Of a stretch of DNA of 43,885 nt, positions 1-43,885 are shown one piece after another. Position numbers and translations under genes: made by a program. Every line of letters begins with the position of its first letter. Position 1 is the stretch's first letter. Below the pieces are notes generated by a model. That model was not told the DNA's origin. It did not search any database and worked only from the letters and a program-made list of their open reading frames with translations. The stretch is from Bacillota bacterium. Its GTDB lineage: Bacteria; Bacillota; Halanaerobiia; B1SED10-174. The stretch covers positions 1 to 43,885 of the forward strand of contig SKTZ01000042.1 of the NCBI GenBank assembly GCA_007122335.1, given 5' to 3'.

Positions 1-950
1 ACTTCTTCTGCAGGCAAAAGGGGATGGCGTGCAGATTTTAATCTAATTGGTCCCTGGGAATTTAATTCCGGTTCTGAGCAATTATATTCCTGGGCCAGGT
101 GAGCTTTACTCATAACAAAATCAAGATGGGCTGCCGCTTCAAGGCCAAAGGAAATCTCGGAAGATTTCCCAGCAATTTCTGCGGTTATGTCTTTTAATAT
201 CCTGTAAATCTCTGCTTCCTCTTCCCTTTCCAGGCTCCCCAGTTTATTATTCATTTCAACAACTGCCTGGGGTTCCACAAAAACAGTTTGACCACTGGAA
301 GAACGGTCATGAATTATTCCCGGGAGGGAACCTTTTTTATCAGCTCTGACTGGAAGAACAAATCTATCTCTCCTAATGGTTACCACCGGGTCCTGAATTA
401 TCTTTTCTAACTTTGAGTTATGGAGATAAGAGTCCATTTTCTCCCTGATCCGCTGGGCAAGAACCTTTATCTCCCGGCGGATTGAATTTAATTTGGGAGA
501 GGCGTCGTCTCTGATCTCACCATATTTATCAACGATTCCATTAATCTTTTTCTCCAGAGCAGAAAAGTCAGCAATTTCAAGTTTATAGGCCTCAAGGGCC
601 GGAAAAGACCAGCCTTCATCATCATAATCTGCGAAATATTTTCTGATCTGTTTAAAACCATACAGGGTCTGAACAATATTAACTATGTCTTCAAGGTCAA
701 GAACCTGCCCTTTTGCAGCTCTTTTCAGGGGCCGGCGAATATCCTTAATCCCTCCGAAGGGAATGGGCCCATTCAGAATTAAGAGTTCAAGTCCCTGGGC
801 TGATTCCTTGATTTCCCGGGAAACAATGTTCATTTCGACTTCCGGTTCTAAATTCTGAGCTTTTTCCGCTCCCAGCTCCGTTGCAGCTTTTTCGGCAAGT
901 TTTTTTATTATTTTTCCATATTCCAGCTTTTCCAGGGTATGTTTTTCCAT
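1..950 (-). CDS. mutS2: MutS2 family protein, N-terminal part (runs off the left edge)
   Basis: The frame is open from an ATG at 950 to the window edge, giving about 316 residues. The start (MEKHTLEKLEYGKIIKKLAE) and the later segments GPIPFGGIKDIRRPLKRAAKG and VRADKKGSLPGIIHDRSSSG are typical of the MutS2 core and lever regions. MutS2 proteins bind branched DNA or collided ribosomes and act in recombination control or ribosome rescue. Their ATPase and C-terminal Smr nuclease domains would lie outside this window, so I cannot say whether they are intact. The ATG overlaps the polX stop by one base (TAATG), which suggests translational coupling at the end of the zapA-cvpA-polX-mutS2 run, a gene order common in Bacillota. 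No frameshift is seen in the visible part. Confidence 0.9.
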   Translation of the reverse strand, partial: MEKHTLEKLEYGKIIKKLAEKAATELGAEKAQNLEPEVEMNIVSREIKESAQGLELLILNGPIPFGGIKDIRRPLKRAAKGQVLDLEDIVNIVQTLYGFKQIRKYFADYDDEGWSFPALEAYKLEIADFSALEKKINGIVDKYGEIRDDASPKLNSIRREIKVLAQRIREKMDSYLHNSKLEKIIQDPVVTIRRDRFVLPVRADKKGSLPGIIHDRSSSGQTVFVEPQAVVEMNNKLGSLEREEEAEIYRILKDITAEIAGKSSEISFGLEAAAHLDFVMSKAHLAQEYNCSEPELNSQGPIRLKSARHPLLPAEE

Positions 951-2659
951 TATTTCTCACCACCTATCCGGGATAACTTTTTCCCGGGTAAATCCTCAAA
1001 GGATTTTGTGTTAATAATTTTATGGGCAGGAAGGCCAGCCCTGCGGGCTTCCACAACCGCATATCTCATGTATTCCATGTTTTGATCATTATGAGCATCA
1101 CTGCCCAGGCAAAATTCCAGGCCAAATTCCAGGGCCAGGTGGATTAATTCCTCTCCCAGGTCTCTTCGGTCGGGTGCTCCATTAATCTCCATTGCCGTCC
1201 CACTGGCTGCGGCACTGGAAAAAACCTCTTTTAAATCTACGTCAATACCATCTCTATTGGGAAATAACCGACAGGTTGGATGTCCCAAAACCCTTACCTC
1301 CGGGTGCGAAACAGCCCGGACCAGCCTTTTGGTCATCTCCTGTCGGGGAAGCTTTAAGCCCCGGTGAATTGAAGCCATAACCCAGTCCATTCGATCCAAA
1401 AACCGCTGGGGAACATCCAGAGAGCCATCCATTTCAATATCCGCTTCAATACCCGTTAAAACATATTTTTTCCCCAGTTTTTCATTTAACCTTTCAATGT
1501 ATTCCATCTGTTCCTGGAGAGCCGCAATACTCATTCCTCCGGCAAATTCCAGGGCCATAGAGTGATCGGTTATCACCAGGTACTCATACCTCAGACTCTG
1601 AGCTTTTTTAACCATTTCTTCGATGGTTGAACCTCCATCACTCCAGCGGGTATGGAGATGAAAATCCCCTTTAATTTCATTGAAATCAATTATCTTTTCA
1701 ACGAGAGAAAAGTCCTTCCCGGTCTCCAAAACCCGGTGCCGGACTTCCGGCGGGGGATAGGGCATCTCGAGTCGGGTATAAATTTCTTTTTCTTCCTGGA
1801 AAAAAACCTTTTTCCCCCCATAAAAAAAACCTTCATCAATTAAATTAAAACCTTTTTCCCGGGCTATTTTTGCAAGAAAATCCCAGTGGGAGGTTGGTCC
1901 AGTAGTTTTTATTAACTCCAGGGCATATTCTTCAGGGGGCACTAATTTGACCTTTAAAGGCACTCCCCCGGGGAGCTCAAGCTTGAGCAAGAAATCTTCA
2001 CTAACGGTACGGGTTTTTATTCTGGGCAATAAACTGATACTTTCCCTCGCTATTTTGAATTCCCTGGTTCCCAGAAGTATATTGATACCATCTACCAGCT
2101 CTTCTCCCCGCCGAACAGCTCCAGTAACTCCAATTTTTTCCACGGCGGGTATGTTTTCGACCCGATTTATAAAAGCCTCTGCTTCCGATTCAGCCAGAGA
2201 CAAAAGGAAGTGTCCTCTCTCTCTGGTTTGCTGCAGAAAATCTTTAATGTCCTTCTCCACCTTTGCACCAATTCCTGGAATTGTCCTTAATTCCCTCTTC
2301 TGAACAACCTTTTTCAGTTGCTCTTTTTTGTTTATTCCTCCCCATCGGTAAATACGATAGGCGGTTTTTAAATCTATTCCCGGGATTTCCCGGATCTCTA
2401 AAACCGTTTGGGGAGTATTTTCAAGTAAATTTTTTAATAAAGGAGTTTCCCCCTTCTCTAAAAAAATTAAGACCTCCTCGGCTATTTTTTCTCCAATCCC
2501 CGGAATTGTTTTTAAGTCAACCTGATCAAGGGGTTTGGAAAGGGAGGCCAGTTTGCGGGCTGCCCTGCGGAAAGCCCTAATTTTATGGGGGTTAGCACCC
2601 TGTAATTCCAGGAGGTCAGCTATTTCCTCCAGGTGCCATCCCACCTGTAAATTTAACAT
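950..2659 (-). CDS. polX: PolX-type protein: degenerate family X polymerase domain plus intact PHP nuclease domain
   Basis: 569 residues, the usual length of bacterial PolX. In order: an N-terminal helix-hairpin-helix region (1-150, with IPGIGEKIA at 52-60 and IPGIGAKV at 127-134), a palm/thumb region (about 155-310), and a C-terminal PHP domain (330-560). The PHP metal and catalytic motifs are all visible: HLHT (334-337), DHS (365-367), GIEAD (403-407), IH (431-432), GHPT (459-462) and SDAH (520-523). In the palm motif RRGEELVDGINIL (183-195), the two positions that carry catalytic aspartates in active PolX are Gly191 and Asn193. The third aspartate position aligns with Lys236. The protein is therefore probably a 3'-5' exonuclease/AP-processing PHP enzyme without polymerase activity, which is inference from motifs. 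RBS AGGAGG precedes the ATG. It sits between cvpA and mutS2. Confidence 0.9.
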   Translation of the reverse strand: MLNLQVGWHLEEIADLLELQGANPHKIRAFRRAARKLASLSKPLDQVDLKTIPGIGEKIAEEVLIFLEKGETPLLKNLLENTPQTVLEIREIPGIDLKTAYRIYRWGGINKKEQLKKVVQKRELRTIPGIGAKVEKDIKDFLQQTRERGHFLLSLAESEAEAFINRVENIPAVEKIGVTGAVRRGEELVDGINILLGTREFKIARESISLLPRIKTRTVSEDFLLKLELPGGVPLKVKLVPPEEYALELIKTTGPTSHWDFLAKIAREKGFNLIDEGFFYGGKKVFFQEEKEIYTRLEMPYPPPEVRHRVLETGKDFSLVEKIIDFNEIKGDFHLHTRWSDGGSTIEEMVKKAQSLRYEYLVITDHSMALEFAGGMSIAALQEQMEYIERLNEKLGKKYVLTGIEADIEMDGSLDVPQRFLDRMDWVMASIHRGLKLPRQEMTKRLVRAVSHPEVRVLGHPTCRLFPNRDGIDVDLKEVFSSAAASGTAMEINGAPDRRDLGEELIHLALEFGLEFCLGSDAHNDQNMEYMRYAVVEARRAGLPAHKIINTKSFEDLPGKKLSRIGGEK

Positions 2660-2671
2660 TTCTTGTTCCTC

Positions 2672-3178
2672 CTAAAAAAACTGATCATTATTTTGAAAAA
2701 ATCTATCGATATTTTCCTGAACAAAAGGTGTTAATTCAAGGAAATCTTTTGCCAGGCGGGAAGCCTCCAGATGTTCAATTAAAACCTCGTAAGGAACACG
2801 AGAAAGAACCAGCAGTAAAAGGTAAATTACTATTCCACCTTTTACCAATCCTAACCCTGCTCCCCCAATACTGTCAAGGACCGCTAGAAAAAGGAACTTG
2901 GTTAATTTCTGTAATAGGAAACCAAAAAGATTAATCAAGGCACTAATAACCATGGTGATCAAAACAAAAGCAACAATATTTCCTAAAACAGGCGGAAGCA
3001 GAAAAGTTTCCTGTAAAAACTCGCTAACTATGTGGTACCTGTACAGAGCAACAAGGACTCCAAGCCCTATTCCAAGAAGGGCTGCAGTTTGCTGGAGAAA
3101 ACCTCTTTGATAACCCCGGACAAGTGAAAGGAGTAAAATGGCCACAATTCCAATATCAACCCAGAAACCTTCGGCCAT
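2672..3178 (-). CDS. CvpA family membrane protein
   Basis: 168 residues if read from the ATG at 3178, which has GGAGG about 10 nt upstream. A GTG at 3187 overlaps the zapA stop as GTGA but its Shine-Dalgarno spacing is only about 1 nt, so I prefer the ATG. The N-terminus (DIGIVAILLLSLVRGYQRGF) and four predicted membrane segments match the CvpA/colicin V production family. Its exact role in Bacillota is unsettled. It lies directly downstream of zapA and 12 nt before polX, within the zapA-cvpA-polX-mutS2 run. Confidence 0.85.
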   Translation of the reverse strand: MAEGFWVDIGIVAILLLSLVRGYQRGFLQQTAALLGIGLGVLVALYRYHIVSEFLQETFLLPPVLGNIVAFVLITMVISALINLFGFLLQKLTKFLFLAVLDSIGGAGLGLVKGGIVIYLLLLVLSRVPYEVLIEHLEASRLAKDFLELTPFVQENIDRFFQNNDQFF

Positions 3179-3183
3179 AAGGA

Positions 3184-3450
3184 TCACTCCTCCCGGGCAA
3201 AAAAATCTTGGAGTTCTTCATTTTCCTTTTTTAACCGAACAAATTCATAACCCAATTCCATCAAGGCAAGAATTAATAAACGGTTTTTTCCCAGATGGGG
3301 GTATCTTTCCTTTATATCCCACAACTGAGAATCAATCAGGTTCGCTGCTTCTTTTATCTGGTCCGGGCTTTCCCCTTTAAAGGAATATGTTTCCCCGAGA
3401 AGGTCCACTTCAACTTGATTCTTTCTATTGCCCTCTCTTTTTTGGACCAT
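3184..3450 (-). CDS. zapA: Cell division protein ZapA
   Basis: 88 residues, typical for ZapA. The N-terminal half has the family pattern VEVDLLGETYSFKGESPDQI followed by a predicted helix with the conserved ANLIDSQL stretch. The C-terminal half is a coiled coil (LMELGYEFVRLKKENEELQD). ZapA binds FtsZ in the cytoplasm and favours protofilament bundling at the septum. RBS AAGGTGA sits 7 nt before the ATG. It is the first gene after the pheST terminator and is followed by the CvpA-like gene. I found no convincing promoter in the 79 nt between terminator and gene. Confidence 0.88.
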   Translation of the reverse strand: MVQKREGNRKNQVEVDLLGETYSFKGESPDQIKEAANLIDSQLWDIKERYPHLGKNRLLILALMELGYEFVRLKKENEELQDFFAREE

Positions 3451-3529
3451 TAATAAATCACCTTCTTATCTGCCCGTTTCTTTATTTATCTTTCTAATAA
3501 TACCTTCAAAATTCCTTCTTTTTCGTGAA

Positions 3530-3556
3530 ATACCCTCCCCTTTTTGGGGAGGGTAT
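3530..3556 (-). terminator. Hairpin after pheT
   Basis: Perfect 11-bp stem (ATACCCTCCCC / GGGGAGGGTAT) with a 5-nt loop, 5 nt past the pheT stop. The following tract on the minus strand is only weakly U-rich, so termination may be partial with read-through into zapA. Confidence 0.75.
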
Positions 3557-3560
3557 CGAC

Positions 3561-5936
3561 TTACTTCCTGATTTCAGCCCCGAATTGGCTTTTCGCCTTT
3601 TCAATTATTCCCTCAACAATATTGTCAACTTCAGAATCTGTAAGGGTCCTTTCTTTGCTCCTGAAAACCATTCGGTAGGCGAGACTCTTGCAGTTTTCTG
3701 GCACCTGTTCCCCCCGGTAAAGATCAAACAGGGTAAGCTCTTCCAGTAACTGCCTTCCCTCTTGTTTTATCAGGTTAGCAATCTGGGCCGCTTGAGTTCC
3801 TTCCTCAATGGTAAGAGCTAGGTCCCGGCTGATGGCAGGATAGCGGGGAACCCCATCGTACTTCGGATCAAGACAGGCTTGAGTATAGAAATTTTTCAGT
3901 CTCATCTCCATTACCGCAACTCTCTCAGGAAAACGATGTTTTTCCTGGAGGGTGGGATGGAGTTCACCAATATACCCTACCTTTCCACCATTTAAGATTA
4001 TTTCTCCCTGACGCCCCGGGTGAAGAAAATTATAGTTGCTTTTTTCCAGTGAAAATTCCCCTCCCAACTCGGACTCCAGCGTTTCCAGAATCCCTTTGAG
4101 TGCGAAGAATTCCGGAGCAACAATTTGCCACTCCTTTTTACTTTCTGCCCCCATTAATAAAGCAGCAAGAGCAGGTGTCTGCTCTGGCCCATCCCCTGGA
4201 AAGACATCTCCCAGTTCGTATAGCCCGGCTTTTTTCACCTGCCGCTTGGTATTAAATTCAAGGGAACGCAATAGGCCGGGTAAAATTTCCTGACGGAGAC
4301 TGGAATTATCTACACTGAGAGGATTGGTCAGGGCAAGGGGTTTGGCCAATTCTTGGTCAAAATTTTCATCTTCATGAACAAGGGGTAAGTTAAAGGTTTG
4401 ATGAAATCCAGCTCTTCTGAATATTTCCCTTATTTTTTCTTCCAGTTCCTGGTTAGGTCTTCGCCGCCCAATTTCCATATTAACCCGGGGCAAATCCTCA
4501 GGAATCTCTCCATAACCGTAAATTCTGGCTACCTCTTCAATTAGGTCTGCTTCAATGCTGATATCATTGCGGAACGAAGGAACCTGGACCCGGAAAGCCC
4601 CTTCCATCCTCTTAGAATCCTGGACTTTGAAGTGGAGTTTTTCGAGGATGCTCTTAATTTCCATCCGCGAGATATCTGTTCCCAGGACTTCATTTACTCG
4701 CCGGGGCCGAATCCTTAACCGGAGAGGTTCTTTTAACTTGGGATAATTGTCAACAATTCCTCCAATTACCTCGCCCCCGGCGATTTCAGCCATTAGCTGA
4801 ACAGCCCTGCGGGAAGCCCGGGTTATATTCTCAATATCGATACCCCTCTCAAATCGATGGGAGGAGGGACTGTGCAGGATAAATCTTTTGGCAGTTCGCC
4901 GGATGGTATAGGGATCAAAGCTGGCGGCTTCGAGCAGAATATTATTGGTTTGGGAGTTTATTTCACTTTCCAGGCCTCCCATTACCCCCGCCAGTCCCAG
5001 TGGTTTTTGAGCATCAGCAATAACAAGATCTTCCTTAGTTAGTTCCCTTTCCCGATCGTCAAGGGTAACAAGTTTTTCTCCTTTATTCGCTGTTCTTACT
5101 ACAATTTTCTTATCCTGAATTTTGTCATAATCAAAAGCATGCAGAGGTTGACCCATTTCCAGCATTACGTAATTGGTAATATCAGCGATATTATTTACGG
5201 GGCGAATACCTGCTGTCATCAGGCGAACCTTCAGCCACCAGGGGGATTCACCGACTTCGACACCTTCAACAATTCTGGCAGTATAACGCGGGCAGAGTTT
5301 GTGGTCTTTAACTTCCACGGAAATCAGGTCCTCAGCCCGCCCCGATTCCTGATCTTCCTTAATTTGGGGATATTTAATTTCCTTGTCAAAAGCCGCAGAT
5401 AGTTCGCGGGCAACTCCGATTAGATTAAGCGCATAACCATAATTGGGAGTTAAGTCCAGGACAAAAATCTGGTCATTAAGGTTAAAGAAGGGGGCAAATT
5501 TCTCCCCCGGTACCGCGTCATCGTCAAGTACAAAAATTCCTTCAGCCCTTTCCTCCTGGAGCTTCAATTCATCCGCAGAGCAAATCATTCCCTCGGAAGC
5601 TTCTCCCCTGATCCTGGTCTTTTTAATTTCCTGACCATTGGGTAAGGTGGTTTCAGCAGGTGCAAGGACAACTTTCTGGCCCTTTTTAACATTGGGAGCT
5701 CCACAAATAACCCGGAAACTTTTTTCTCCCACCCCAACACTTACCAGGGTTAATTTATCTGCTTCAGGGTGTGGTTTAACCTCTTCCACCAATCCAATTA
5801 AAAGATCATTATATATTTTACTCCAATCCTCAATATAATCAACCTCCAATCCCAGGAGAGTAAGTTTTTCGGCAACCTCCTCCGGAGACAGGTCCAGGTC
5901 AATATATTCTTTTAACCAGTTATAAGAAATTCGCAA
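3561..5936 (-). CDS. pheT: Phenylalanine-tRNA ligase beta subunit
   Basis: 791 residues, near the usual 790-810. Domains in order: N-terminal OB-fold tRNA-binding region (about 40-150, with HPEADKLTLVSVGVGE), B3/B4 editing region (about 200-390, with NNIADITNYVMLEMGQPLHA), B5 (about 400-475), the catalytic-like domain, and a C-terminal anticodon-binding FDX-ACB domain (PAISRDLALTIEEG near 700). It pairs with PheS as an alpha2-beta2 enzyme that charges tRNA-Phe in the cytoplasm. It starts with ATG and an AGGAGG-type RBS 12 nt after the pheS stop, so it is co-transcribed with pheS under the T-box. Confidence 0.97.
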   Translation of the reverse strand: MRISYNWLKEYIDLDLSPEEVAEKLTLLGLEVDYIEDWSKIYNDLLIGLVEEVKPHPEADKLTLVSVGVGEKSFRVICGAPNVKKGQKVVLAPAETTLPNGQEIKKTRIRGEASEGMICSADELKLQEERAEGIFVLDDDAVPGEKFAPFFNLNDQIFVLDLTPNYGYALNLIGVARELSAAFDKEIKYPQIKEDQESGRAEDLISVEVKDHKLCPRYTARIVEGVEVGESPWWLKVRLMTAGIRPVNNIADITNYVMLEMGQPLHAFDYDKIQDKKIVVRTANKGEKLVTLDDRERELTKEDLVIADAQKPLGLAGVMGGLESEINSQTNNILLEAASFDPYTIRRTAKRFILHSPSSHRFERGIDIENITRASRRAVQLMAEIAGGEVIGGIVDNYPKLKEPLRLRIRPRRVNEVLGTDISRMEIKSILEKLHFKVQDSKRMEGAFRVQVPSFRNDISIEADLIEEVARIYGYGEIPEDLPRVNMEIGRRRPNQELEEKIREIFRRAGFHQTFNLPLVHEDENFDQELAKPLALTNPLSVDNSSLRQEILPGLLRSLEFNTKRQVKKAGLYELGDVFPGDGPEQTPALAALLMGAESKKEWQIVAPEFFALKGILETLESELGGEFSLEKSNYNFLHPGRQGEIILNGGKVGYIGELHPTLQEKHRFPERVAVMEMRLKNFYTQACLDPKYDGVPRYPAISRDLALTIEEGTQAAQIANLIKQEGRQLLEELTLFDLYRGEQVPENCKSLAYRMVFRSKERTLTDSEVDNIVEGIIEKAKSQFGAEIRK

Positions 5937-5948
5937 CTTTAACCCTCC

Positions 5949-6968
5949 TTAGAATTGTTTTAAGAACCGAAGATCGTTATCCCAGAGGTGGCGGATATCC
6001 TCAATCTCATACTTATACATGGCCATTCTGTCGAGACCCATTCCAAAGGCAAAACCAGTGTATTTCTCAGAATCAATCCCCGACATTTCTAAAACCCTGG
6101 GGTTCACCATTCCAGCCCCCAGGATTTCCAGCCAGCCAGTTCTGGAACAAAGAGGACAACCCTCACCCTGGCATTTAAAACAGGATACATCGACTTCAGC
6201 ACTGGGTTCAGTAAAGGGAAAATAGGAAGGTCTGAAACGGACTTCCCGCTCTTCTCCGAATATTTCTCTGGTTACTTCAATAAGGACGCCTTTGAGGTGA
6301 CTGAAAGAAATTCCTCGATCAATTACCAGCCCCTCCAGCTGATGGAATACTGGAGAATGAGTTGCATCCAGTTCATCAACCCTGTAACATTTTCCCACGG
6401 TTATAATCCTGATGGGAGGGCCCTGTTTTTCCATGGTCCTGATTTGCACTGGTGAGGTATGGGTTCGAAGAAGAAAATCTCCTTCAACGTAGAAGGTATC
6501 CTGCATATCTCTTGCCGGATGGTTTTTAGGAATGTTCAGAGCCTCAAAATTATAATAATCGGTTTCAACATCTGGCCCTTCTTCTATGGAAAACCCCATC
6601 CGCAAAAAAAGGTCCTCGAGTTGGCCAATAATAAGTTGCATGGGATGGAGGCGACCCCGGGAAACCTCTGCCCCGGGAAGAGTAATATCAATAGTTTCTT
6701 TTTTCAACCGTTCTTTTTCTTCCTCTTTTTTTAGTTCATTTAAACGGGTCTTTAATTCCCCTTCAATATTTTCTTTAACTTCATTGGCCAGTTTGCCAAC
6801 AACAGGTCTTTTTTCTGGGGAAAGTTTCCCCATGCCTCGTAAAACAGCAGTAACTTTACCGTTTTTACCCAGGAACTCAACCTGTAGTTTCTCTAATCTC
6901 TCAATATCATTGCTCTTTTTGATTTTTTCCAGAGCTTCTTTATCCAGATCTTTGAGTTTTTTTTCCAT
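5949..6968 (-). CDS. pheS: Phenylalanine-tRNA ligase alpha subunit
   Basis: 339 residues, standard length. An N-terminal coiled-coil region (about 1-85) precedes the class II catalytic core. Motif 2 (VFHQLEGL) and motif 3 ([13 protein letters not shown]) are visible, as is the cysteine cluster [12 protein letters not shown] found in many bacterial PheS proteins. It carries the Phe activation site of the alpha2-beta2 synthetase. RBS GGGAGG lies 8 nt before the ATG. The T-box leader upstream should couple expression to uncharged tRNA. Confidence 0.97.
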
Positions 6969-6997
6969 GAAAAGAACCTCCCTTATAAACTAAAATA

Positions 6998-7362
6998 CCC
7001 CTCGCCAGCAAGGGACGAGGGGCCGCGTTACCACCCTAATTAACCGTTAGGTTCACTTAAACCCCATAACGGAGGGAACCGGACAGCCTACTCTTTTTCA
7101 GCCATCACCTCCGGAGAGAAATTTCACCGGGATGTTTTCAGAGAGCTTCCAGCCTCAGACTCTCTTTCTCTTGGGAAAACAGGCCCCCGACTACAAACTC
7201 CTTCTTCGGCACAATAAACTATATTACATTGCGCTGGATCGTTCGGAAAAGGTCAGCAGCCTCCGGTATGCAAGATAAGCACTTACCGAACCAGTCCGCT
7301 CAAATAATCTCCATAAAAAGAGCGGGCAAATCTTCAAAAGACCACTCCCTTTCCCCTTTTAT
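6998..7362 (-). ncRNA. T-box riboswitch leader of pheST
   Basis: The T-box itself is at 7023-7037 (minus strand AGGGTGGTAACGCGG). It is followed by the terminator hairpin at 6998-7022 (CCCCTCG...CGAGGGG, then TATTTTAGTTT). Upstream are the usual stem III-like features (AAGAGAG, CCGGTGAAA, GAGTAGG) and the CGTTAT...AAGTGAAC segment that typically precedes the T-box. Uncharged tRNA-Phe is expected to stabilise the antiterminator. Stem I appears to lie around 7230-7310, but I could not place the UUC specifier codon with confidence. Confidence 0.9.
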
Positions 7363-7368
7363 TTTATG

Positions 7369-7397
7369 ATTATACCACAGTTTCTAGGGGTTGGCAA
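7369..7397 (-). promoter_or_regulatory. Sigma-A-type promoter of pheST
   Basis: On the minus strand, TTGCCA (7392-7397) is followed by 17 nt and TATAAT (7369-7374). It lies just after the methyltransferase stop and upstream of the T-box, so pheST has its own promoter. Confidence 0.85.
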
Positions 7398-7410
7398 GTC
7401 AGGTTGACCC

Positions 7411-8172
7411 TCAGGATTTCATTCCAAAAAGCAGTACAGCACCTGCTGCAGCAACATTCAGGGATTCGACTTCTCGGGTCAGGGAAATGGAAACGGAAGT
7501 AGTAGGGACTTCTTCAAATTCCGGACTAAACCCTCTTGTTTCGTGACCCAGAATTAATGCACACTTTTTCCCGAATTCAACCTGGCGATAATCCTTGCCT
7601 CCCCGGGGTTCGGCTTTATAGATTAAAAAAGAACTTTCCATTTCAGTAATAAACTGTTTGGTTTCAGGAGAAGGTATTTCAGCTAAAGGAATTTTAAAAA
7701 TTGCGCCAGCTGAAGCCCGGAGAGCTTTGGGTTGATAGGGATCTGCCCCTTCCCCGAGCAAAACTACCCCACCAAAGTCAGCACCTGCAGCAGTCCGAAT
7801 AAGAGTTCCCACATTCCCCGGATCCTGCAACCCATCTAAAATTAGCAACCTATTTTTTCCCAGTATATCTTTCCAGGAAAAAACAGGCCTTTTTATCCTT
7901 GCGACAATGCCCTGAGGCGTCTTTGATGGAGCTATTTTGGCCATAACTTCTTCGGTTACAACTGTAATTTCCTCAGGAAAGAGCATTTTTTCCTTTTGCA
8001 ATAGTTCTTGGGTTGCCATTACCTCCAAAAAAAGGATCCCAGTTTTCTGAGCTTCTTTAATCAGGTTAGGGCCTTCAAGGATAATCTCTCCAGTTTCTTT
8101 TCTTTTTTTCCGGTTGTGCAAACCGGCCAGGTACTTGACCCTGGGGTTTTGGCGGCTACTTATTTTTTCCAT
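7411..8172 (-). CDS. TrmH/SpoU family RNA 2'-O-methyltransferase
   Basis: 253 residues. The N-terminus (SSRQNPRVKYLAGLHNRKKR) is the usual substrate-binding start of the RlmB/TsnR-like group. The C-terminal SPOUT domain shows its three motifs: DPGNVGTLIRTA, ALILGHETRG and SLNVAAAGAVLLF. These enzymes use SAM to methylate ribose in rRNA or tRNA; the target nucleotide cannot be read from sequence. The position just upstream of pheST matches B. subtilis ysgA. It starts with ATG 2 nt after the ktrA stop, with GGAGGAG upstream, so it is in the ktrBA transcript. Confidence 0.9.
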   Translation of the reverse strand: MEKISSRQNPRVKYLAGLHNRKKRKETGEIILEGPNLIKEAQKTGILFLEVMATQELLQKEKMLFPEEITVVTEEVMAKIAPSKTPQGIVARIKRPVFSWKDILGKNRLLILDGLQDPGNVGTLIRTAAGADFGGVVLLGEGADPYQPKALRASAGAIFKIPLAEIPSPETKQFITEMESSFLIYKAEPRGGKDYRQVEFGKKCALILGHETRGFSPEFEEVPTTSVSISLTREVESLNVAAAGAVLLFGMKS

Positions 8173-8174
8173 CC

Positions 8175-8834
8175 CTATTTCTCCTCCATCTTCTCCAGGT
8201 CATCATTATGCCCTATTACCACTAGGATATCCCCTTCAGATATTTCGTCTTCCGCAATAGGAGAAGGGTTTATATCACTATTTCTCATAATTGCAACCAC
8301 ATTAACCCCGAAGCGGGCCCGAAAATTTAATTCGGCTAGGGTTTGTCCAACCCACTTGTTTTTTGCTTTTATTTCCATAATACTATAATTTGGGGCCAAC
8401 TCAAGGTAATCCTGAACATTTGAAGTCAAAAGACTGTTGGCCAGGCGGCTCCCCATATCCCATTCGGGAAAAACAACCCTATCTGCACCGACTTTTTTAA
8501 GAATTTTCCCATGAACCTTACTCTTCGACTTGGAAATAACACAAGGAACCCCTAATTCTTTTAACATCAGGGTTACAAGCGTATTCGCGTGGACATCATC
8601 CCCTATCGCCACAATTGCTACATCAAAATTTCCTGCCCCAATGGATTCCAGCGCACTTTCATCGGTGGCATCTGCCTGAATTGCATGGGTTACAATCGGG
8701 GAAAGTTCTCTCACAATATTTTCGTCTAAGTCAATAGCCAATACCTCATGTCCTCTTTCAACCAGGCCCCGGGCTACACTTTCTCCAAATCGACCCAGGC
8801 CGATTACAAGAAAATCTTTTCTATTCCTGGGCAT
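8175..8834 (-). CDS. ktrA: K+ uptake regulatory subunit KtrA/TrkA (RCK protein)
   Basis: 219 residues, one RCK_N plus one RCK_C domain. The Rossmann motif VIGLGRFGESVARGL (near 10-24) and the acidic residue after strand 2 (LAIDLDENIV) indicate nucleotide binding. The C-terminal RCK_C part is about 135-219. As a cytoplasmic octameric ring it gates the KtrB channel in response to ATP/ADP or other ligands. It follows ktrB by 24 nt with RBS AAGGAGA. Confidence 0.92.
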   Translation of the reverse strand: MPRNRKDFLVIGLGRFGESVARGLVERGHEVLAIDLDENIVRELSPIVTHAIQADATDESALESIGAGNFDVAIVAIGDDVHANTLVTLMLKELGVPCVISKSKSKVHGKILKKVGADRVVFPEWDMGSRLANSLLTSNVQDYLELAPNYSIMEIKAKNKWVGQTLAELNFRARFGVNVVAIMRNSDINPSPIAEDEISEGDILVVIGHNDDLEKMEEK

Positions 8835-8858
8835 AATTAATTTCTCCTTTCAATAAAA

Positions 8859-10211
8859 CTAACCAACCATAACGTGTCCTTCAGGTAACCTTCTTGGGGG
8901 AGTTTCTCGCTTCATGCTTAGAGCAATGGCAAAACTCATTACCCCTACTCTTCCAATTAACATGGAAATTATCAAAATTGCCTTGCTGGGGGTAGCCAGA
9001 TCTTCTGTTATTCCCATGCTTAAACCAACAGTACCAAAAGCAGAAGTGGCTTCAAATAATAATGGAAGGATTTGTTCATCCTGGAAAAAACTGAGTCCCA
9101 GAGTGGATAAAAAAACCCAGAAAAAAGCAAGAATTGTTAAAATAAAGGCCTTAATTACTGTCCAAATATTTAGTCTCCATTTCCAAACCTCAATATCGCT
9201 TTTTCCCCTAACAAAAGAAATTAACCCAAATACCAAAATGGTAAGGGTAGTTGTTTTTATACCCCCTCCGGTTGAGCCCGGAGAGGCTCCAATAAACATA
9301 AGGGCAATAACCAATAAAAGGGTTGTTGGTTTCCAGAGACTCGTATCAATTGTATTAAATCCCGCAGTTCTTGCTGTGACGGAGAGAAAACTTCCTCCAA
9401 GTAGTTTCCCACCAAATTTTAGTTCTCCCAGGGTTTCGGGGTTATTCCATTCCAGTGCGGTAATGGTAAAGAAACCAATAGTAAGCAAAATCAAAGTCAT
9501 AAAAAACACCATCCTGGCAGTAAGAGAAAACCTTTTTCCATTGGCTCGATAAAAAATCTCTACCAGAACAGCAAAACCCAAACCCCCAAATACAATCAGA
9601 GTCATTATTACCAGGTTAATCATAACATCGCCGGTGAAATTTTCCAGGCTGTTTCCAAAAATATCAAAACCAGCATTATTAAATGCTGAAACTGCGTGGA
9701 AAATAGAATAATAAAAAGAATCCCAGCCTTCGAAAATATTTCTCAGTCTTAACCATAATAAAAAAGCCCCAGTCCCCTGAAAGACGAGGGTAAATGACAG
9801 AACATACTGCATTAACCGAACCAACCCGGAAATATTATACTGGTTAAGGTCTTCCTGGATCAGAAGTCTTCCTCGTAAGGAAATTTTTCTACCCAGGATC
9901 AGGGCAAAAAGTGTAGAAAAAGCCATAACCCCTAATCCCCCGAGCTGGAATTGGATCAGGACAACAAGCTGCCCAAATAAGCTTAAATCTTCTTTTGTGC
10001 TAACTACGGTAAGCCCGGTTACACATGTAGCCGAGGTTGAAGTGAAAAGTGCATCGATAAGAGTAAGACTTTCAGATCCGGACGAAGAAACGGGTAAGGA
10101 CAAAAGTACAAACCCAGTAAAAATAACTATAACATAACAAATCACCAGAATTTGGACCGGTGTTAAACGGTGCATCCACCTATTATTTCCGTTCCTTAGA
10201 TTATATTTCAC
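8859..10211 (-). CDS. ktrB: K+ transporter KtrB/TrkH membrane subunit
   Basis: 450 residues with about 8-10 membrane helices arranged as four M1-P-M2 repeats. The filter glycine is present in every P-loop: TCVTGLTVVS, AFNNAGFDIF, ARTAGFNTID and AFGTVGLSMG. It forms the K+ (often Na+-coupled) translocation path together with KtrA. The start is a GTG at 10211 with GGCGGTGA upstream. A terminator-like hairpin separates it from rplT, so expression may be partly independent. Confidence 0.93.
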   Translation of the reverse strand: MKYNLRNGNNRWMHRLTPVQILVICYVIVIFTGFVLLSLPVSSSGSESLTLIDALFTSTSATCVTGLTVVSTKEDLSLFGQLVVLIQFQLGGLGVMAFSTLFALILGRKISLRGRLLIQEDLNQYNISGLVRLMQYVLSFTLVFQGTGAFLLWLRLRNIFEGWDSFYYSIFHAVSAFNNAGFDIFGNSLENFTGDVMINLVIMTLIVFGGLGFAVLVEIFYRANGKRFSLTARMVFFMTLILLTIGFFTITALEWNNPETLGELKFGGKLLGGSFLSVTARTAGFNTIDTSLWKPTTLLLVIALMFIGASPGSTGGGIKTTTLTILVFGLISFVRGKSDIEVWKWRLNIWTVIKAFILTILAFFWVFLSTLGLSFFQDEQILPLLFEATSAFGTVGLSMGITEDLATPSKAILIISMLIGRVGVMSFAIALSMKRETPPRRLPEGHVMVG

Positions 10212-10231
10212 ATAATCACCGCCCAGACAAA

Positions 10232-10258
10232 CCCCTCCTCCAAATTAAGGAAGAGGGG
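10232..10258 (-). terminator. Terminator after rplT
   Basis: Stem CCCCTCTTCC / GGAGGAGGGG (one mismatch, 7-nt loop) followed by TTTGT on the minus strand, 8 nt past the L20 stop. It should end or attenuate the infC-rpmI-rplT transcript before ktrB. Confidence 0.7.
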
Positions 10259-10265
10259 CTATTTA

Positions 10266-10619
10266 CTATTGACCATTTTTTGCAACGGAAACCAGCTGGC
10301 GGAAACCTTCCTGGTCATTTACAGCCATATCAGCAAGAATTTTTCTATTAATCTGGACATCTGCCTTTTTTAACCCGCTGATAAACTTGTTATAGCTCAT
10401 GCCATTCTGGCGAGCGGCGGCATTAATCCTGGCAATCCAAAGGCGGCGAAAATCTCTTTTCTTTCTTTTTCTATCCCGGTAAGCATAACTCATCGATTTG
10501 ATGAGCTGCTCCTGGGCGGGACGATATAGCTTGCTTTTTGAACCAAAGTAACCTTTGGCCAGCTTTAATACTTTTTTCCGGCGGTGCCGGGCCTTGGGCC
10601 CTCTTTTTACACGCGGCAT
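10266..10619 (-). CDS. rplT: Ribosomal protein L20
   Basis: 117 residues, standard length. [20 protein letters not shown] and the later [21 protein letters not shown] are diagnostic. L20 is an early 23S rRNA assembly protein, and in Bacillota it represses its own operon by binding the infC leader. RBS AAGGAGGG precedes the ATG. It is the last gene of infC-rpmI-rplT. Confidence 0.98.
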
Positions 10620-10637
10620 TATTAACCCTCCTTAATC

Positions 10638-10835
10638 CTAATTATGCGGAAGTAATTTTTCAATCCTCTTTTGATCTGCAGCTGAAATTTCTTTGGGCTG
10701 CCGCAATTGGCGTTTCCTTTTTCCTGTTTTTGCAGTCAATTTATGTCTGCCAAAAGATTTCTCATGGATAAATTTCCCGGTCCCGGTTTTCTTGACCCTT
10801 TTAGCAGTTCCCTTGTGTGTCTTCATTTTTCCCAA
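10638..10835 (-). CDS. rpmI: Ribosomal protein L35
   Basis: 65 residues, standard length, starting GKMKTHKGTAKRVKKTGTGK after the initiator. The start is a TTG at 10835, with AGGGGGT about 7 nt upstream; the next ATG is three codons in and badly spaced from the RBS. It is a basic 50S subunit protein. It lies 12 nt after infC and 18 nt before rplT. Confidence 0.95.
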   Translation of the reverse strand: MGKMKTHKGTAKRVKKTGTGKFIHEKSFGRHKLTAKTGKRKRQLRQPKEISAADQKRIEKLLPHN

Positions 10836-10847
10836 TTCAATTACCCC

Positions 10848-11366
10848 CTACTTGTTTTCACTGATCGGGCTAAATATAGCAATCATATTGCGCCCTTCCA
10901 TTTTCGGCTTATTTTCCAGTTTGCCCAGATCTTTTATACCTTCTTCAAACTTATTCAATATGTCATGTCCCTGGTCTTTATGGGTTATTTCTCTTCCTCT
11001 AAACTTAATGCGCAATTTAACCTTATCTTTATTTTCCAAAAATTTTCTGGCCATGCGCAGTTTAGTATTAAAGTCATGTTCCTCGATTTTTAGTCCCACC
11101 TGAACTTCTTTGACATTTACTACATTCTGGTTCTTTTTTGCTTCTTTTGCTTTTTTAGCCTGTTCATACTTATATTTTCCATAGTCCATTACCCGACAGA
11201 CAGGTGGTTTGGCTTGGGGAGCCACTTCAACCAGATCCAAGCCCTTTTCGCCGGCCAAATCCAAACCATCGTGGATAGACATAATTCCAACCTGTTCTCC
11301 ATCAGCATCAATTACGCGAATCTGGCGAGACCTAATTGACTCATTAACCCTGAGATCCTTGCTAAT
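10848..11366 (-). CDS. infC: Translation initiation factor IF-3 with an ATT start codon
   Basis: 172 residues. The conserved N-terminal sequence (SKDLRVNESIRSRQIRVID) can only be read from an ATT at 11364-11366. An in-frame TGA lies 9 nt upstream of it, and the first in-frame ATG (11282) would remove 28 conserved residues. GGGGGTG sits about 7 nt before the ATT. In other bacteria the AUU start of infC allows IF-3 to inhibit its own synthesis by discriminating against non-canonical start codons. The C-terminal domain includes LRIKFRGREITHKDQG. It is the first gene of the L20 operon. Confidence 0.95.
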   Translation of the reverse strand: MSKDLRVNESIRSRQIRVIDADGEQVGIMSIHDGLDLAGEKGLDLVEVAPQAKPPVCRVMDYGKYKYEQAKKAKEAKKNQNVVNVKEVQVGLKIEEHDFNTKLRMARKFLENKDKVKLRIKFRGREITHKDQGHDILNKFEEGIKDLGKLENKPKMEGRNMIAIFSPISENK

Positions 11367-11387
11367 CTTATTTCACCCCCTATAAAA

Positions 11388-11485
11388 TTAAAAAAGATGG
11401 CACGCAAAGCCATCCGCAAAACAATCTTTAACCCAGTGAGCTTTTGCTACTAGGTGAGAAGCGGAGGCTTCTGCTTTGTTGTTCC
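11388..11485 (-). ncRNA. L20-leader-like autoregulatory leader with attenuator
   Basis: The transcript upstream of infC contains the hairpin GCAGAAGCCTCCGCTTCTCACC (about 11453-11475). It ends in a strong intrinsic terminator at 11396-11414 (GATGGC / GCCATC followed by at least six T on the minus strand), located before the infC RBS. Its position and sequence resemble the Bacillota L20 leader, where L20 binding favours the terminator. Assignment to that family is from memory of its features, not from a covariance search. Confidence 0.75.
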
Positions 11486-11491
11486 TTTGAT

Positions 11492-11520
11492 AGTATACCA
11501 CAACCCTAAATACTGGTCAA
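11492..11520 (-). promoter_or_regulatory. Promoter of infC-rpmI-rplT
   Basis: Minus strand TTGACC (11515-11520), 17 nt, TATACT (11492-11497). The -35 box overlaps the stop codon of the upstream DUF445 gene. Confidence 0.85.
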
Positions 11521-12113
11521 ATACCACCCGCTAAAAAAATAAAAAAAATCTGGACCAGGCCAACAAAAAACCCCAGTAATCCACCAAAAAGCTCAATGAA
11601 CCTTAATTCTCGCGATGCAATGCCAAAAACCAGGCTTTCAACTTCCTTTAAGGGCAGGTTTTTGATTTTTTCCCCTACAAGGTCTGCAAGGTTGCTATCT
11701 TCAATCAGTCGGTGAGTAAGTCCATTACGAATTTCCTCGATTTCATTTTTTATATCCTTTTCCAGCACCTTTTGCATCCCGTTTAAAATGCCGGTCTGTA
11801 GGGTTGCGGGTACAAATAAAAACCAACGGTTGATTTTACCCTGCAGGAATCTTTTTAATGCTTTCTCGGCTTCTTCTTCCAGACCCAGGTTTTCCCAGTG
11901 TTGAGTCATGGTTTCTCGGTTAAGGATCTCTTTTTCTAGTGCTTTCCCGATTTTTACAGCAATTTCCTCCTGATAACGGGGAAGAAGTCCTTGAATTTTA
12001 AATCTCCCTATTTTCAGAACCCGATAAGGACGGAAAAGAGATTTAATTGCCAGCATATTTGTTCCCCAACCAATCAAAGCTCCTAAAAAAGGCAAAACCC
12101 AGTAAATATTCAT
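11517..12113 (-). CDS. DUF445 family membrane protein
   Basis: 198 residues from an ATG at 12113, chosen because GGAGG lies 8 nt upstream; a TTG at 12128 lies on the RBS side. The N-terminus is a membrane segment followed by GWGTNMLAIKSLFRPYR, the hallmark of DUF445 (B. subtilis YheB-like). A mostly helical charged middle and a C-terminal helix (LLGFFVGLVQIFFIFLAGG) follow. It is about half the length of YheB and resembles the short forms of the family. No function is established. It follows the cyclase gene by 20 nt and is probably co-transcribed with it. Confidence 0.8.
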   Translation of the reverse strand: MNIYWVLPFLGALIGWGTNMLAIKSLFRPYRVLKIGRFKIQGLLPRYQEEIAVKIGKALEKEILNRETMTQHWENLGLEEEAEKALKRFLQGKINRWFLFVPATLQTGILNGMQKVLEKDIKNEIEEIRNGLTHRLIEDSNLADLVGEKIKNLPLKEVESLVFGIASRELRFIELFGGLLGFFVGLVQIFFIFLAGGI

Positions 12114-12133
12114 CCGCTTAGCCTCCAAATAGT

Positions 12134-12763
12134 TTAACCCTGGTCAATTAGAACTGCCCGGCAGGGTGAGCCATCCCCCTTAGCTATTTTCAAGGGAAAG
12201 GCCGCAAGAATATAATCCCCTGGTTTTACATCCTCTAAATAGAGTCCTTCGAGGATAGCAATACCATTGGAAAGCAGGGTTGTATGAACCGGATAATTTT
12301 CACCTTCCCCCCGCTCAACAGTTATAAAATCAAGGCCAACAAGTTGTATCTGGTTTTGAACTAAAAACTCTGCCGCATCAGCAGTAAAAACGGGGTGATT
12401 TTGATTAAAATCCCCTTTTTTTATCAATTCCCAGCCCCGGGTTTTGCAGATAATTCTTTTTAATCCTGCCCCCAAATGAGGTTTTAAATCCAGGGCAGAA
12501 ATTTTCTCTTTTGCACCAAAATCAATTATCCGGACCGGCCCATAATAAATGTCAAGAGGCATTTCATCAATAGTCTTTCCTTCCCGGATAAAATGGGAAG
12601 GAGCATCTAAATGGGTTCCACTGTGAGAACTCATTTCTAATCGACTCAGGTTACAAAGCTCCCCGGAATCCAGATCTTTAATTCTTTCGGTGGAAAATGG
12701 AGTATCGCCTGGATAAATAATGCTATCTGGAGCGAGAGACATAGAAATATCAATTATCTTCAT
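12134..12763 (-). CDS. Cyclase-family (kynurenine formamidase-like) metal-dependent hydrolase
   Basis: 209 residues. The metal-binding signature HSGTHLDAPSHF is present near residues 46-57, preceded by DISMSLAPDSIIYPGDTPF and followed by VGLDFITVERG, as in the Pfam Cyclase fold. Members hydrolyse N-formylkynurenine, cyclic amides or related compounds. No tryptophan catabolism genes are nearby, so the substrate is unknown. RBS AAAGGAGA lies upstream of the ATG. It is followed by DUF445 and preceded by a tRNA gene with its own terminator. Confidence 0.85.
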   Translation of the reverse strand: MKIIDISMSLAPDSIIYPGDTPFSTERIKDLDSGELCNLSRLEMSSHSGTHLDAPSHFIREGKTIDEMPLDIYYGPVRIIDFGAKEKISALDLKPHLGAGLKRIICKTRGWELIKKGDFNQNHPVFTADAAEFLVQNQIQLVGLDFITVERGEGENYPVHTTLLSNGIAILEGLYLEDVKPGDYILAAFPLKIAKGDGSPCRAVLIDQG

Positions 12764-12802
12764 GCTTACTTCTCCTTTCTAAGCACCTAAAATAAAAAAT
12801 AA

Positions 12803-12816
12803 CTCCCCGCAGGGAG
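12803..12816 (-). terminator. Terminator of tRNA-Val(GAC)
   Basis: Short stem CTCCC / GGGAG with a TGCG loop followed by a T-rich tract on the minus strand, 9 nt past the tRNA CCA end. Confidence 0.65.
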
Positions 12817-12824
12817 AAAAAAAA

Positions 12825-12901
12825 TGGTGCACCCTCCCTGACTTGAACAGGGGACCTCCTGCATGTCAAGCAGGCACTCTGACCAACTGAGCTAAGGGTG
12901 C
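12825..12901 (-). tRNA. tRNA-Val(GAC), CCA encoded
   Basis: 77 nt. Acceptor GCACCCT pairs with AGGGTGC. The anticodon stem CCTGC/GCAGG encloses the loop TTGACAT, and the T arm is CCCTG-TTCAAGT-CAGGG. The 3' CCA is encoded. Confidence 0.95.
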
Positions 12902-12926
12902 ACATCTCTCTAAACTTGGCATTATT

Positions 12927-12955
12927 ATTATAATATATTTAACTGAAGATGTAAA
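12927..12955 (-). promoter_or_regulatory. Promoter of tRNA-Val(GAC)
   Basis: Minus strand TTTACA (12950-12955), 17 nt, TATAAT (12927-12932), about 25 nt before the tRNA 5' end. Confidence 0.8.
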
Positions 12956-13055
12956 CCCAAAATTTTGCTAAGAAATAGTTTTTTATTTCACCCTCTTTTT
13001 ATTCTTCTTGAACCATTGGCCGATCGGCTAACTGCAGGAATTATCTGGATTTTTC

Positions 13056-13085
13056 TTGACCTGTTGTTTTGCACTCGGTTATAAT
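13056..13085 (+). promoter_or_regulatory. Promoter of the small cytochrome-like gene
   Basis: TTGACC (13056-13061), 18 nt, TATAAT (13080-13085), 28 nt before the ATG. It diverges from the tRNA-Val promoter. Confidence 0.75.
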
Positions 13086-13113
13086 CAAAATATAACTGAT
13101 AAAGGAGGTTGCC

Positions 13114-13506
13114 ATGTTCATAACTCTCGCCTGGATTAACGTAGCTCTTATGATAATTGCCTCGCTTCTTTTTATCACCCGCAGGATTTTTAAAAACCTG
13201 GGAGATAAAAAAAGCCCTTTTGCTCTGTTCTTACGAAGGATTATGCCTTTACTGCAAAAAATTCACCCGATCATTGGATTAAGTTTCATTGTGGTCAGTT
13301 TTATCCATGGATACCTTGCACTGGGATTAATAACCCTTCATACAGGATTACTGGTTTGGCTTACAGCATTACTTATGGGAACTGTTGCCATAGTGGGGAA
13401 AGGGTTAAGAATTAACCAAAAAACCTGGTTGAAAATTCACCGCCCTCTCGCTCTTCTACTCTGGGCTTTATTTTTTCTCCATTATTTTAACCCCTGGCTA
13501 ATCTAG
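13114..13506 (+). CDS. Small four-helix membrane protein, putative diheme b-type cytochrome
   Basis: 130 residues, four predicted membrane helices, RBS AAAGGAGG. Histidines sit at 51 and 65 in helix 2 and at 109 and 123 in helix 4. Both pairs are separated by 13 residues, the spacing expected for two stacked bis-His hemes across a membrane, as in ferric reductase/NOX-type domains and cytochrome b561. No FAD or NADPH domain is attached. I infer a transmembrane electron carrier; I do not recognise a named family. It is the only protein gene on the plus strand here. It is convergent with an exported DOMON-domain protein, which makes a functional pair plausible. The start is supported by a good RBS and promoter. 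Confidence 0.7.
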   Translation: MFITLAWINVALMIIASLLFITRRIFKNLGDKKSPFALFLRRIMPLLQKIHPIIGLSFIVVSFIHGYLALGLITLHTGLLVWLTALLMGTVAIVGKGLRINQKTWLKIHRPLALLLWALFFLHYFNPWLI

Positions 13507-13510
13507 GAAA

Positions 13511-13558
13511 AACTCCCCTTTAGTAAAAAACTTGTGCCTGTTTACCTCTAGGGGAGTT
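13511..13558. terminator. Shared hairpin between convergent genes
   Basis: AACTCCCC / GGGGAGTT plus an inner GTAAA / TTTAC pairing form a long hairpin between the cytochrome-like gene (+) and the DOMON gene (-). It probably terminates both, although U-tracts are weak. Confidence 0.55.
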
Positions 13559-13584
13559 CTTAGAACTATCCAAAGCTATTTTAT

Positions 13585-14154
13585 TTATTCAACTTCTGCA
13601 TTTAAAGAAGCTCTGCTGGAATGACGTGTCCTGATATTTTGAGAAGAGTTATGGTAAGCCAAAATTATTCCAAAACTATCTTCCGGGCTTAATCCCGAAA
13701 GGTTATACCCCTGATCTTCAGGAAATTGAAGTGGGTACGAAAATTCCATTATAACTAAGTCATCTTCCATGGTGATAAAAAATTCCTCAATTGCAGGTTC
13801 ATCAACTGCAGAATGAGTCCTTCCAACTGCAACATCGTCCCTGATCAAACCTTCTTCCCCATCAAAGTAACCAATGAACATGTTGGAACCATGCATTCCT
13901 CCACCCGGATTGTTAAAACCAATGGCTATCCAGCCCCCAGTTTTTACAGAAAGGTGAACGTACATTTTTTCCCCGTCATGAGCAAGATAGAGCTTGTAGG
14001 GCTCCTGTTCCCAGGGTTCTTTGGGGTATCCTTCAACTTCTCCATTTATCTCTAAAGCTTCTTCAACCCGTCCCATTATCAATAAGGTTTCAGAGCAAAC
14101 ACTACCACTAAAGGCAAAAACCAAAACTAAAGCAAACAACAATAACTTAGCCAA
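13585..14154 (-). CDS. Exported DOMON-domain protein, putative periplasmic/extracellular heme protein
   Basis: 189 residues from a TTG at 14154 with AGGGG upstream. A signal peptide (about 1-20) is followed by a single DOMON fold. The family signature GWIAIGFNNPGGGMHGSNMF (74-93) is present. Heme-binding DOMON domains use a Met and a His; candidates here are Met87 or Met92 with His168 or His178. The last residue before the likely cleavage region is a cysteine, but the preceding GSV is not a standard lipobox. By family knowledge, such domains pass electrons to or from b561-type membrane cytochromes, matching the convergent neighbour. Heme binding is not proven by sequence. Confidence 0.75.
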   Translation of the reverse strand: MAKLLLFALVLVFAFSGSVCSETLLIMGRVEEALEINGEVEGYPKEPWEQEPYKLYLAHDGEKMYVHLSVKTGGWIAIGFNNPGGGMHGSNMFIGYFDGEEGLIRDDVAVGRTHSAVDEPAIEEFFITMEDDLVIMEFSYPLQFPEDQGYNLSGLSPEDSFGIILAYHNSSQNIRTRHSSRASLNAEVE

Positions 14155-14252
14155 AAAAACACCCCTTTCGTTAATCTTATCTGTTATTAAGAAACATTCC
14201 CTATATCCCGTTAATTTCCTCTTTTTTATATTTTATCTTCTTTCGGTTTCTC

Positions 14253-14281
14253 TTGACGCCCTCCCTCTCCTCTTGTATAAT
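14253..14281 (+). promoter_or_regulatory. Promoter of the four-tRNA cluster
   Basis: TTGACG (14253-14258), 17 nt, TATAAT (14276-14281), 19 nt before the first tRNA. Confidence 0.88.
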
Positions 14282-14300
14282 AAAGGTGGCTCTGGGGGCG

Positions 14301-14376
14301 GGGCGAATAGCTCAGCTGGAAGAGCGCTTGGGTCACATCCAAGAGGCCACAGGTTCGAGTCCTGTTTCGCCCACCA
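14301..14376 (+). tRNA. tRNA-Val(CAC)
   Basis: 76 nt with encoded CCA. Acceptor GGGCGAA/TTCGCCC, anticodon stem CTTGG/CCAAG with loop GTCACAT. It complements the GAC isoacceptor at 12.9 kb. Confidence 0.95.
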
Positions 14377-14381
14377 GAAAA

Positions 14382-14456
14382 GCGGAAATAGCTCAGTGGT
14401 AGAGCACAACCTTGCCAAGGTTGGGGTCGTGGGTTCGAATCCCATTTTCCGCTCCA
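14382..14456 (+). tRNA. tRNA-Gly(GCC)
   Basis: 75 nt with encoded CCA. Acceptor GCGGAAA/TTTCCGC, anticodon stem CAACC/GGTTG with loop TTGCCAA. Confidence 0.95.
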
Positions 14457-14460
14457 AAAG

Positions 14461-14536
14461 GGCGGCATAGCCAAGTGGCTAAGGCGGAGGACTGCAAATC
14501 CTCTATTCCCCAGTTCGAATCTGGGTGCCGCCTCCA
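14461..14536 (+). tRNA. tRNA-Cys(GCA)
   Basis: 76 nt with encoded CCA. Acceptor GGCGGCA/TGCCGCC, anticodon stem GAGGA/TCCTC with loop CTGCAAA. Confidence 0.95.
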
Positions 14537-14540
14537 ATGT

Positions 14541-14630
14541 GCCGGGATGGCGGAATTGGCAGACGCATCGGACTTAAAATCCGGTGGGCATGACTTGCCC
14601 GTGCCGGTTCGAGCCCGGCTCCCGGCACCA
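14541..14630 (+). tRNA. tRNA-Leu(UAA)
   Basis: 90 nt with a long variable arm and encoded CCA. Acceptor GCCGGGA/TCCCGGC, anticodon loop CTTAAAA. It is the last tRNA of the cluster. Confidence 0.95.
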
Positions 14631-14641
14631 CTGAAGATAAA

Positions 14642-14667
14642 GGTTCTCATAATTGAGAGCCTTTTTT
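14642..14667 (+). terminator. Terminator of the tRNA cluster
   Basis: Stem GGTTCTCA / TGAGAGCC with loop TAAT, followed by six T, 12 nt after tRNA-Leu. Confidence 0.88.
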
Positions 14668-14680
14668 CTTTGCAAAAATA

Positions 14681-14705
14681 AAAAAAAGCCAGTTCCTAAA
14701 CTGGC
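14681..14705 (-). terminator. Terminator of the secreted-protein gene
   Basis: Minus-strand stem GCCAGTT / AACTGGC with loop TAGG, followed by eight T. It faces the tRNA terminator. Confidence 0.88.
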
Positions 14706-14731
14706 CTGTAAAATTTTTTATCTTTAATAAA

Positions 14732-15319
14732 TTATAGATCAACCCCATCCTCAGCATCTTCAAAATTGGGGTCAACAAAAACAATCCGGTGGTTAACTTC
14801 CAAAAATCGATCCCCTTCAAGCAAAAAGTGCCCAATTAATAAATCCTGGAAAAACCAGGCCTGTCCCATATTTAGATGTCTCATAGCAACTGCTCTTCCC
14901 CATTCTTCGGGCTCATCTTTGTAGAGCTCTACTCTCCAGTGCATTTGTTTATCGTGATAATTGCCGTAAGATGCCACAAGGGCTTTTTCTATTTCCCGGA
15001 ATCTATCCAGGTAGAGGGAGGTCTGGCTCAGATTTTTCTCGACAAGCTCATAGGTTCCCTGGAATAGGCCGTAGGAGTCGTCAAATTGATAACTAATCTT
15101 AACCTCATGGTCAAATTCGGTTCCCAGATAAATCAGTTTATTTTCTTTTTGTTCTACAAGCTCTGTAGTTTCATTCTTGTCTTCATGCTGATAAACCTGT
15201 TCCAACAAAATTCCCCACTCCAAACCCCTGAAACCATTCCTGTTTTCTTCTGCAGATAAGGAAGTACCAATTAAAACTATTGCTCCCAGGACTAAAAATA
15301 GTATTACCAGCTTTTTCAC
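14732..15319 (-). CDS. Secreted protein of unknown function
   Basis: 195 residues from a GTG with GGAGGAG upstream. A clear signal peptide (KKLVILFLVLGAIVLIGTSL, likely cleavage after LSA) is followed by an acidic, aromatic-rich soluble domain. The mature start FRGLEWGILLEQV resembles small extracytoplasmic proteins that begin with a FRGLxWG-type segment, but I do not recognise a named family. It is a single-gene unit between tRNAs and an SDR gene, with its own terminator. No catalytic motif is visible. Confidence 0.7.
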   Translation of the reverse strand: MKKLVILFLVLGAIVLIGTSLSAEENRNGFRGLEWGILLEQVYQHEDKNETTELVEQKENKLIYLGTEFDHEVKISYQFDDSYGLFQGTYELVEKNLSQTSLYLDRFREIEKALVASYGNYHDKQMHWRVELYKDEPEEWGRAVAMRHLNMGQAWFFQDLLIGHFLLEGDRFLEVNHRIVFVDPNFEDAEDGVDL

Positions 15320-15448
15320 TATTTCTCCTCCTCTCTCAACTTTATTAGTTCTAATTATCCACCAATTCCCCTGCTTTTTTCCTTATTATTTCGGAAGAAA
15401 TTTATTTGTTTTTACTCCTTTAATAGTAATAGCTTTAAGGGCAACAAA

Positions 15449-15488
15449 AACAACCCTGTCCGGGTTATTCATAAACGACAGGGTTGTT
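15449..15488 (-). terminator. Terminator of the NmrA-like gene
   Basis: A 12-bp stem (AACAACCCTGTC / GACAGGGTTGTT) with a 16-nt loop. The minus-strand exit is T-rich (TTTTTGTTG). Confidence 0.8.
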
Positions 15489-15571
15489 AATTTATTTTAA
15501 CAAATTAAGTTTGTAAGAAAGCCCATGTTTTCCACTTGAATCTAATCTTTTTTCCAGTTTTAAAGATTTTA

Positions 15572-16462
15572 TCAACCAGCATGGCCTCTCCCTACAGCAG
15601 AAATGTAATCTTCAACTCTGGACAGCTGCACAGGCAGCTTTTTCAATGTTTCTTCCATATTAACGACCTGATCTTTCCGAGCAATTCCGGACATCAAACC
15701 CGTAAAACTTTTTTGAATGGGGTCAGATGCTGTTTTTTTCTGCTCTTCTAAGCTGTCCAAGGGAATGCTTGTTACCTTGAATTTTTCTCCCATGGCGTCT
15801 TCAAATAATTTAATAACCTCGTTTGAAGATAGGGCTGCAGGTCCTCCCAGGGGAAGAATCGAATCGTAGACAGAATGATTTTCTACAGTTTTTACAGCGA
15901 ATTTAGCCACATCCTTATAGGAAATCCAGCTTACCTTATTATCCCCTGAACCGAATACCTGGGCCTGTTTTTGAGGGAAATCAAATCCAACAGCAGGGCT
16001 CAACCAGACCTCCATAAAATATACAGGCTGTAAAATGGTATATTTCATTCCGCTTTCCTGTATACTTGCTTCTACCTCTCTCTTTGCCTGCTCTAAAGGA
16101 ATATCCGGAGAGAGTTCGGGAAAAGAAACAAATATAAAGTGTTCTACACCCTGATTTTTCGCAACATCAACAAGGGATAACTGCCCGTCACGATCCACCG
16201 TCTGAATACTGTCTCCTTCCTGCCTGGAAAGGGTGCAAGAAGCAGTTGAAATTACTGTCTGGCAATCCATACAAGCATCTTGAATAGATCCGGGGTCTTT
16301 TAGATCTCCATATACCACCTCCGCGCCTATTTCCTTAAGATTTTTAACCTTTTGCGGATCAGAAGTCTGCCGAACAAGGGCCTTAAATTGTTTTCCCTCT
16401 TCTGCCAATAGCTGGCAAATCTCATTTCCAACCAGCCCAGTTGAACCAACAACGAGAATCAT
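15572..16462 (-). CDS. NmrA/atypical SDR family NAD(P)-binding protein
   Basis: 296 residues from an ATG at 16462 with GGGAGG 8 nt upstream; 18 further upstream codons are open but lack an RBS. The N-terminal glycine motif VVGSTGLVG (4-12) and DLKDPGSIQDA identify an NmrA/HSCARG-like Rossmann protein. FVSFPELS and MKYTILQPVYFMEVW fit the atypical SDR core, which lacks a YxxxK pair. Members are quinone oxidoreductases, isomerases or redox sensors; no substrate can be assigned. Monocistronic by its own terminator and a weak promoter candidate upstream. Confidence 0.78.
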   Translation of the reverse strand: MILVVGSTGLVGNEICQLLAEEGKQFKALVRQTSDPQKVKNLKEIGAEVVYGDLKDPGSIQDACMDCQTVISTASCTLSRQEGDSIQTVDRDGQLSLVDVAKNQGVEHFIFVSFPELSPDIPLEQAKREVEASIQESGMKYTILQPVYFMEVWLSPAVGFDFPQKQAQVFGSGDNKVSWISYKDVAKFAVKTVENHSVYDSILPLGGPAALSSNEVIKLFEDAMGEKFKVTSIPLDSLEEQKKTASDPIQKSFTGLMSGIARKDQVVNMEETLKKLPVQLSRVEDYISAVGRGHAG

Positions 16463-16610
16463 TTGACTTTCCTCCCTTTTATTTTTTTCAGTTAACCAAA
16501 CCCCAAAAAACGCCAAAAAATCGGAACCACCTCCCTGATTAACAGAATTTTTGTGTTAAATAAAATACCCCTAACCGGGTATAGAAATAATTTCTACAAA
16601 GGCCAGGGAC

Positions 16611-16638
16611 ATTATGAGAGAAAGAAAGCCTTATACAA
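16611..16638 (-). promoter_or_regulatory. Weak promoter candidate for the NmrA-like gene
   Basis: Minus strand TTGTAT (16633-16638), 16 nt, CATAAT (16611-16616). In the rest of the gap 16463-16840 I see only a small ATACCC/GGGTAT hairpin at 16565-16582. Confidence 0.35.
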
Positions 16639-16840
16639 TAGATCTTTTTATTTTTCTTATTATTCTAAATATTCTGTTTAATTTTCCTTTTTCCTGCTCT
16701 TAAAATTCTTTTCCCCAAAAACTCATAAAATTCAGGACCATCTCCAGACCCTTACTTTTGTAGATCTCAAAAAACACCGAAAGAAAACCCATTTTTACCT
16801 TTTCCCGGCTTTTAGCAGGGTCATTTTATCGTGGTTAAAA

Positions 16841-17665
16841 TTAATTAGCACCTAAAAGTTTACTAAAAAACCTTTTTAAAATCAGGCTGAAAAATACAAC
16901 TCCGACCATCACAGAATAAAAGATAAAATAGGTTGCATAAGATAGATTCTCAAAGAATAGAAAAAACCAGAGGGATAGAAGGTAAAAAACCTGGCCCAAG
17001 CGGATCCATTCTGGTTTTAGAGATATTCCCTGGTCATCGTATAATCGTTCCCTGTCATCCAGAATCCAGACCAAACCTCCCCCCAGAATAGTTAGGGCGA
17101 GGATCATCAAAAAACCAATCCCTGGATTTAAGCTTAAAATATAGCCCGGGGAAAACAGCCCAAAAAAAAGGCTTCCCAGGAAAATCCCCAGGGAAAAAAG
17201 GGCATATTTTCCTAAAAACGGGTTTTTCCCATAACGAAAATAGGAAAAACCAAGGGCAAAACCAAAAAGCAAAATATATACACTGTTGGACTGGGAAAAA
17301 ACCAGAAAAATCGTTACCGCAGTAATTACAAGTAAATCAATGTAGGAAGGAGTTTTCCCGCAAATTTTGGAAATTAAACGGATTAGTAAAACCATCCAAA
17401 AAATTACCCCGAGTTCAATTCCCTCCAAAAAAGGTGCCCCCAGGAGGAAAACTACTCCGGCCAGGAACGCGGATAAATCATTCGCGGGATCAATTTCCCG
17501 GGCTAAGGCCCAGCACAAGAAAAAACCACCAGCAATCAATAAACTTTTCCCGGGGTTTCCGGAAAAAAACCAAAAACCTCCAAATATAATTACAGTTAAA
17601 ATTGCCAGCCAGCGATTGGTCTGGTAAGTAAAATCAATTTTTCTTCCCAGAGAAAATCCCAGCAT
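16841..17665 (-). CDS. Polytopic membrane protein of unknown function
   Basis: 274 residues, about eight to nine hydrophobic helices. A conserved-looking REIDPANDLSAFLAG stretch after helix 2 could be functional, as two acidic residues sit near a membrane boundary. The C-terminus is basic (LILKRFFSKLLGA), as expected for a cytoplasmic end. I do not recognise the family. AGAGGG lies about 5 nt before the ATG. It appears monocistronic, with a good promoter about 100 nt upstream. Confidence 0.65.
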   Translation of the reverse strand: MLGFSLGRKIDFTYQTNRWLAILTVIIFGGFWFFSGNPGKSLLIAGGFFLCWALAREIDPANDLSAFLAGVVFLLGAPFLEGIELGVIFWMVLLIRLISKICGKTPSYIDLLVITAVTIFLVFSQSNSVYILLFGFALGFSYFRYGKNPFLGKYALFSLGIFLGSLFFGLFSPGYILSLNPGIGFLMILALTILGGGLVWILDDRERLYDDQGISLKPEWIRLGQVFYLLSLWFFLFFENLSYATYFIFYSVMVGVVFFSLILKRFFSKLLGAN

Positions 17666-17763
17666 AGACTCCCTCTTTTCGTTTTAATTTTTTTAAACTA
17701 ATTCCCCGTTGGAAAACTTCCCAAAAGTACTTTGATGCCTTTTTCAACCTTACCCCTGCACCT

Positions 17764-17792
17764 ATTTTACTTCGCTACATCATTAGAGTCAA
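17764..17792 (-). promoter_or_regulatory. Promoter of the polytopic membrane protein gene
   Basis: Minus strand TTGACT (17787-17792), 17 nt, TAAAAT (17764-17769). The remainder of the 405-nt gap 17666-18070 holds only the terminator below; I see no further gene. Confidence 0.6.
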
Positions 17793-18021
17793 ACACTTTA
17801 TTTAATCCTGGTTACCCCTAAATCCCCGTGAAAAAAATATTCAAACTAAGTAAAAATCTTTTCCCTATTTCCTCCGGAAGGAATTGAATAAACCCAAACG
17901 CGTCCGGGTTGAATTTTGTTCATGTTTGCCAACCAAGGGAAATTTTCTAATTCGGGAAAAACTAACCAAGCCTGAAATTACTTTCCCCTCCCAAAAACCC
18001 TATTCCCAATCACTGAATTTA

Positions 18022-18061
18022 AAAAAATAACCCTTCCTTTCCAGTGCTGGAGAGGAGGGTT
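18022..18061 (-). terminator. Terminator of the aminotransferase-reductase fusion gene
   Basis: Minus-strand stem ACCCTCCT-TCCAG / CTGGA-AGGA-GGGT with a 2-nt tip, followed by TATTTTTTT. Confidence 0.85.
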
Positions 18062-18070
18062 TTTAAGTTC

Positions 18071-20686
18071 TCAAACTGAAACCTTTTTCCCCTTTAAATT
18101 TATAAAATGATCCCACTTTTTCTGATCAAGGGGGCGGTCAAAACTGCGGAAACCAGCAAGTTCAAATCCGTGTTTTTCCGCTTTTTCCTGGACAAAATTC
18201 ATATCTCGCAGGTTTAAATCCGTTCCCAGACTCATATTGCGATATTCTTTTTCCAGGGCCATTATAAAGGTTTCTGACATACAGGCATAGGCAAGTCCGC
18301 GCTCAAAACCAAAACTCCATCCCCAGTCAGGTTCCCCGGGGACCTTTATCACCCCACCGTCAATTACCAGGACATCCTGTCTTGTTTTTTCAACTTCCCG
18401 GCTAACATTGGGCGGTCTGGATAAATCCAGGACAACGGCTCCTTCTTTCAACATATCTGCAGTAATAAATTCTCCAAGGGAACTTGTAGCGATTACAGCT
18501 ACATCCGAATCCGGGAGACAATCGGGGCAGGAAGAAGAAAGCCGAATAGGGGCTTTTCCTGCTTTGTGGACCCCTTCAGCCCACTGCAAAAATCGGGAAA
18601 GAGGTTCAGATGAGCGGGGAAAATTGTTTTGCTGCAATAGCCAATGACCGATGGAACCAACCGGAAATTTTTCTCCTTTTTCCAGCCTTTTGGCCAGATG
18701 TTTATAAATTCGGGCACAGCCTTTTAACAACCTTTTATAGGCCTTTTCTGGATGGCGGGGATTACCAATCAAATTCAAACCGGCAACTCTTCCAGCTAAA
18801 AGGAGAGAAGCAGCACCCCCGATTGCTCCCGTGGCTCCAACAACACTAACCCTTGATTGAGACAGAGGGAGGTTAATTTCTTGCGAAACTTTCTCCACAG
18901 CATTTACAGCGGAAACAACCGTATAACTATTTCCGGTTGTTACGGGAACCCCTTCTTTTCTTAGATGCAAACCACCCCTGCTTACAACAGAAGTATAAGC
19001 CCCCAGCCCCACGATTTTTGCCCCTCTTTCCCGGGCCATTGCAACAGCCCTGCGAACTTCTTCGAGGGCTTCTTCCCCGGGCATTTCCATTAATTCTTTA
19101 GCAGTTCGGGGAACTATTATAAAATCGCCTCGGGCTGTATTTCCAGTAGAAGATTCAATCCGGGCTTCCGAAACCAGGAAGGGTTCTACCAGGTCGTTCC
19201 ATCTTCGGGTTAACTCTTTTATGTCAACATCTTCCAGCCCTAGCAGGCTCCGGTCAAAATCCCTGTAATTCTCAATATCCAGGGGGTGGGCAACAAAAGC
19301 CCAGCGTCCCTCATCGGGTTCTGCAGGTAGAGGCTTCCGAAGTGGTTTTGCTTTAATCGCCTTGGATGGGTTTGGTTGACTAGTGGTGAGGTGTTTGAGA
19401 ATCGCTGCAGTATTACCCCTGTCCAGGAGATTCGCCATCCTTTTGATCCCCTCCAGGGCAAAATCAATTTCTCCATCAGTTACTGAAAGAGGTGGTTCAA
19501 TCCGAATAACTGTATCTCCGTTTAAAGTTGGCGCCACCCTTATTTTCTCCTGGCATAACAGGTGACTGGAAAGAACAGGAGTAATCATATCCTGATCACC
19601 CATTATCCCCAGAAGGGTTTCGGGGAGATTATAGCGGGAAACCTGAAAATCAATTCCCAGTAAAAATCCCCTTCCCCTGATTTCTTTAATAACTCGGGGA
19701 AATTGCTCTTTAATTTCCTGTAATCCCGCTTTTAGGCGGGCTCCCTTTTTCTGAACCTCGCGCATTAACTGGCCATCGTTCTCAGTGAGAACATCCAGAA
19801 CAGCTAAACCCACCCTGGCTCCCAGGGTATTCCCGGCAAAAGTAGAAGAATGTTTGTTGCCAAAATCATCTGTAAAAGCATCCTGGGTTGCAAGCACTGC
19901 TCCAATGGGAAAAAGCCCTCCCCCCAGGGCCTTGGCCAGGGTAATAATATCAGGGAAAACCCCTTCTTCAGAACATAAAAATAAGTGCCCGGTTCGACCA
20001 AGCCCGGTCTGGATCTCATCAAGAATCAATAAAGTCCCGTACTCCTCACAGATCTTTTTGGCTTCTTTTAAATAACCTTCAGGGGGTTCCACGATGCCCC
20101 CTTCCCCCTGGATAGGTTCCAGGACAAGGGCCGCAATTTCCGTTCCTTTTTTCTTAAATATCTTTCTTAATTCTTCAATATCTCCAAAATCAACAAAACC
20201 AAATCCTTCTACCGGGGCAAAAAAAGGAGTTTGATAAGTATCCCGGCCGGTTGCAGAAAGAGAACCCAGGGTTTTCCCATGAAAACCACCCTTTGTGGCC
20301 AAAATACCTTTCCTTTTGGTCCGGGAACGGGCCATTTTAATAGCTGCTTCCACCGCTTCCGTTCCACTATTGGTAAATGTTACATTCTCAATGCCCGGAG
20401 GAGCAATTTCAACCAGGCGCTGAGCCAATTCTCCGGCAGCGCCTAAAAAAGAGGGTTGAACGAGACTTGGCTCCCCTTTCTTTTCGACTTCCCTTAAAAC
20501 TTTCCAGATCCGTTCTGGATTGTAACCAAAAGGAAGAGCACCGTAGGAGGCTACCATATCCAGGTACCTGTTGCCTTCCTTATCATAAAGCCAGCTGCCC
20601 TCACCCCGAACAAAAGTTTTATCCATATTCAATGACTGCAACAAACTTCCCAGGGTGGGGTTGACATGTTTAATAAATGGGTGCAC
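18071..20686 (-). CDS. Fusion of class III aminotransferase and acyl-ACP-reductase-like (COG5322-type) dehydrogenase
   Basis: 871 residues from a GTG at 20686 with GGAGGTG 6 nt upstream; upstream codons are open but unsupported. Residues about 1-425 are a class III PLP aminotransferase of the ornithine/acetylornithine type: NSGTEAVEAAIKMAR, the PLP aspartate region LLILDEIQTGLGRTG, and the Schiff-base lysine in ITLAKALGGG (Lys252). After a linker, about 460-871 resembles cyanobacterial long-chain acyl-ACP reductase. It has GAKIVGLGAYTSVV, TTGNSYTV, the NADPH motif VVGATGAIGG (about 615-624), IDGGVIKVPG, and LAYACMSE, whose Cys802 aligns with the thioester-forming cysteine of that enzyme. I infer reduction of an acyl thioester to an aldehyde followed by transamination to an amine. 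The acyl chain and amino donor are unknown. Confidence 0.8.
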   Translation of the reverse strand: MHPFIKHVNPTLGSLLQSLNMDKTFVRGEGSWLYDKEGNRYLDMVASYGALPFGYNPERIWKVLREVEKKGEPSLVQPSFLGAAGELAQRLVEIAPPGIENVTFTNSGTEAVEAAIKMARSRTKRKGILATKGGFHGKTLGSLSATGRDTYQTPFFAPVEGFGFVDFGDIEELRKIFKKKGTEIAALVLEPIQGEGGIVEPPEGYLKEAKKICEEYGTLLILDEIQTGLGRTGHLFLCSEEGVFPDIITLAKALGGGLFPIGAVLATQDAFTDDFGNKHSSTFAGNTLGARVGLAVLDVLTENDGQLMREVQKKGARLKAGLQEIKEQFPRVIKEIRGRGFLLGIDFQVSRYNLPETLLGIMGDQDMITPVLSSHLLCQEKIRVAPTLNGDTVIRIEPPLSVTDGEIDFALEGIKRMANLLDRGNTAAILKHLTTSQPNPSKAIKAKPLRKPLPAEPDEGRWAFVAHPLDIENYRDFDRSLLGLEDVDIKELTRRWNDLVEPFLVSEARIESSTGNTARGDFIIVPRTAKELMEMPGEEALEEVRRAVAMARERGAKIVGLGAYTSVVSRGGLHLRKEGVPVTTGNSYTVVSAVNAVEKVSQEINLPLSQSRVSVVGATGAIGGAASLLLAGRVAGLNLIGNPRHPEKAYKRLLKGCARIYKHLAKRLEKGEKFPVGSIGHWLLQQNNFPRSSEPLSRFLQWAEGVHKAGKAPIRLSSSCPDCLPDSDVAVIATSSLGEFITADMLKEGAVVLDLSRPPNVSREVEKTRQDVLVIDGGVIKVPGEPDWGWSFGFERGLAYACMSETFIMALEKEYRNMSLGTDLNLRDMNFVQEKAEKHGFELAGFRSFDRPLDQKKWDHFINLKGKKVSV

Positions 20687-20708
20687 AGTTTCACCTCCAA
20701 AAGGAATA

Positions 20709-20727
20709 TGTGCACAAATGGTGCACA
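20709..20727. promoter_or_regulatory. Palindromic operator candidate
   Basis: TGTGCAC-N5-GTGCACA is a perfect inverted repeat between the -10 box and the start codon of the fusion gene. It lies just downstream of the expected transcription start, where repressors commonly bind. A further GTGCAC covers the start codon at 20681-20686. Confidence 0.5.
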
Positions 20728-20739
20728 CCCTCATATCAA

Positions 20740-20768
20740 ATGATACTAAAAAACAAGAAAAAAAACAA
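20740..20768 (-). promoter_or_regulatory. Promoter of the aminotransferase-reductase fusion gene
   Basis: Minus strand TTGTTT (20763-20768), 17 nt, TATCAT (20740-20745). It partly overlaps the T-tract of the upstream operon terminator. Confidence 0.5.
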
Positions 20769-20785
20769 GGCTAGAAAAAGCCCTG
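20758..20785 (-). terminator. Terminator of the adaptor-permease-propeller-hydrolase operon
   Basis: Minus-strand stem CAGGGCT / AGCCTTG (one G-U pair) with a 6-nt loop and eight T, 58 nt past the hydrolase stop. It marks the 3' end of the operon that begins with the HlyD-type gene. Confidence 0.78.
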
Positions 20786-20842
20786 CTGAAAAAAACAATT
20801 AAATAAACTCTTTTTCCCCTCAAAAACCCATATAAAAACCTT

Positions 20843-21991
20843 TTAATCAGTTTTTCTGGGAACCTCCTTGCTCCCCGAGGTGTGGAAAAGGGTAAAACCC
20901 TGAAATTCTCCTGCTTCCTCCCAAAATTCTATTTGGGCAAACATCATATCAAGCGAAAAAATCTTTCCTTCTTTGGGAATTAAAAGAACCGGGGGTATAT
21001 TTGGTAAATCAAGGTTCAACATACCTTTTTCATAAAAAACTTCCGCCACTCCCCCGGGAGAATAACAAAATTTGCCAAGGAATGCTTCGGCTTTTTCCCT
21101 TTCCATAAAATAGGTTTGCCCCGAACTGATCAGATCATCAAAAACAATGCCCAGGTCGCTCGTATTTAATCCCCTGGAATCCAAAGAAAAAATTTGTTTT
21201 CCTTCATTTTCTCCTGTTGCTATAAGAATTTCTTTTTCCAGGTCAATTTCCCAGGAGAGAGAAAAATCCCCATTCCAAGCCATTAATATCTTCCTTCTCT
21301 CCGGTAAAAAAACAAGAGAAATCCTTGTTGTAGCCTGTCTGGTCTCCCATAGGGCTTTCCATGCATCCTGAACACTGAACGTTTCTCCTTCAGCCAGAAT
21401 AATTTCTTCAAGTAACAGGTACCGCGGACAGGTAATCTCCCCGGGGAGATAACGACTATTATAAAAATTTGTCATCAGGCTAAAATCTCTGGATGTTTCA
21501 ACGACAACAAGCCCATCTTCCTCAACTTCAATGACCATAGCCCCTCCCCAACGGTCTGCAAGATGCAGGTGGAGAAAAAAACCCGGTACTGCAAAAACCT
21601 CCTTACCCTTGAGATATCCTTTAATTTCATTAATATTCCTTGAGTTAGCCAGTGCCCATTGGAAAACTTCAGAAATATACACTCCTCTTTGACCAATAGA
21701 ATAATTGTTTAAAGGCGGTACTGTCTGCAGGGAAGCCATCAGCCCTTGACAATTCATCCCCATGGTTTTCCTATAGTTACCTTCCATCCTGTACTCCAGG
21801 GTAAAATATTTAATATCCCGTCCGCTCCGGTGAATAGAAAAGCGAGCCTGATCCGGTGGGAACCAGTCCAGATTGGAACCGTAAATAGCCTCCTGGCCAA
21901 AAACCGCAAAACTGGAACAGGATTGCCCGGACGCGGTAAATAGAAACAAAACCCAAATTAAAAGAAAAAGCAGGGTTACAATTCTTCTCAT
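20843..21991 (-). CDS. Exported Ntn-hydrolase (linear amide C-N hydrolase / choloylglycine hydrolase-like)
   Basis: 382 residues. A signal peptide (about 1-24) is followed at once by CSSFAVFGQEAIYGSNLDW. This is the pattern of cysteine N-terminal-nucleophile hydrolases: Cys25 would become residue 1 after cleavage, and a G-x-N-x-D follows about 17 residues later. Further support comes from GVYISEVFQWALANS and a late acyl-pocket-like region. Such enzymes cleave linear amides (bile salts, penicillin V, acyl-homoserine lactones) or transfer acyl groups; the substrate here is unknown. It lies 19 nt after a propeller/membrane gene and is the last gene of the operon, which suggests it processes what the permeases handle. 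ATG start with GGGAGA upstream. Confidence 0.72.
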   Translation of the reverse strand: MRRIVTLLFLLIWVLFLFTASGQSCSSFAVFGQEAIYGSNLDWFPPDQARFSIHRSGRDIKYFTLEYRMEGNYRKTMGMNCQGLMASLQTVPPLNNYSIGQRGVYISEVFQWALANSRNINEIKGYLKGKEVFAVPGFFLHLHLADRWGGAMVIEVEEDGLVVVETSRDFSLMTNFYNSRYLPGEITCPRYLLLEEIILAEGETFSVQDAWKALWETRQATTRISLVFLPERRKILMAWNGDFSLSWEIDLEKEILIATGENEGKQIFSLDSRGLNTSDLGIVFDDLISSGQTYFMEREKAEAFLGKFCYSPGGVAEVFYEKGMLNLDLPNIPPVLLIPKEGKIFSLDMMFAQIEFWEEAGEFQGFTLFHTSGSKEVPRKTD

Positions 21992-22010
21992 TTTTATAGA
22001 TCTCCCTTTT

Positions 22011-23699
22011 TCACGGCATAAAGCTTTGAGGTGCTAAAGCCAGGTATAATAAAAATGTATCGGAAAAAATCCAAACCAGGGAGTAAAACAAATATAGGAA
22101 CTCTTCGCCTCCCTTGAACCAGTTTTTACGGGAAACCCATAGAACCGTTGCTGTTGCAACAACACCCGAGAAGAGCATTAAACCGTTATCCGCAGGAGGC
22201 ACGGTGTAAAAGAGGGGAATATATTCCCGAAAAAGGAAAATTAGGATTATTAGAATACCCAAAAATTGAAAACAATTTATTTTCCCTAAAAGTCTGTTTT
22301 TTTGTAAAATATATAGGATAAGGCCAATAAAAAATATGGACAATCCATTCCTAGCAATTAACCCCAGAGATGCGATAAAACTATAGAGAACCATTAAAGA
22401 ACCCTCGATGACAATACTACCAAATCCCTCCTCAACAAACCAGAGTTGCCAGTTGTGGTACCATTTCGCCGAACCAAGTTTGCTGCTGGTAAGACCCCAG
22501 ATCCTATCGTTACTACCATCTACCCGACGGGCCATCATAACAAAGTCGCCTTTATGGTTGTTAATAACCCGGGCCAGACGGTTACTGCTGTATTCATCAG
22601 TAATTCTTTGTGGTTCCAGCAAAATATCTCGTTCACTGTCCAGGTAAGTATACATTAAATTAAACTGCCTTCCAAAATAATCTTCCCATACAATGCCCAG
22701 TTCTCCCTTTTCATTGGAAAAGAGATTTCCGAACAGGGGGAAATTCCTTCCCTGGATTCTCCAGAGAGCTTCTAAATCTCCATTTTGGCCTATACGGGCT
22801 AATTTAACAGTTGACTGGATAATATTAAACCCAGGGTCCCAGATAGAATCAGTCCAGGTAATATAAATTTCTCCAGCATCGTTAACAAAAAAATCGGCGC
22901 CCGGGTCCTCCCGGTAATAAATTGGCTGACCGTTATGTCTACCAAAATAATATGATGCGAAACCAATTTTTTTTGGCTCCTGATTTTTTAGTCCCATGGA
23001 TTCAAGATCAACCGCCTGGTACAGGGCGATTCCCCGGTCGTTTTCGCTTCCCTTCCATTGCATGTGAAGAGTATTATCAGGACCAATTACAAATCTGGGC
23101 AGGCAAAGTAAATTCTCACTTTTAAAAACAAGGAAAGGTTCTTTACCTTTTTTCTCAAACCAAAGCCGGTATTCTTGCTCGGCTCTTTCTATATAAGTAA
23201 TAAATATTTCGCCGCCATGAACAGTGGCAGCAATATCGTGGTTGCGGGAAATATTTTTCCCCAGAGGGGAAAAAGTGATTTCTCCCCCCTGAAAAACCAG
23301 GTATGGCTGATTGCTGCCTTCTTCTCTAGAAACCAGCCCAAAAACAGCTTCTTCCCCATACATCCCCACCGGGAAAAGGAATTCAACCTGCATCTCTGAA
23401 AGCAAATCAATCTCCGCTTCCTGGATTTTTTGTAAATTTTGATCCAGCTTTAGATACTCCAGCCCACTACCCCGACCAGGCTTCAAGCCCAAGTAGTGTA
23501 AGTTCTGGCCATCACCCCAGAAAAATACAGGCCTGAAATCCATACCTCTTTCCCAGTTAAAGAATGATCGAGGAGCATACTTGATATTTTCTTCATTTTC
23601 TTTTTCCTGGAAAGGCAGGGCCAAAGAAATGGAAATTATCCCAATCACCAATAATAGGCCCAACAAACCAATTTTCCAGTTATCTTTTAAGAGGATCAA
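22011..23699 (-). CDS. Propeller-like extracytoplasmic protein with N-terminal anchor and C-terminal membrane domain (copy 1)
   Basis: 562 residues from a TTG at 23699 that overlaps the end of the upstream permease by 20 nt; AAGGGGTG lies about 10 nt upstream. One N-terminal helix (about 8-28) is followed by about 390 outward-facing residues. These contain repeated blade-like strands of the form hydrophobic-x-hydrophobic-x-W (LHMQWKGS, IYITWTDS, LGIVWEDY). Four to five C-terminal helices follow (about 420-560) with the conserved stretches LIARNGLSIFF and WFKGGEEF. It is a clear paralogue of copy 2, with the same segments in the same order and 561 residues. No family is recognised. It may act as a tethered substrate receptor for the fused permease; this is inference from operon pairing. 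Confidence 0.65.
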   Translation of the reverse strand: MILLKDNWKIGLLGLLLVIGIISISLALPFQEKENEENIKYAPRSFFNWERGMDFRPVFFWGDGQNLHYLGLKPGRGSGLEYLKLDQNLQKIQEAEIDLLSEMQVEFLFPVGMYGEEAVFGLVSREEGSNQPYLVFQGGEITFSPLGKNISRNHDIAATVHGGEIFITYIERAEQEYRLWFEKKGKEPFLVFKSENLLCLPRFVIGPDNTLHMQWKGSENDRGIALYQAVDLESMGLKNQEPKKIGFASYYFGRHNGQPIYYREDPGADFFVNDAGEIYITWTDSIWDPGFNIIQSTVKLARIGQNGDLEALWRIQGRNFPLFGNLFSNEKGELGIVWEDYFGRQFNLMYTYLDSERDILLEPQRITDEYSSNRLARVINNHKGDFVMMARRVDGSNDRIWGLTSSKLGSAKWYHNWQLWFVEEGFGSIVIEGSLMVLYSFIASLGLIARNGLSIFFIGLILYILQKNRLLGKINCFQFLGILIILIFLFREYIPLFYTVPPADNGLMLFSGVVATATVLWVSRKNWFKGGEEFLYLFYSLVWIFSDTFLLYLALAPQSFMP

Positions 23700-25737
23700 G
23701 GGAACCGAACACCCCTTTCCCGATAAGATTTGCTGCGAGGACTACTAAAAAAATCATCACAATGGGGCCAATTGCTCTAATATCCCTACCCGCATTCCCC
23801 GCTAAAAAACCCCAGGTATTCGTTTCAATAACTTTTAAATATCCCAGAGAAGACAGCAGAACCATATTACGGCCAAAAAGGATCAAACCCTGGCCCCAGA
23901 TAAGAGGAAAAACATTCCGCAAAAGATGATTCCCCAGGATTTGAAAACGTGAATTACCCAGGGCAAAAGCAGCTTCAACAAACTGATATTCTTTGATAGC
24001 TAGCATTTGAGCCCTAACAATTTTCGCGAGTTCGATCAAGCCAAAAGCCGAAAGGGCAAAGATTATAGCAATATTATCATCAGCTATCATTCCCATCAAT
24101 AAAAAAACCAGGAAAAAAGTTGGCACAGAAGTTAATAAATCAAAAATTGACATCATTCCCCGGTCAAAAGGTCCCCGGATAAAACCCATAATTACCCCGA
24201 AAAAAGTCCCAACAAAAACCCCGATTAAAGTAACAGTAAAGACCAATTTCATGGTTTCTCCCGCGGTAACAAGTACTACGGTAAGGACAGACCGACCTAA
24301 ATGATCAGTCCCAAAAATGTAATCCAGGGACATTGGCTCATTGCGATTTCTCAGGTCAGTAGGAATATCATCTATGGTTTGATAACCGATACTCGAATAA
24401 TAAGCGAAACCAAACCCTATTCCTACGAATATTATTAAACCCACAATTATACCTGGCTTTACAAGGTTGCGGAGAAATTTTCGGATTCCCAGCCAGTTAA
24501 TTTTCAATGAAGGCAGACTAAATTGAAAAGAAGTATTACTGTTTTCCTTTCCGGGCACTTCATCAATTTTTCTCAGGAAGGGATACAATACTCCAATCCC
24601 TGCAATTAAAACTCCCAAACCAATAAAAAACCAGAAGGGGTTCTCTGCATTTTCATATAGAGGAGCCAGCCTCCAGTTATAAAAAATCATTATCGCCAAA
24701 AAAACTGCTCCCAAAAGCAGAGAGTTTTTAAAGTTCGAGGCTTCTTTTTCTCCCTCCAGGGGATTTCTTACCCGGGGGTCTACGAGGGAGTAAAGGAAAT
24801 CTGAAATCAGTGAACCTAAAAGGCTCAAAAAGGAAACAAAACCGGTAACAAAAAGAACAACGTAAAAATCACCCATGTGACTCACAACATTTCTATATAC
24901 AAGGGAACCCAGGCCAGGCCAGTTAAAAAGTCTTTCAACAATAACCATTCCTCCAAAAAAGAAGGGGAAGGAAGAGAAAATAGCTGCCAGGATTGGAATC
25001 ATACTATTCCGGAGGGCGTGCTTGAAAATTACAACCCTTTCCTTTAAACCCTTGGAACGAGCCGTTCGAATATAGTCTTCTTGCATAACCAGGGAAACAG
25101 AGGTTTTAACATGTTCGGAAAAAGTAGCAATATATCCAAGGGAAATGGTAATTGTAGGCAGGATTAAATGTTTTAATCTTATTACAAGAACATCAAACCA
25201 GTTTAAATCCCGGCCGAAAGTATAATATCCTCCAACTGGGAGCCAGCGAAAATACACAACAAATAATAAAATCAAAAGCAAACCCACAGCAAAATCTGGT
25301 ATTGAAATGCCCAACATGGAAAACCCATTAAAAAAACGGGTTAGAAGACTCCTTGGTTTTAAGGCACTGTAAACCCCAATCACAAGACCAACTATAACTG
25401 CAAATAATAGTCCAGGGATAATTAAATTCAGGCTCACCTTCAACCTTTCCCAGAGGACTTCGGCCATCGGAGCACCGGCACCTCTGGTGGCTCCTCCAAC
25501 TCCACCCCAATTGCCCTGCAGGACTTCGGCCATCCAGGCAAAATAATGCCGGGCGGGAGAAACATCCAGTCCGGCTGAACTCCTTTCCCGGGCAATATCA
25601 AAAATTGAAGACGACCGGATTGGAAAAATCCGGGACATCCCCCCTGGAGTGATAGATACTAATGTAAAAACAATAGCCGTCATAAGAAACATTAAAAGCA
25701 GGACTGTTATAACTCTTCTTACAAAAAACCGGTTCAA
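23680..25737 (-). CDS. Single-chain DppB-DppC fused ABC permease (copy 1)
   Basis: 685 residues from a TTG at 25737 with AGAGGTG 6 nt upstream. Residues 1-325 form a complete DppB/OppB-type permease: RRVITVLLLMFLMTAIVFTL at the start, ISIPDFAVGLLLILL, the cytoplasmic EAA-type loop EDYIRTARSKGL (220-231), NWPGLG and DPRVRNP. A joiner with two extra helices spans about 335-390. Residues 415-685 form a DppC-type permease with DYIFGTDHLGRSVL (472-485) and a second EAA loop (FVEAAFALGNSRFQI, 586-600). Normally these are two separate proteins. No ATPase or solute-binding gene is in this operon; the OppD/OppF pair at 31.8-33.9 kb is the nearest candidate. Tandem duplicate of the 27.5-29.5 kb gene. 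Confidence 0.88.
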   Translation of the reverse strand: MNRFFVRRVITVLLLMFLMTAIVFTLVSITPGGMSRIFPIRSSSIFDIARERSSAGLDVSPARHYFAWMAEVLQGNWGGVGGATRGAGAPMAEVLWERLKVSLNLIIPGLLFAVIVGLVIGVYSALKPRSLLTRFFNGFSMLGISIPDFAVGLLLILLFVVYFRWLPVGGYYTFGRDLNWFDVLVIRLKHLILPTITISLGYIATFSEHVKTSVSLVMQEDYIRTARSKGLKERVVIFKHALRNSMIPILAAIFSSFPFFFGGMVIVERLFNWPGLGSLVYRNVVSHMGDFYVVLFVTGFVSFLSLLGSLISDFLYSLVDPRVRNPLEGEKEASNFKNSLLLGAVFLAIMIFYNWRLAPLYENAENPFWFFIGLGVLIAGIGVLYPFLRKIDEVPGKENSNTSFQFSLPSLKINWLGIRKFLRNLVKPGIIVGLIIFVGIGFGFAYYSSIGYQTIDDIPTDLRNRNEPMSLDYIFGTDHLGRSVLTVVLVTAGETMKLVFTVTLIGVFVGTFFGVIMGFIRGPFDRGMMSIFDLLTSVPTFFLVFLLMGMIADDNIAIIFALSAFGLIELAKIVRAQMLAIKEYQFVEAAFALGNSRFQILGNHLLRNVFPLIWGQGLILFGRNMVLLSSLGYLKVIETNTWGFLAGNAGRDIRAIGPIVMIFLVVLAANLIGKGVFGSLDPLKR

Positions 25738-25787
25738 TTAAAACACCTCTGCTTTTTTTGCTAATAGGTAATTTGTCATATTTTTTT

Positions 25788-27473
25788 CTAGGGGCTAAAG
25801 GTTCCCGGAGTTATAGCCAGGAGGAGAATAAAAGAATCCAGGAAAATCCATAATACAGTATAACCAAGGTAAACAAATTCTTCCCCACCTTTAAACCACT
25901 GCTTGCGGGCAACCATTATCACCAGCAGGGTAGAAATAAGAGCGGAAAAAAGCTGTAACCCAGCAGAGGAAGCGGGAGTAGAATAAAATAAAGGTAGGAA
26001 TCCCCGGAGGGAAATAATTATCGCTAAAAGCAAACCGCAAAAAAGGAAAAAATTAATCCTTCCCAGTATCCGATGCGACTGGAGAATGTAGAGCAAAACC
26101 GCAATCAGGGCAATTGCCAGACCATTCCGAGCCAGTGTAGCTACCGCAGCTATTAAACTAAAAAGGGAGATCATAGCTGTTTCTAAAAAAATACTTCCCA
26201 GGCCATCCTGAACAAACCAAAGCTGTAACCTTTGACTCCAGCCGGGTGGGGCCATTTCCCTACTGGTTCGAGCCCAGATTTCGTCTTCCCTGCCATCCAT
26301 TGTTTTCCAGAAAGTAACAAATTCCCCATCAGGGCCTTTTTCAACCGAAACCAGGCGGTGATTACCAAAAAATGGGGTGAACCGCTCCGGGGAGGAAAAA
26401 TACTCCAGTTCTGGGCTATAAGAAGAAAGCAACAAATCAAAACGGCCTGCAGAATAGTCTTCCAGAAGAATATTTACATCTTCTTTTTGATCAAGAAATA
26501 ACTCACCGAAAGCAGAAAAATTTGTCCTTCCGGAAAATGTCCACCGCTCCAGAATTTCCCCGCGGGAAGACATTTTCAAGAGTTTTACTTTTGATTCAAA
26601 AACCCCCAGAAGCGGCTCCCAAAATGCATCGGTCCAGGTAACAAAGAGGTCACCATCCCCGTCAAAAATTAAATTGCCCCCAGGATCTTCCTGAAATAGC
26701 TTTGGCTGACCACCAACTTCCCCGAAATATATGGAGACAGAACCCAATTCTTTGGGATAATCAAAAACAACCCTTTTATCCTCCAGGTCATAAATCTGGT
26801 GCTGGGCAACCCCAATAGCCCCCCTGGTCCCTTTCCAGAGAAGGTAAATTTCTTTATCCCCATCGAAGGTAAGCCTTGGTAATCCTAAGAAATTCTCGGA
26901 GGAAAAAATCAGGTTTTTTTCACCCCCATGATATGCCTTTAAATAATATTCCCCTTCTTCCCGGGTGACAAAAACCAAAATAGGCAATCCATCTACTAAA
27001 ATTCCAGCAATATCCTTACTCTGCTGTATTGAAAAGGGAAGTTTTTTCATGGTTTTTTCTCCCTGGACATTCGCCAGAAGATACGGTTGATAGGCTCTTC
27101 CCTCCCGGCTAACAACTACGAAATAAGTTTGGTTTCCTTGGAACCCGACAGAAAAAATATATTCTACCTCGGAAATCTCTTCAAGTTCAAATGAGACCTG
27201 AGAGGACAAATTAAATTTATGATCAAAAATTAAATATTTTATCTCCTGGCTGTCTTTCCTGCCCAAGTAATGAATATTACCATCATTACAAAATGAAAAA
27301 GCAGGAGGATAATGGGCTGCTCTTTCCCGGCTAACAAAATGCCGGGGAGCATTTACAATTGTTTTTTCTTTTTCTCCAGAGGGCGGCATCAGGTAAAAGT
27401 GAGCAAGACCAGCAAGAATAATCATAACAAGAAGAAATATTTTCAGTGGCAGATTATCTTTTAAGGGGGTCAA
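25788..27473 (-). CDS. Propeller-like extracytoplasmic protein with membrane domain (copy 2)
   Basis: 561 residues from a TTG at 27473, chosen because the junction matches copy 1 exactly (20-nt overlap, GGGAAGGGAGTG about 10 nt upstream). A longer open frame to 27521 is unsupported. Architecture as in copy 1: N-terminal helix (about 9-27), long outward domain with blade-like motifs (IYLLWKGT, LFVTWTDA, VNILLEDY), and C-terminal helices with TLARNGLAIAL and WFKGGEEF. EDPGGNLIFDGDGDLFVTWT resembles a calcium-loop or Asp-rich blade turn. Function unknown. Its fixed pairing with a fused permease argues for a subunit of the transporter, perhaps replacing the absent solute-binding protein. Confidence 0.65.
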   Translation of the reverse strand: MTPLKDNLPLKIFLLVMIILAGLAHFYLMPPSGEKEKTIVNAPRHFVSRERAAHYPPAFSFCNDGNIHYLGRKDSQEIKYLIFDHKFNLSSQVSFELEEISEVEYIFSVGFQGNQTYFVVVSREGRAYQPYLLANVQGEKTMKKLPFSIQQSKDIAGILVDGLPILVFVTREEGEYYLKAYHGGEKNLIFSSENFLGLPRLTFDGDKEIYLLWKGTRGAIGVAQHQIYDLEDKRVVFDYPKELGSVSIYFGEVGGQPKLFQEDPGGNLIFDGDGDLFVTWTDAFWEPLLGVFESKVKLLKMSSRGEILERWTFSGRTNFSAFGELFLDQKEDVNILLEDYSAGRFDLLLSSYSPELEYFSSPERFTPFFGNHRLVSVEKGPDGEFVTFWKTMDGREDEIWARTSREMAPPGWSQRLQLWFVQDGLGSIFLETAMISLFSLIAAVATLARNGLAIALIAVLLYILQSHRILGRINFFLFCGLLLAIIISLRGFLPLFYSTPASSAGLQLFSALISTLLVIMVARKQWFKGGEEFVYLGYTVLWIFLDSFILLLAITPGTFSP

Positions 27474-29520
27474 TGTTTCCAAACACTCCCTTCCCGATAA
27501 CATTAACTGCATAAACAACAAGGATGATCATAATTATTGGTCCCAGGCTCATCCACCAGCTGTACATTGAAGTTCGAACTGCGCTACCGGCCATAGAGCC
27601 CCAGGTAGGAATGGGAATAATCCGCAGGTACCCCAGAGAAGAGAGCAGGACCATGTTTCGGCCAAAAAGAATTAAACCCTGTCCCCAGATCAAGGGAAAA
27701 ACATTGCGGAGTAGATGTCTACCCAAAATTTGCAGTTCCGAGTTTCCAATAGCCCTTGCCGCTTCGACAAATTGGTACTCTTTTACCGAGAGCATTTGCG
27801 CTCGAACAACCCGCCCCAGTTCAATCAGCCCTACCACCGAAGCAGCCATTATTATCACATTTTCTCCCCGGCCTATCGCTCCCATAACCAGAAAAACCAA
27901 AAAGAAACTGGGAATTGAAGAAAGCAGATCAAAAGCTGACATTATTAGCCGGTCCATAACTCCCTGGATATAACCGGAAAGCAAACCAATAATGGCACCA
28001 CCAAAAACGCCGATCAGGGTTACATAAAAAACAAGAGTTAATGTATTTCCAGCATTAATTAAAACTTTTGATAAAACAGGTTTTCCCAGCTCATCTGTCC
28101 CTAAAATGTTATCCCAGGAAGGAGCAAGAAGGCGGTTGCCCAGATTTACTGGAATATCAGTAACCTCACTATAACCAATCCCCTGTAAGTAAAAATGGCC
28201 CCCAATAATTCCCGCGAGAATTAATATGCCAATAATTACCTGGGGTTTACCAAATTTCCTGAGAAAACTGATTAACAAACGAAGGTTAACTTGAGGTATT
28301 TCCAGGGCAAATCCCTTTTTAGAAACTTCAGGGGTAGAAAGCTTTGTTTTTTTCGGATTCTCAGCAAAAATAAGCATTCCAATAATAATCAGAAGCAGGG
28401 AAAACGAACCCAAAACCAGTGTAGAGCCATTAATATTCCGATAAATAGGTTCCAGGAAAGCGAAATAAATAAACACTGCTCCAAAGCAGGAAAAAAGTGC
28501 AATAAACAGGTCAACTACTCTCGTGCCCTTGCTCCCCTTTTCCACAGGGCTTCTAACTCTGGGATCAACAATGGCATAGAGAAAATCAGCAAATAAACTG
28601 CCCAGAAGCGTAATAAAAGAAGTCAATCCTGTAATAATTAAAACTACATAAAAATCCCCACCCCTGGCCACTACATTGCGGAAAATAAAGGAGCCCAGTC
28701 CCGGCCAGGAAAAAAGGTGTTCTACAACAACTATCCCACCCAGAAAAAATGGGAGGGATGAAAAAATTGAAGCTAAAATTGGGATTAAACTATTTCGCAA
28801 AGCATGCTTAATAACAACCAGTCTTTCGGATAAACCCTTGGACCGAGCTGTCCTGATATAATCTTCCTGCATAACAATCGAGAGAGATGTTTTTACATGT
28901 TCGCCAAAAATGGCAATATAACCAAAAGAAAGGGTTATTGCCGGAAGAATAAGGTGTTTTAATCGATCCAAAATTAACCCAAAACCCGTTTCATCATAGA
29001 TTATCCCCTGATAACCACCGGAAGGAAGCCATCGTAACTGAACTGCAAAAACAATTAACAAAAGGATCCCCAGGGCAAAATCAGGAATTGAAACCCCAAG
29101 AATATTTATATAGCTAAATACTTTTGTCAAAAAATTTTTGGGGCGCAGAGCACTGAAAACCCCCATAACCAGGCCAAGGAAAATTGCCAGAATTAATGAG
29201 CTTGCAATTAAAGAAAAGCTCACCTTTAATCTCTGCCAGAGAATAGTACTAAGTGGAAAACCCGCTCCCTCAGTCCCTCCAACAGTTCCAAAATTTCCTT
29301 TAACAATTTCACCTAACCAGAAAAAGTACTCCCGGGCGGGAGAAGAATCGAGGTTTTGGATGGCCCTTTCTCTGGCTATATTAAAAGGCCCAGCACCACC
29401 AACGGAAAAAACCCTCTCCAAGCCCTGAGGAGATGAGGCAATTAAGGAAAAAATAATAGCGGTTAAAAGCCATACCAAAAATAAAACAGTCAATAACCTT
29501 CTCGTAAAAAAGCGTCCCAT
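27454..29520 (-). CDS. Single-chain DppB-DppC fused ABC permease (copy 2)
   Basis: 688 residues from an ATG with AGGAG 8 nt upstream. The organisation matches copy 1: an N-terminal DppB-like half (RRLLTVLFLVWLLTAIIFSL, EDYIRTARSKGLSERLVVIK, SWPGLG, DPRVRSP), a joiner with two extra helices, then a DppC-like half (NILGTDELGKPVL, FVEAARAIGNSELQILGRHL, GQGLILFGRN). Both EAA loops, which dock ABC ATPases, are preserved in both halves, so the protein is likely energised by a nucleotide-binding partner not encoded in this operon. It follows the HlyD-type adaptor by 11 nt. Confidence 0.88.
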   Translation of the reverse strand: MGRFFTRRLLTVLFLVWLLTAIIFSLIASSPQGLERVFSVGGAGPFNIARERAIQNLDSSPAREYFFWLGEIVKGNFGTVGGTEGAGFPLSTILWQRLKVSFSLIASSLILAIFLGLVMGVFSALRPKNFLTKVFSYINILGVSIPDFALGILLLIVFAVQLRWLPSGGYQGIIYDETGFGLILDRLKHLILPAITLSFGYIAIFGEHVKTSLSIVMQEDYIRTARSKGLSERLVVIKHALRNSLIPILASIFSSLPFFLGGIVVVEHLFSWPGLGSFIFRNVVARGGDFYVVLIITGLTSFITLLGSLFADFLYAIVDPRVRSPVEKGSKGTRVVDLFIALFSCFGAVFIYFAFLEPIYRNINGSTLVLGSFSLLLIIIGMLIFAENPKKTKLSTPEVSKKGFALEIPQVNLRLLISFLRKFGKPQVIIGILILAGIIGGHFYLQGIGYSEVTDIPVNLGNRLLAPSWDNILGTDELGKPVLSKVLINAGNTLTLVFYVTLIGVFGGAIIGLLSGYIQGVMDRLIMSAFDLLSSIPSFFLVFLVMGAIGRGENVIIMAASVVGLIELGRVVRAQMLSVKEYQFVEAARAIGNSELQILGRHLLRNVFPLIWGQGLILFGRNMVLLSSLGYLRIIPIPTWGSMAGSAVRTSMYSWWMSLGPIIMIILVVYAVNVIGKGVFGNIDPLKR

Positions 29521-29531
29521 GGAAACAGCTC

Positions 29532-30995
29532 CTAATTTCCTTCTGTAAAGTTAACTTTAAGTTCTTCAATATGTCTCCGTTCCCACTCCGAAAGCTTTGC
29601 TCCAAGCTGATTTAAAGCCTGGGGGCTTCCAATAACCAGGTTGCTCGAAGCGCTTAAACCTGAAATCACTTCAACAAAATCTTCATTTACCTGGCCAATT
29701 CTTATCCGGTGGGGATAAACCTCCCGGGTATCTTTATCAACCAGGAAAACATAATGAGCAGTTTCTTCCCCTTCCCTGATTACCATTCTGGTTTCTGGTA
29801 ATTTGCGCTCAAATACTGCATAAGGGGGAATAACCAAGAGCCTTCTCCCCTGGAGATTAATAGTCGCTTGGACCTGCATTCCGGGTTTAATCAAATCCCT
29901 CCGGTCTGTAATGAGAACCCCTACCTCTACCTGGTTCGGTTCAGCCCAGGATGAGATCCACTTAACCTCTCCGCTCAGGGGAGGATGGACGTCTTCTAGC
30001 TCTACTTCGACCTCCAGCCCTTCTTTAAGCCGATGGAAGTTCTTACTGTCTACCTTTAATACAATTTCCAGGAGTTCGGGGTCATTTATAGCCATTACTT
30101 TATTATCTACATTAATCTGTTGTCCCTTCTCAACTTTTAAACTGGTCAAACAACCACTCACAGGGGCCTCAATTTCCCGGCGAGAAATTTGTTCCTGCAA
30201 ACGGTTTATTTCTTTTTCCAGAATTTTTATTTCTTCCTGGGCAATATTTAAAACATGGGGGTTATTGAATTTTTCAATTTTTCCCTTAACTCTTGCAATA
30301 TTATTTTTTATCCGTTCTCCCTCTCGTTCCAGGTTTTCCTTTTTTAGCGGAGCCTCAACTCGGTTAAGCCTGTCCCAATCTTCCTTTGCTCTGGTCAGGT
30401 CCCTCTTTATGGCTTCAGCTCTTTCCTGGACTTTTTCAACATCTCTGCGGGATATGTGTTGCCCTTCCAGAAGGTCTTCCAGGTATGCCAGTTCCTCTTT
30501 TTCTCTTTCCAGGTTTTTTTCTAAATCTTCAATCAGGCGTTCCAGGTCCTGTTTTTGTCTTTCAATAAAAAATTCAAGTTCTTCTTCTCTCAGGATCCAG
30601 TCCAGATGGTTTTCTTCCAGCTGAGCAAGTTCACGCTCCAGGCCAGTAATTTCCCCCTCTAGCTGATCTTTAAATCTCTTTATCTGAAGTTCTTTTTTAA
30701 CAAGCGCCTCTTCCCATTCCGTCGAAGAATAAGAAAAAAGGAGATCTCCAGCTTCAACTCTATCTCCCTTCCTAACATAAACATCCGAAACCCTGCCGGT
30801 AAAAGGAGCGTAAATATCTTTATTCTCAACAAACCTAACCTCTCCCACAGCATCAATAGTTCTTACAACACTCCTATGCTGGGGATTATAAATTTGTACT
30901 TCTATTCCCTTTTGTAAAAAATATATCCCCGCCAGAGATGCTCCCAGAAGTCCCAGGATAACAACCAGGGCCAGGATATCACGAACCTTTTCCAT
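29532..30995 (-). CDS. HlyD/membrane fusion protein-type periplasmic adaptor
   Basis: 487 residues. One N-terminal helix (about 7-27) is followed by a lipoyl half-motif (APFTGRVSDVYVRKGDRVEA, near 63-82). A long coiled coil runs from about 95 to 275. The second lipoyl half (EAPVSGCLTSLKVEKGQQIN) and beta-barrel segments follow, with a membrane-proximal C-terminus. This is the standard adaptor layout of MFP subunits that link inner-membrane transporters to outward steps in ABC (MacA-like), RND or type I export. Its presence upstream of importer-type permeases is unusual. It is the first gene of the operon, with RBS GAGGTG. I found only a lone TATAAT-like box (about 31017-31024) and no good -35, so the promoter is unsettled. 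Confidence 0.85.
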   Translation of the reverse strand: MEKVRDILALVVILGLLGASLAGIYFLQKGIEVQIYNPQHRSVVRTIDAVGEVRFVENKDIYAPFTGRVSDVYVRKGDRVEAGDLLFSYSSTEWEEALVKKELQIKRFKDQLEGEITGLERELAQLEENHLDWILREEELEFFIERQKQDLERLIEDLEKNLEREKEELAYLEDLLEGQHISRRDVEKVQERAEAIKRDLTRAKEDWDRLNRVEAPLKKENLEREGERIKNNIARVKGKIEKFNNPHVLNIAQEEIKILEKEINRLQEQISRREIEAPVSGCLTSLKVEKGQQINVDNKVMAINDPELLEIVLKVDSKNFHRLKEGLEVEVELEDVHPPLSGEVKWISSWAEPNQVEVGVLITDRRDLIKPGMQVQATINLQGRRLLVIPPYAVFERKLPETRMVIREGEETAHYVFLVDKDTREVYPHRIRIGQVNEDFVEVISGLSASSNLVIGSPQALNQLGAKLSEWERRHIEELKVNFTEGN

Positions 30996-31265
30996 TTTTT
31001 CACCTCAAATCTGAAAACATTATTATAAGAATTCGGCAAAAAATGGTTTTCACCTTCAAAAATCCCTATAAATCCTTTCCAAACCTATGGTTTTTCGTTT
31101 TTATGGTGCCATTTATTCCCATGCCTCCTCTTAACTATTTTCCTAAACTCTTTAAAGCTCAGGAAAGAAATTGCAGAACAAAAACCTATCGGCGGAAAAT
31201 ACCATTAGCAATTTATCCAGTTTTTGCAACTTGAATTTTTAAGGGTTTTTTGTCCCTTCTTCTTA
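30996..31265. other. Intergenic stretch without a recognised gene
   Basis: This stretch is upstream of the adaptor operon and the tRNA-Leu promoter. It is AT-rich. A 63-codon plus-strand frame (31043-31234) has no RBS or recognisable product. The operon promoter should lie here, but I see no convincing -35/-10 pair. Confidence 0.5.
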
Positions 31266-31293
31266 TTGACAGTAATTTTTGATGTGTTATAAT
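31266..31293 (+). promoter_or_regulatory. Promoter of tRNA-Leu(GAG)
   Basis: TTGACA (31266-31271), 16 nt, TATAAT (31288-31293), 9 nt before the tRNA 5' end. Confidence 0.85.
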
Positions 31294-31302
31294 ATTGAAA
31301 GA

Positions 31303-31389
31303 GCCGAGATGGTGGAACTGGCAGACACGCAGCGTTGAGGGCGCTGTGGGCAATTGCCTGTGCGGGTTCGAATCCCGCTCTCGGCACCA
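31303..31389 (+). tRNA. tRNA-Leu(GAG)
   Basis: 87 nt with a long variable arm and encoded CCA. Acceptor GCCGAGA/TCTCGGC, anticodon stem CAGCG/CGCTG with loop TTGAGGG. Confidence 0.95.
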
Positions 31390-31394
31390 AATGC

Positions 31395-31422
31395 AAAAAC
31401 CCCCGGAAACCCGGGGGTTTTT
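31395..31422. terminator. Bidirectional terminator between tRNA-Leu and the 55-residue gene
   Basis: AAAAACCCCCGG / CCGGGGGTTTTT with a 4-nt loop. It ends the tRNA transcript on the plus strand and, being symmetric, the small gene on the minus strand. Confidence 0.88.
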
Positions 31423-31426
31423 GCTT

Positions 31427-31594
31427 TTAAAAAAGAAGGTAAAAGAGAAGGATTACCCCTCCCAAAACACCAAAAATTATCAGCATGGGAACCAGAATTA
31501 TCTCATAGGCCGCAATGGTCATGGCCACAAAATCCTTCCAGCCCGGCTTAACTTCTTCCTCGCGTTCCCAGTCTCTATTCGGTTCATAATGCAT
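31427..31594 (-). CDS. Small single-span membrane protein (55 residues)
   Basis: An ATG at 31594 with a strong purine-rich RBS (GGAGAGGGGGGG) opens a 55-residue frame ending at a TAA at 31427. The first 20 residues are charged and acidic (EPNRDWEREEEVKPGWKD), followed by a long hydrophobic segment to the C-terminus. It has a promoter candidate (31712-31740) and the bidirectional terminator directly after it, so it looks like a real single-gene unit. I recognise no family. It lies between the opp operon and the adaptor operon; it might be a small transporter accessory protein, but this is only positional. Confidence 0.65.
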   Translation of the reverse strand: MHYEPNRDWEREEEVKPGWKDFVAMTIAAYEIILVPMLIIFGVLGGVILLFYLLF

Positions 31595-31711
31595 GTTCCG
31601 CCCCCCCTCTCCAGAAATTCTTATTCAGTCCATATAATCCGAGCGGGATTCTTTTATTTTATCCTGTTCCCGGTAAGGTTTCGGTTCAAGCTTTCCTTTA
31701 TCGTTATCTTA

Positions 31712-31740
31712 ATAATAACAGCAGGTTGAATTCTGGTCAA
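31712..31740 (-). promoter_or_regulatory. Promoter candidate of the 55-residue membrane protein
   Basis: Minus strand TTGACC (31735-31740), 17 nt, TATTAT (31712-31717), just after the opp operon terminator. Confidence 0.6.
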
Positions 31741-31780
31741 CCAATTTAGGAAATGTTTCCTGGAGAGGTTTAAAAAAGAA

Positions 31781-31805
31781 AAAGGAGAGGCAAAGCCTCT
31801 CCTTT
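31781..31805 (-). terminator. Terminator of the opp operon
   Basis: Minus-strand stem AAAGGAGAGGC / GCCTCTCCTTT with a 3-nt loop, followed by TTCTTTTTT, 7 nt past the last ATPase gene. Confidence 0.88.
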
Positions 31806-31812
31806 CGTCTTT

Positions 31813-32811
31813 TTAAAGAACATCCCTTTCCGGAGCTCCTTCTTCCAGGTGACAGGCGGCGAAGTGCTTATCGCCCCAGTCGACGAACTCAGGTTCTTCG
31901 GTTTTACAGATGTCCATAACGTATGGGCAGCGAGTGTGGAAACGACAACCAGAAGGAGGATTAATCGGACTGGGAACATCACCCTTGAGGATGATTTTTT
32001 CCCTCTGGATTGCTGGATCCGGAATGGGTATAGCAGATAAAAGAGCCTGAGTATAGGGATGAATTGGTCTCTTAAACAGGGCTTTTTTATCAGCCAGTTC
32101 CACAATTTTGCCAAGGTACATAACTGCAATCCGGTCACTGATGTGCTTAACAACGCCCAGGTCGTGAGCGATGAAAAGGTAGGTAAGGTTAAATTCTTTC
32201 TGCAAATCTTCCATCAGGTTGATAACCTGGGCCTGAATAGAAACGTCTAGGGCTGATACCGGTTCATCACAAACAATCAGTTTGGGGTCAACAGCCAGAG
32301 CCCGAGCAACACCAATCCGCTGACGCTGGCCACCACTGAACTCGTGGGGATAGCGGCGCATGTGGTGAGCTGTAAGACCTACGGTTTCCAGGAGTTCCTT
32401 TACCTTTTTCTCCTTGGCTTTGCCTTTGGCCAAACCGTGAATTTCCAGGGCTTCTCCGATAATGTTTCCGACGGTCATCCGGGGATTAAGTGAACTATAG
32501 GGATCCTGGAAAATAATTTGCATTTCCCGGCGCAGACTCCTCATTTCTTCCCGACCGAGCTCCAGGATATTTCTCCCCTCAAATAAAATCTCGCCTTCTG
32601 TGGCTTCTTCCAGGCGGAGGACAACTTTTCCGGTAGTGGTTTTCCCACAACCTGACTCCCCGACCAAACCAAGCGTTTCTGCTTTATTTACATAAAAAGA
32701 AACACCGTCAACGGCTTTTACATTGCCGACAACCCGGCCGAAAACTCCACCCTTAATGGGAAAGTACTTTTTCAGATTATTGACTTCTAACAGGACTTCT
32801 TCAGTAGCCAC
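31813..32811 (-). CDS. Oligopeptide ABC transporter ATPase, OppF/DppF type
   Basis: 332 residues from a GTG with GGAGGTG upstream. Walker [10 protein letters not shown], signature [15 protein letters not shown], Walker [13 protein letters not shown] and the switch histidine in FIAHDLG are intact. The C-terminal oligopeptide-type extension has the cysteine-bearing motif [15 protein letters not shown]. The N-terminal [11 protein letters not shown] is typical of the F subunit. It forms the ATPase heterodimer with the D subunit encoded just upstream. As the nearest ATPase pair to the orphan fused permeases, it may serve both transporters (inference). Confidence 0.93.
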
Positions 32812-32827
32812 CAGAATTCACCTCCAA

Positions 32828-33853
32828 TTAAACCTTTTTTTCCGCTTCGGCAACTTTATCATAGTGCCAGCAGCGAACTTGATGTCCTGAATCGATATCT
32901 TCCAGTTCTGGTTCTTCTTCAACGCATTTCTCCGAAGCGAAACGGCAACGCGGGTGGAATTTGCATCCATCCGGTAAGAAAAGCGGGTTGGGCACAACAC
33001 CTTCAATAACCAAAAGCCGTTCCCGTTCTGCATCAAGACGCGGAATCGACTGGAGCAGCCCCCATGTATAGGGGTGGCGGGGCTCATGGAATATTGTATT
33101 TACATCGCTGTATTCCACTACTTTACCCGCATACATAACAACAACTCGGTCTGCCGTCTCGGCAATTACTCCCAGGTCGTGGGTGATGAGCATTATTGCC
33201 GCATCAAAATCTCGCTGCAAAGTAGCCATCAATTCCAGGATCTGGGCCTGAATTGTAACGTCCAGTGCTGTAGTAGGTTCATCAGCTATCAAGAGTTTGG
33301 GGTTACAGGATAGGGCCATGGCGATCATTACTCGCTGGCGCATACCTCCAGAAAGCTGGTGGGGATACTCGTGGACCCGCTTCTCGGGGAGAGGGATCCC
33401 AACCTTGCGGAGCATTTCTACCGACTTTTCCATTGCCTTATCCTTGGACAGTTTCTGGTGGAGAATAATTGCCTCCGAAATCTGGTTACCCACAGTATAA
33501 ACCGGGTTGAGTGATGTCATCGGCTCCTGGAAGATCATGGAGATATCATTCCCCCTGATCTTACGCATTGCCGATTCGCTCTTTTTCAGGATTTCATCTC
33601 CCTCGAAGGAAAGTGTGTCCGCGGTAATTTTTCCCGGAGGTTCCTGAACCAGGCGCATAATAGATAGCGAGGTAACACTTTTTCCGCAGCCGGATTCTCC
33701 AACCACACCTAATACCTCTCCTTTGTAAATTTCAAAGGATACACCGTCAACAGCTTTAACTACGCCGTCCTCAGTGTGAAAGTAGGTCTTTAGGTTTTTG
33801 ACCTCTAAGAGTAGTTCTTTGGTTTTCTTCTCGTTCTGCACATCTTTTGCCAC
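32828..33853 (-). CDS. Oligopeptide ABC transporter ATPase, OppD/DppD type
   Basis: 341 residues from a GTG with GGAGG about 11 nt upstream. Walker A GESGCGKS, signature [15 protein letters not shown], Walker [13 protein letters not shown] and LITHDLGV are intact. [17 protein letters not shown] is the usual D-subunit start. The C-terminal extension has [14 protein letters not shown], the cysteine pattern seen in Opp/Dpp ATPases. It partners with the F subunit, 16 nt downstream. Confidence 0.93.
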
Positions 33854-33875
33854 TACTATTTAGGCCTCCTTTCTT

Positions 33876-35210
33876 TTATACATCAGTCTTGGGATCAAAT
33901 GCATCTCTGATGCCATCACCCAAGAAACTGAAAGCCAGAACAGCGACAAAGATAAAAAATCCGGGAACAAGTAGCCAAGCATTTTCTGTAAGGACTCTAA
34001 CACTTTGCGCTGCAGACAACATATTTCCCCAGCTGGCCTGGGGTTGCTGGATACCCAACCCTATGAAGCTCAAAGCTGCTTCCATCAGGATATAGCCTGG
34101 TAGGGCCAGGGTCGCCGCCACAATAACGTAGGTATAGGTGTTGGGAAGAATATGACGGACAATTATTCTCAAGTCACTTGCCCCGAGAGCACGGGCCGCT
34201 TCAACAAAATCCTGTGCTCTAATGGAAAGGACCATACCTCGAATAACACGGGCCATTCCCGCCCAGCCAACAAAGGCGAGAATTACAACAATTAAAAAGA
34301 ACCGGGTTGCCGAAGTCATATCAAGGGGTAACACAGCAGCAAGGGCCATCAATAAATAGAGCTGCGGAAAGCTCATTACAATCTCGGCTAAACGCATCAT
34401 CAGGTTGTCAATCCAGCCTCCATAAAAACCGGATATACCCCCAAATATCATACCAATAAAAGTACTGATCATCAAGGCCACAATTCCAATGAATAGAGAA
34501 ACGCGGCCCCCATGCAGGACCCGGGAAAAATTATCCCGGCCAAACTGGTCGGTCCCGTACAAGAAAAGGCGTGCCGTATCCCGGTCTGAGTAGGGATCCT
34601 CAAAACTTGGTTCTCCCAATCCCAGTATTTTGGTTTTAGCTGTAAGACCCAGGATAGAAAATTCTCTGTCGGCTTCCACAAATAACTTCAACGGATAACG
34701 CGGCGATTCCTGCTTATCTTCCATCCAAATCCTCATTACCGGGAAATAGGTGAAATCGTCTACACCTTCTTCATCAGCGATAGCTTCAGCAAAACCATGG
34801 GCTTCTGCCCTTTCTAATACATCAAAAGTTCCCAGGTCAAGTTCGACTTCGGTAACTTCCCCAGTTTCAGGATCTTCCTGTTCAATATAGCCATAAATCA
34901 TATAGCGGTGTCCCCGGAGAGAATTATAAATAAATGGCCAGCGCCAGTTTCCTTCTTCATCCCTGATGTTGATTGAAACAGGCGGGTGGTAGGACTTACC
35001 CCGGTACTGGTTATAGGGGTCATGAGGAGCATATAACGGGGCTAAAATAACGGAAAAATATAAAATTGTAAGAACAATTCCCCCAAACAAAGCCAGGCGG
35101 TGCCTTTTCAAGCGGATCCAGGCAACTCGAAATGGTGACCTTATAAAATCTTCTTCACTTTCCAATTTCTTTCTTTCTTTTTCCATATTACTGGCTGGAG
35201 GTTGCTGCAC
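33876..35210 (-). CDS. Oligopeptide ABC permease, OppC type, with a large extracytoplasmic insertion
   Basis: 444 residues from a GTG with GGAGG 7 nt upstream, against about 300 for a basic OppC. After helix 1 (about 38-60) an outward insertion of roughly 140 residues (67-210) precedes LYGTDQFGRDNFSR (218-231). The remaining helices and the EAA loop (FVEAARALGASDLRII) are normal. A comparable insertion occurs in a known subset of OppC proteins (pattern YPLKLFVEADREFSILGL), so it is a subfamily trait, probably contacting the binding protein. Between oppB and oppD in the operon. Confidence 0.9.
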   Translation of the reverse strand: MQQPPASNMEKERKKLESEEDFIRSPFRVAWIRLKRHRLALFGGIVLTILYFSVILAPLYAPHDPYNQYRGKSYHPPVSINIRDEEGNWRWPFIYNSLRGHRYMIYGYIEQEDPETGEVTEVELDLGTFDVLERAEAHGFAEAIADEEGVDDFTYFPVMRIWMEDKQESPRYPLKLFVEADREFSILGLTAKTKILGLGEPSFEDPYSDRDTARLFLYGTDQFGRDNFSRVLHGGRVSLFIGIVALMISTFIGMIFGGISGFYGGWIDNLMMRLAEIVMSFPQLYLLMALAAVLPLDMTSATRFFLIVVILAFVGWAGMARVIRGMVLSIRAQDFVEAARALGASDLRIIVRHILPNTYTYVIVAATLALPGYILMEAALSFIGLGIQQPQASWGNMLSAAQSVRVLTENAWLLVPGFFIFVAVLAFSFLGDGIRDAFDPKTDV

Positions 35211-35228
35211 ATTTATACCTCCTTTCCT

Positions 35229-36200
35229 CTAATTGTACCTTATCCGGGGATCAGTTATCGCCAGCAGAATATCAGCCAGCAGATTTCCCAGGATAAGAAG
35301 GGCGCTTCCCATTAAAAGTCCAGCCATGGCAACATAAAGATCTTTTTGCCTAACTGCAGTCAAGAGCATATTGCCCAGACCCGGATAGCTAAAAACAATC
35401 TCGGTAATTGCCGCCCCACTGAGCAGGGCACTTATGCTGAATCCAAAAATGGTAATAAGCGGGTTTATTGCGTTACGCAGGGCATGTTTGTAAATAACCA
35501 CTCGATCGCTCAAACCCTTGGACCGAGCTGTCCGAACATAGTCCTGGCCCATGGCATCCATCATCTGGCCCCGCATCTGCCTCATTAAACCGGCCATCCC
35601 GGAAGTAGCCAGAACTATTGTCGGGGGAATCAGGTGCCGAATATAATCCCACATTCTTCCCATAAAACTCAATTCCTCGTGGTACCAGGAAGTCATACCC
35701 CCCACAGGTAGATTGAACAGACCATATCTTGCAAGAAAATAAAGTATTATCAGGCCGAAGAAAAAGTTGGGAATAGATATTCCAAAAAAGGTAAAAAAAG
35801 TTAAAATGTTATCTCTTACAGTATAACGGTTGATTGCAGCGTGAACACCAATTGGGATTGCCACAACCCAGGTTAAAATCGTAGCAGCAAGAGATAAGCG
35901 AAAAGTATTCAATATCCGGCCGCCGATCAGATCTGTAACCGGTATGCGATAGGCAAAAGAGTAACCAAAGTTCAGCTGCATAACTTCTTTTAGCCAATTG
36001 AAATACTGGACCCAAACTGGCTGGTCCAAACCAAATTCCGCCCGCATTTGGGCGATTACAGCTGAAGAAATATCAGGGTTCATTTCAATCTGGGCCAGGA
36101 AATCTCCTGGAGAAAGGTTAAGCACAAAAAAGCTGATCATACTTATCCCAATCAGCAGGGGAATCATCTGCAATATTCGCCGAATTACATAAGTCCGCAT
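35229..36200 (-). CDS. Oligopeptide ABC permease, OppB type
   Basis: 323 residues, ATG start. The N-terminal helix with RRILQMIPLLIGISMISFFV, the EAA loop (QDYVRTARSKGLSDRVVIYK), YPGLGNML and DPRIRYN are standard for OppB/DppB. It forms the membrane channel with OppC. A strong hairpin separates it from the upstream binding-protein gene, which should lower its expression relative to that gene. Confidence 0.94.
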   Translation of the reverse strand: MRTYVIRRILQMIPLLIGISMISFFVLNLSPGDFLAQIEMNPDISSAVIAQMRAEFGLDQPVWVQYFNWLKEVMQLNFGYSFAYRIPVTDLIGGRILNTFRLSLAATILTWVVAIPIGVHAAINRYTVRDNILTFFTFFGISIPNFFFGLIILYFLARYGLFNLPVGGMTSWYHEELSFMGRMWDYIRHLIPPTIVLATSGMAGLMRQMRGQMMDAMGQDYVRTARSKGLSDRVVIYKHALRNAINPLITIFGFSISALLSGAAITEIVFSYPGLGNMLLTAVRQKDLYVAMAGLLMGSALLILGNLLADILLAITDPRIRYN

Positions 36201-36246
36201 ACTCGTCCTCCTTTCCCCACCAAATCAATTAAAATCAAAAAATAAA

Positions 36247-36270
36247 GGGGGGAGAGGAAGCTCTCCCCCC
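36247..36270 (-). terminator. Intercistronic hairpin between oppA and oppB
   Basis: Perfect 10-bp stem GGGGGGAGAG / CTCTCCCCCC with a 4-nt loop and a TTTATTTTTT tract on the minus strand, 14 nt past the oppA stop. It probably acts as a partial terminator or mRNA 3' stabiliser that gives excess binding protein. Confidence 0.75.
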
Positions 36271-36284
36271 TTTGTTCCTCTCTC

Positions 36285-38000
36285 TTACCTGGAAATAAAG
36301 AGACTTTCTATATTGTGATACCAACCACCTACAATAGTCGGGTCAGCATTTTTTACAGTATTGCGCATTGCAATAATGCTGTCCTGAACTACAGTGTAGA
36401 TAAGAGGTACCTGTTCTGCGATAATTTCCTGCCATTCATAGTACAGGGCTTGCCTTTCCTGGGGATCGAGAACGGTTGCTGCTTCATCAAAGATCTCGTC
36501 TACGCGGGCTTCCCAATCGGTAGCGGGTTCAGATTGAACGGGGTTCCACATGTGCAGGTTACCCGAAGAATGCCATACGTTCCGGCCGCTGTGGGGTTCG
36601 AGGCCACCGGTAAGTCCGATGATAATGACATCCCATTCAAATTCACTAACCAGCTGATTAACGAGTAGGTTAAAATCAACTGGAGTAAAGGTTACATCCA
36701 TTCCCAATTCCTGCAGGTCGGCCTGAATAATATTACCAGCACCTTCACGAACAACATTACCGGCGTTGGTAGTCATAATGAAGCTAACCCTGTTGCCGTC
36801 TGCATCAAACAGGCGTCCCTGGGCATCCCAGGTAAAACCGCTAGCTTCCAGATATTCTCTTGACTTATCCAGGTCGTACTCATACCTGGGCACATCCGGA
36901 TTGAGGAAGAAATCGTTGGGCGCACTGACCGGTGTCCACTGGGGTGAAGCAAGACCGTCGTAAAGCTGGTCAATCATTGTATCCTTGTCCATGGCATGGG
37001 CCATAGCCCGGCGGAAGTTCAGGTCGGTGAACCATTCATATTTATAGGGCTCTTCCTCGAAGTGAGGACCTCTCGGGTTCTGGTTCATAACCACAAACAG
37101 GGTGCTGAAGGTAGGACCGAGATTGTAAACGGTCATATCCCAGTTACGCTCGTTCATGCGGTAGCGAGCATAGTCAGCAGGCATAACCGGAGAAACGTGG
37201 GTCTGGCCTGCTTCAAAGGCAAGACTCTGGGCTTCCTGGGATTCAACTATCTGCATAATCCAGCGGTTAATATAGGGAAGAGTTTCTCCCTCTTCATTAA
37301 CATGCCAGTAGTTGGGGTTCCGGAGCAGGACAACCCGTTCGCCCGGACGATAGCCACCAAGCATGAAAGCATCCGAGCCGATAATTTGAGAAGGTGGTGT
37401 GTTTACACCCCAGGTTTCATTATACATTCCAGCTTCCCAGGCATCATAGAGAGCATGCTTGGGAACAATCATGGGCATTGAGTTAAGAAGCGGTGCGAAA
37501 GGTTCGGGCAGGTAAAGGCGGAAAGTATACTCATCAATTACCTCATAATCAAGGTATTGACCTGCCACCTGGAGAATATCTCTGGAGCTGGTGGGAACTG
37601 ACTCATCGTAGATAACGTCGAAGGTAAACTCCGCGTCATATGCAGTCAGAGGAGTCCCATCACTCCACTTTACACCTTCTCGGAGGTAGAAAGTCCATTC
37701 CAGACCATCATCACTGAAATCCCACCCCTTGGCAAGGCTCGGAACCAATTCCGCGGTGTGAGGATCATATTGGGTAAAAGAGGTCAGGAAACGATAGATG
37801 ATATCCGTAGATGAAGTTTCTTTGGCAATATGAGTGTTAAAAGTCCTTGGATCGGATATCTGTGCACTTAAAAGAGTTTCACCAATGGTCCCTACAGGAT
37901 AGGGGGAGACGACGTAATCGCTGGGAATTGAAGCGATTACAGAAAAGGACATTGCCAGAACCAATGCCCCGACAAAAAAGACAATCAGACTCTTTTTCAC
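36285..38000 (-). CDS. Solute-binding protein family 5 (peptide/oligopeptide)
   Basis: 571 residues from a GTG with GGAGG 8 nt upstream. A signal peptide (about 1-23) is followed by the SBP family 5 core: LVPSLAKGWDFSDDGLEWTF, the signature LREGVKWSDGTPLTAYDAEF, and YEWFTDLNFRRAMAHAMDKD. No lipobox cysteine is seen, so anchoring would need another mechanism or an outer membrane that confines it. It delivers the ligand to OppBC. Peptide specificity is the default guess; sugars and other ligands also occur in this family. Confidence 0.92.
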   Translation of the reverse strand: MKKSLIVFFVGALVLAMSFSVIASIPSDYVVSPYPVGTIGETLLSAQISDPRTFNTHIAKETSSTDIIYRFLTSFTQYDPHTAELVPSLAKGWDFSDDGLEWTFYLREGVKWSDGTPLTAYDAEFTFDVIYDESVPTSSRDILQVAGQYLDYEVIDEYTFRLYLPEPFAPLLNSMPMIVPKHALYDAWEAGMYNETWGVNTPPSQIIGSDAFMLGGYRPGERVVLLRNPNYWHVNEEGETLPYINRWIMQIVESQEAQSLAFEAGQTHVSPVMPADYARYRMNERNWDMTVYNLGPTFSTLFVVMNQNPRGPHFEEEPYKYEWFTDLNFRRAMAHAMDKDTMIDQLYDGLASPQWTPVSAPNDFFLNPDVPRYEYDLDKSREYLEASGFTWDAQGRLFDADGNRVSFIMTTNAGNVVREGAGNIIQADLQELGMDVTFTPVDFNLLVNQLVSEFEWDVIIIGLTGGLEPHSGRNVWHSSGNLHMWNPVQSEPATDWEARVDEIFDEAATVLDPQERQALYYEWQEIIAEQVPLIYTVVQDSIIAMRNTVKNADPTIVGGWYHNIESLFISR

Positions 38001-38052
38001 TAAGCATTCCTCCTTAAGAATTATGACACCCCAAAAAGATCAAACTAAACTA

Positions 38053-38068
38053 ACCAAAATATTTTGGT
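38053..38068. promoter_or_regulatory. Perfect 16-bp palindrome upstream of oppA
   Basis: ACCAAAATATTTTGGT, about 55 nt before the oppA start codon. It could be an operator for the opp operon. No convincing sigma-A promoter was found in 38001-38175, so its position relative to transcription is unknown. Confidence 0.4.
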
Positions 38069-38175
38069 ATCACCCCCATAAAAAATAGAAGAAATATTTA
38101 ACTTGTTTAAACTCTTATTCGCTTTCATAACCATTTTTTCCTGCAAAAAAAAGTATAAATTTTGCTATTTAATTG

Positions 38176-38724
38176 TCAATAAAGGGCTTTGTACCTTTCC
38201 AGTGTTTTTTCTACCTTGGTTACATATAATCTTGTCTCTAAAAAGGGGATATCTTCAAGGTTCTCCCGAGTCCCATCCCATATACCCTCCTCGATCCAAC
38301 GGCGGACATTTCCCCGCCCGGCATTATAAGCAGCCAGGGCTCGGGTTATATTGGAAAATTCTTCCCGCAAACCCGCAAGGTACCAGCAGCCAATTTCCAG
38401 ATTCAACTGGGGATCAAATAAATCTTCGCTGGTGAAGTTTTGCCAGCCTAATGCCTCGGCCACCCACCCTCCTGTTGCGGGCATAATCTGCATCAAGCCC
38501 CTTGCTCCCCGCCTGGATTCCGCCGCCGGGTTAAATTTACTTTCAACATGGATTAAGGCAGCTATTAGTTCGGGTTCCAGGCCATATTGAGTCCCGAGCC
38601 TTTCTATTTCTTCTCTGTACAGAAAAGGATAATAAATTCTCCCCAGCTGAGGGTAGAGTAAAACCAGAATTACAAATCCCAGAACGATATAAAGAACCCA
38701 GCCAGAAGAAAAAAATCGCTTCAT
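38176..38724 (-). CDS. Membrane-anchored lytic transglycosylase (SLT domain)
   Basis: 182 residues from an ATG at 38724 (AAGGTGG 8 nt upstream); a GTG at 38736 adds four residues. An N-terminal anchor helix (about 8-28) is followed by an SLT domain: LIHVESKFNP with the catalytic Glu, GARGLMQIMPATGGWVAE, NLEIGCWYL and ALAAYNAGRGNV. It cleaves peptidoglycan to anhydromuropeptides outside the cytoplasmic membrane. It sits between oppA and mgsA; no strong promoter is seen in the 27 nt upstream, so it may be expressed with the mgsA-coaE genes. Confidence 0.92.
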   Translation of the reverse strand: MKRFFSSGWVLYIVLGFVILVLLYPQLGRIYYPFLYREEIERLGTQYGLEPELIAALIHVESKFNPAAESRRGARGLMQIMPATGGWVAEALGWQNFTSEDLFDPQLNLEIGCWYLAGLREEFSNITRALAAYNAGRGNVRRWIEEGIWDGTRENLEDIPFLETRLYVTKVEKTLERYKALY

Positions 38725-38763
38725 TTCCCCGTCCACCTTCCACTTATTTCCGCCGGAAAAGCA

Positions 38764-39138
38764 CTATTTTTCTTCAAGAATTGCGTCTAAGATCAGCCTT
38801 GCTGAGGTTAGATTGGTTGCCAGGGGGACAGCATGAACGTCACAAACTCTCATCAGAGCCGTAATATCAGGCTCATGAGGTTGAGCTGTAAGAGGATCAC
38901 GCAGGAATATTACTGTATCAACCTCCCCGGTTGTAACCATACTACCAATCTGTTGATCTCCTCCCAGGGGACCTGAAGCCATTATCTTTACATTTAATCC
39001 ATGCTCTTTAACGATTAATTTCCCCGTATTACCGGTTCCTACCAGAAATTCACCCTTCAGCCGATCTTTAAATTCCCCGACCAGAACAACCATATCCTTT
39101 TTCTTTTTATCGTGAGCGATTAGAGCTATTTTCCGCAT
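38764..39138 (-). CDS. mgsA: Methylglyoxal synthase
   Basis: 124 residues, near the family length. [15 protein letters not shown], the phosphate loop GTGNTGKLI, the catalytic segment [11 protein letters not shown] and [15 protein letters not shown] are diagnostic. It converts dihydroxyacetone phosphate to methylglyoxal as a phosphate-releasing bypass of lower glycolysis. Its 5' end overlaps coaE by 32 nt, suggesting coupled translation. Confidence 0.96.
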
Positions 39139-39730
39139 TTAATTTCTTCCACCTTTCCTGAACCTTCCTTTCCAGTTCCCTAACAGTCCCTCTATTCTCT
39201 ATTACCTGATCTGCTTTTTTGATTTTTTCTCCCAGGGGCATTTGGGCTTTTAAACGGGCTTTTATATCCTCCGGGGAAAAACGCCCTCCCTGCAACAAAC
39301 GATTATAAACAACATCCTGCGGGGCCCAGACTACCCAAACCTGATCAAACAAATCTTCCCAGCCGACTTCAAAAAGGAGAGGAACTTCGGCAAAAACTGC
39401 CGAAGGAGGCTTTTTAAGTTTGGCCTGAGCTGAAAAAAAATCAATAATAACCTGTTTAACCCGGGGATGGATTAACCCTTCCAGCTTTTCCTTTTCCTCT
39501 TTATTATTAAAAACAATATTAGCGAGCCTGGAGCGGTCAATTTCTCCACTTTCAGCAAGAATTTTTTCTCCAAAATTTTCAACCACTAAATTATAAAGGT
39601 TTTGCCCTTTTTTCATTTCAGAGTGGACTATCTGGTCCGAACTAATTACCGGACTACCAAGTTTCTGAATAATTTCCAGGACCCTGGTTTTCCCTGTCCC
39701 CAGGCCTCCAGTAATTCCAATTTTTTTCAT
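39107..39730 (-). CDS. coaE: Dephospho-CoA kinase
   Basis: 207 residues. The P-loop is GGLGTGKT (8-15), followed by VISSDQIVH and the family segment [21 protein letters not shown], with [20 protein letters not shown] near the end. It phosphorylates dephospho-CoA in the last step of CoA synthesis. ATG with AGGTGAGG upstream. Overlaps mgsA downstream. Confidence 0.95.
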
Positions 39731-39796
39731 TGCAAATCCTCACCTGCCTTCGGAACCGGTAAAACCAACTCAATTTTTCTAAAAAACAGTACAACC

Positions 39797-41656
39797 TCAT
39801 TCTTCAAGTGTTTTCTCCCATCTGGAAATCAATAATTCCAGTTCTTGCTTTTTCTTATTATATTCTTCCATAATTTCCGATGAATCTTCTCGTTTGAAAA
39901 ATTCAGGATCGGAAAAGTGTTGATTGTGTTTTTCGATTTCTTCCTCAAGAGCAGTTATCTTTTCTTCCAGTTCTTTTCTGACAATTTCCTTTTCCTTTTT
40001 TTTTGAGACAGTTACTCTTTTGGGCTTGCGATTAATCCGGGTTCGCCGTTTCTGATTTTTCCTTGCTTCCTGTTCCCGTTCCCAGTCCAAAAATTCCTGA
40101 TAAGAACCCCGAAAAACCTTAAACATCCCGTCTTTTAAATACCAGATTTTTGTAGCAACTCGTTCAATAAAGTAACGGTCATGGGAGGTAAAAACCAGAG
40201 TCCCAGAAAAAGAAAGCATGGCTTTTTCCAGCCATTCCTGCAGATCCAGATCCAGGTGATTGGTGGGCTCATCCAGCAGCAAAACATTTGCTCCGTGTAG
40301 AACTAAAAGGGCAAGGTTAAAGCGAGAAAGTTCCCCACCACTTAACACTCCTATCTTTTTCTCCGCTTCTTCTCCTCCAAACCGAAAAGCTCCTAAATGG
40401 TCCATTATTTCCTGTTTGCGGGTTAAGCCGAAATCCGCTACTACCTCGAATAAAGTCTTTTCCTTGGGAAAAAAACCGCCTTCCTGGTCAAAATAGCCCA
40501 GTTCAACTCCGTGGCCCCAGGAAACTTTTCCATCGTAGTTATCCTTACCTAGGAGACATTTGAGTAAGGTGGTTTTTCCTGCACCGTTTGGACCCAAAAA
40601 AGCTACCCGCTCTCCTCTCTTCAACTCAACTTCCACTCCGTCAAATAATCTCCGGTTATCCTTTGTGCAGCCAAAATCCTGGGTTTTCAGGACTTCCTGT
40701 CCACTCATCCTGTTCAGAGGAAAACGAAGGTTGATTTTTTTCCGAGGTGGAGGTGGAGGAGGGATTTTTTCCATTCTTTCCAGTCTTTTTTCCCTGGAAC
40801 GGGCTTCTTTGGATCTCTGGCCGGCTTTGTACCTGCGGACAAAATCCTCTAGTGCAGCTATTTCCTCCTGTTGTTTCTCGTATTCCCGGGCCCAGGTTTT
40901 AACCTTTAATTCCCTTTGCCCGGTATAATCTGAATAATTTCCAGGATAAGAATATAAACGGCGGTCATCTATTTCCAGAATTCCGTTAGCCACCTGGTCC
41001 AGGAAGTAACGGTCGTGAGAAACCAAAATTAAAGCTCCAGGATATTCCTTGAGAAAAGAAGCCAGCCACTCCCGGTTATTGCGGTCCAGGTGGTTGGTTG
41101 GTTCATCTAACAGTAACAAATCGGGTTTTTCTAAAAGTAATCTGGCCAGAGCCAGACGGGTCTTTTCCCCACCACTAAAGCTATTTAAATCTCTCTCTAA
41201 AGCTTCCTCTGAAAAACCCAGTCCGTTGATAATACCTCGAATCCTGCTTTCACACTCGTAACCTCCGCCTTCTTCAAATTCAGATTGCAGACGAGCATAT
41301 TTTTCCAGGATTTCCTCATCAGATCTCCTGCTTATCTCTTCTGTTATCTGTTCCAACTTCTCCCTTAACTGGACTTTTTCTGCGAAAGCCTGCCAGAGAT
41401 AACCGGAAACCCTTCCTTCCTGGGCCCAATCTAGGGTTTGCGGCAAAAAACCCAGGGAAATGTTGCGGTTTTTCTCAACAAAACCTCTATCGGCTTCTTT
41501 ATCTCCCTTGATTATTTCCAGGAGAGTGGTTTTTCCAGTCCCATTCCGTCCAATTAAACCAAGGCGTGAACCGATTTGAACCTGGAGATTAACCTCTTCA
41601 ATTAATAATTCTCCAGAATAATATTTAGTTACGTTTTCTAATCGAACCAGGGTCAT
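39797..41656 (-). CDS. ABC-F family ATPase with a hexaproline run in the linker
   Basis: 619 residues from an ATG at 41656 with AAGGATG 6 nt upstream; the longer frame to 41734 lies inside mutM. Two ABC domains: Walker A GRNGTGKTT, LNSFSGGEKTRLALARL, DEPTNHLD; then GPNGAGKTT, VLSGGELSRFNLAL, DEPTNHLD. No transmembrane segments, as in ribosome-binding ABC-F factors. The interdomain linker contains six consecutive prolines (299-304). The C-terminus is a basic region followed by a coiled coil (555-615), as in Uup/YfmR/YdiF relatives. Such factors act on stalled or initiating ribosomes. It overlaps mutM by 32 nt. Confidence 0.92.
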   Translation of the reverse strand: MTLVRLENVTKYYSGELLIEEVNLQVQIGSRLGLIGRNGTGKTTLLEIIKGDKEADRGFVEKNRNISLGFLPQTLDWAQEGRVSGYLWQAFAEKVQLREKLEQITEEISRRSDEEILEKYARLQSEFEEGGGYECESRIRGIINGLGFSEEALERDLNSFSGGEKTRLALARLLLEKPDLLLLDEPTNHLDRNNREWLASFLKEYPGALILVSHDRYFLDQVANGILEIDDRRLYSYPGNYSDYTGQRELKVKTWAREYEKQQEEIAALEDFVRRYKAGQRSKEARSREKRLERMEKIPPPPPPRKKINLRFPLNRMSGQEVLKTQDFGCTKDNRRLFDGVEVELKRGERVAFLGPNGAGKTTLLKCLLGKDNYDGKVSWGHGVELGYFDQEGGFFPKEKTLFEVVADFGLTRKQEIMDHLGAFRFGGEEAEKKIGVLSGGELSRFNLALLVLHGANVLLLDEPTNHLDLDLQEWLEKAMLSFSGTLVFTSHDRYFIERVATKIWYLKDGMFKVFRGSYQEFLDWEREQEARKNQKRRTRINRKPKRVTVSKKKEKEIVRKELEEKITALEEEIEKHNQHFSDPEFFKREDSSEIMEEYNKKKQELELLISRWEKTLEE

Positions 41657-42491
41657 TTTTATCATCCTTCTGACAGCAGGGACAAAAAAAGGAACTGCGC
41701 CCTGCAACTTTTTTCCGCTCAATTTTTTCCACACAATAGGGACATTCTTTCCCTTCCCGCCCGTACACCTTTAGCAAATCCTGAAAATCCCCTGCCCGGC
41801 CCTCTCCATCCCGATAATCCCGGAAGGTTGTTCCTCTACCCGCTATTGCTTCATTTAAGATTTCCTTCATGTTGGAATAGATCTTGGAAATAGCCCTGTC
41901 ATCAAGATGCTGAGCAGTAGTTTCAGGGTGAATTTGGCTCCTGAATAAGATTTCATCAACGTAAATGTTCCCCAGGCCAGCAATAAAAGATTGATTAAGC
42001 AGAAGCCCTTTAATTCTGCCTTTTCTTTGTTTTAAAGACCCGGAAAAGGTTTCAAGGTCAAACTCTGGATCCAAGGGTTCTGGCCCAAGTTTTTCCAGGT
42101 TCCCGGCATATTTTTCCTCGCCGGTTTTGATCAGATAAACTCTTCCAAATCTGCGTGTATCTTCAAATATCAGGGCTCCACCACCTGAAAAATCCAGAAC
42201 CAAATGGGCGTGTTTTCTTGGTTGATAACATTTTTCCATGTAAAAAAGGCGCCCCGTCATTCGCAGGTGGATAATTAACTTTTCCTCTTCATTCAGGGTA
42301 AAAAGGAGCAATTTGCCCCGGCGAAAACCCCCGGAAATTTTTTTTCCGCAAAGTCCCTGAGAAAACTTAATAACTGTTTTGGGCCAACCCACAACGTCTT
42401 TATGCCTTACCCTGACTGTATTTATTTTTTTCCCCTTTATTTTGGGAAGTAGGGATCTGAGTACAGTTTCAACTTCGGGCAATTCAGGCAA
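41625..42491 (-). CDS. mutM: Formamidopyrimidine-DNA glycosylase (Fpg/MutM)
   Basis: 288 residues from a TTG at 42491 (GAGAGGGG upstream), which gives the required PELPEVETVLRSL start with catalytic Pro2 and Glu3. LIIHLRMTGRL, the H2TH region (GLLLNQSFIAGLGNIYVDEI) and the C-terminal zinc finger (CPYC...CPCC) are intact. It removes 8-oxoguanine and formamidopyrimidines and nicks the abasic site. About 12 residues follow the last zinc-finger cysteine pair. Downstream ABC-F overlaps by 32 nt. Confidence 0.96.
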   Translation of the reverse strand: MPELPEVETVLRSLLPKIKGKKINTVRVRHKDVVGWPKTVIKFSQGLCGKKISGGFRRGKLLLFTLNEEEKLIIHLRMTGRLFYMEKCYQPRKHAHLVLDFSGGGALIFEDTRRFGRVYLIKTGEEKYAGNLEKLGPEPLDPEFDLETFSGSLKQRKGRIKGLLLNQSFIAGLGNIYVDEILFRSQIHPETTAQHLDDRAISKIYSNMKEILNEAIAGRGTTFRDYRDGEGRAGDFQDLLKVYGREGKECPYCVEKIERKKVAGRSSFFCPCCQKDDKNDPGSIRKRN

Positions 42492-42495
42492 AATA

Positions 42496-42723
42496 CTAAC
42501 CCCTCTCTTTTTTGTTCTCTCTAGTTTTTATTTTAAAGCGAATTATCAGGGTGATTAAGAGCAGCAGGAAAATTATCAATTTGGGGAGCCACAAACTTCC
42601 CCTTTCAGCAGGTTCTGCAAAACCCACAAAATAAAGATAGGTAAAAACTGCAGCAGAACCCAAAAGAGTTAAAACAATAAAAAGGATGCTTTTTTTCTGA
42701 ATTAACATTTGCAGAAAACCCAT
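42496..42723 (-). CDS. Small two-helix membrane protein of unknown function
   Basis: 75 residues, ATG with GGGAGG upstream. Two hydrophobic helices (about 12-35 and 45-62) with basic flanks. It starts 13 nt after the propeller-like gene and ends 4 nt before mutM, so it is probably co-transcribed with both. It may be an accessory of the propeller/membrane protein; no family is recognised. Confidence 0.65.
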   Translation of the reverse strand: MGFLQMLIQKKSILFIVLTLLGSAAVFTYLYFVGFAEPAERGSLWLPKLIIFLLLLITLIIRFKIKTRENKKERG

Positions 42724-42736
42724 TAAATTACCTCCC

Positions 42737-43885
42737 TTAAGGGATTATATCCTGAATATAATGGGGAATAAAAGAAAAAAAAGTGTGCCAGTAAATAAAA
42801 AGCCAGAAAACAATAAACTGCCCTACCGTATCTTTAATCCCCACCCAATCTTTAAAAGTTTTAAGAAAAATAATAACCAAAAGGCCGGCGACTCCTGCGT
42901 TCATAAGCTCCATTCCCCTGTCAACAAACTGTGGCCTGTAATACCACCCGGTTTCCTGCAGAAGAATAATAAAGGCAAAACCGGTAAGCACAACCAGCCA
43001 GGTATGATCCCGCAGGTTAAAAAACCTTCCTGCATAACCCAATAGAACAAGCAGTATGAACAGAAAGTGAAGCTGGGTCAAACTATTGAGCAGTGCCAGG
43101 AAAAAGTTTAAACCCAGGATATACCCCAATCTCTGGAAAGGATTTTCAGTTCCCAGGCCAACCCTGTACCAAAAGGAAGGCCCTTCGGGGTACCGGTTAT
43201 TTATCGTTTTTACCTCGATCATTCTCTGGTCCTGAAAGAAGTTGTACCAGAAAACATGGGCTCTGCCCTCTCCATCCAAAAAAACTCGCGGGGAAAAAGC
43301 TGAATTTGTACCAATATTCAGGTTAACGGTGTCAGTTGGCACCTTGCCAACCTCACCCGAGGAGAAATATGAAATTCTGACCGGTGACCGGAGATGGTCT
43401 TCCCATGAAATATGCAGTTGACCATCCCGGGCGGCAATTGTAGGATTGTGAGCATCAGCCCAGTAAGCGATTAGATTTCGGGGGTTTATTTTCATTTCTC
43501 CATCTTTAAACCGGGCGTAAAATATATCTGAACCGGAACGGAAAAGCGCCGCACCATCTCCCTGGGCATTCCAAACAAGGTGAATATTGTCTTCATTGTC
43601 TTTTGCTGCATCCAGGTTGATGTCCAGAACCGGAAGGCCAGCCCGGTCCATCATGGAAACTTGAGCTACAGTAATAATCGGACCTTCAGGTTCACCAGCA
43701 TGATTATACCGCCTGTACTGCAGGTCAGCAGAAAACTGTTGTAACTCTATCCAGAAAAGGTTCAGGTAATTATCATCTCCGATAATTATACCCTTATAAG
43801 AAAACTTTTCCGAAGAAGTGATCTGAATGGGGCCCAGCTCTAATTCTCCCAGCTGGGAAATTCGGGCATAATGAATTTCCAGCCC
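42737..43885 (-). CDS. Propeller-like extracytoplasmic protein with C-terminal membrane helices, 5'-truncated by the window edge
   Basis: The frame is open to the window end (about 382 residues visible); an internal ATG at 43654 is not the real start. Blade-like repeats are evident: NLFWIELQQ, NIHLVWNAQG, LHISWEDHLR and AHVFWYNFFQ. About five C-terminal helices follow, with no charged domain after them. The layout (beta repeats outside, then a helix bundle beginning after a WYRVGLG segment) resembles the proteins at 22.0 and 25.8 kb, although sequence identity is low. A fused permease may lie beyond the right edge. No family is recognised. Confidence 0.6.
   Translation of the reverse strand, partial: GLEIHYARISQLGELELGPIQITSSEKFSYKGIIIGDDNYLNLFWIELQQFSADLQYRRYNHAGEPEGPIITVAQVSMMDRAGLPVLDINLDAAKDNEDNIHLVWNAQGDGAALFRSGSDIFYARFKDGEMKINPRNLIAYWADAHNPTIAARDGQLHISWEDHLRSPVRISYFSSGEVGKVPTDTVNLNIGTNSAFSPRVFLDGEGRAHVFWYNFFQDQRMIEVKTINNRYPEGPSFWYRVGLGTENPFQRLGYILGLNFFLALLNSLTQLHFLFILLVLLGYAGRFFNLRDHTWLVVLTGFAFIILLQETGWYYRPQFVDRGMELMNAGVAGLLVIIFLKTFKDWVGIKDTVGQFIVFWLFIYWHTFFSFIPHYIQDIIP

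What the first reader, a model, noticed from the sequence alone, without database searches (positions are those of the whole stretch)
20843..30995. Operon of an HlyD-type adaptor, two DppB-DppC fusion permeases, two propeller/membrane proteins and an exported Ntn hydrolase
Importer-type permeases are joined into single chains, duplicated, and paired with large outward beta-repeat proteins. The unit has no ATPase or classical solute-binding gene. An MFP adaptor (normally an export component) opens the operon and a secreted amide hydrolase closes it. I know no described transporter with this composition. It could be an uptake system with tethered receptors, or an Opp-fold permease recruited for export or delivery across an envelope with two membranes.
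Basis: partly seen in the sequence, partly recalled or inferred. Interest (0 to 1): 0.88.

Follow-up and report, generated by a model that had tools for sequence, protein, structure and literature searches.

The report
Opp transporter with a propeller subunit
Soda-lake bacteria carry an oligopeptide-type ABC transporter whose two membrane halves are fused into one chain, paired with an undescribed membrane-anchored beta-propeller protein, duplicated, and joined to an export-pump adaptor; the same propeller protein sits inside ordinary peptide-importer operons of other Firmicutes, so it looks like an overlooked subunit of a textbook transporter.

Summary
Window 20843-30995 (minus strand) encodes a MacA/HlyD-type adaptor, two OppB-OppC single-chain permeases (688, 685 aa; 55% identical), each overlapped by ~20 nt by a propeller/membrane protein gene, and a secreted Ntn hydrolase. 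Predicted terminators flank the unit. The fusion is in all six sampled genomes of the family (soda-lake Halanaerobiales MAGs) under purifying selection, so it is no artefact. AlphaFold models the propeller protein confidently (pLDDT 86): one N-terminal TM helix, about seven blades, five C-terminal helices; no Pfam or NCBIfam family covers it. The key finding lies outside the window: homologues sit inside SBP-OppB-OppC-[propeller]-OppD-OppF operons in seven genomes of another family, and directly downstream of Opp genes in two further families. It is best read as an undescribed accessory subunit of Opp-family ABC transporters. This genus has elaborated it by B-C fusion, duplication and recruitment of an efflux-pump adaptor. 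ATPases are absent from the unit, but a complete OppABCDF operon lies immediately upstream (31813-38000), and ATPase-coupling loops are intact. Direction is unresolved; I lean slightly to export through a TolC-type channel, with import a close rival. New variant of a known kind.

The parts
29532..30995 (-). MacA/HlyD-type periplasmic adaptor, 487 aa: N-terminal TM anchor, lipoyl/barrel domains, long alpha-hairpin
   Evidence: Pfam HlyD_3/HlyD_D23/Biotin_lipoyl_2, TIGR01730 above cut-off; class relatives are MacA-type adaptors beside MacB-like ABC + OEP genes
27454..29520 (-). BCa: OppB-OppC fusion permease, 688 aa, with a two-helix linker about 338-386
   Evidence: (BPD_transp_1 x2), hydropathy, PDB homologues OppB/OppC 8j5q, 8z21, 8z1v
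25788..27473 (-). propA: propeller/membrane subunit, 561 aa (longest ORF starts at 27521)
   Evidence: AF2 model pLDDT 86.1, pTM 0.80; 20 nt overlap with BCa stop, as in the second pair
23680..25737 (-). BCb: second OppB-OppC fusion permease, 685 aa, 55% identical to BCa
22011..23699 (-). propB: second propeller/membrane subunit, 562 aa, 39% identical to propA
20843..21991 (-). exported Ntn (CBAH/C45-like) amide hydrolase; likely nucleophile Cys25 follows the signal peptide
   Evidence: PF02275 23.0 bits vs cut-off 20.4; C45_proenzyme 47.7 bits, below cut-off 85; Cys conserved in G002, lost in the G004 relic
31780..31806 (-). intrinsic-terminator-like hairpin after OppF (upstream border of the unit)
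   Evidence: 12-bp stem and T tract
20764..20787 (-). intrinsic-terminator-like hairpin after the Ntn gene (downstream border)
   Evidence: 9-bp stem and T tract
31813..32811 (-). OppF-type ATPase of the neighbouring operon; candidate energiser in trans
   Evidence: ABC_tran + oligo_HPY; adjacent also in G001 and G004
32828..33853 (-). OppD-type ATPase of the neighbouring operon; candidate energiser in trans
   Evidence: ABC_tran + oligo_HPY
33876..38000 (-). OppC, OppB and SBP_bac_5 (OppA) genes of the neighbouring complete Opp operon
42737..43885 (-). third propeller/membrane protein of the same superfamily (P0001), cut by the contig end
   Evidence: profile-profile 99.4% for A2 vs A6, the alignment that contains it

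Best explanation
The unit encodes an elaborated Opp-family ABC translocator. Each B-C fusion is a complete two-subunit permease domain in one chain. Each propeller protein is a stoichiometric membrane subunit: five C-terminal helices lie beside the permease and a seven-bladed domain sits over its outer mouth. ATP hydrolysis is supplied in trans by an OppD/OppF pair, most simply the one encoded just upstream. The MacA-type adaptor docks on the permease/propeller assembly and bridges the periplasm to a shared TolC-type channel, so this lineage uses it to move a peptide- or amide-like substrate outward; the Ntn hydrolase trims the substrate of the second cassette in the periplasm. My estimates per step: propeller is an Opp-permease subunit 0.85; adaptor works with it 0.75; ATPase in trans from OppDF 0.65; outward direction 0.5. 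None of these steps is shown experimentally; gene content, conservation, homology and predicted fold are shown by computation.
For: Homologous propeller/TM proteins lie inside Opp operons B-C-[P]-D-F in seven genomes of family f29 (eight loci; D and F follow P in seven; an SBP gene precedes in all but one, where the contig starts inside B); directly after OppF or OppC in SBP-bearing Opp operons of f4 (L098, L102, L100, L101), after C-B (L050), and after OppC in f62 (L052, L053, L104). Homology: A2 vs A6 99.4%, E 9e-22; A2 vs A8 94.7%, E 6e-8; membrane domains link transitively, 1e-5 and 5e-5, unrelated controls at 0-5%. Intact EAA-type coupling loops in both halves of the fusions. OppDF adjacent in G000, G001, G004. 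Adaptor-fusion adjacency in 5/5 genomes of the genus. Adaptor relatives sit in MacB + FtsX (+ OEP) operons, hairpin length matches, and L (4/5) and S/T (5/5) of the RLS TolC-binding motif (PMC3391258) are kept. OEP proteins are present in this genome; Halanaerobiales have an LPS outer membrane (PMC5007114). No SBP in the unit. Precedent: SapBCDF (Opp family) and PstSCAB act as putrescine exporters (PMC12772348); ATPases are shared among type I ABC importers (PMC7658222, abstract).
Against: Propeller-containing systems with an SBP gene look like importers, so import is the default for the family. The arginine of the RLS motif is not conserved in the adaptor (nor in class MacA-type relatives inspected). 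No OEP gene lies in the unit. No physical contact, transcript or transport data exist. The terminator after OppF suggests that OppDF is not in the same transcript. The fold prediction of the fusion failed (pLDDT 49). G005 shows no adaptor at E <= 1e-25, so the permease-propeller pair may work without it.
Confidence: 0.4

Rival explanations
1. The unit is an importer. BC-propeller units borrow OppD/OppF and an SBP (most simply OppA, 36285-38000) from the neighbouring operon. The propeller is a docking platform or extra receptor, the adaptor tethers the complex to the outer membrane or guides substrate from an outer-membrane pore, and the Ntn hydrolase deacylates substrates before uptake.
For: f29 and several f4 homologues are in SBP-containing Opp operons; permease loops and coupling motifs are canonical; the neighbouring Opp operon is conserved next to the unit; the genome has about 20 Opp-type permease loci, consistent with a peptide scavenger.
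Against: No SBP in the unit, nor in the other loci whose OppC carries two extra N-terminal helices (L050, L052, L053, L104); MacA-type adaptors are known from export machines (PMC8277102 abstract, and own knowledge).
Confidence: 0.35
2. The permease no longer transports but acts as an ATP-driven mechanotransmission or sensing device (FtsEX/MacB/BceAB-like use), the propeller sensing envelope or substrate state and the adaptor transmitting it.
For: Orphan OppC-propeller pairs without adjacent OppB, SBP or Opp ATPase in f62 (L052, L053, L104) look like reduced systems; propellers are common binding modules.
Against: Both permease halves and both coupling loops are conserved, with dN/dS 0.07-0.09; no sensor kinase or regulator lies in the unit.
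Confidence: 0.15
3. The propeller proteins are independent envelope proteins that merely neighbour Opp genes in peptide-scavenging genomes.
For: About 12 of 20 distinct locus types lack an adjacent Opp gene, e.g. those flanking polA in f1.
Against: Intercalation between OppC and OppD in f29 with overlapping start/stop, and always immediately downstream on the same strand; 8 of 20 locus types is unlikely at a 5-10% background (p 3e-6 to 4e-4; the background is my rough estimate and the locus-type count is by hand).
Confidence: 0.08

Closest known systems
Opp/Dpp oligopeptide ABC transporters (M. tuberculosis OppBC 8j5q; E. coli OppBC 8z21 and DppBC 8z1v)
   Same: Both permease domains, EAA-type coupling loops; sequence homology over full subunit lengths; neighbouring OppABCDF
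   Different: B and C are one chain with a two-helix linker; two copies; extra propeller/membrane subunit; adaptor; no SBP or ATPase in the unit
SapBCDF and PstSCAB putrescine exporters
   Same: Importer-fold ABC systems reported to export (PMC12772348, abstract read)
   Different: Separate permease subunits; no adaptor or propeller mentioned in what I read
MacAB-TolC type tripartite exporters
   Same: Adaptor with long hairpin and partial RLS tip; relatives in the same class sit in such operons
   Different: The inner-membrane partner here is an Opp-type permease, not MacB; no OEP in the operon; the adaptor has a conserved insertion (about residues 396-409) absent from MacA-type relatives
Sialidase/PLL-lectin/CylK-type seven-bladed propellers
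   Same: Fold of the outer domain (Foldseek E 2e-9 for CylK; TM-score by target up to 0.69 for PLL2)
   Different: About 10-13% identity; fused to membrane helices; no Pfam family above cut-off
Multitask ATPases of type I ABC importers (MsmK, MsmX)
   Same: Precedent for permeases that borrow ATPases encoded elsewhere (PMC7658222, PMC4519317; abstracts)
   Different: Sugar systems; sharing of OppDF is inferred here, not shown

Membership tests
Opp/Dpp ABC transporter | OppB- and OppC-type BPD_transp_1 permease domains | tested here: met
Opp/Dpp ABC transporter | EAA-type ATPase-coupling loops in both permeases | tested here: met
   EDYIRTARSKGL and E.Q.VEAA..GN conserved in the alignment, read by eye
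Opp/Dpp ABC transporter | OppD/OppF ATPases with oligo_HPY domain encoded with the permease | tested here: inconclusive
   Absent from the unit; present in the next operon, beyond a terminator
Opp/Dpp ABC transporter | SBP_bac_5 binding protein in the unit | tested here: not met
   None in 20843-30995; one in the neighbouring operon
Opp/Dpp ABC transporter | Peptide uptake activity | not testable with these tools
   Needs an experiment
MacAB-TolC type tripartite exporter | MacA-type adaptor | tested here: met
   TIGR01730 122.7 bits vs 94.9; relatives in MacB-type operons
MacAB-TolC type tripartite exporter | MacB/FtsX-type inner-membrane ABC partner in the unit | tested here: not met
   Partner genes are Opp-type permeases
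MacAB-TolC type tripartite exporter | RLS motif at the hairpin tip | tested here: inconclusive
   L in 4/5 and S/T in 5/5 genomes, R not conserved (motif from PMC3391258)
MacAB-TolC type tripartite exporter | TolC-type OEP available | tested here: met
   OEP matches on contigs C152 and C34 of the own genome, in other efflux operons
Ntn amide hydrolase (CBAH) | Family profile match above cut-off and N-terminal-type Cys | tested here: met
   PF02275 above cut-off; CSSF...YGSNLDW after the signal in G000 and G002
C45 autoproteolytic acyltransferase/hydrolase | NF040521 match above its curated cut-off | tested here: not met
   47.7 bits vs 85
Any Pfam/NCBIfam family for the propeller/membrane protein | Match above curated cut-off | tested here: not met
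   (best BNR_4, 18.7 bits vs 27.3)

The most novel reading that the evidence does not exclude
A tripartite envelope-spanning exporter powered by an importer-fold (type I, Opp-type) single-chain permease with an integral seven-bladed propeller subunit, built by adding a MacA-type adaptor to a propeller-bearing Opp transporter and borrowing OppD/OppF.
Probability: 0.33. Interest if true: 0.9.

Novelty: new variant of a known kind. Interest (0 to 1): 0.72.

Why it matters
Opp/Dpp transporters are textbook five-component importers. A conserved, unannotated sixth subunit, a membrane-anchored propeller found inside or next to Opp operons in several Firmicutes families, would revise their parts list and suggest an unrecognised layer of substrate selection or docking. 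The Halanaerobiales version shows a permease becoming a single chain and meeting an efflux adaptor, which makes the question whether importer-fold ABC proteins can drive two-membrane export directly testable.

Tried and rejected
Assembly/annotation artefact: rejected (same fusion in six assemblies, purifying selection). Fusion as a widespread form: a strict search of 398 phylum genomes (E <= 1e-70) returned only this genome's two fusions plus two unfused adjacent B-C pairs, G006 and G172; more diverged fusions could be missed at that threshold. AF2 of the fusion permease failed (pLDDT 49) and was not used. TM-less propeller hits in the broad profile (L187, L189-L195) were set aside as soluble proteins of another kind. 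Viral contigs gave no relative. The OppC tree that groups fusion C-halves with propeller-linked OppC is weak (61/89, long branches) and is not relied on. TolC binding through the RLS motif is left open. Literature searches found no description of an OppB-OppC fusion or an Opp propeller subunit, but the library holds only open-licence papers.

Full report
Observation. The reading frames are as described: adaptor 29532-30995, fusion BCa 27454-29520, propeller propA 25788-27473 (longest ORF to 27521), fusion BCb 23680-25737, propeller propB 22011-23699, Ntn hydrolase 20843-21991, all on the minus strand. Both propeller genes overlap the preceding fusion by about 20 nt if the TTG at 27473 is used for propA, which suggests coupled translation. 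Terminator-like hairpins flank the unit (31806-31780 and 20787-20764). A complete OppABCDF operon ends at 31813 just upstream on the same strand, so the statement that no ATPase or SBP is present needs that qualification. Between the two lie a tRNA-Leu on the other strand and a possible 55-aa membrane ORF read by eye from the sequence.

Conservation. The nearest named genomes are soda-lake sediment MAGs labelled Halobacteroidaceae/Halanaerobiales (the sample codes B1Sed10 and T1Sed appear in PMC6146748). The fusion is present in all six sampled genomes of the family. Adaptor-fusion adjacency holds in 5/5 genomes of the genus; in G005 the contig ends inside the fusion and no adaptor was found genome-wide at E <= 1e-25. 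G001 has one fusion-propeller pair, and G005 shows one; G000 and G002 have two pairs plus the Ntn gene. In G004 the second cassette is a relic: BCb is gone, propB is fragmentary and the Ntn remnant lacks the Cys region, which suggests that BCb, propB and Ntn act together. dN/dS is 0.07-0.09 for fusions, 0.135 for the adaptor, 0.16-0.19 for propA; the 0.26 for Ntn compares with the G004 relic.

The propeller protein. A 34-sequence alignment gave an AF2 model with mean pLDDT 86.1 and pTM 0.80: helix 8-28, strands 45-403 (about 28-29, read as seven blades), helices 425-449, 451-466, 475-492, 504-525, 532-558. Foldseek finds sialidase, PLL-lectin and CylK propellers. No curated family covers it. 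Within the class it occurs in 9 of 59 genomes (families f1, f4, f9); beyond it, in f62, f124, f47 and f29.

What it associates with. In f29 (G191, G076, G244, G315, G338, G220, G292; eight loci) the gene lies directly after OppC, usually overlapping its end, in Opp operons with SBP-OppB-OppC upstream (the SBP is not visible in G315, whose contig starts inside OppB); in seven of the eight loci OppD and OppF follow, so the order is SBP-B-C-P-D-F. In f4 it follows OppF (L098, L102; a weakly similar 613-aa protein in L100), or OppC (L101), or OppC-OppB (L050); in f62 it follows an OppC (L052, L053, L104). The OppC of L050, L052, L053 and L104 carries two extra N-terminal helices, comparable to the two-helix linker of the fusions; whether this is shared ancestry is not shown (weak). 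By my count 8 of about 20 locus types adjoin Opp genes, against a rough 5-10% expectation (p 3e-6 to 4e-4); the count is by hand and the f29 intercalation is the stronger argument. Profile comparison supports homology between the window's propeller proteins and the broad set (E 9e-22) and f29 (E 6e-8); for the membrane domain alone the f1-f29 link is only transitive.

The adaptor. Its closest class relatives outside the genus (E 1e-26 to 1e-33) sit in operons with a MacB-like ATPase, two FtsX-type permeases and often OEP-like genes (the permease and OEP labels there are read from sequence starts). The hairpin has similar length. In the tip motif RxxxLxxxxxxS (PMC3391258), L is kept in 4/5 and S/T in 5/5 genomes; R is not. 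OEP proteins are encoded elsewhere in the genome. Halanaerobiales are diderm (PMC5007114).

Mechanism. The permease halves keep ATPase-coupling loops, so an ATPase is expected in trans; the neighbouring OppD/OppF is the simplest candidate, with precedent in multitask ATPases (PMC7658222). The propeller protein is most likely an accessory subunit, not an SBP substitute, because elsewhere it coexists with an SBP. In this genus the missing SBP and the recruited efflux adaptor tip me towards outward transport (precedent: SapBCDF and PstSCAB; PMC12772348), but import remains nearly as likely. Steps shown: gene content, conservation, homology, predicted fold. Steps inferred: complex formation, ATPase sharing, adaptor contact, direction, role of the Ntn hydrolase.

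Verdict. The finding holds and is more interesting outside the window than inside: an undescribed propeller subunit of Opp-family transporters, with a lineage-specific elaboration here. All evidence is computational and the lineage is known here only from MAGs.

Noticed in passing
window 42737-43885, and G000 contig C2 (L097 2052-3731): Two further propeller/membrane proteins flank polA (transketolase - prop - polA - prop - mutM, names by eye) in all sampled f1 genomes (a third copy in G005); in G000 the contig break falls within this block.
   Followed up: partly
window 18071-20734: 887-aa fusion of a class-III aminotransferase (nearest NCBIfam model PigE, below cut-off) with a C-terminal reductase-like part; split into two genes (420 and 457 aa) in G001 (L020).
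   Followed up: partly
window 31427-31594, minus strand: Possible 55-aa single-TM ORF between OppF and the adaptor, followed by a strong hairpin next to tRNA-Leu; read by eye only.
   Followed up: no
L018 8400-9480: Decaying second cassette in G004: BCb absent, propB fragmentary, Ntn remnant without the nucleophile region.
   Followed up: yes
L105 7681-9318 and L106 8081-9703: Propeller/membrane protein next to carbamate kinase-, ornithine carbamoyltransferase- and arginine deiminase-like genes in two f62 genomes (names by eye from sequence starts).
   Followed up: no
L187, L189-L195: TM-less propeller-like proteins (about 520-590 aa), several beside small proteins carrying a CPPPTEI-like motif.
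   Followed up: no
L180 10401-12434 and L181 12227-14209: f29 SBPs carry an N-terminal Cu_amine_oxidN1 domain fused to SBP_bac_5.
   Followed up: no
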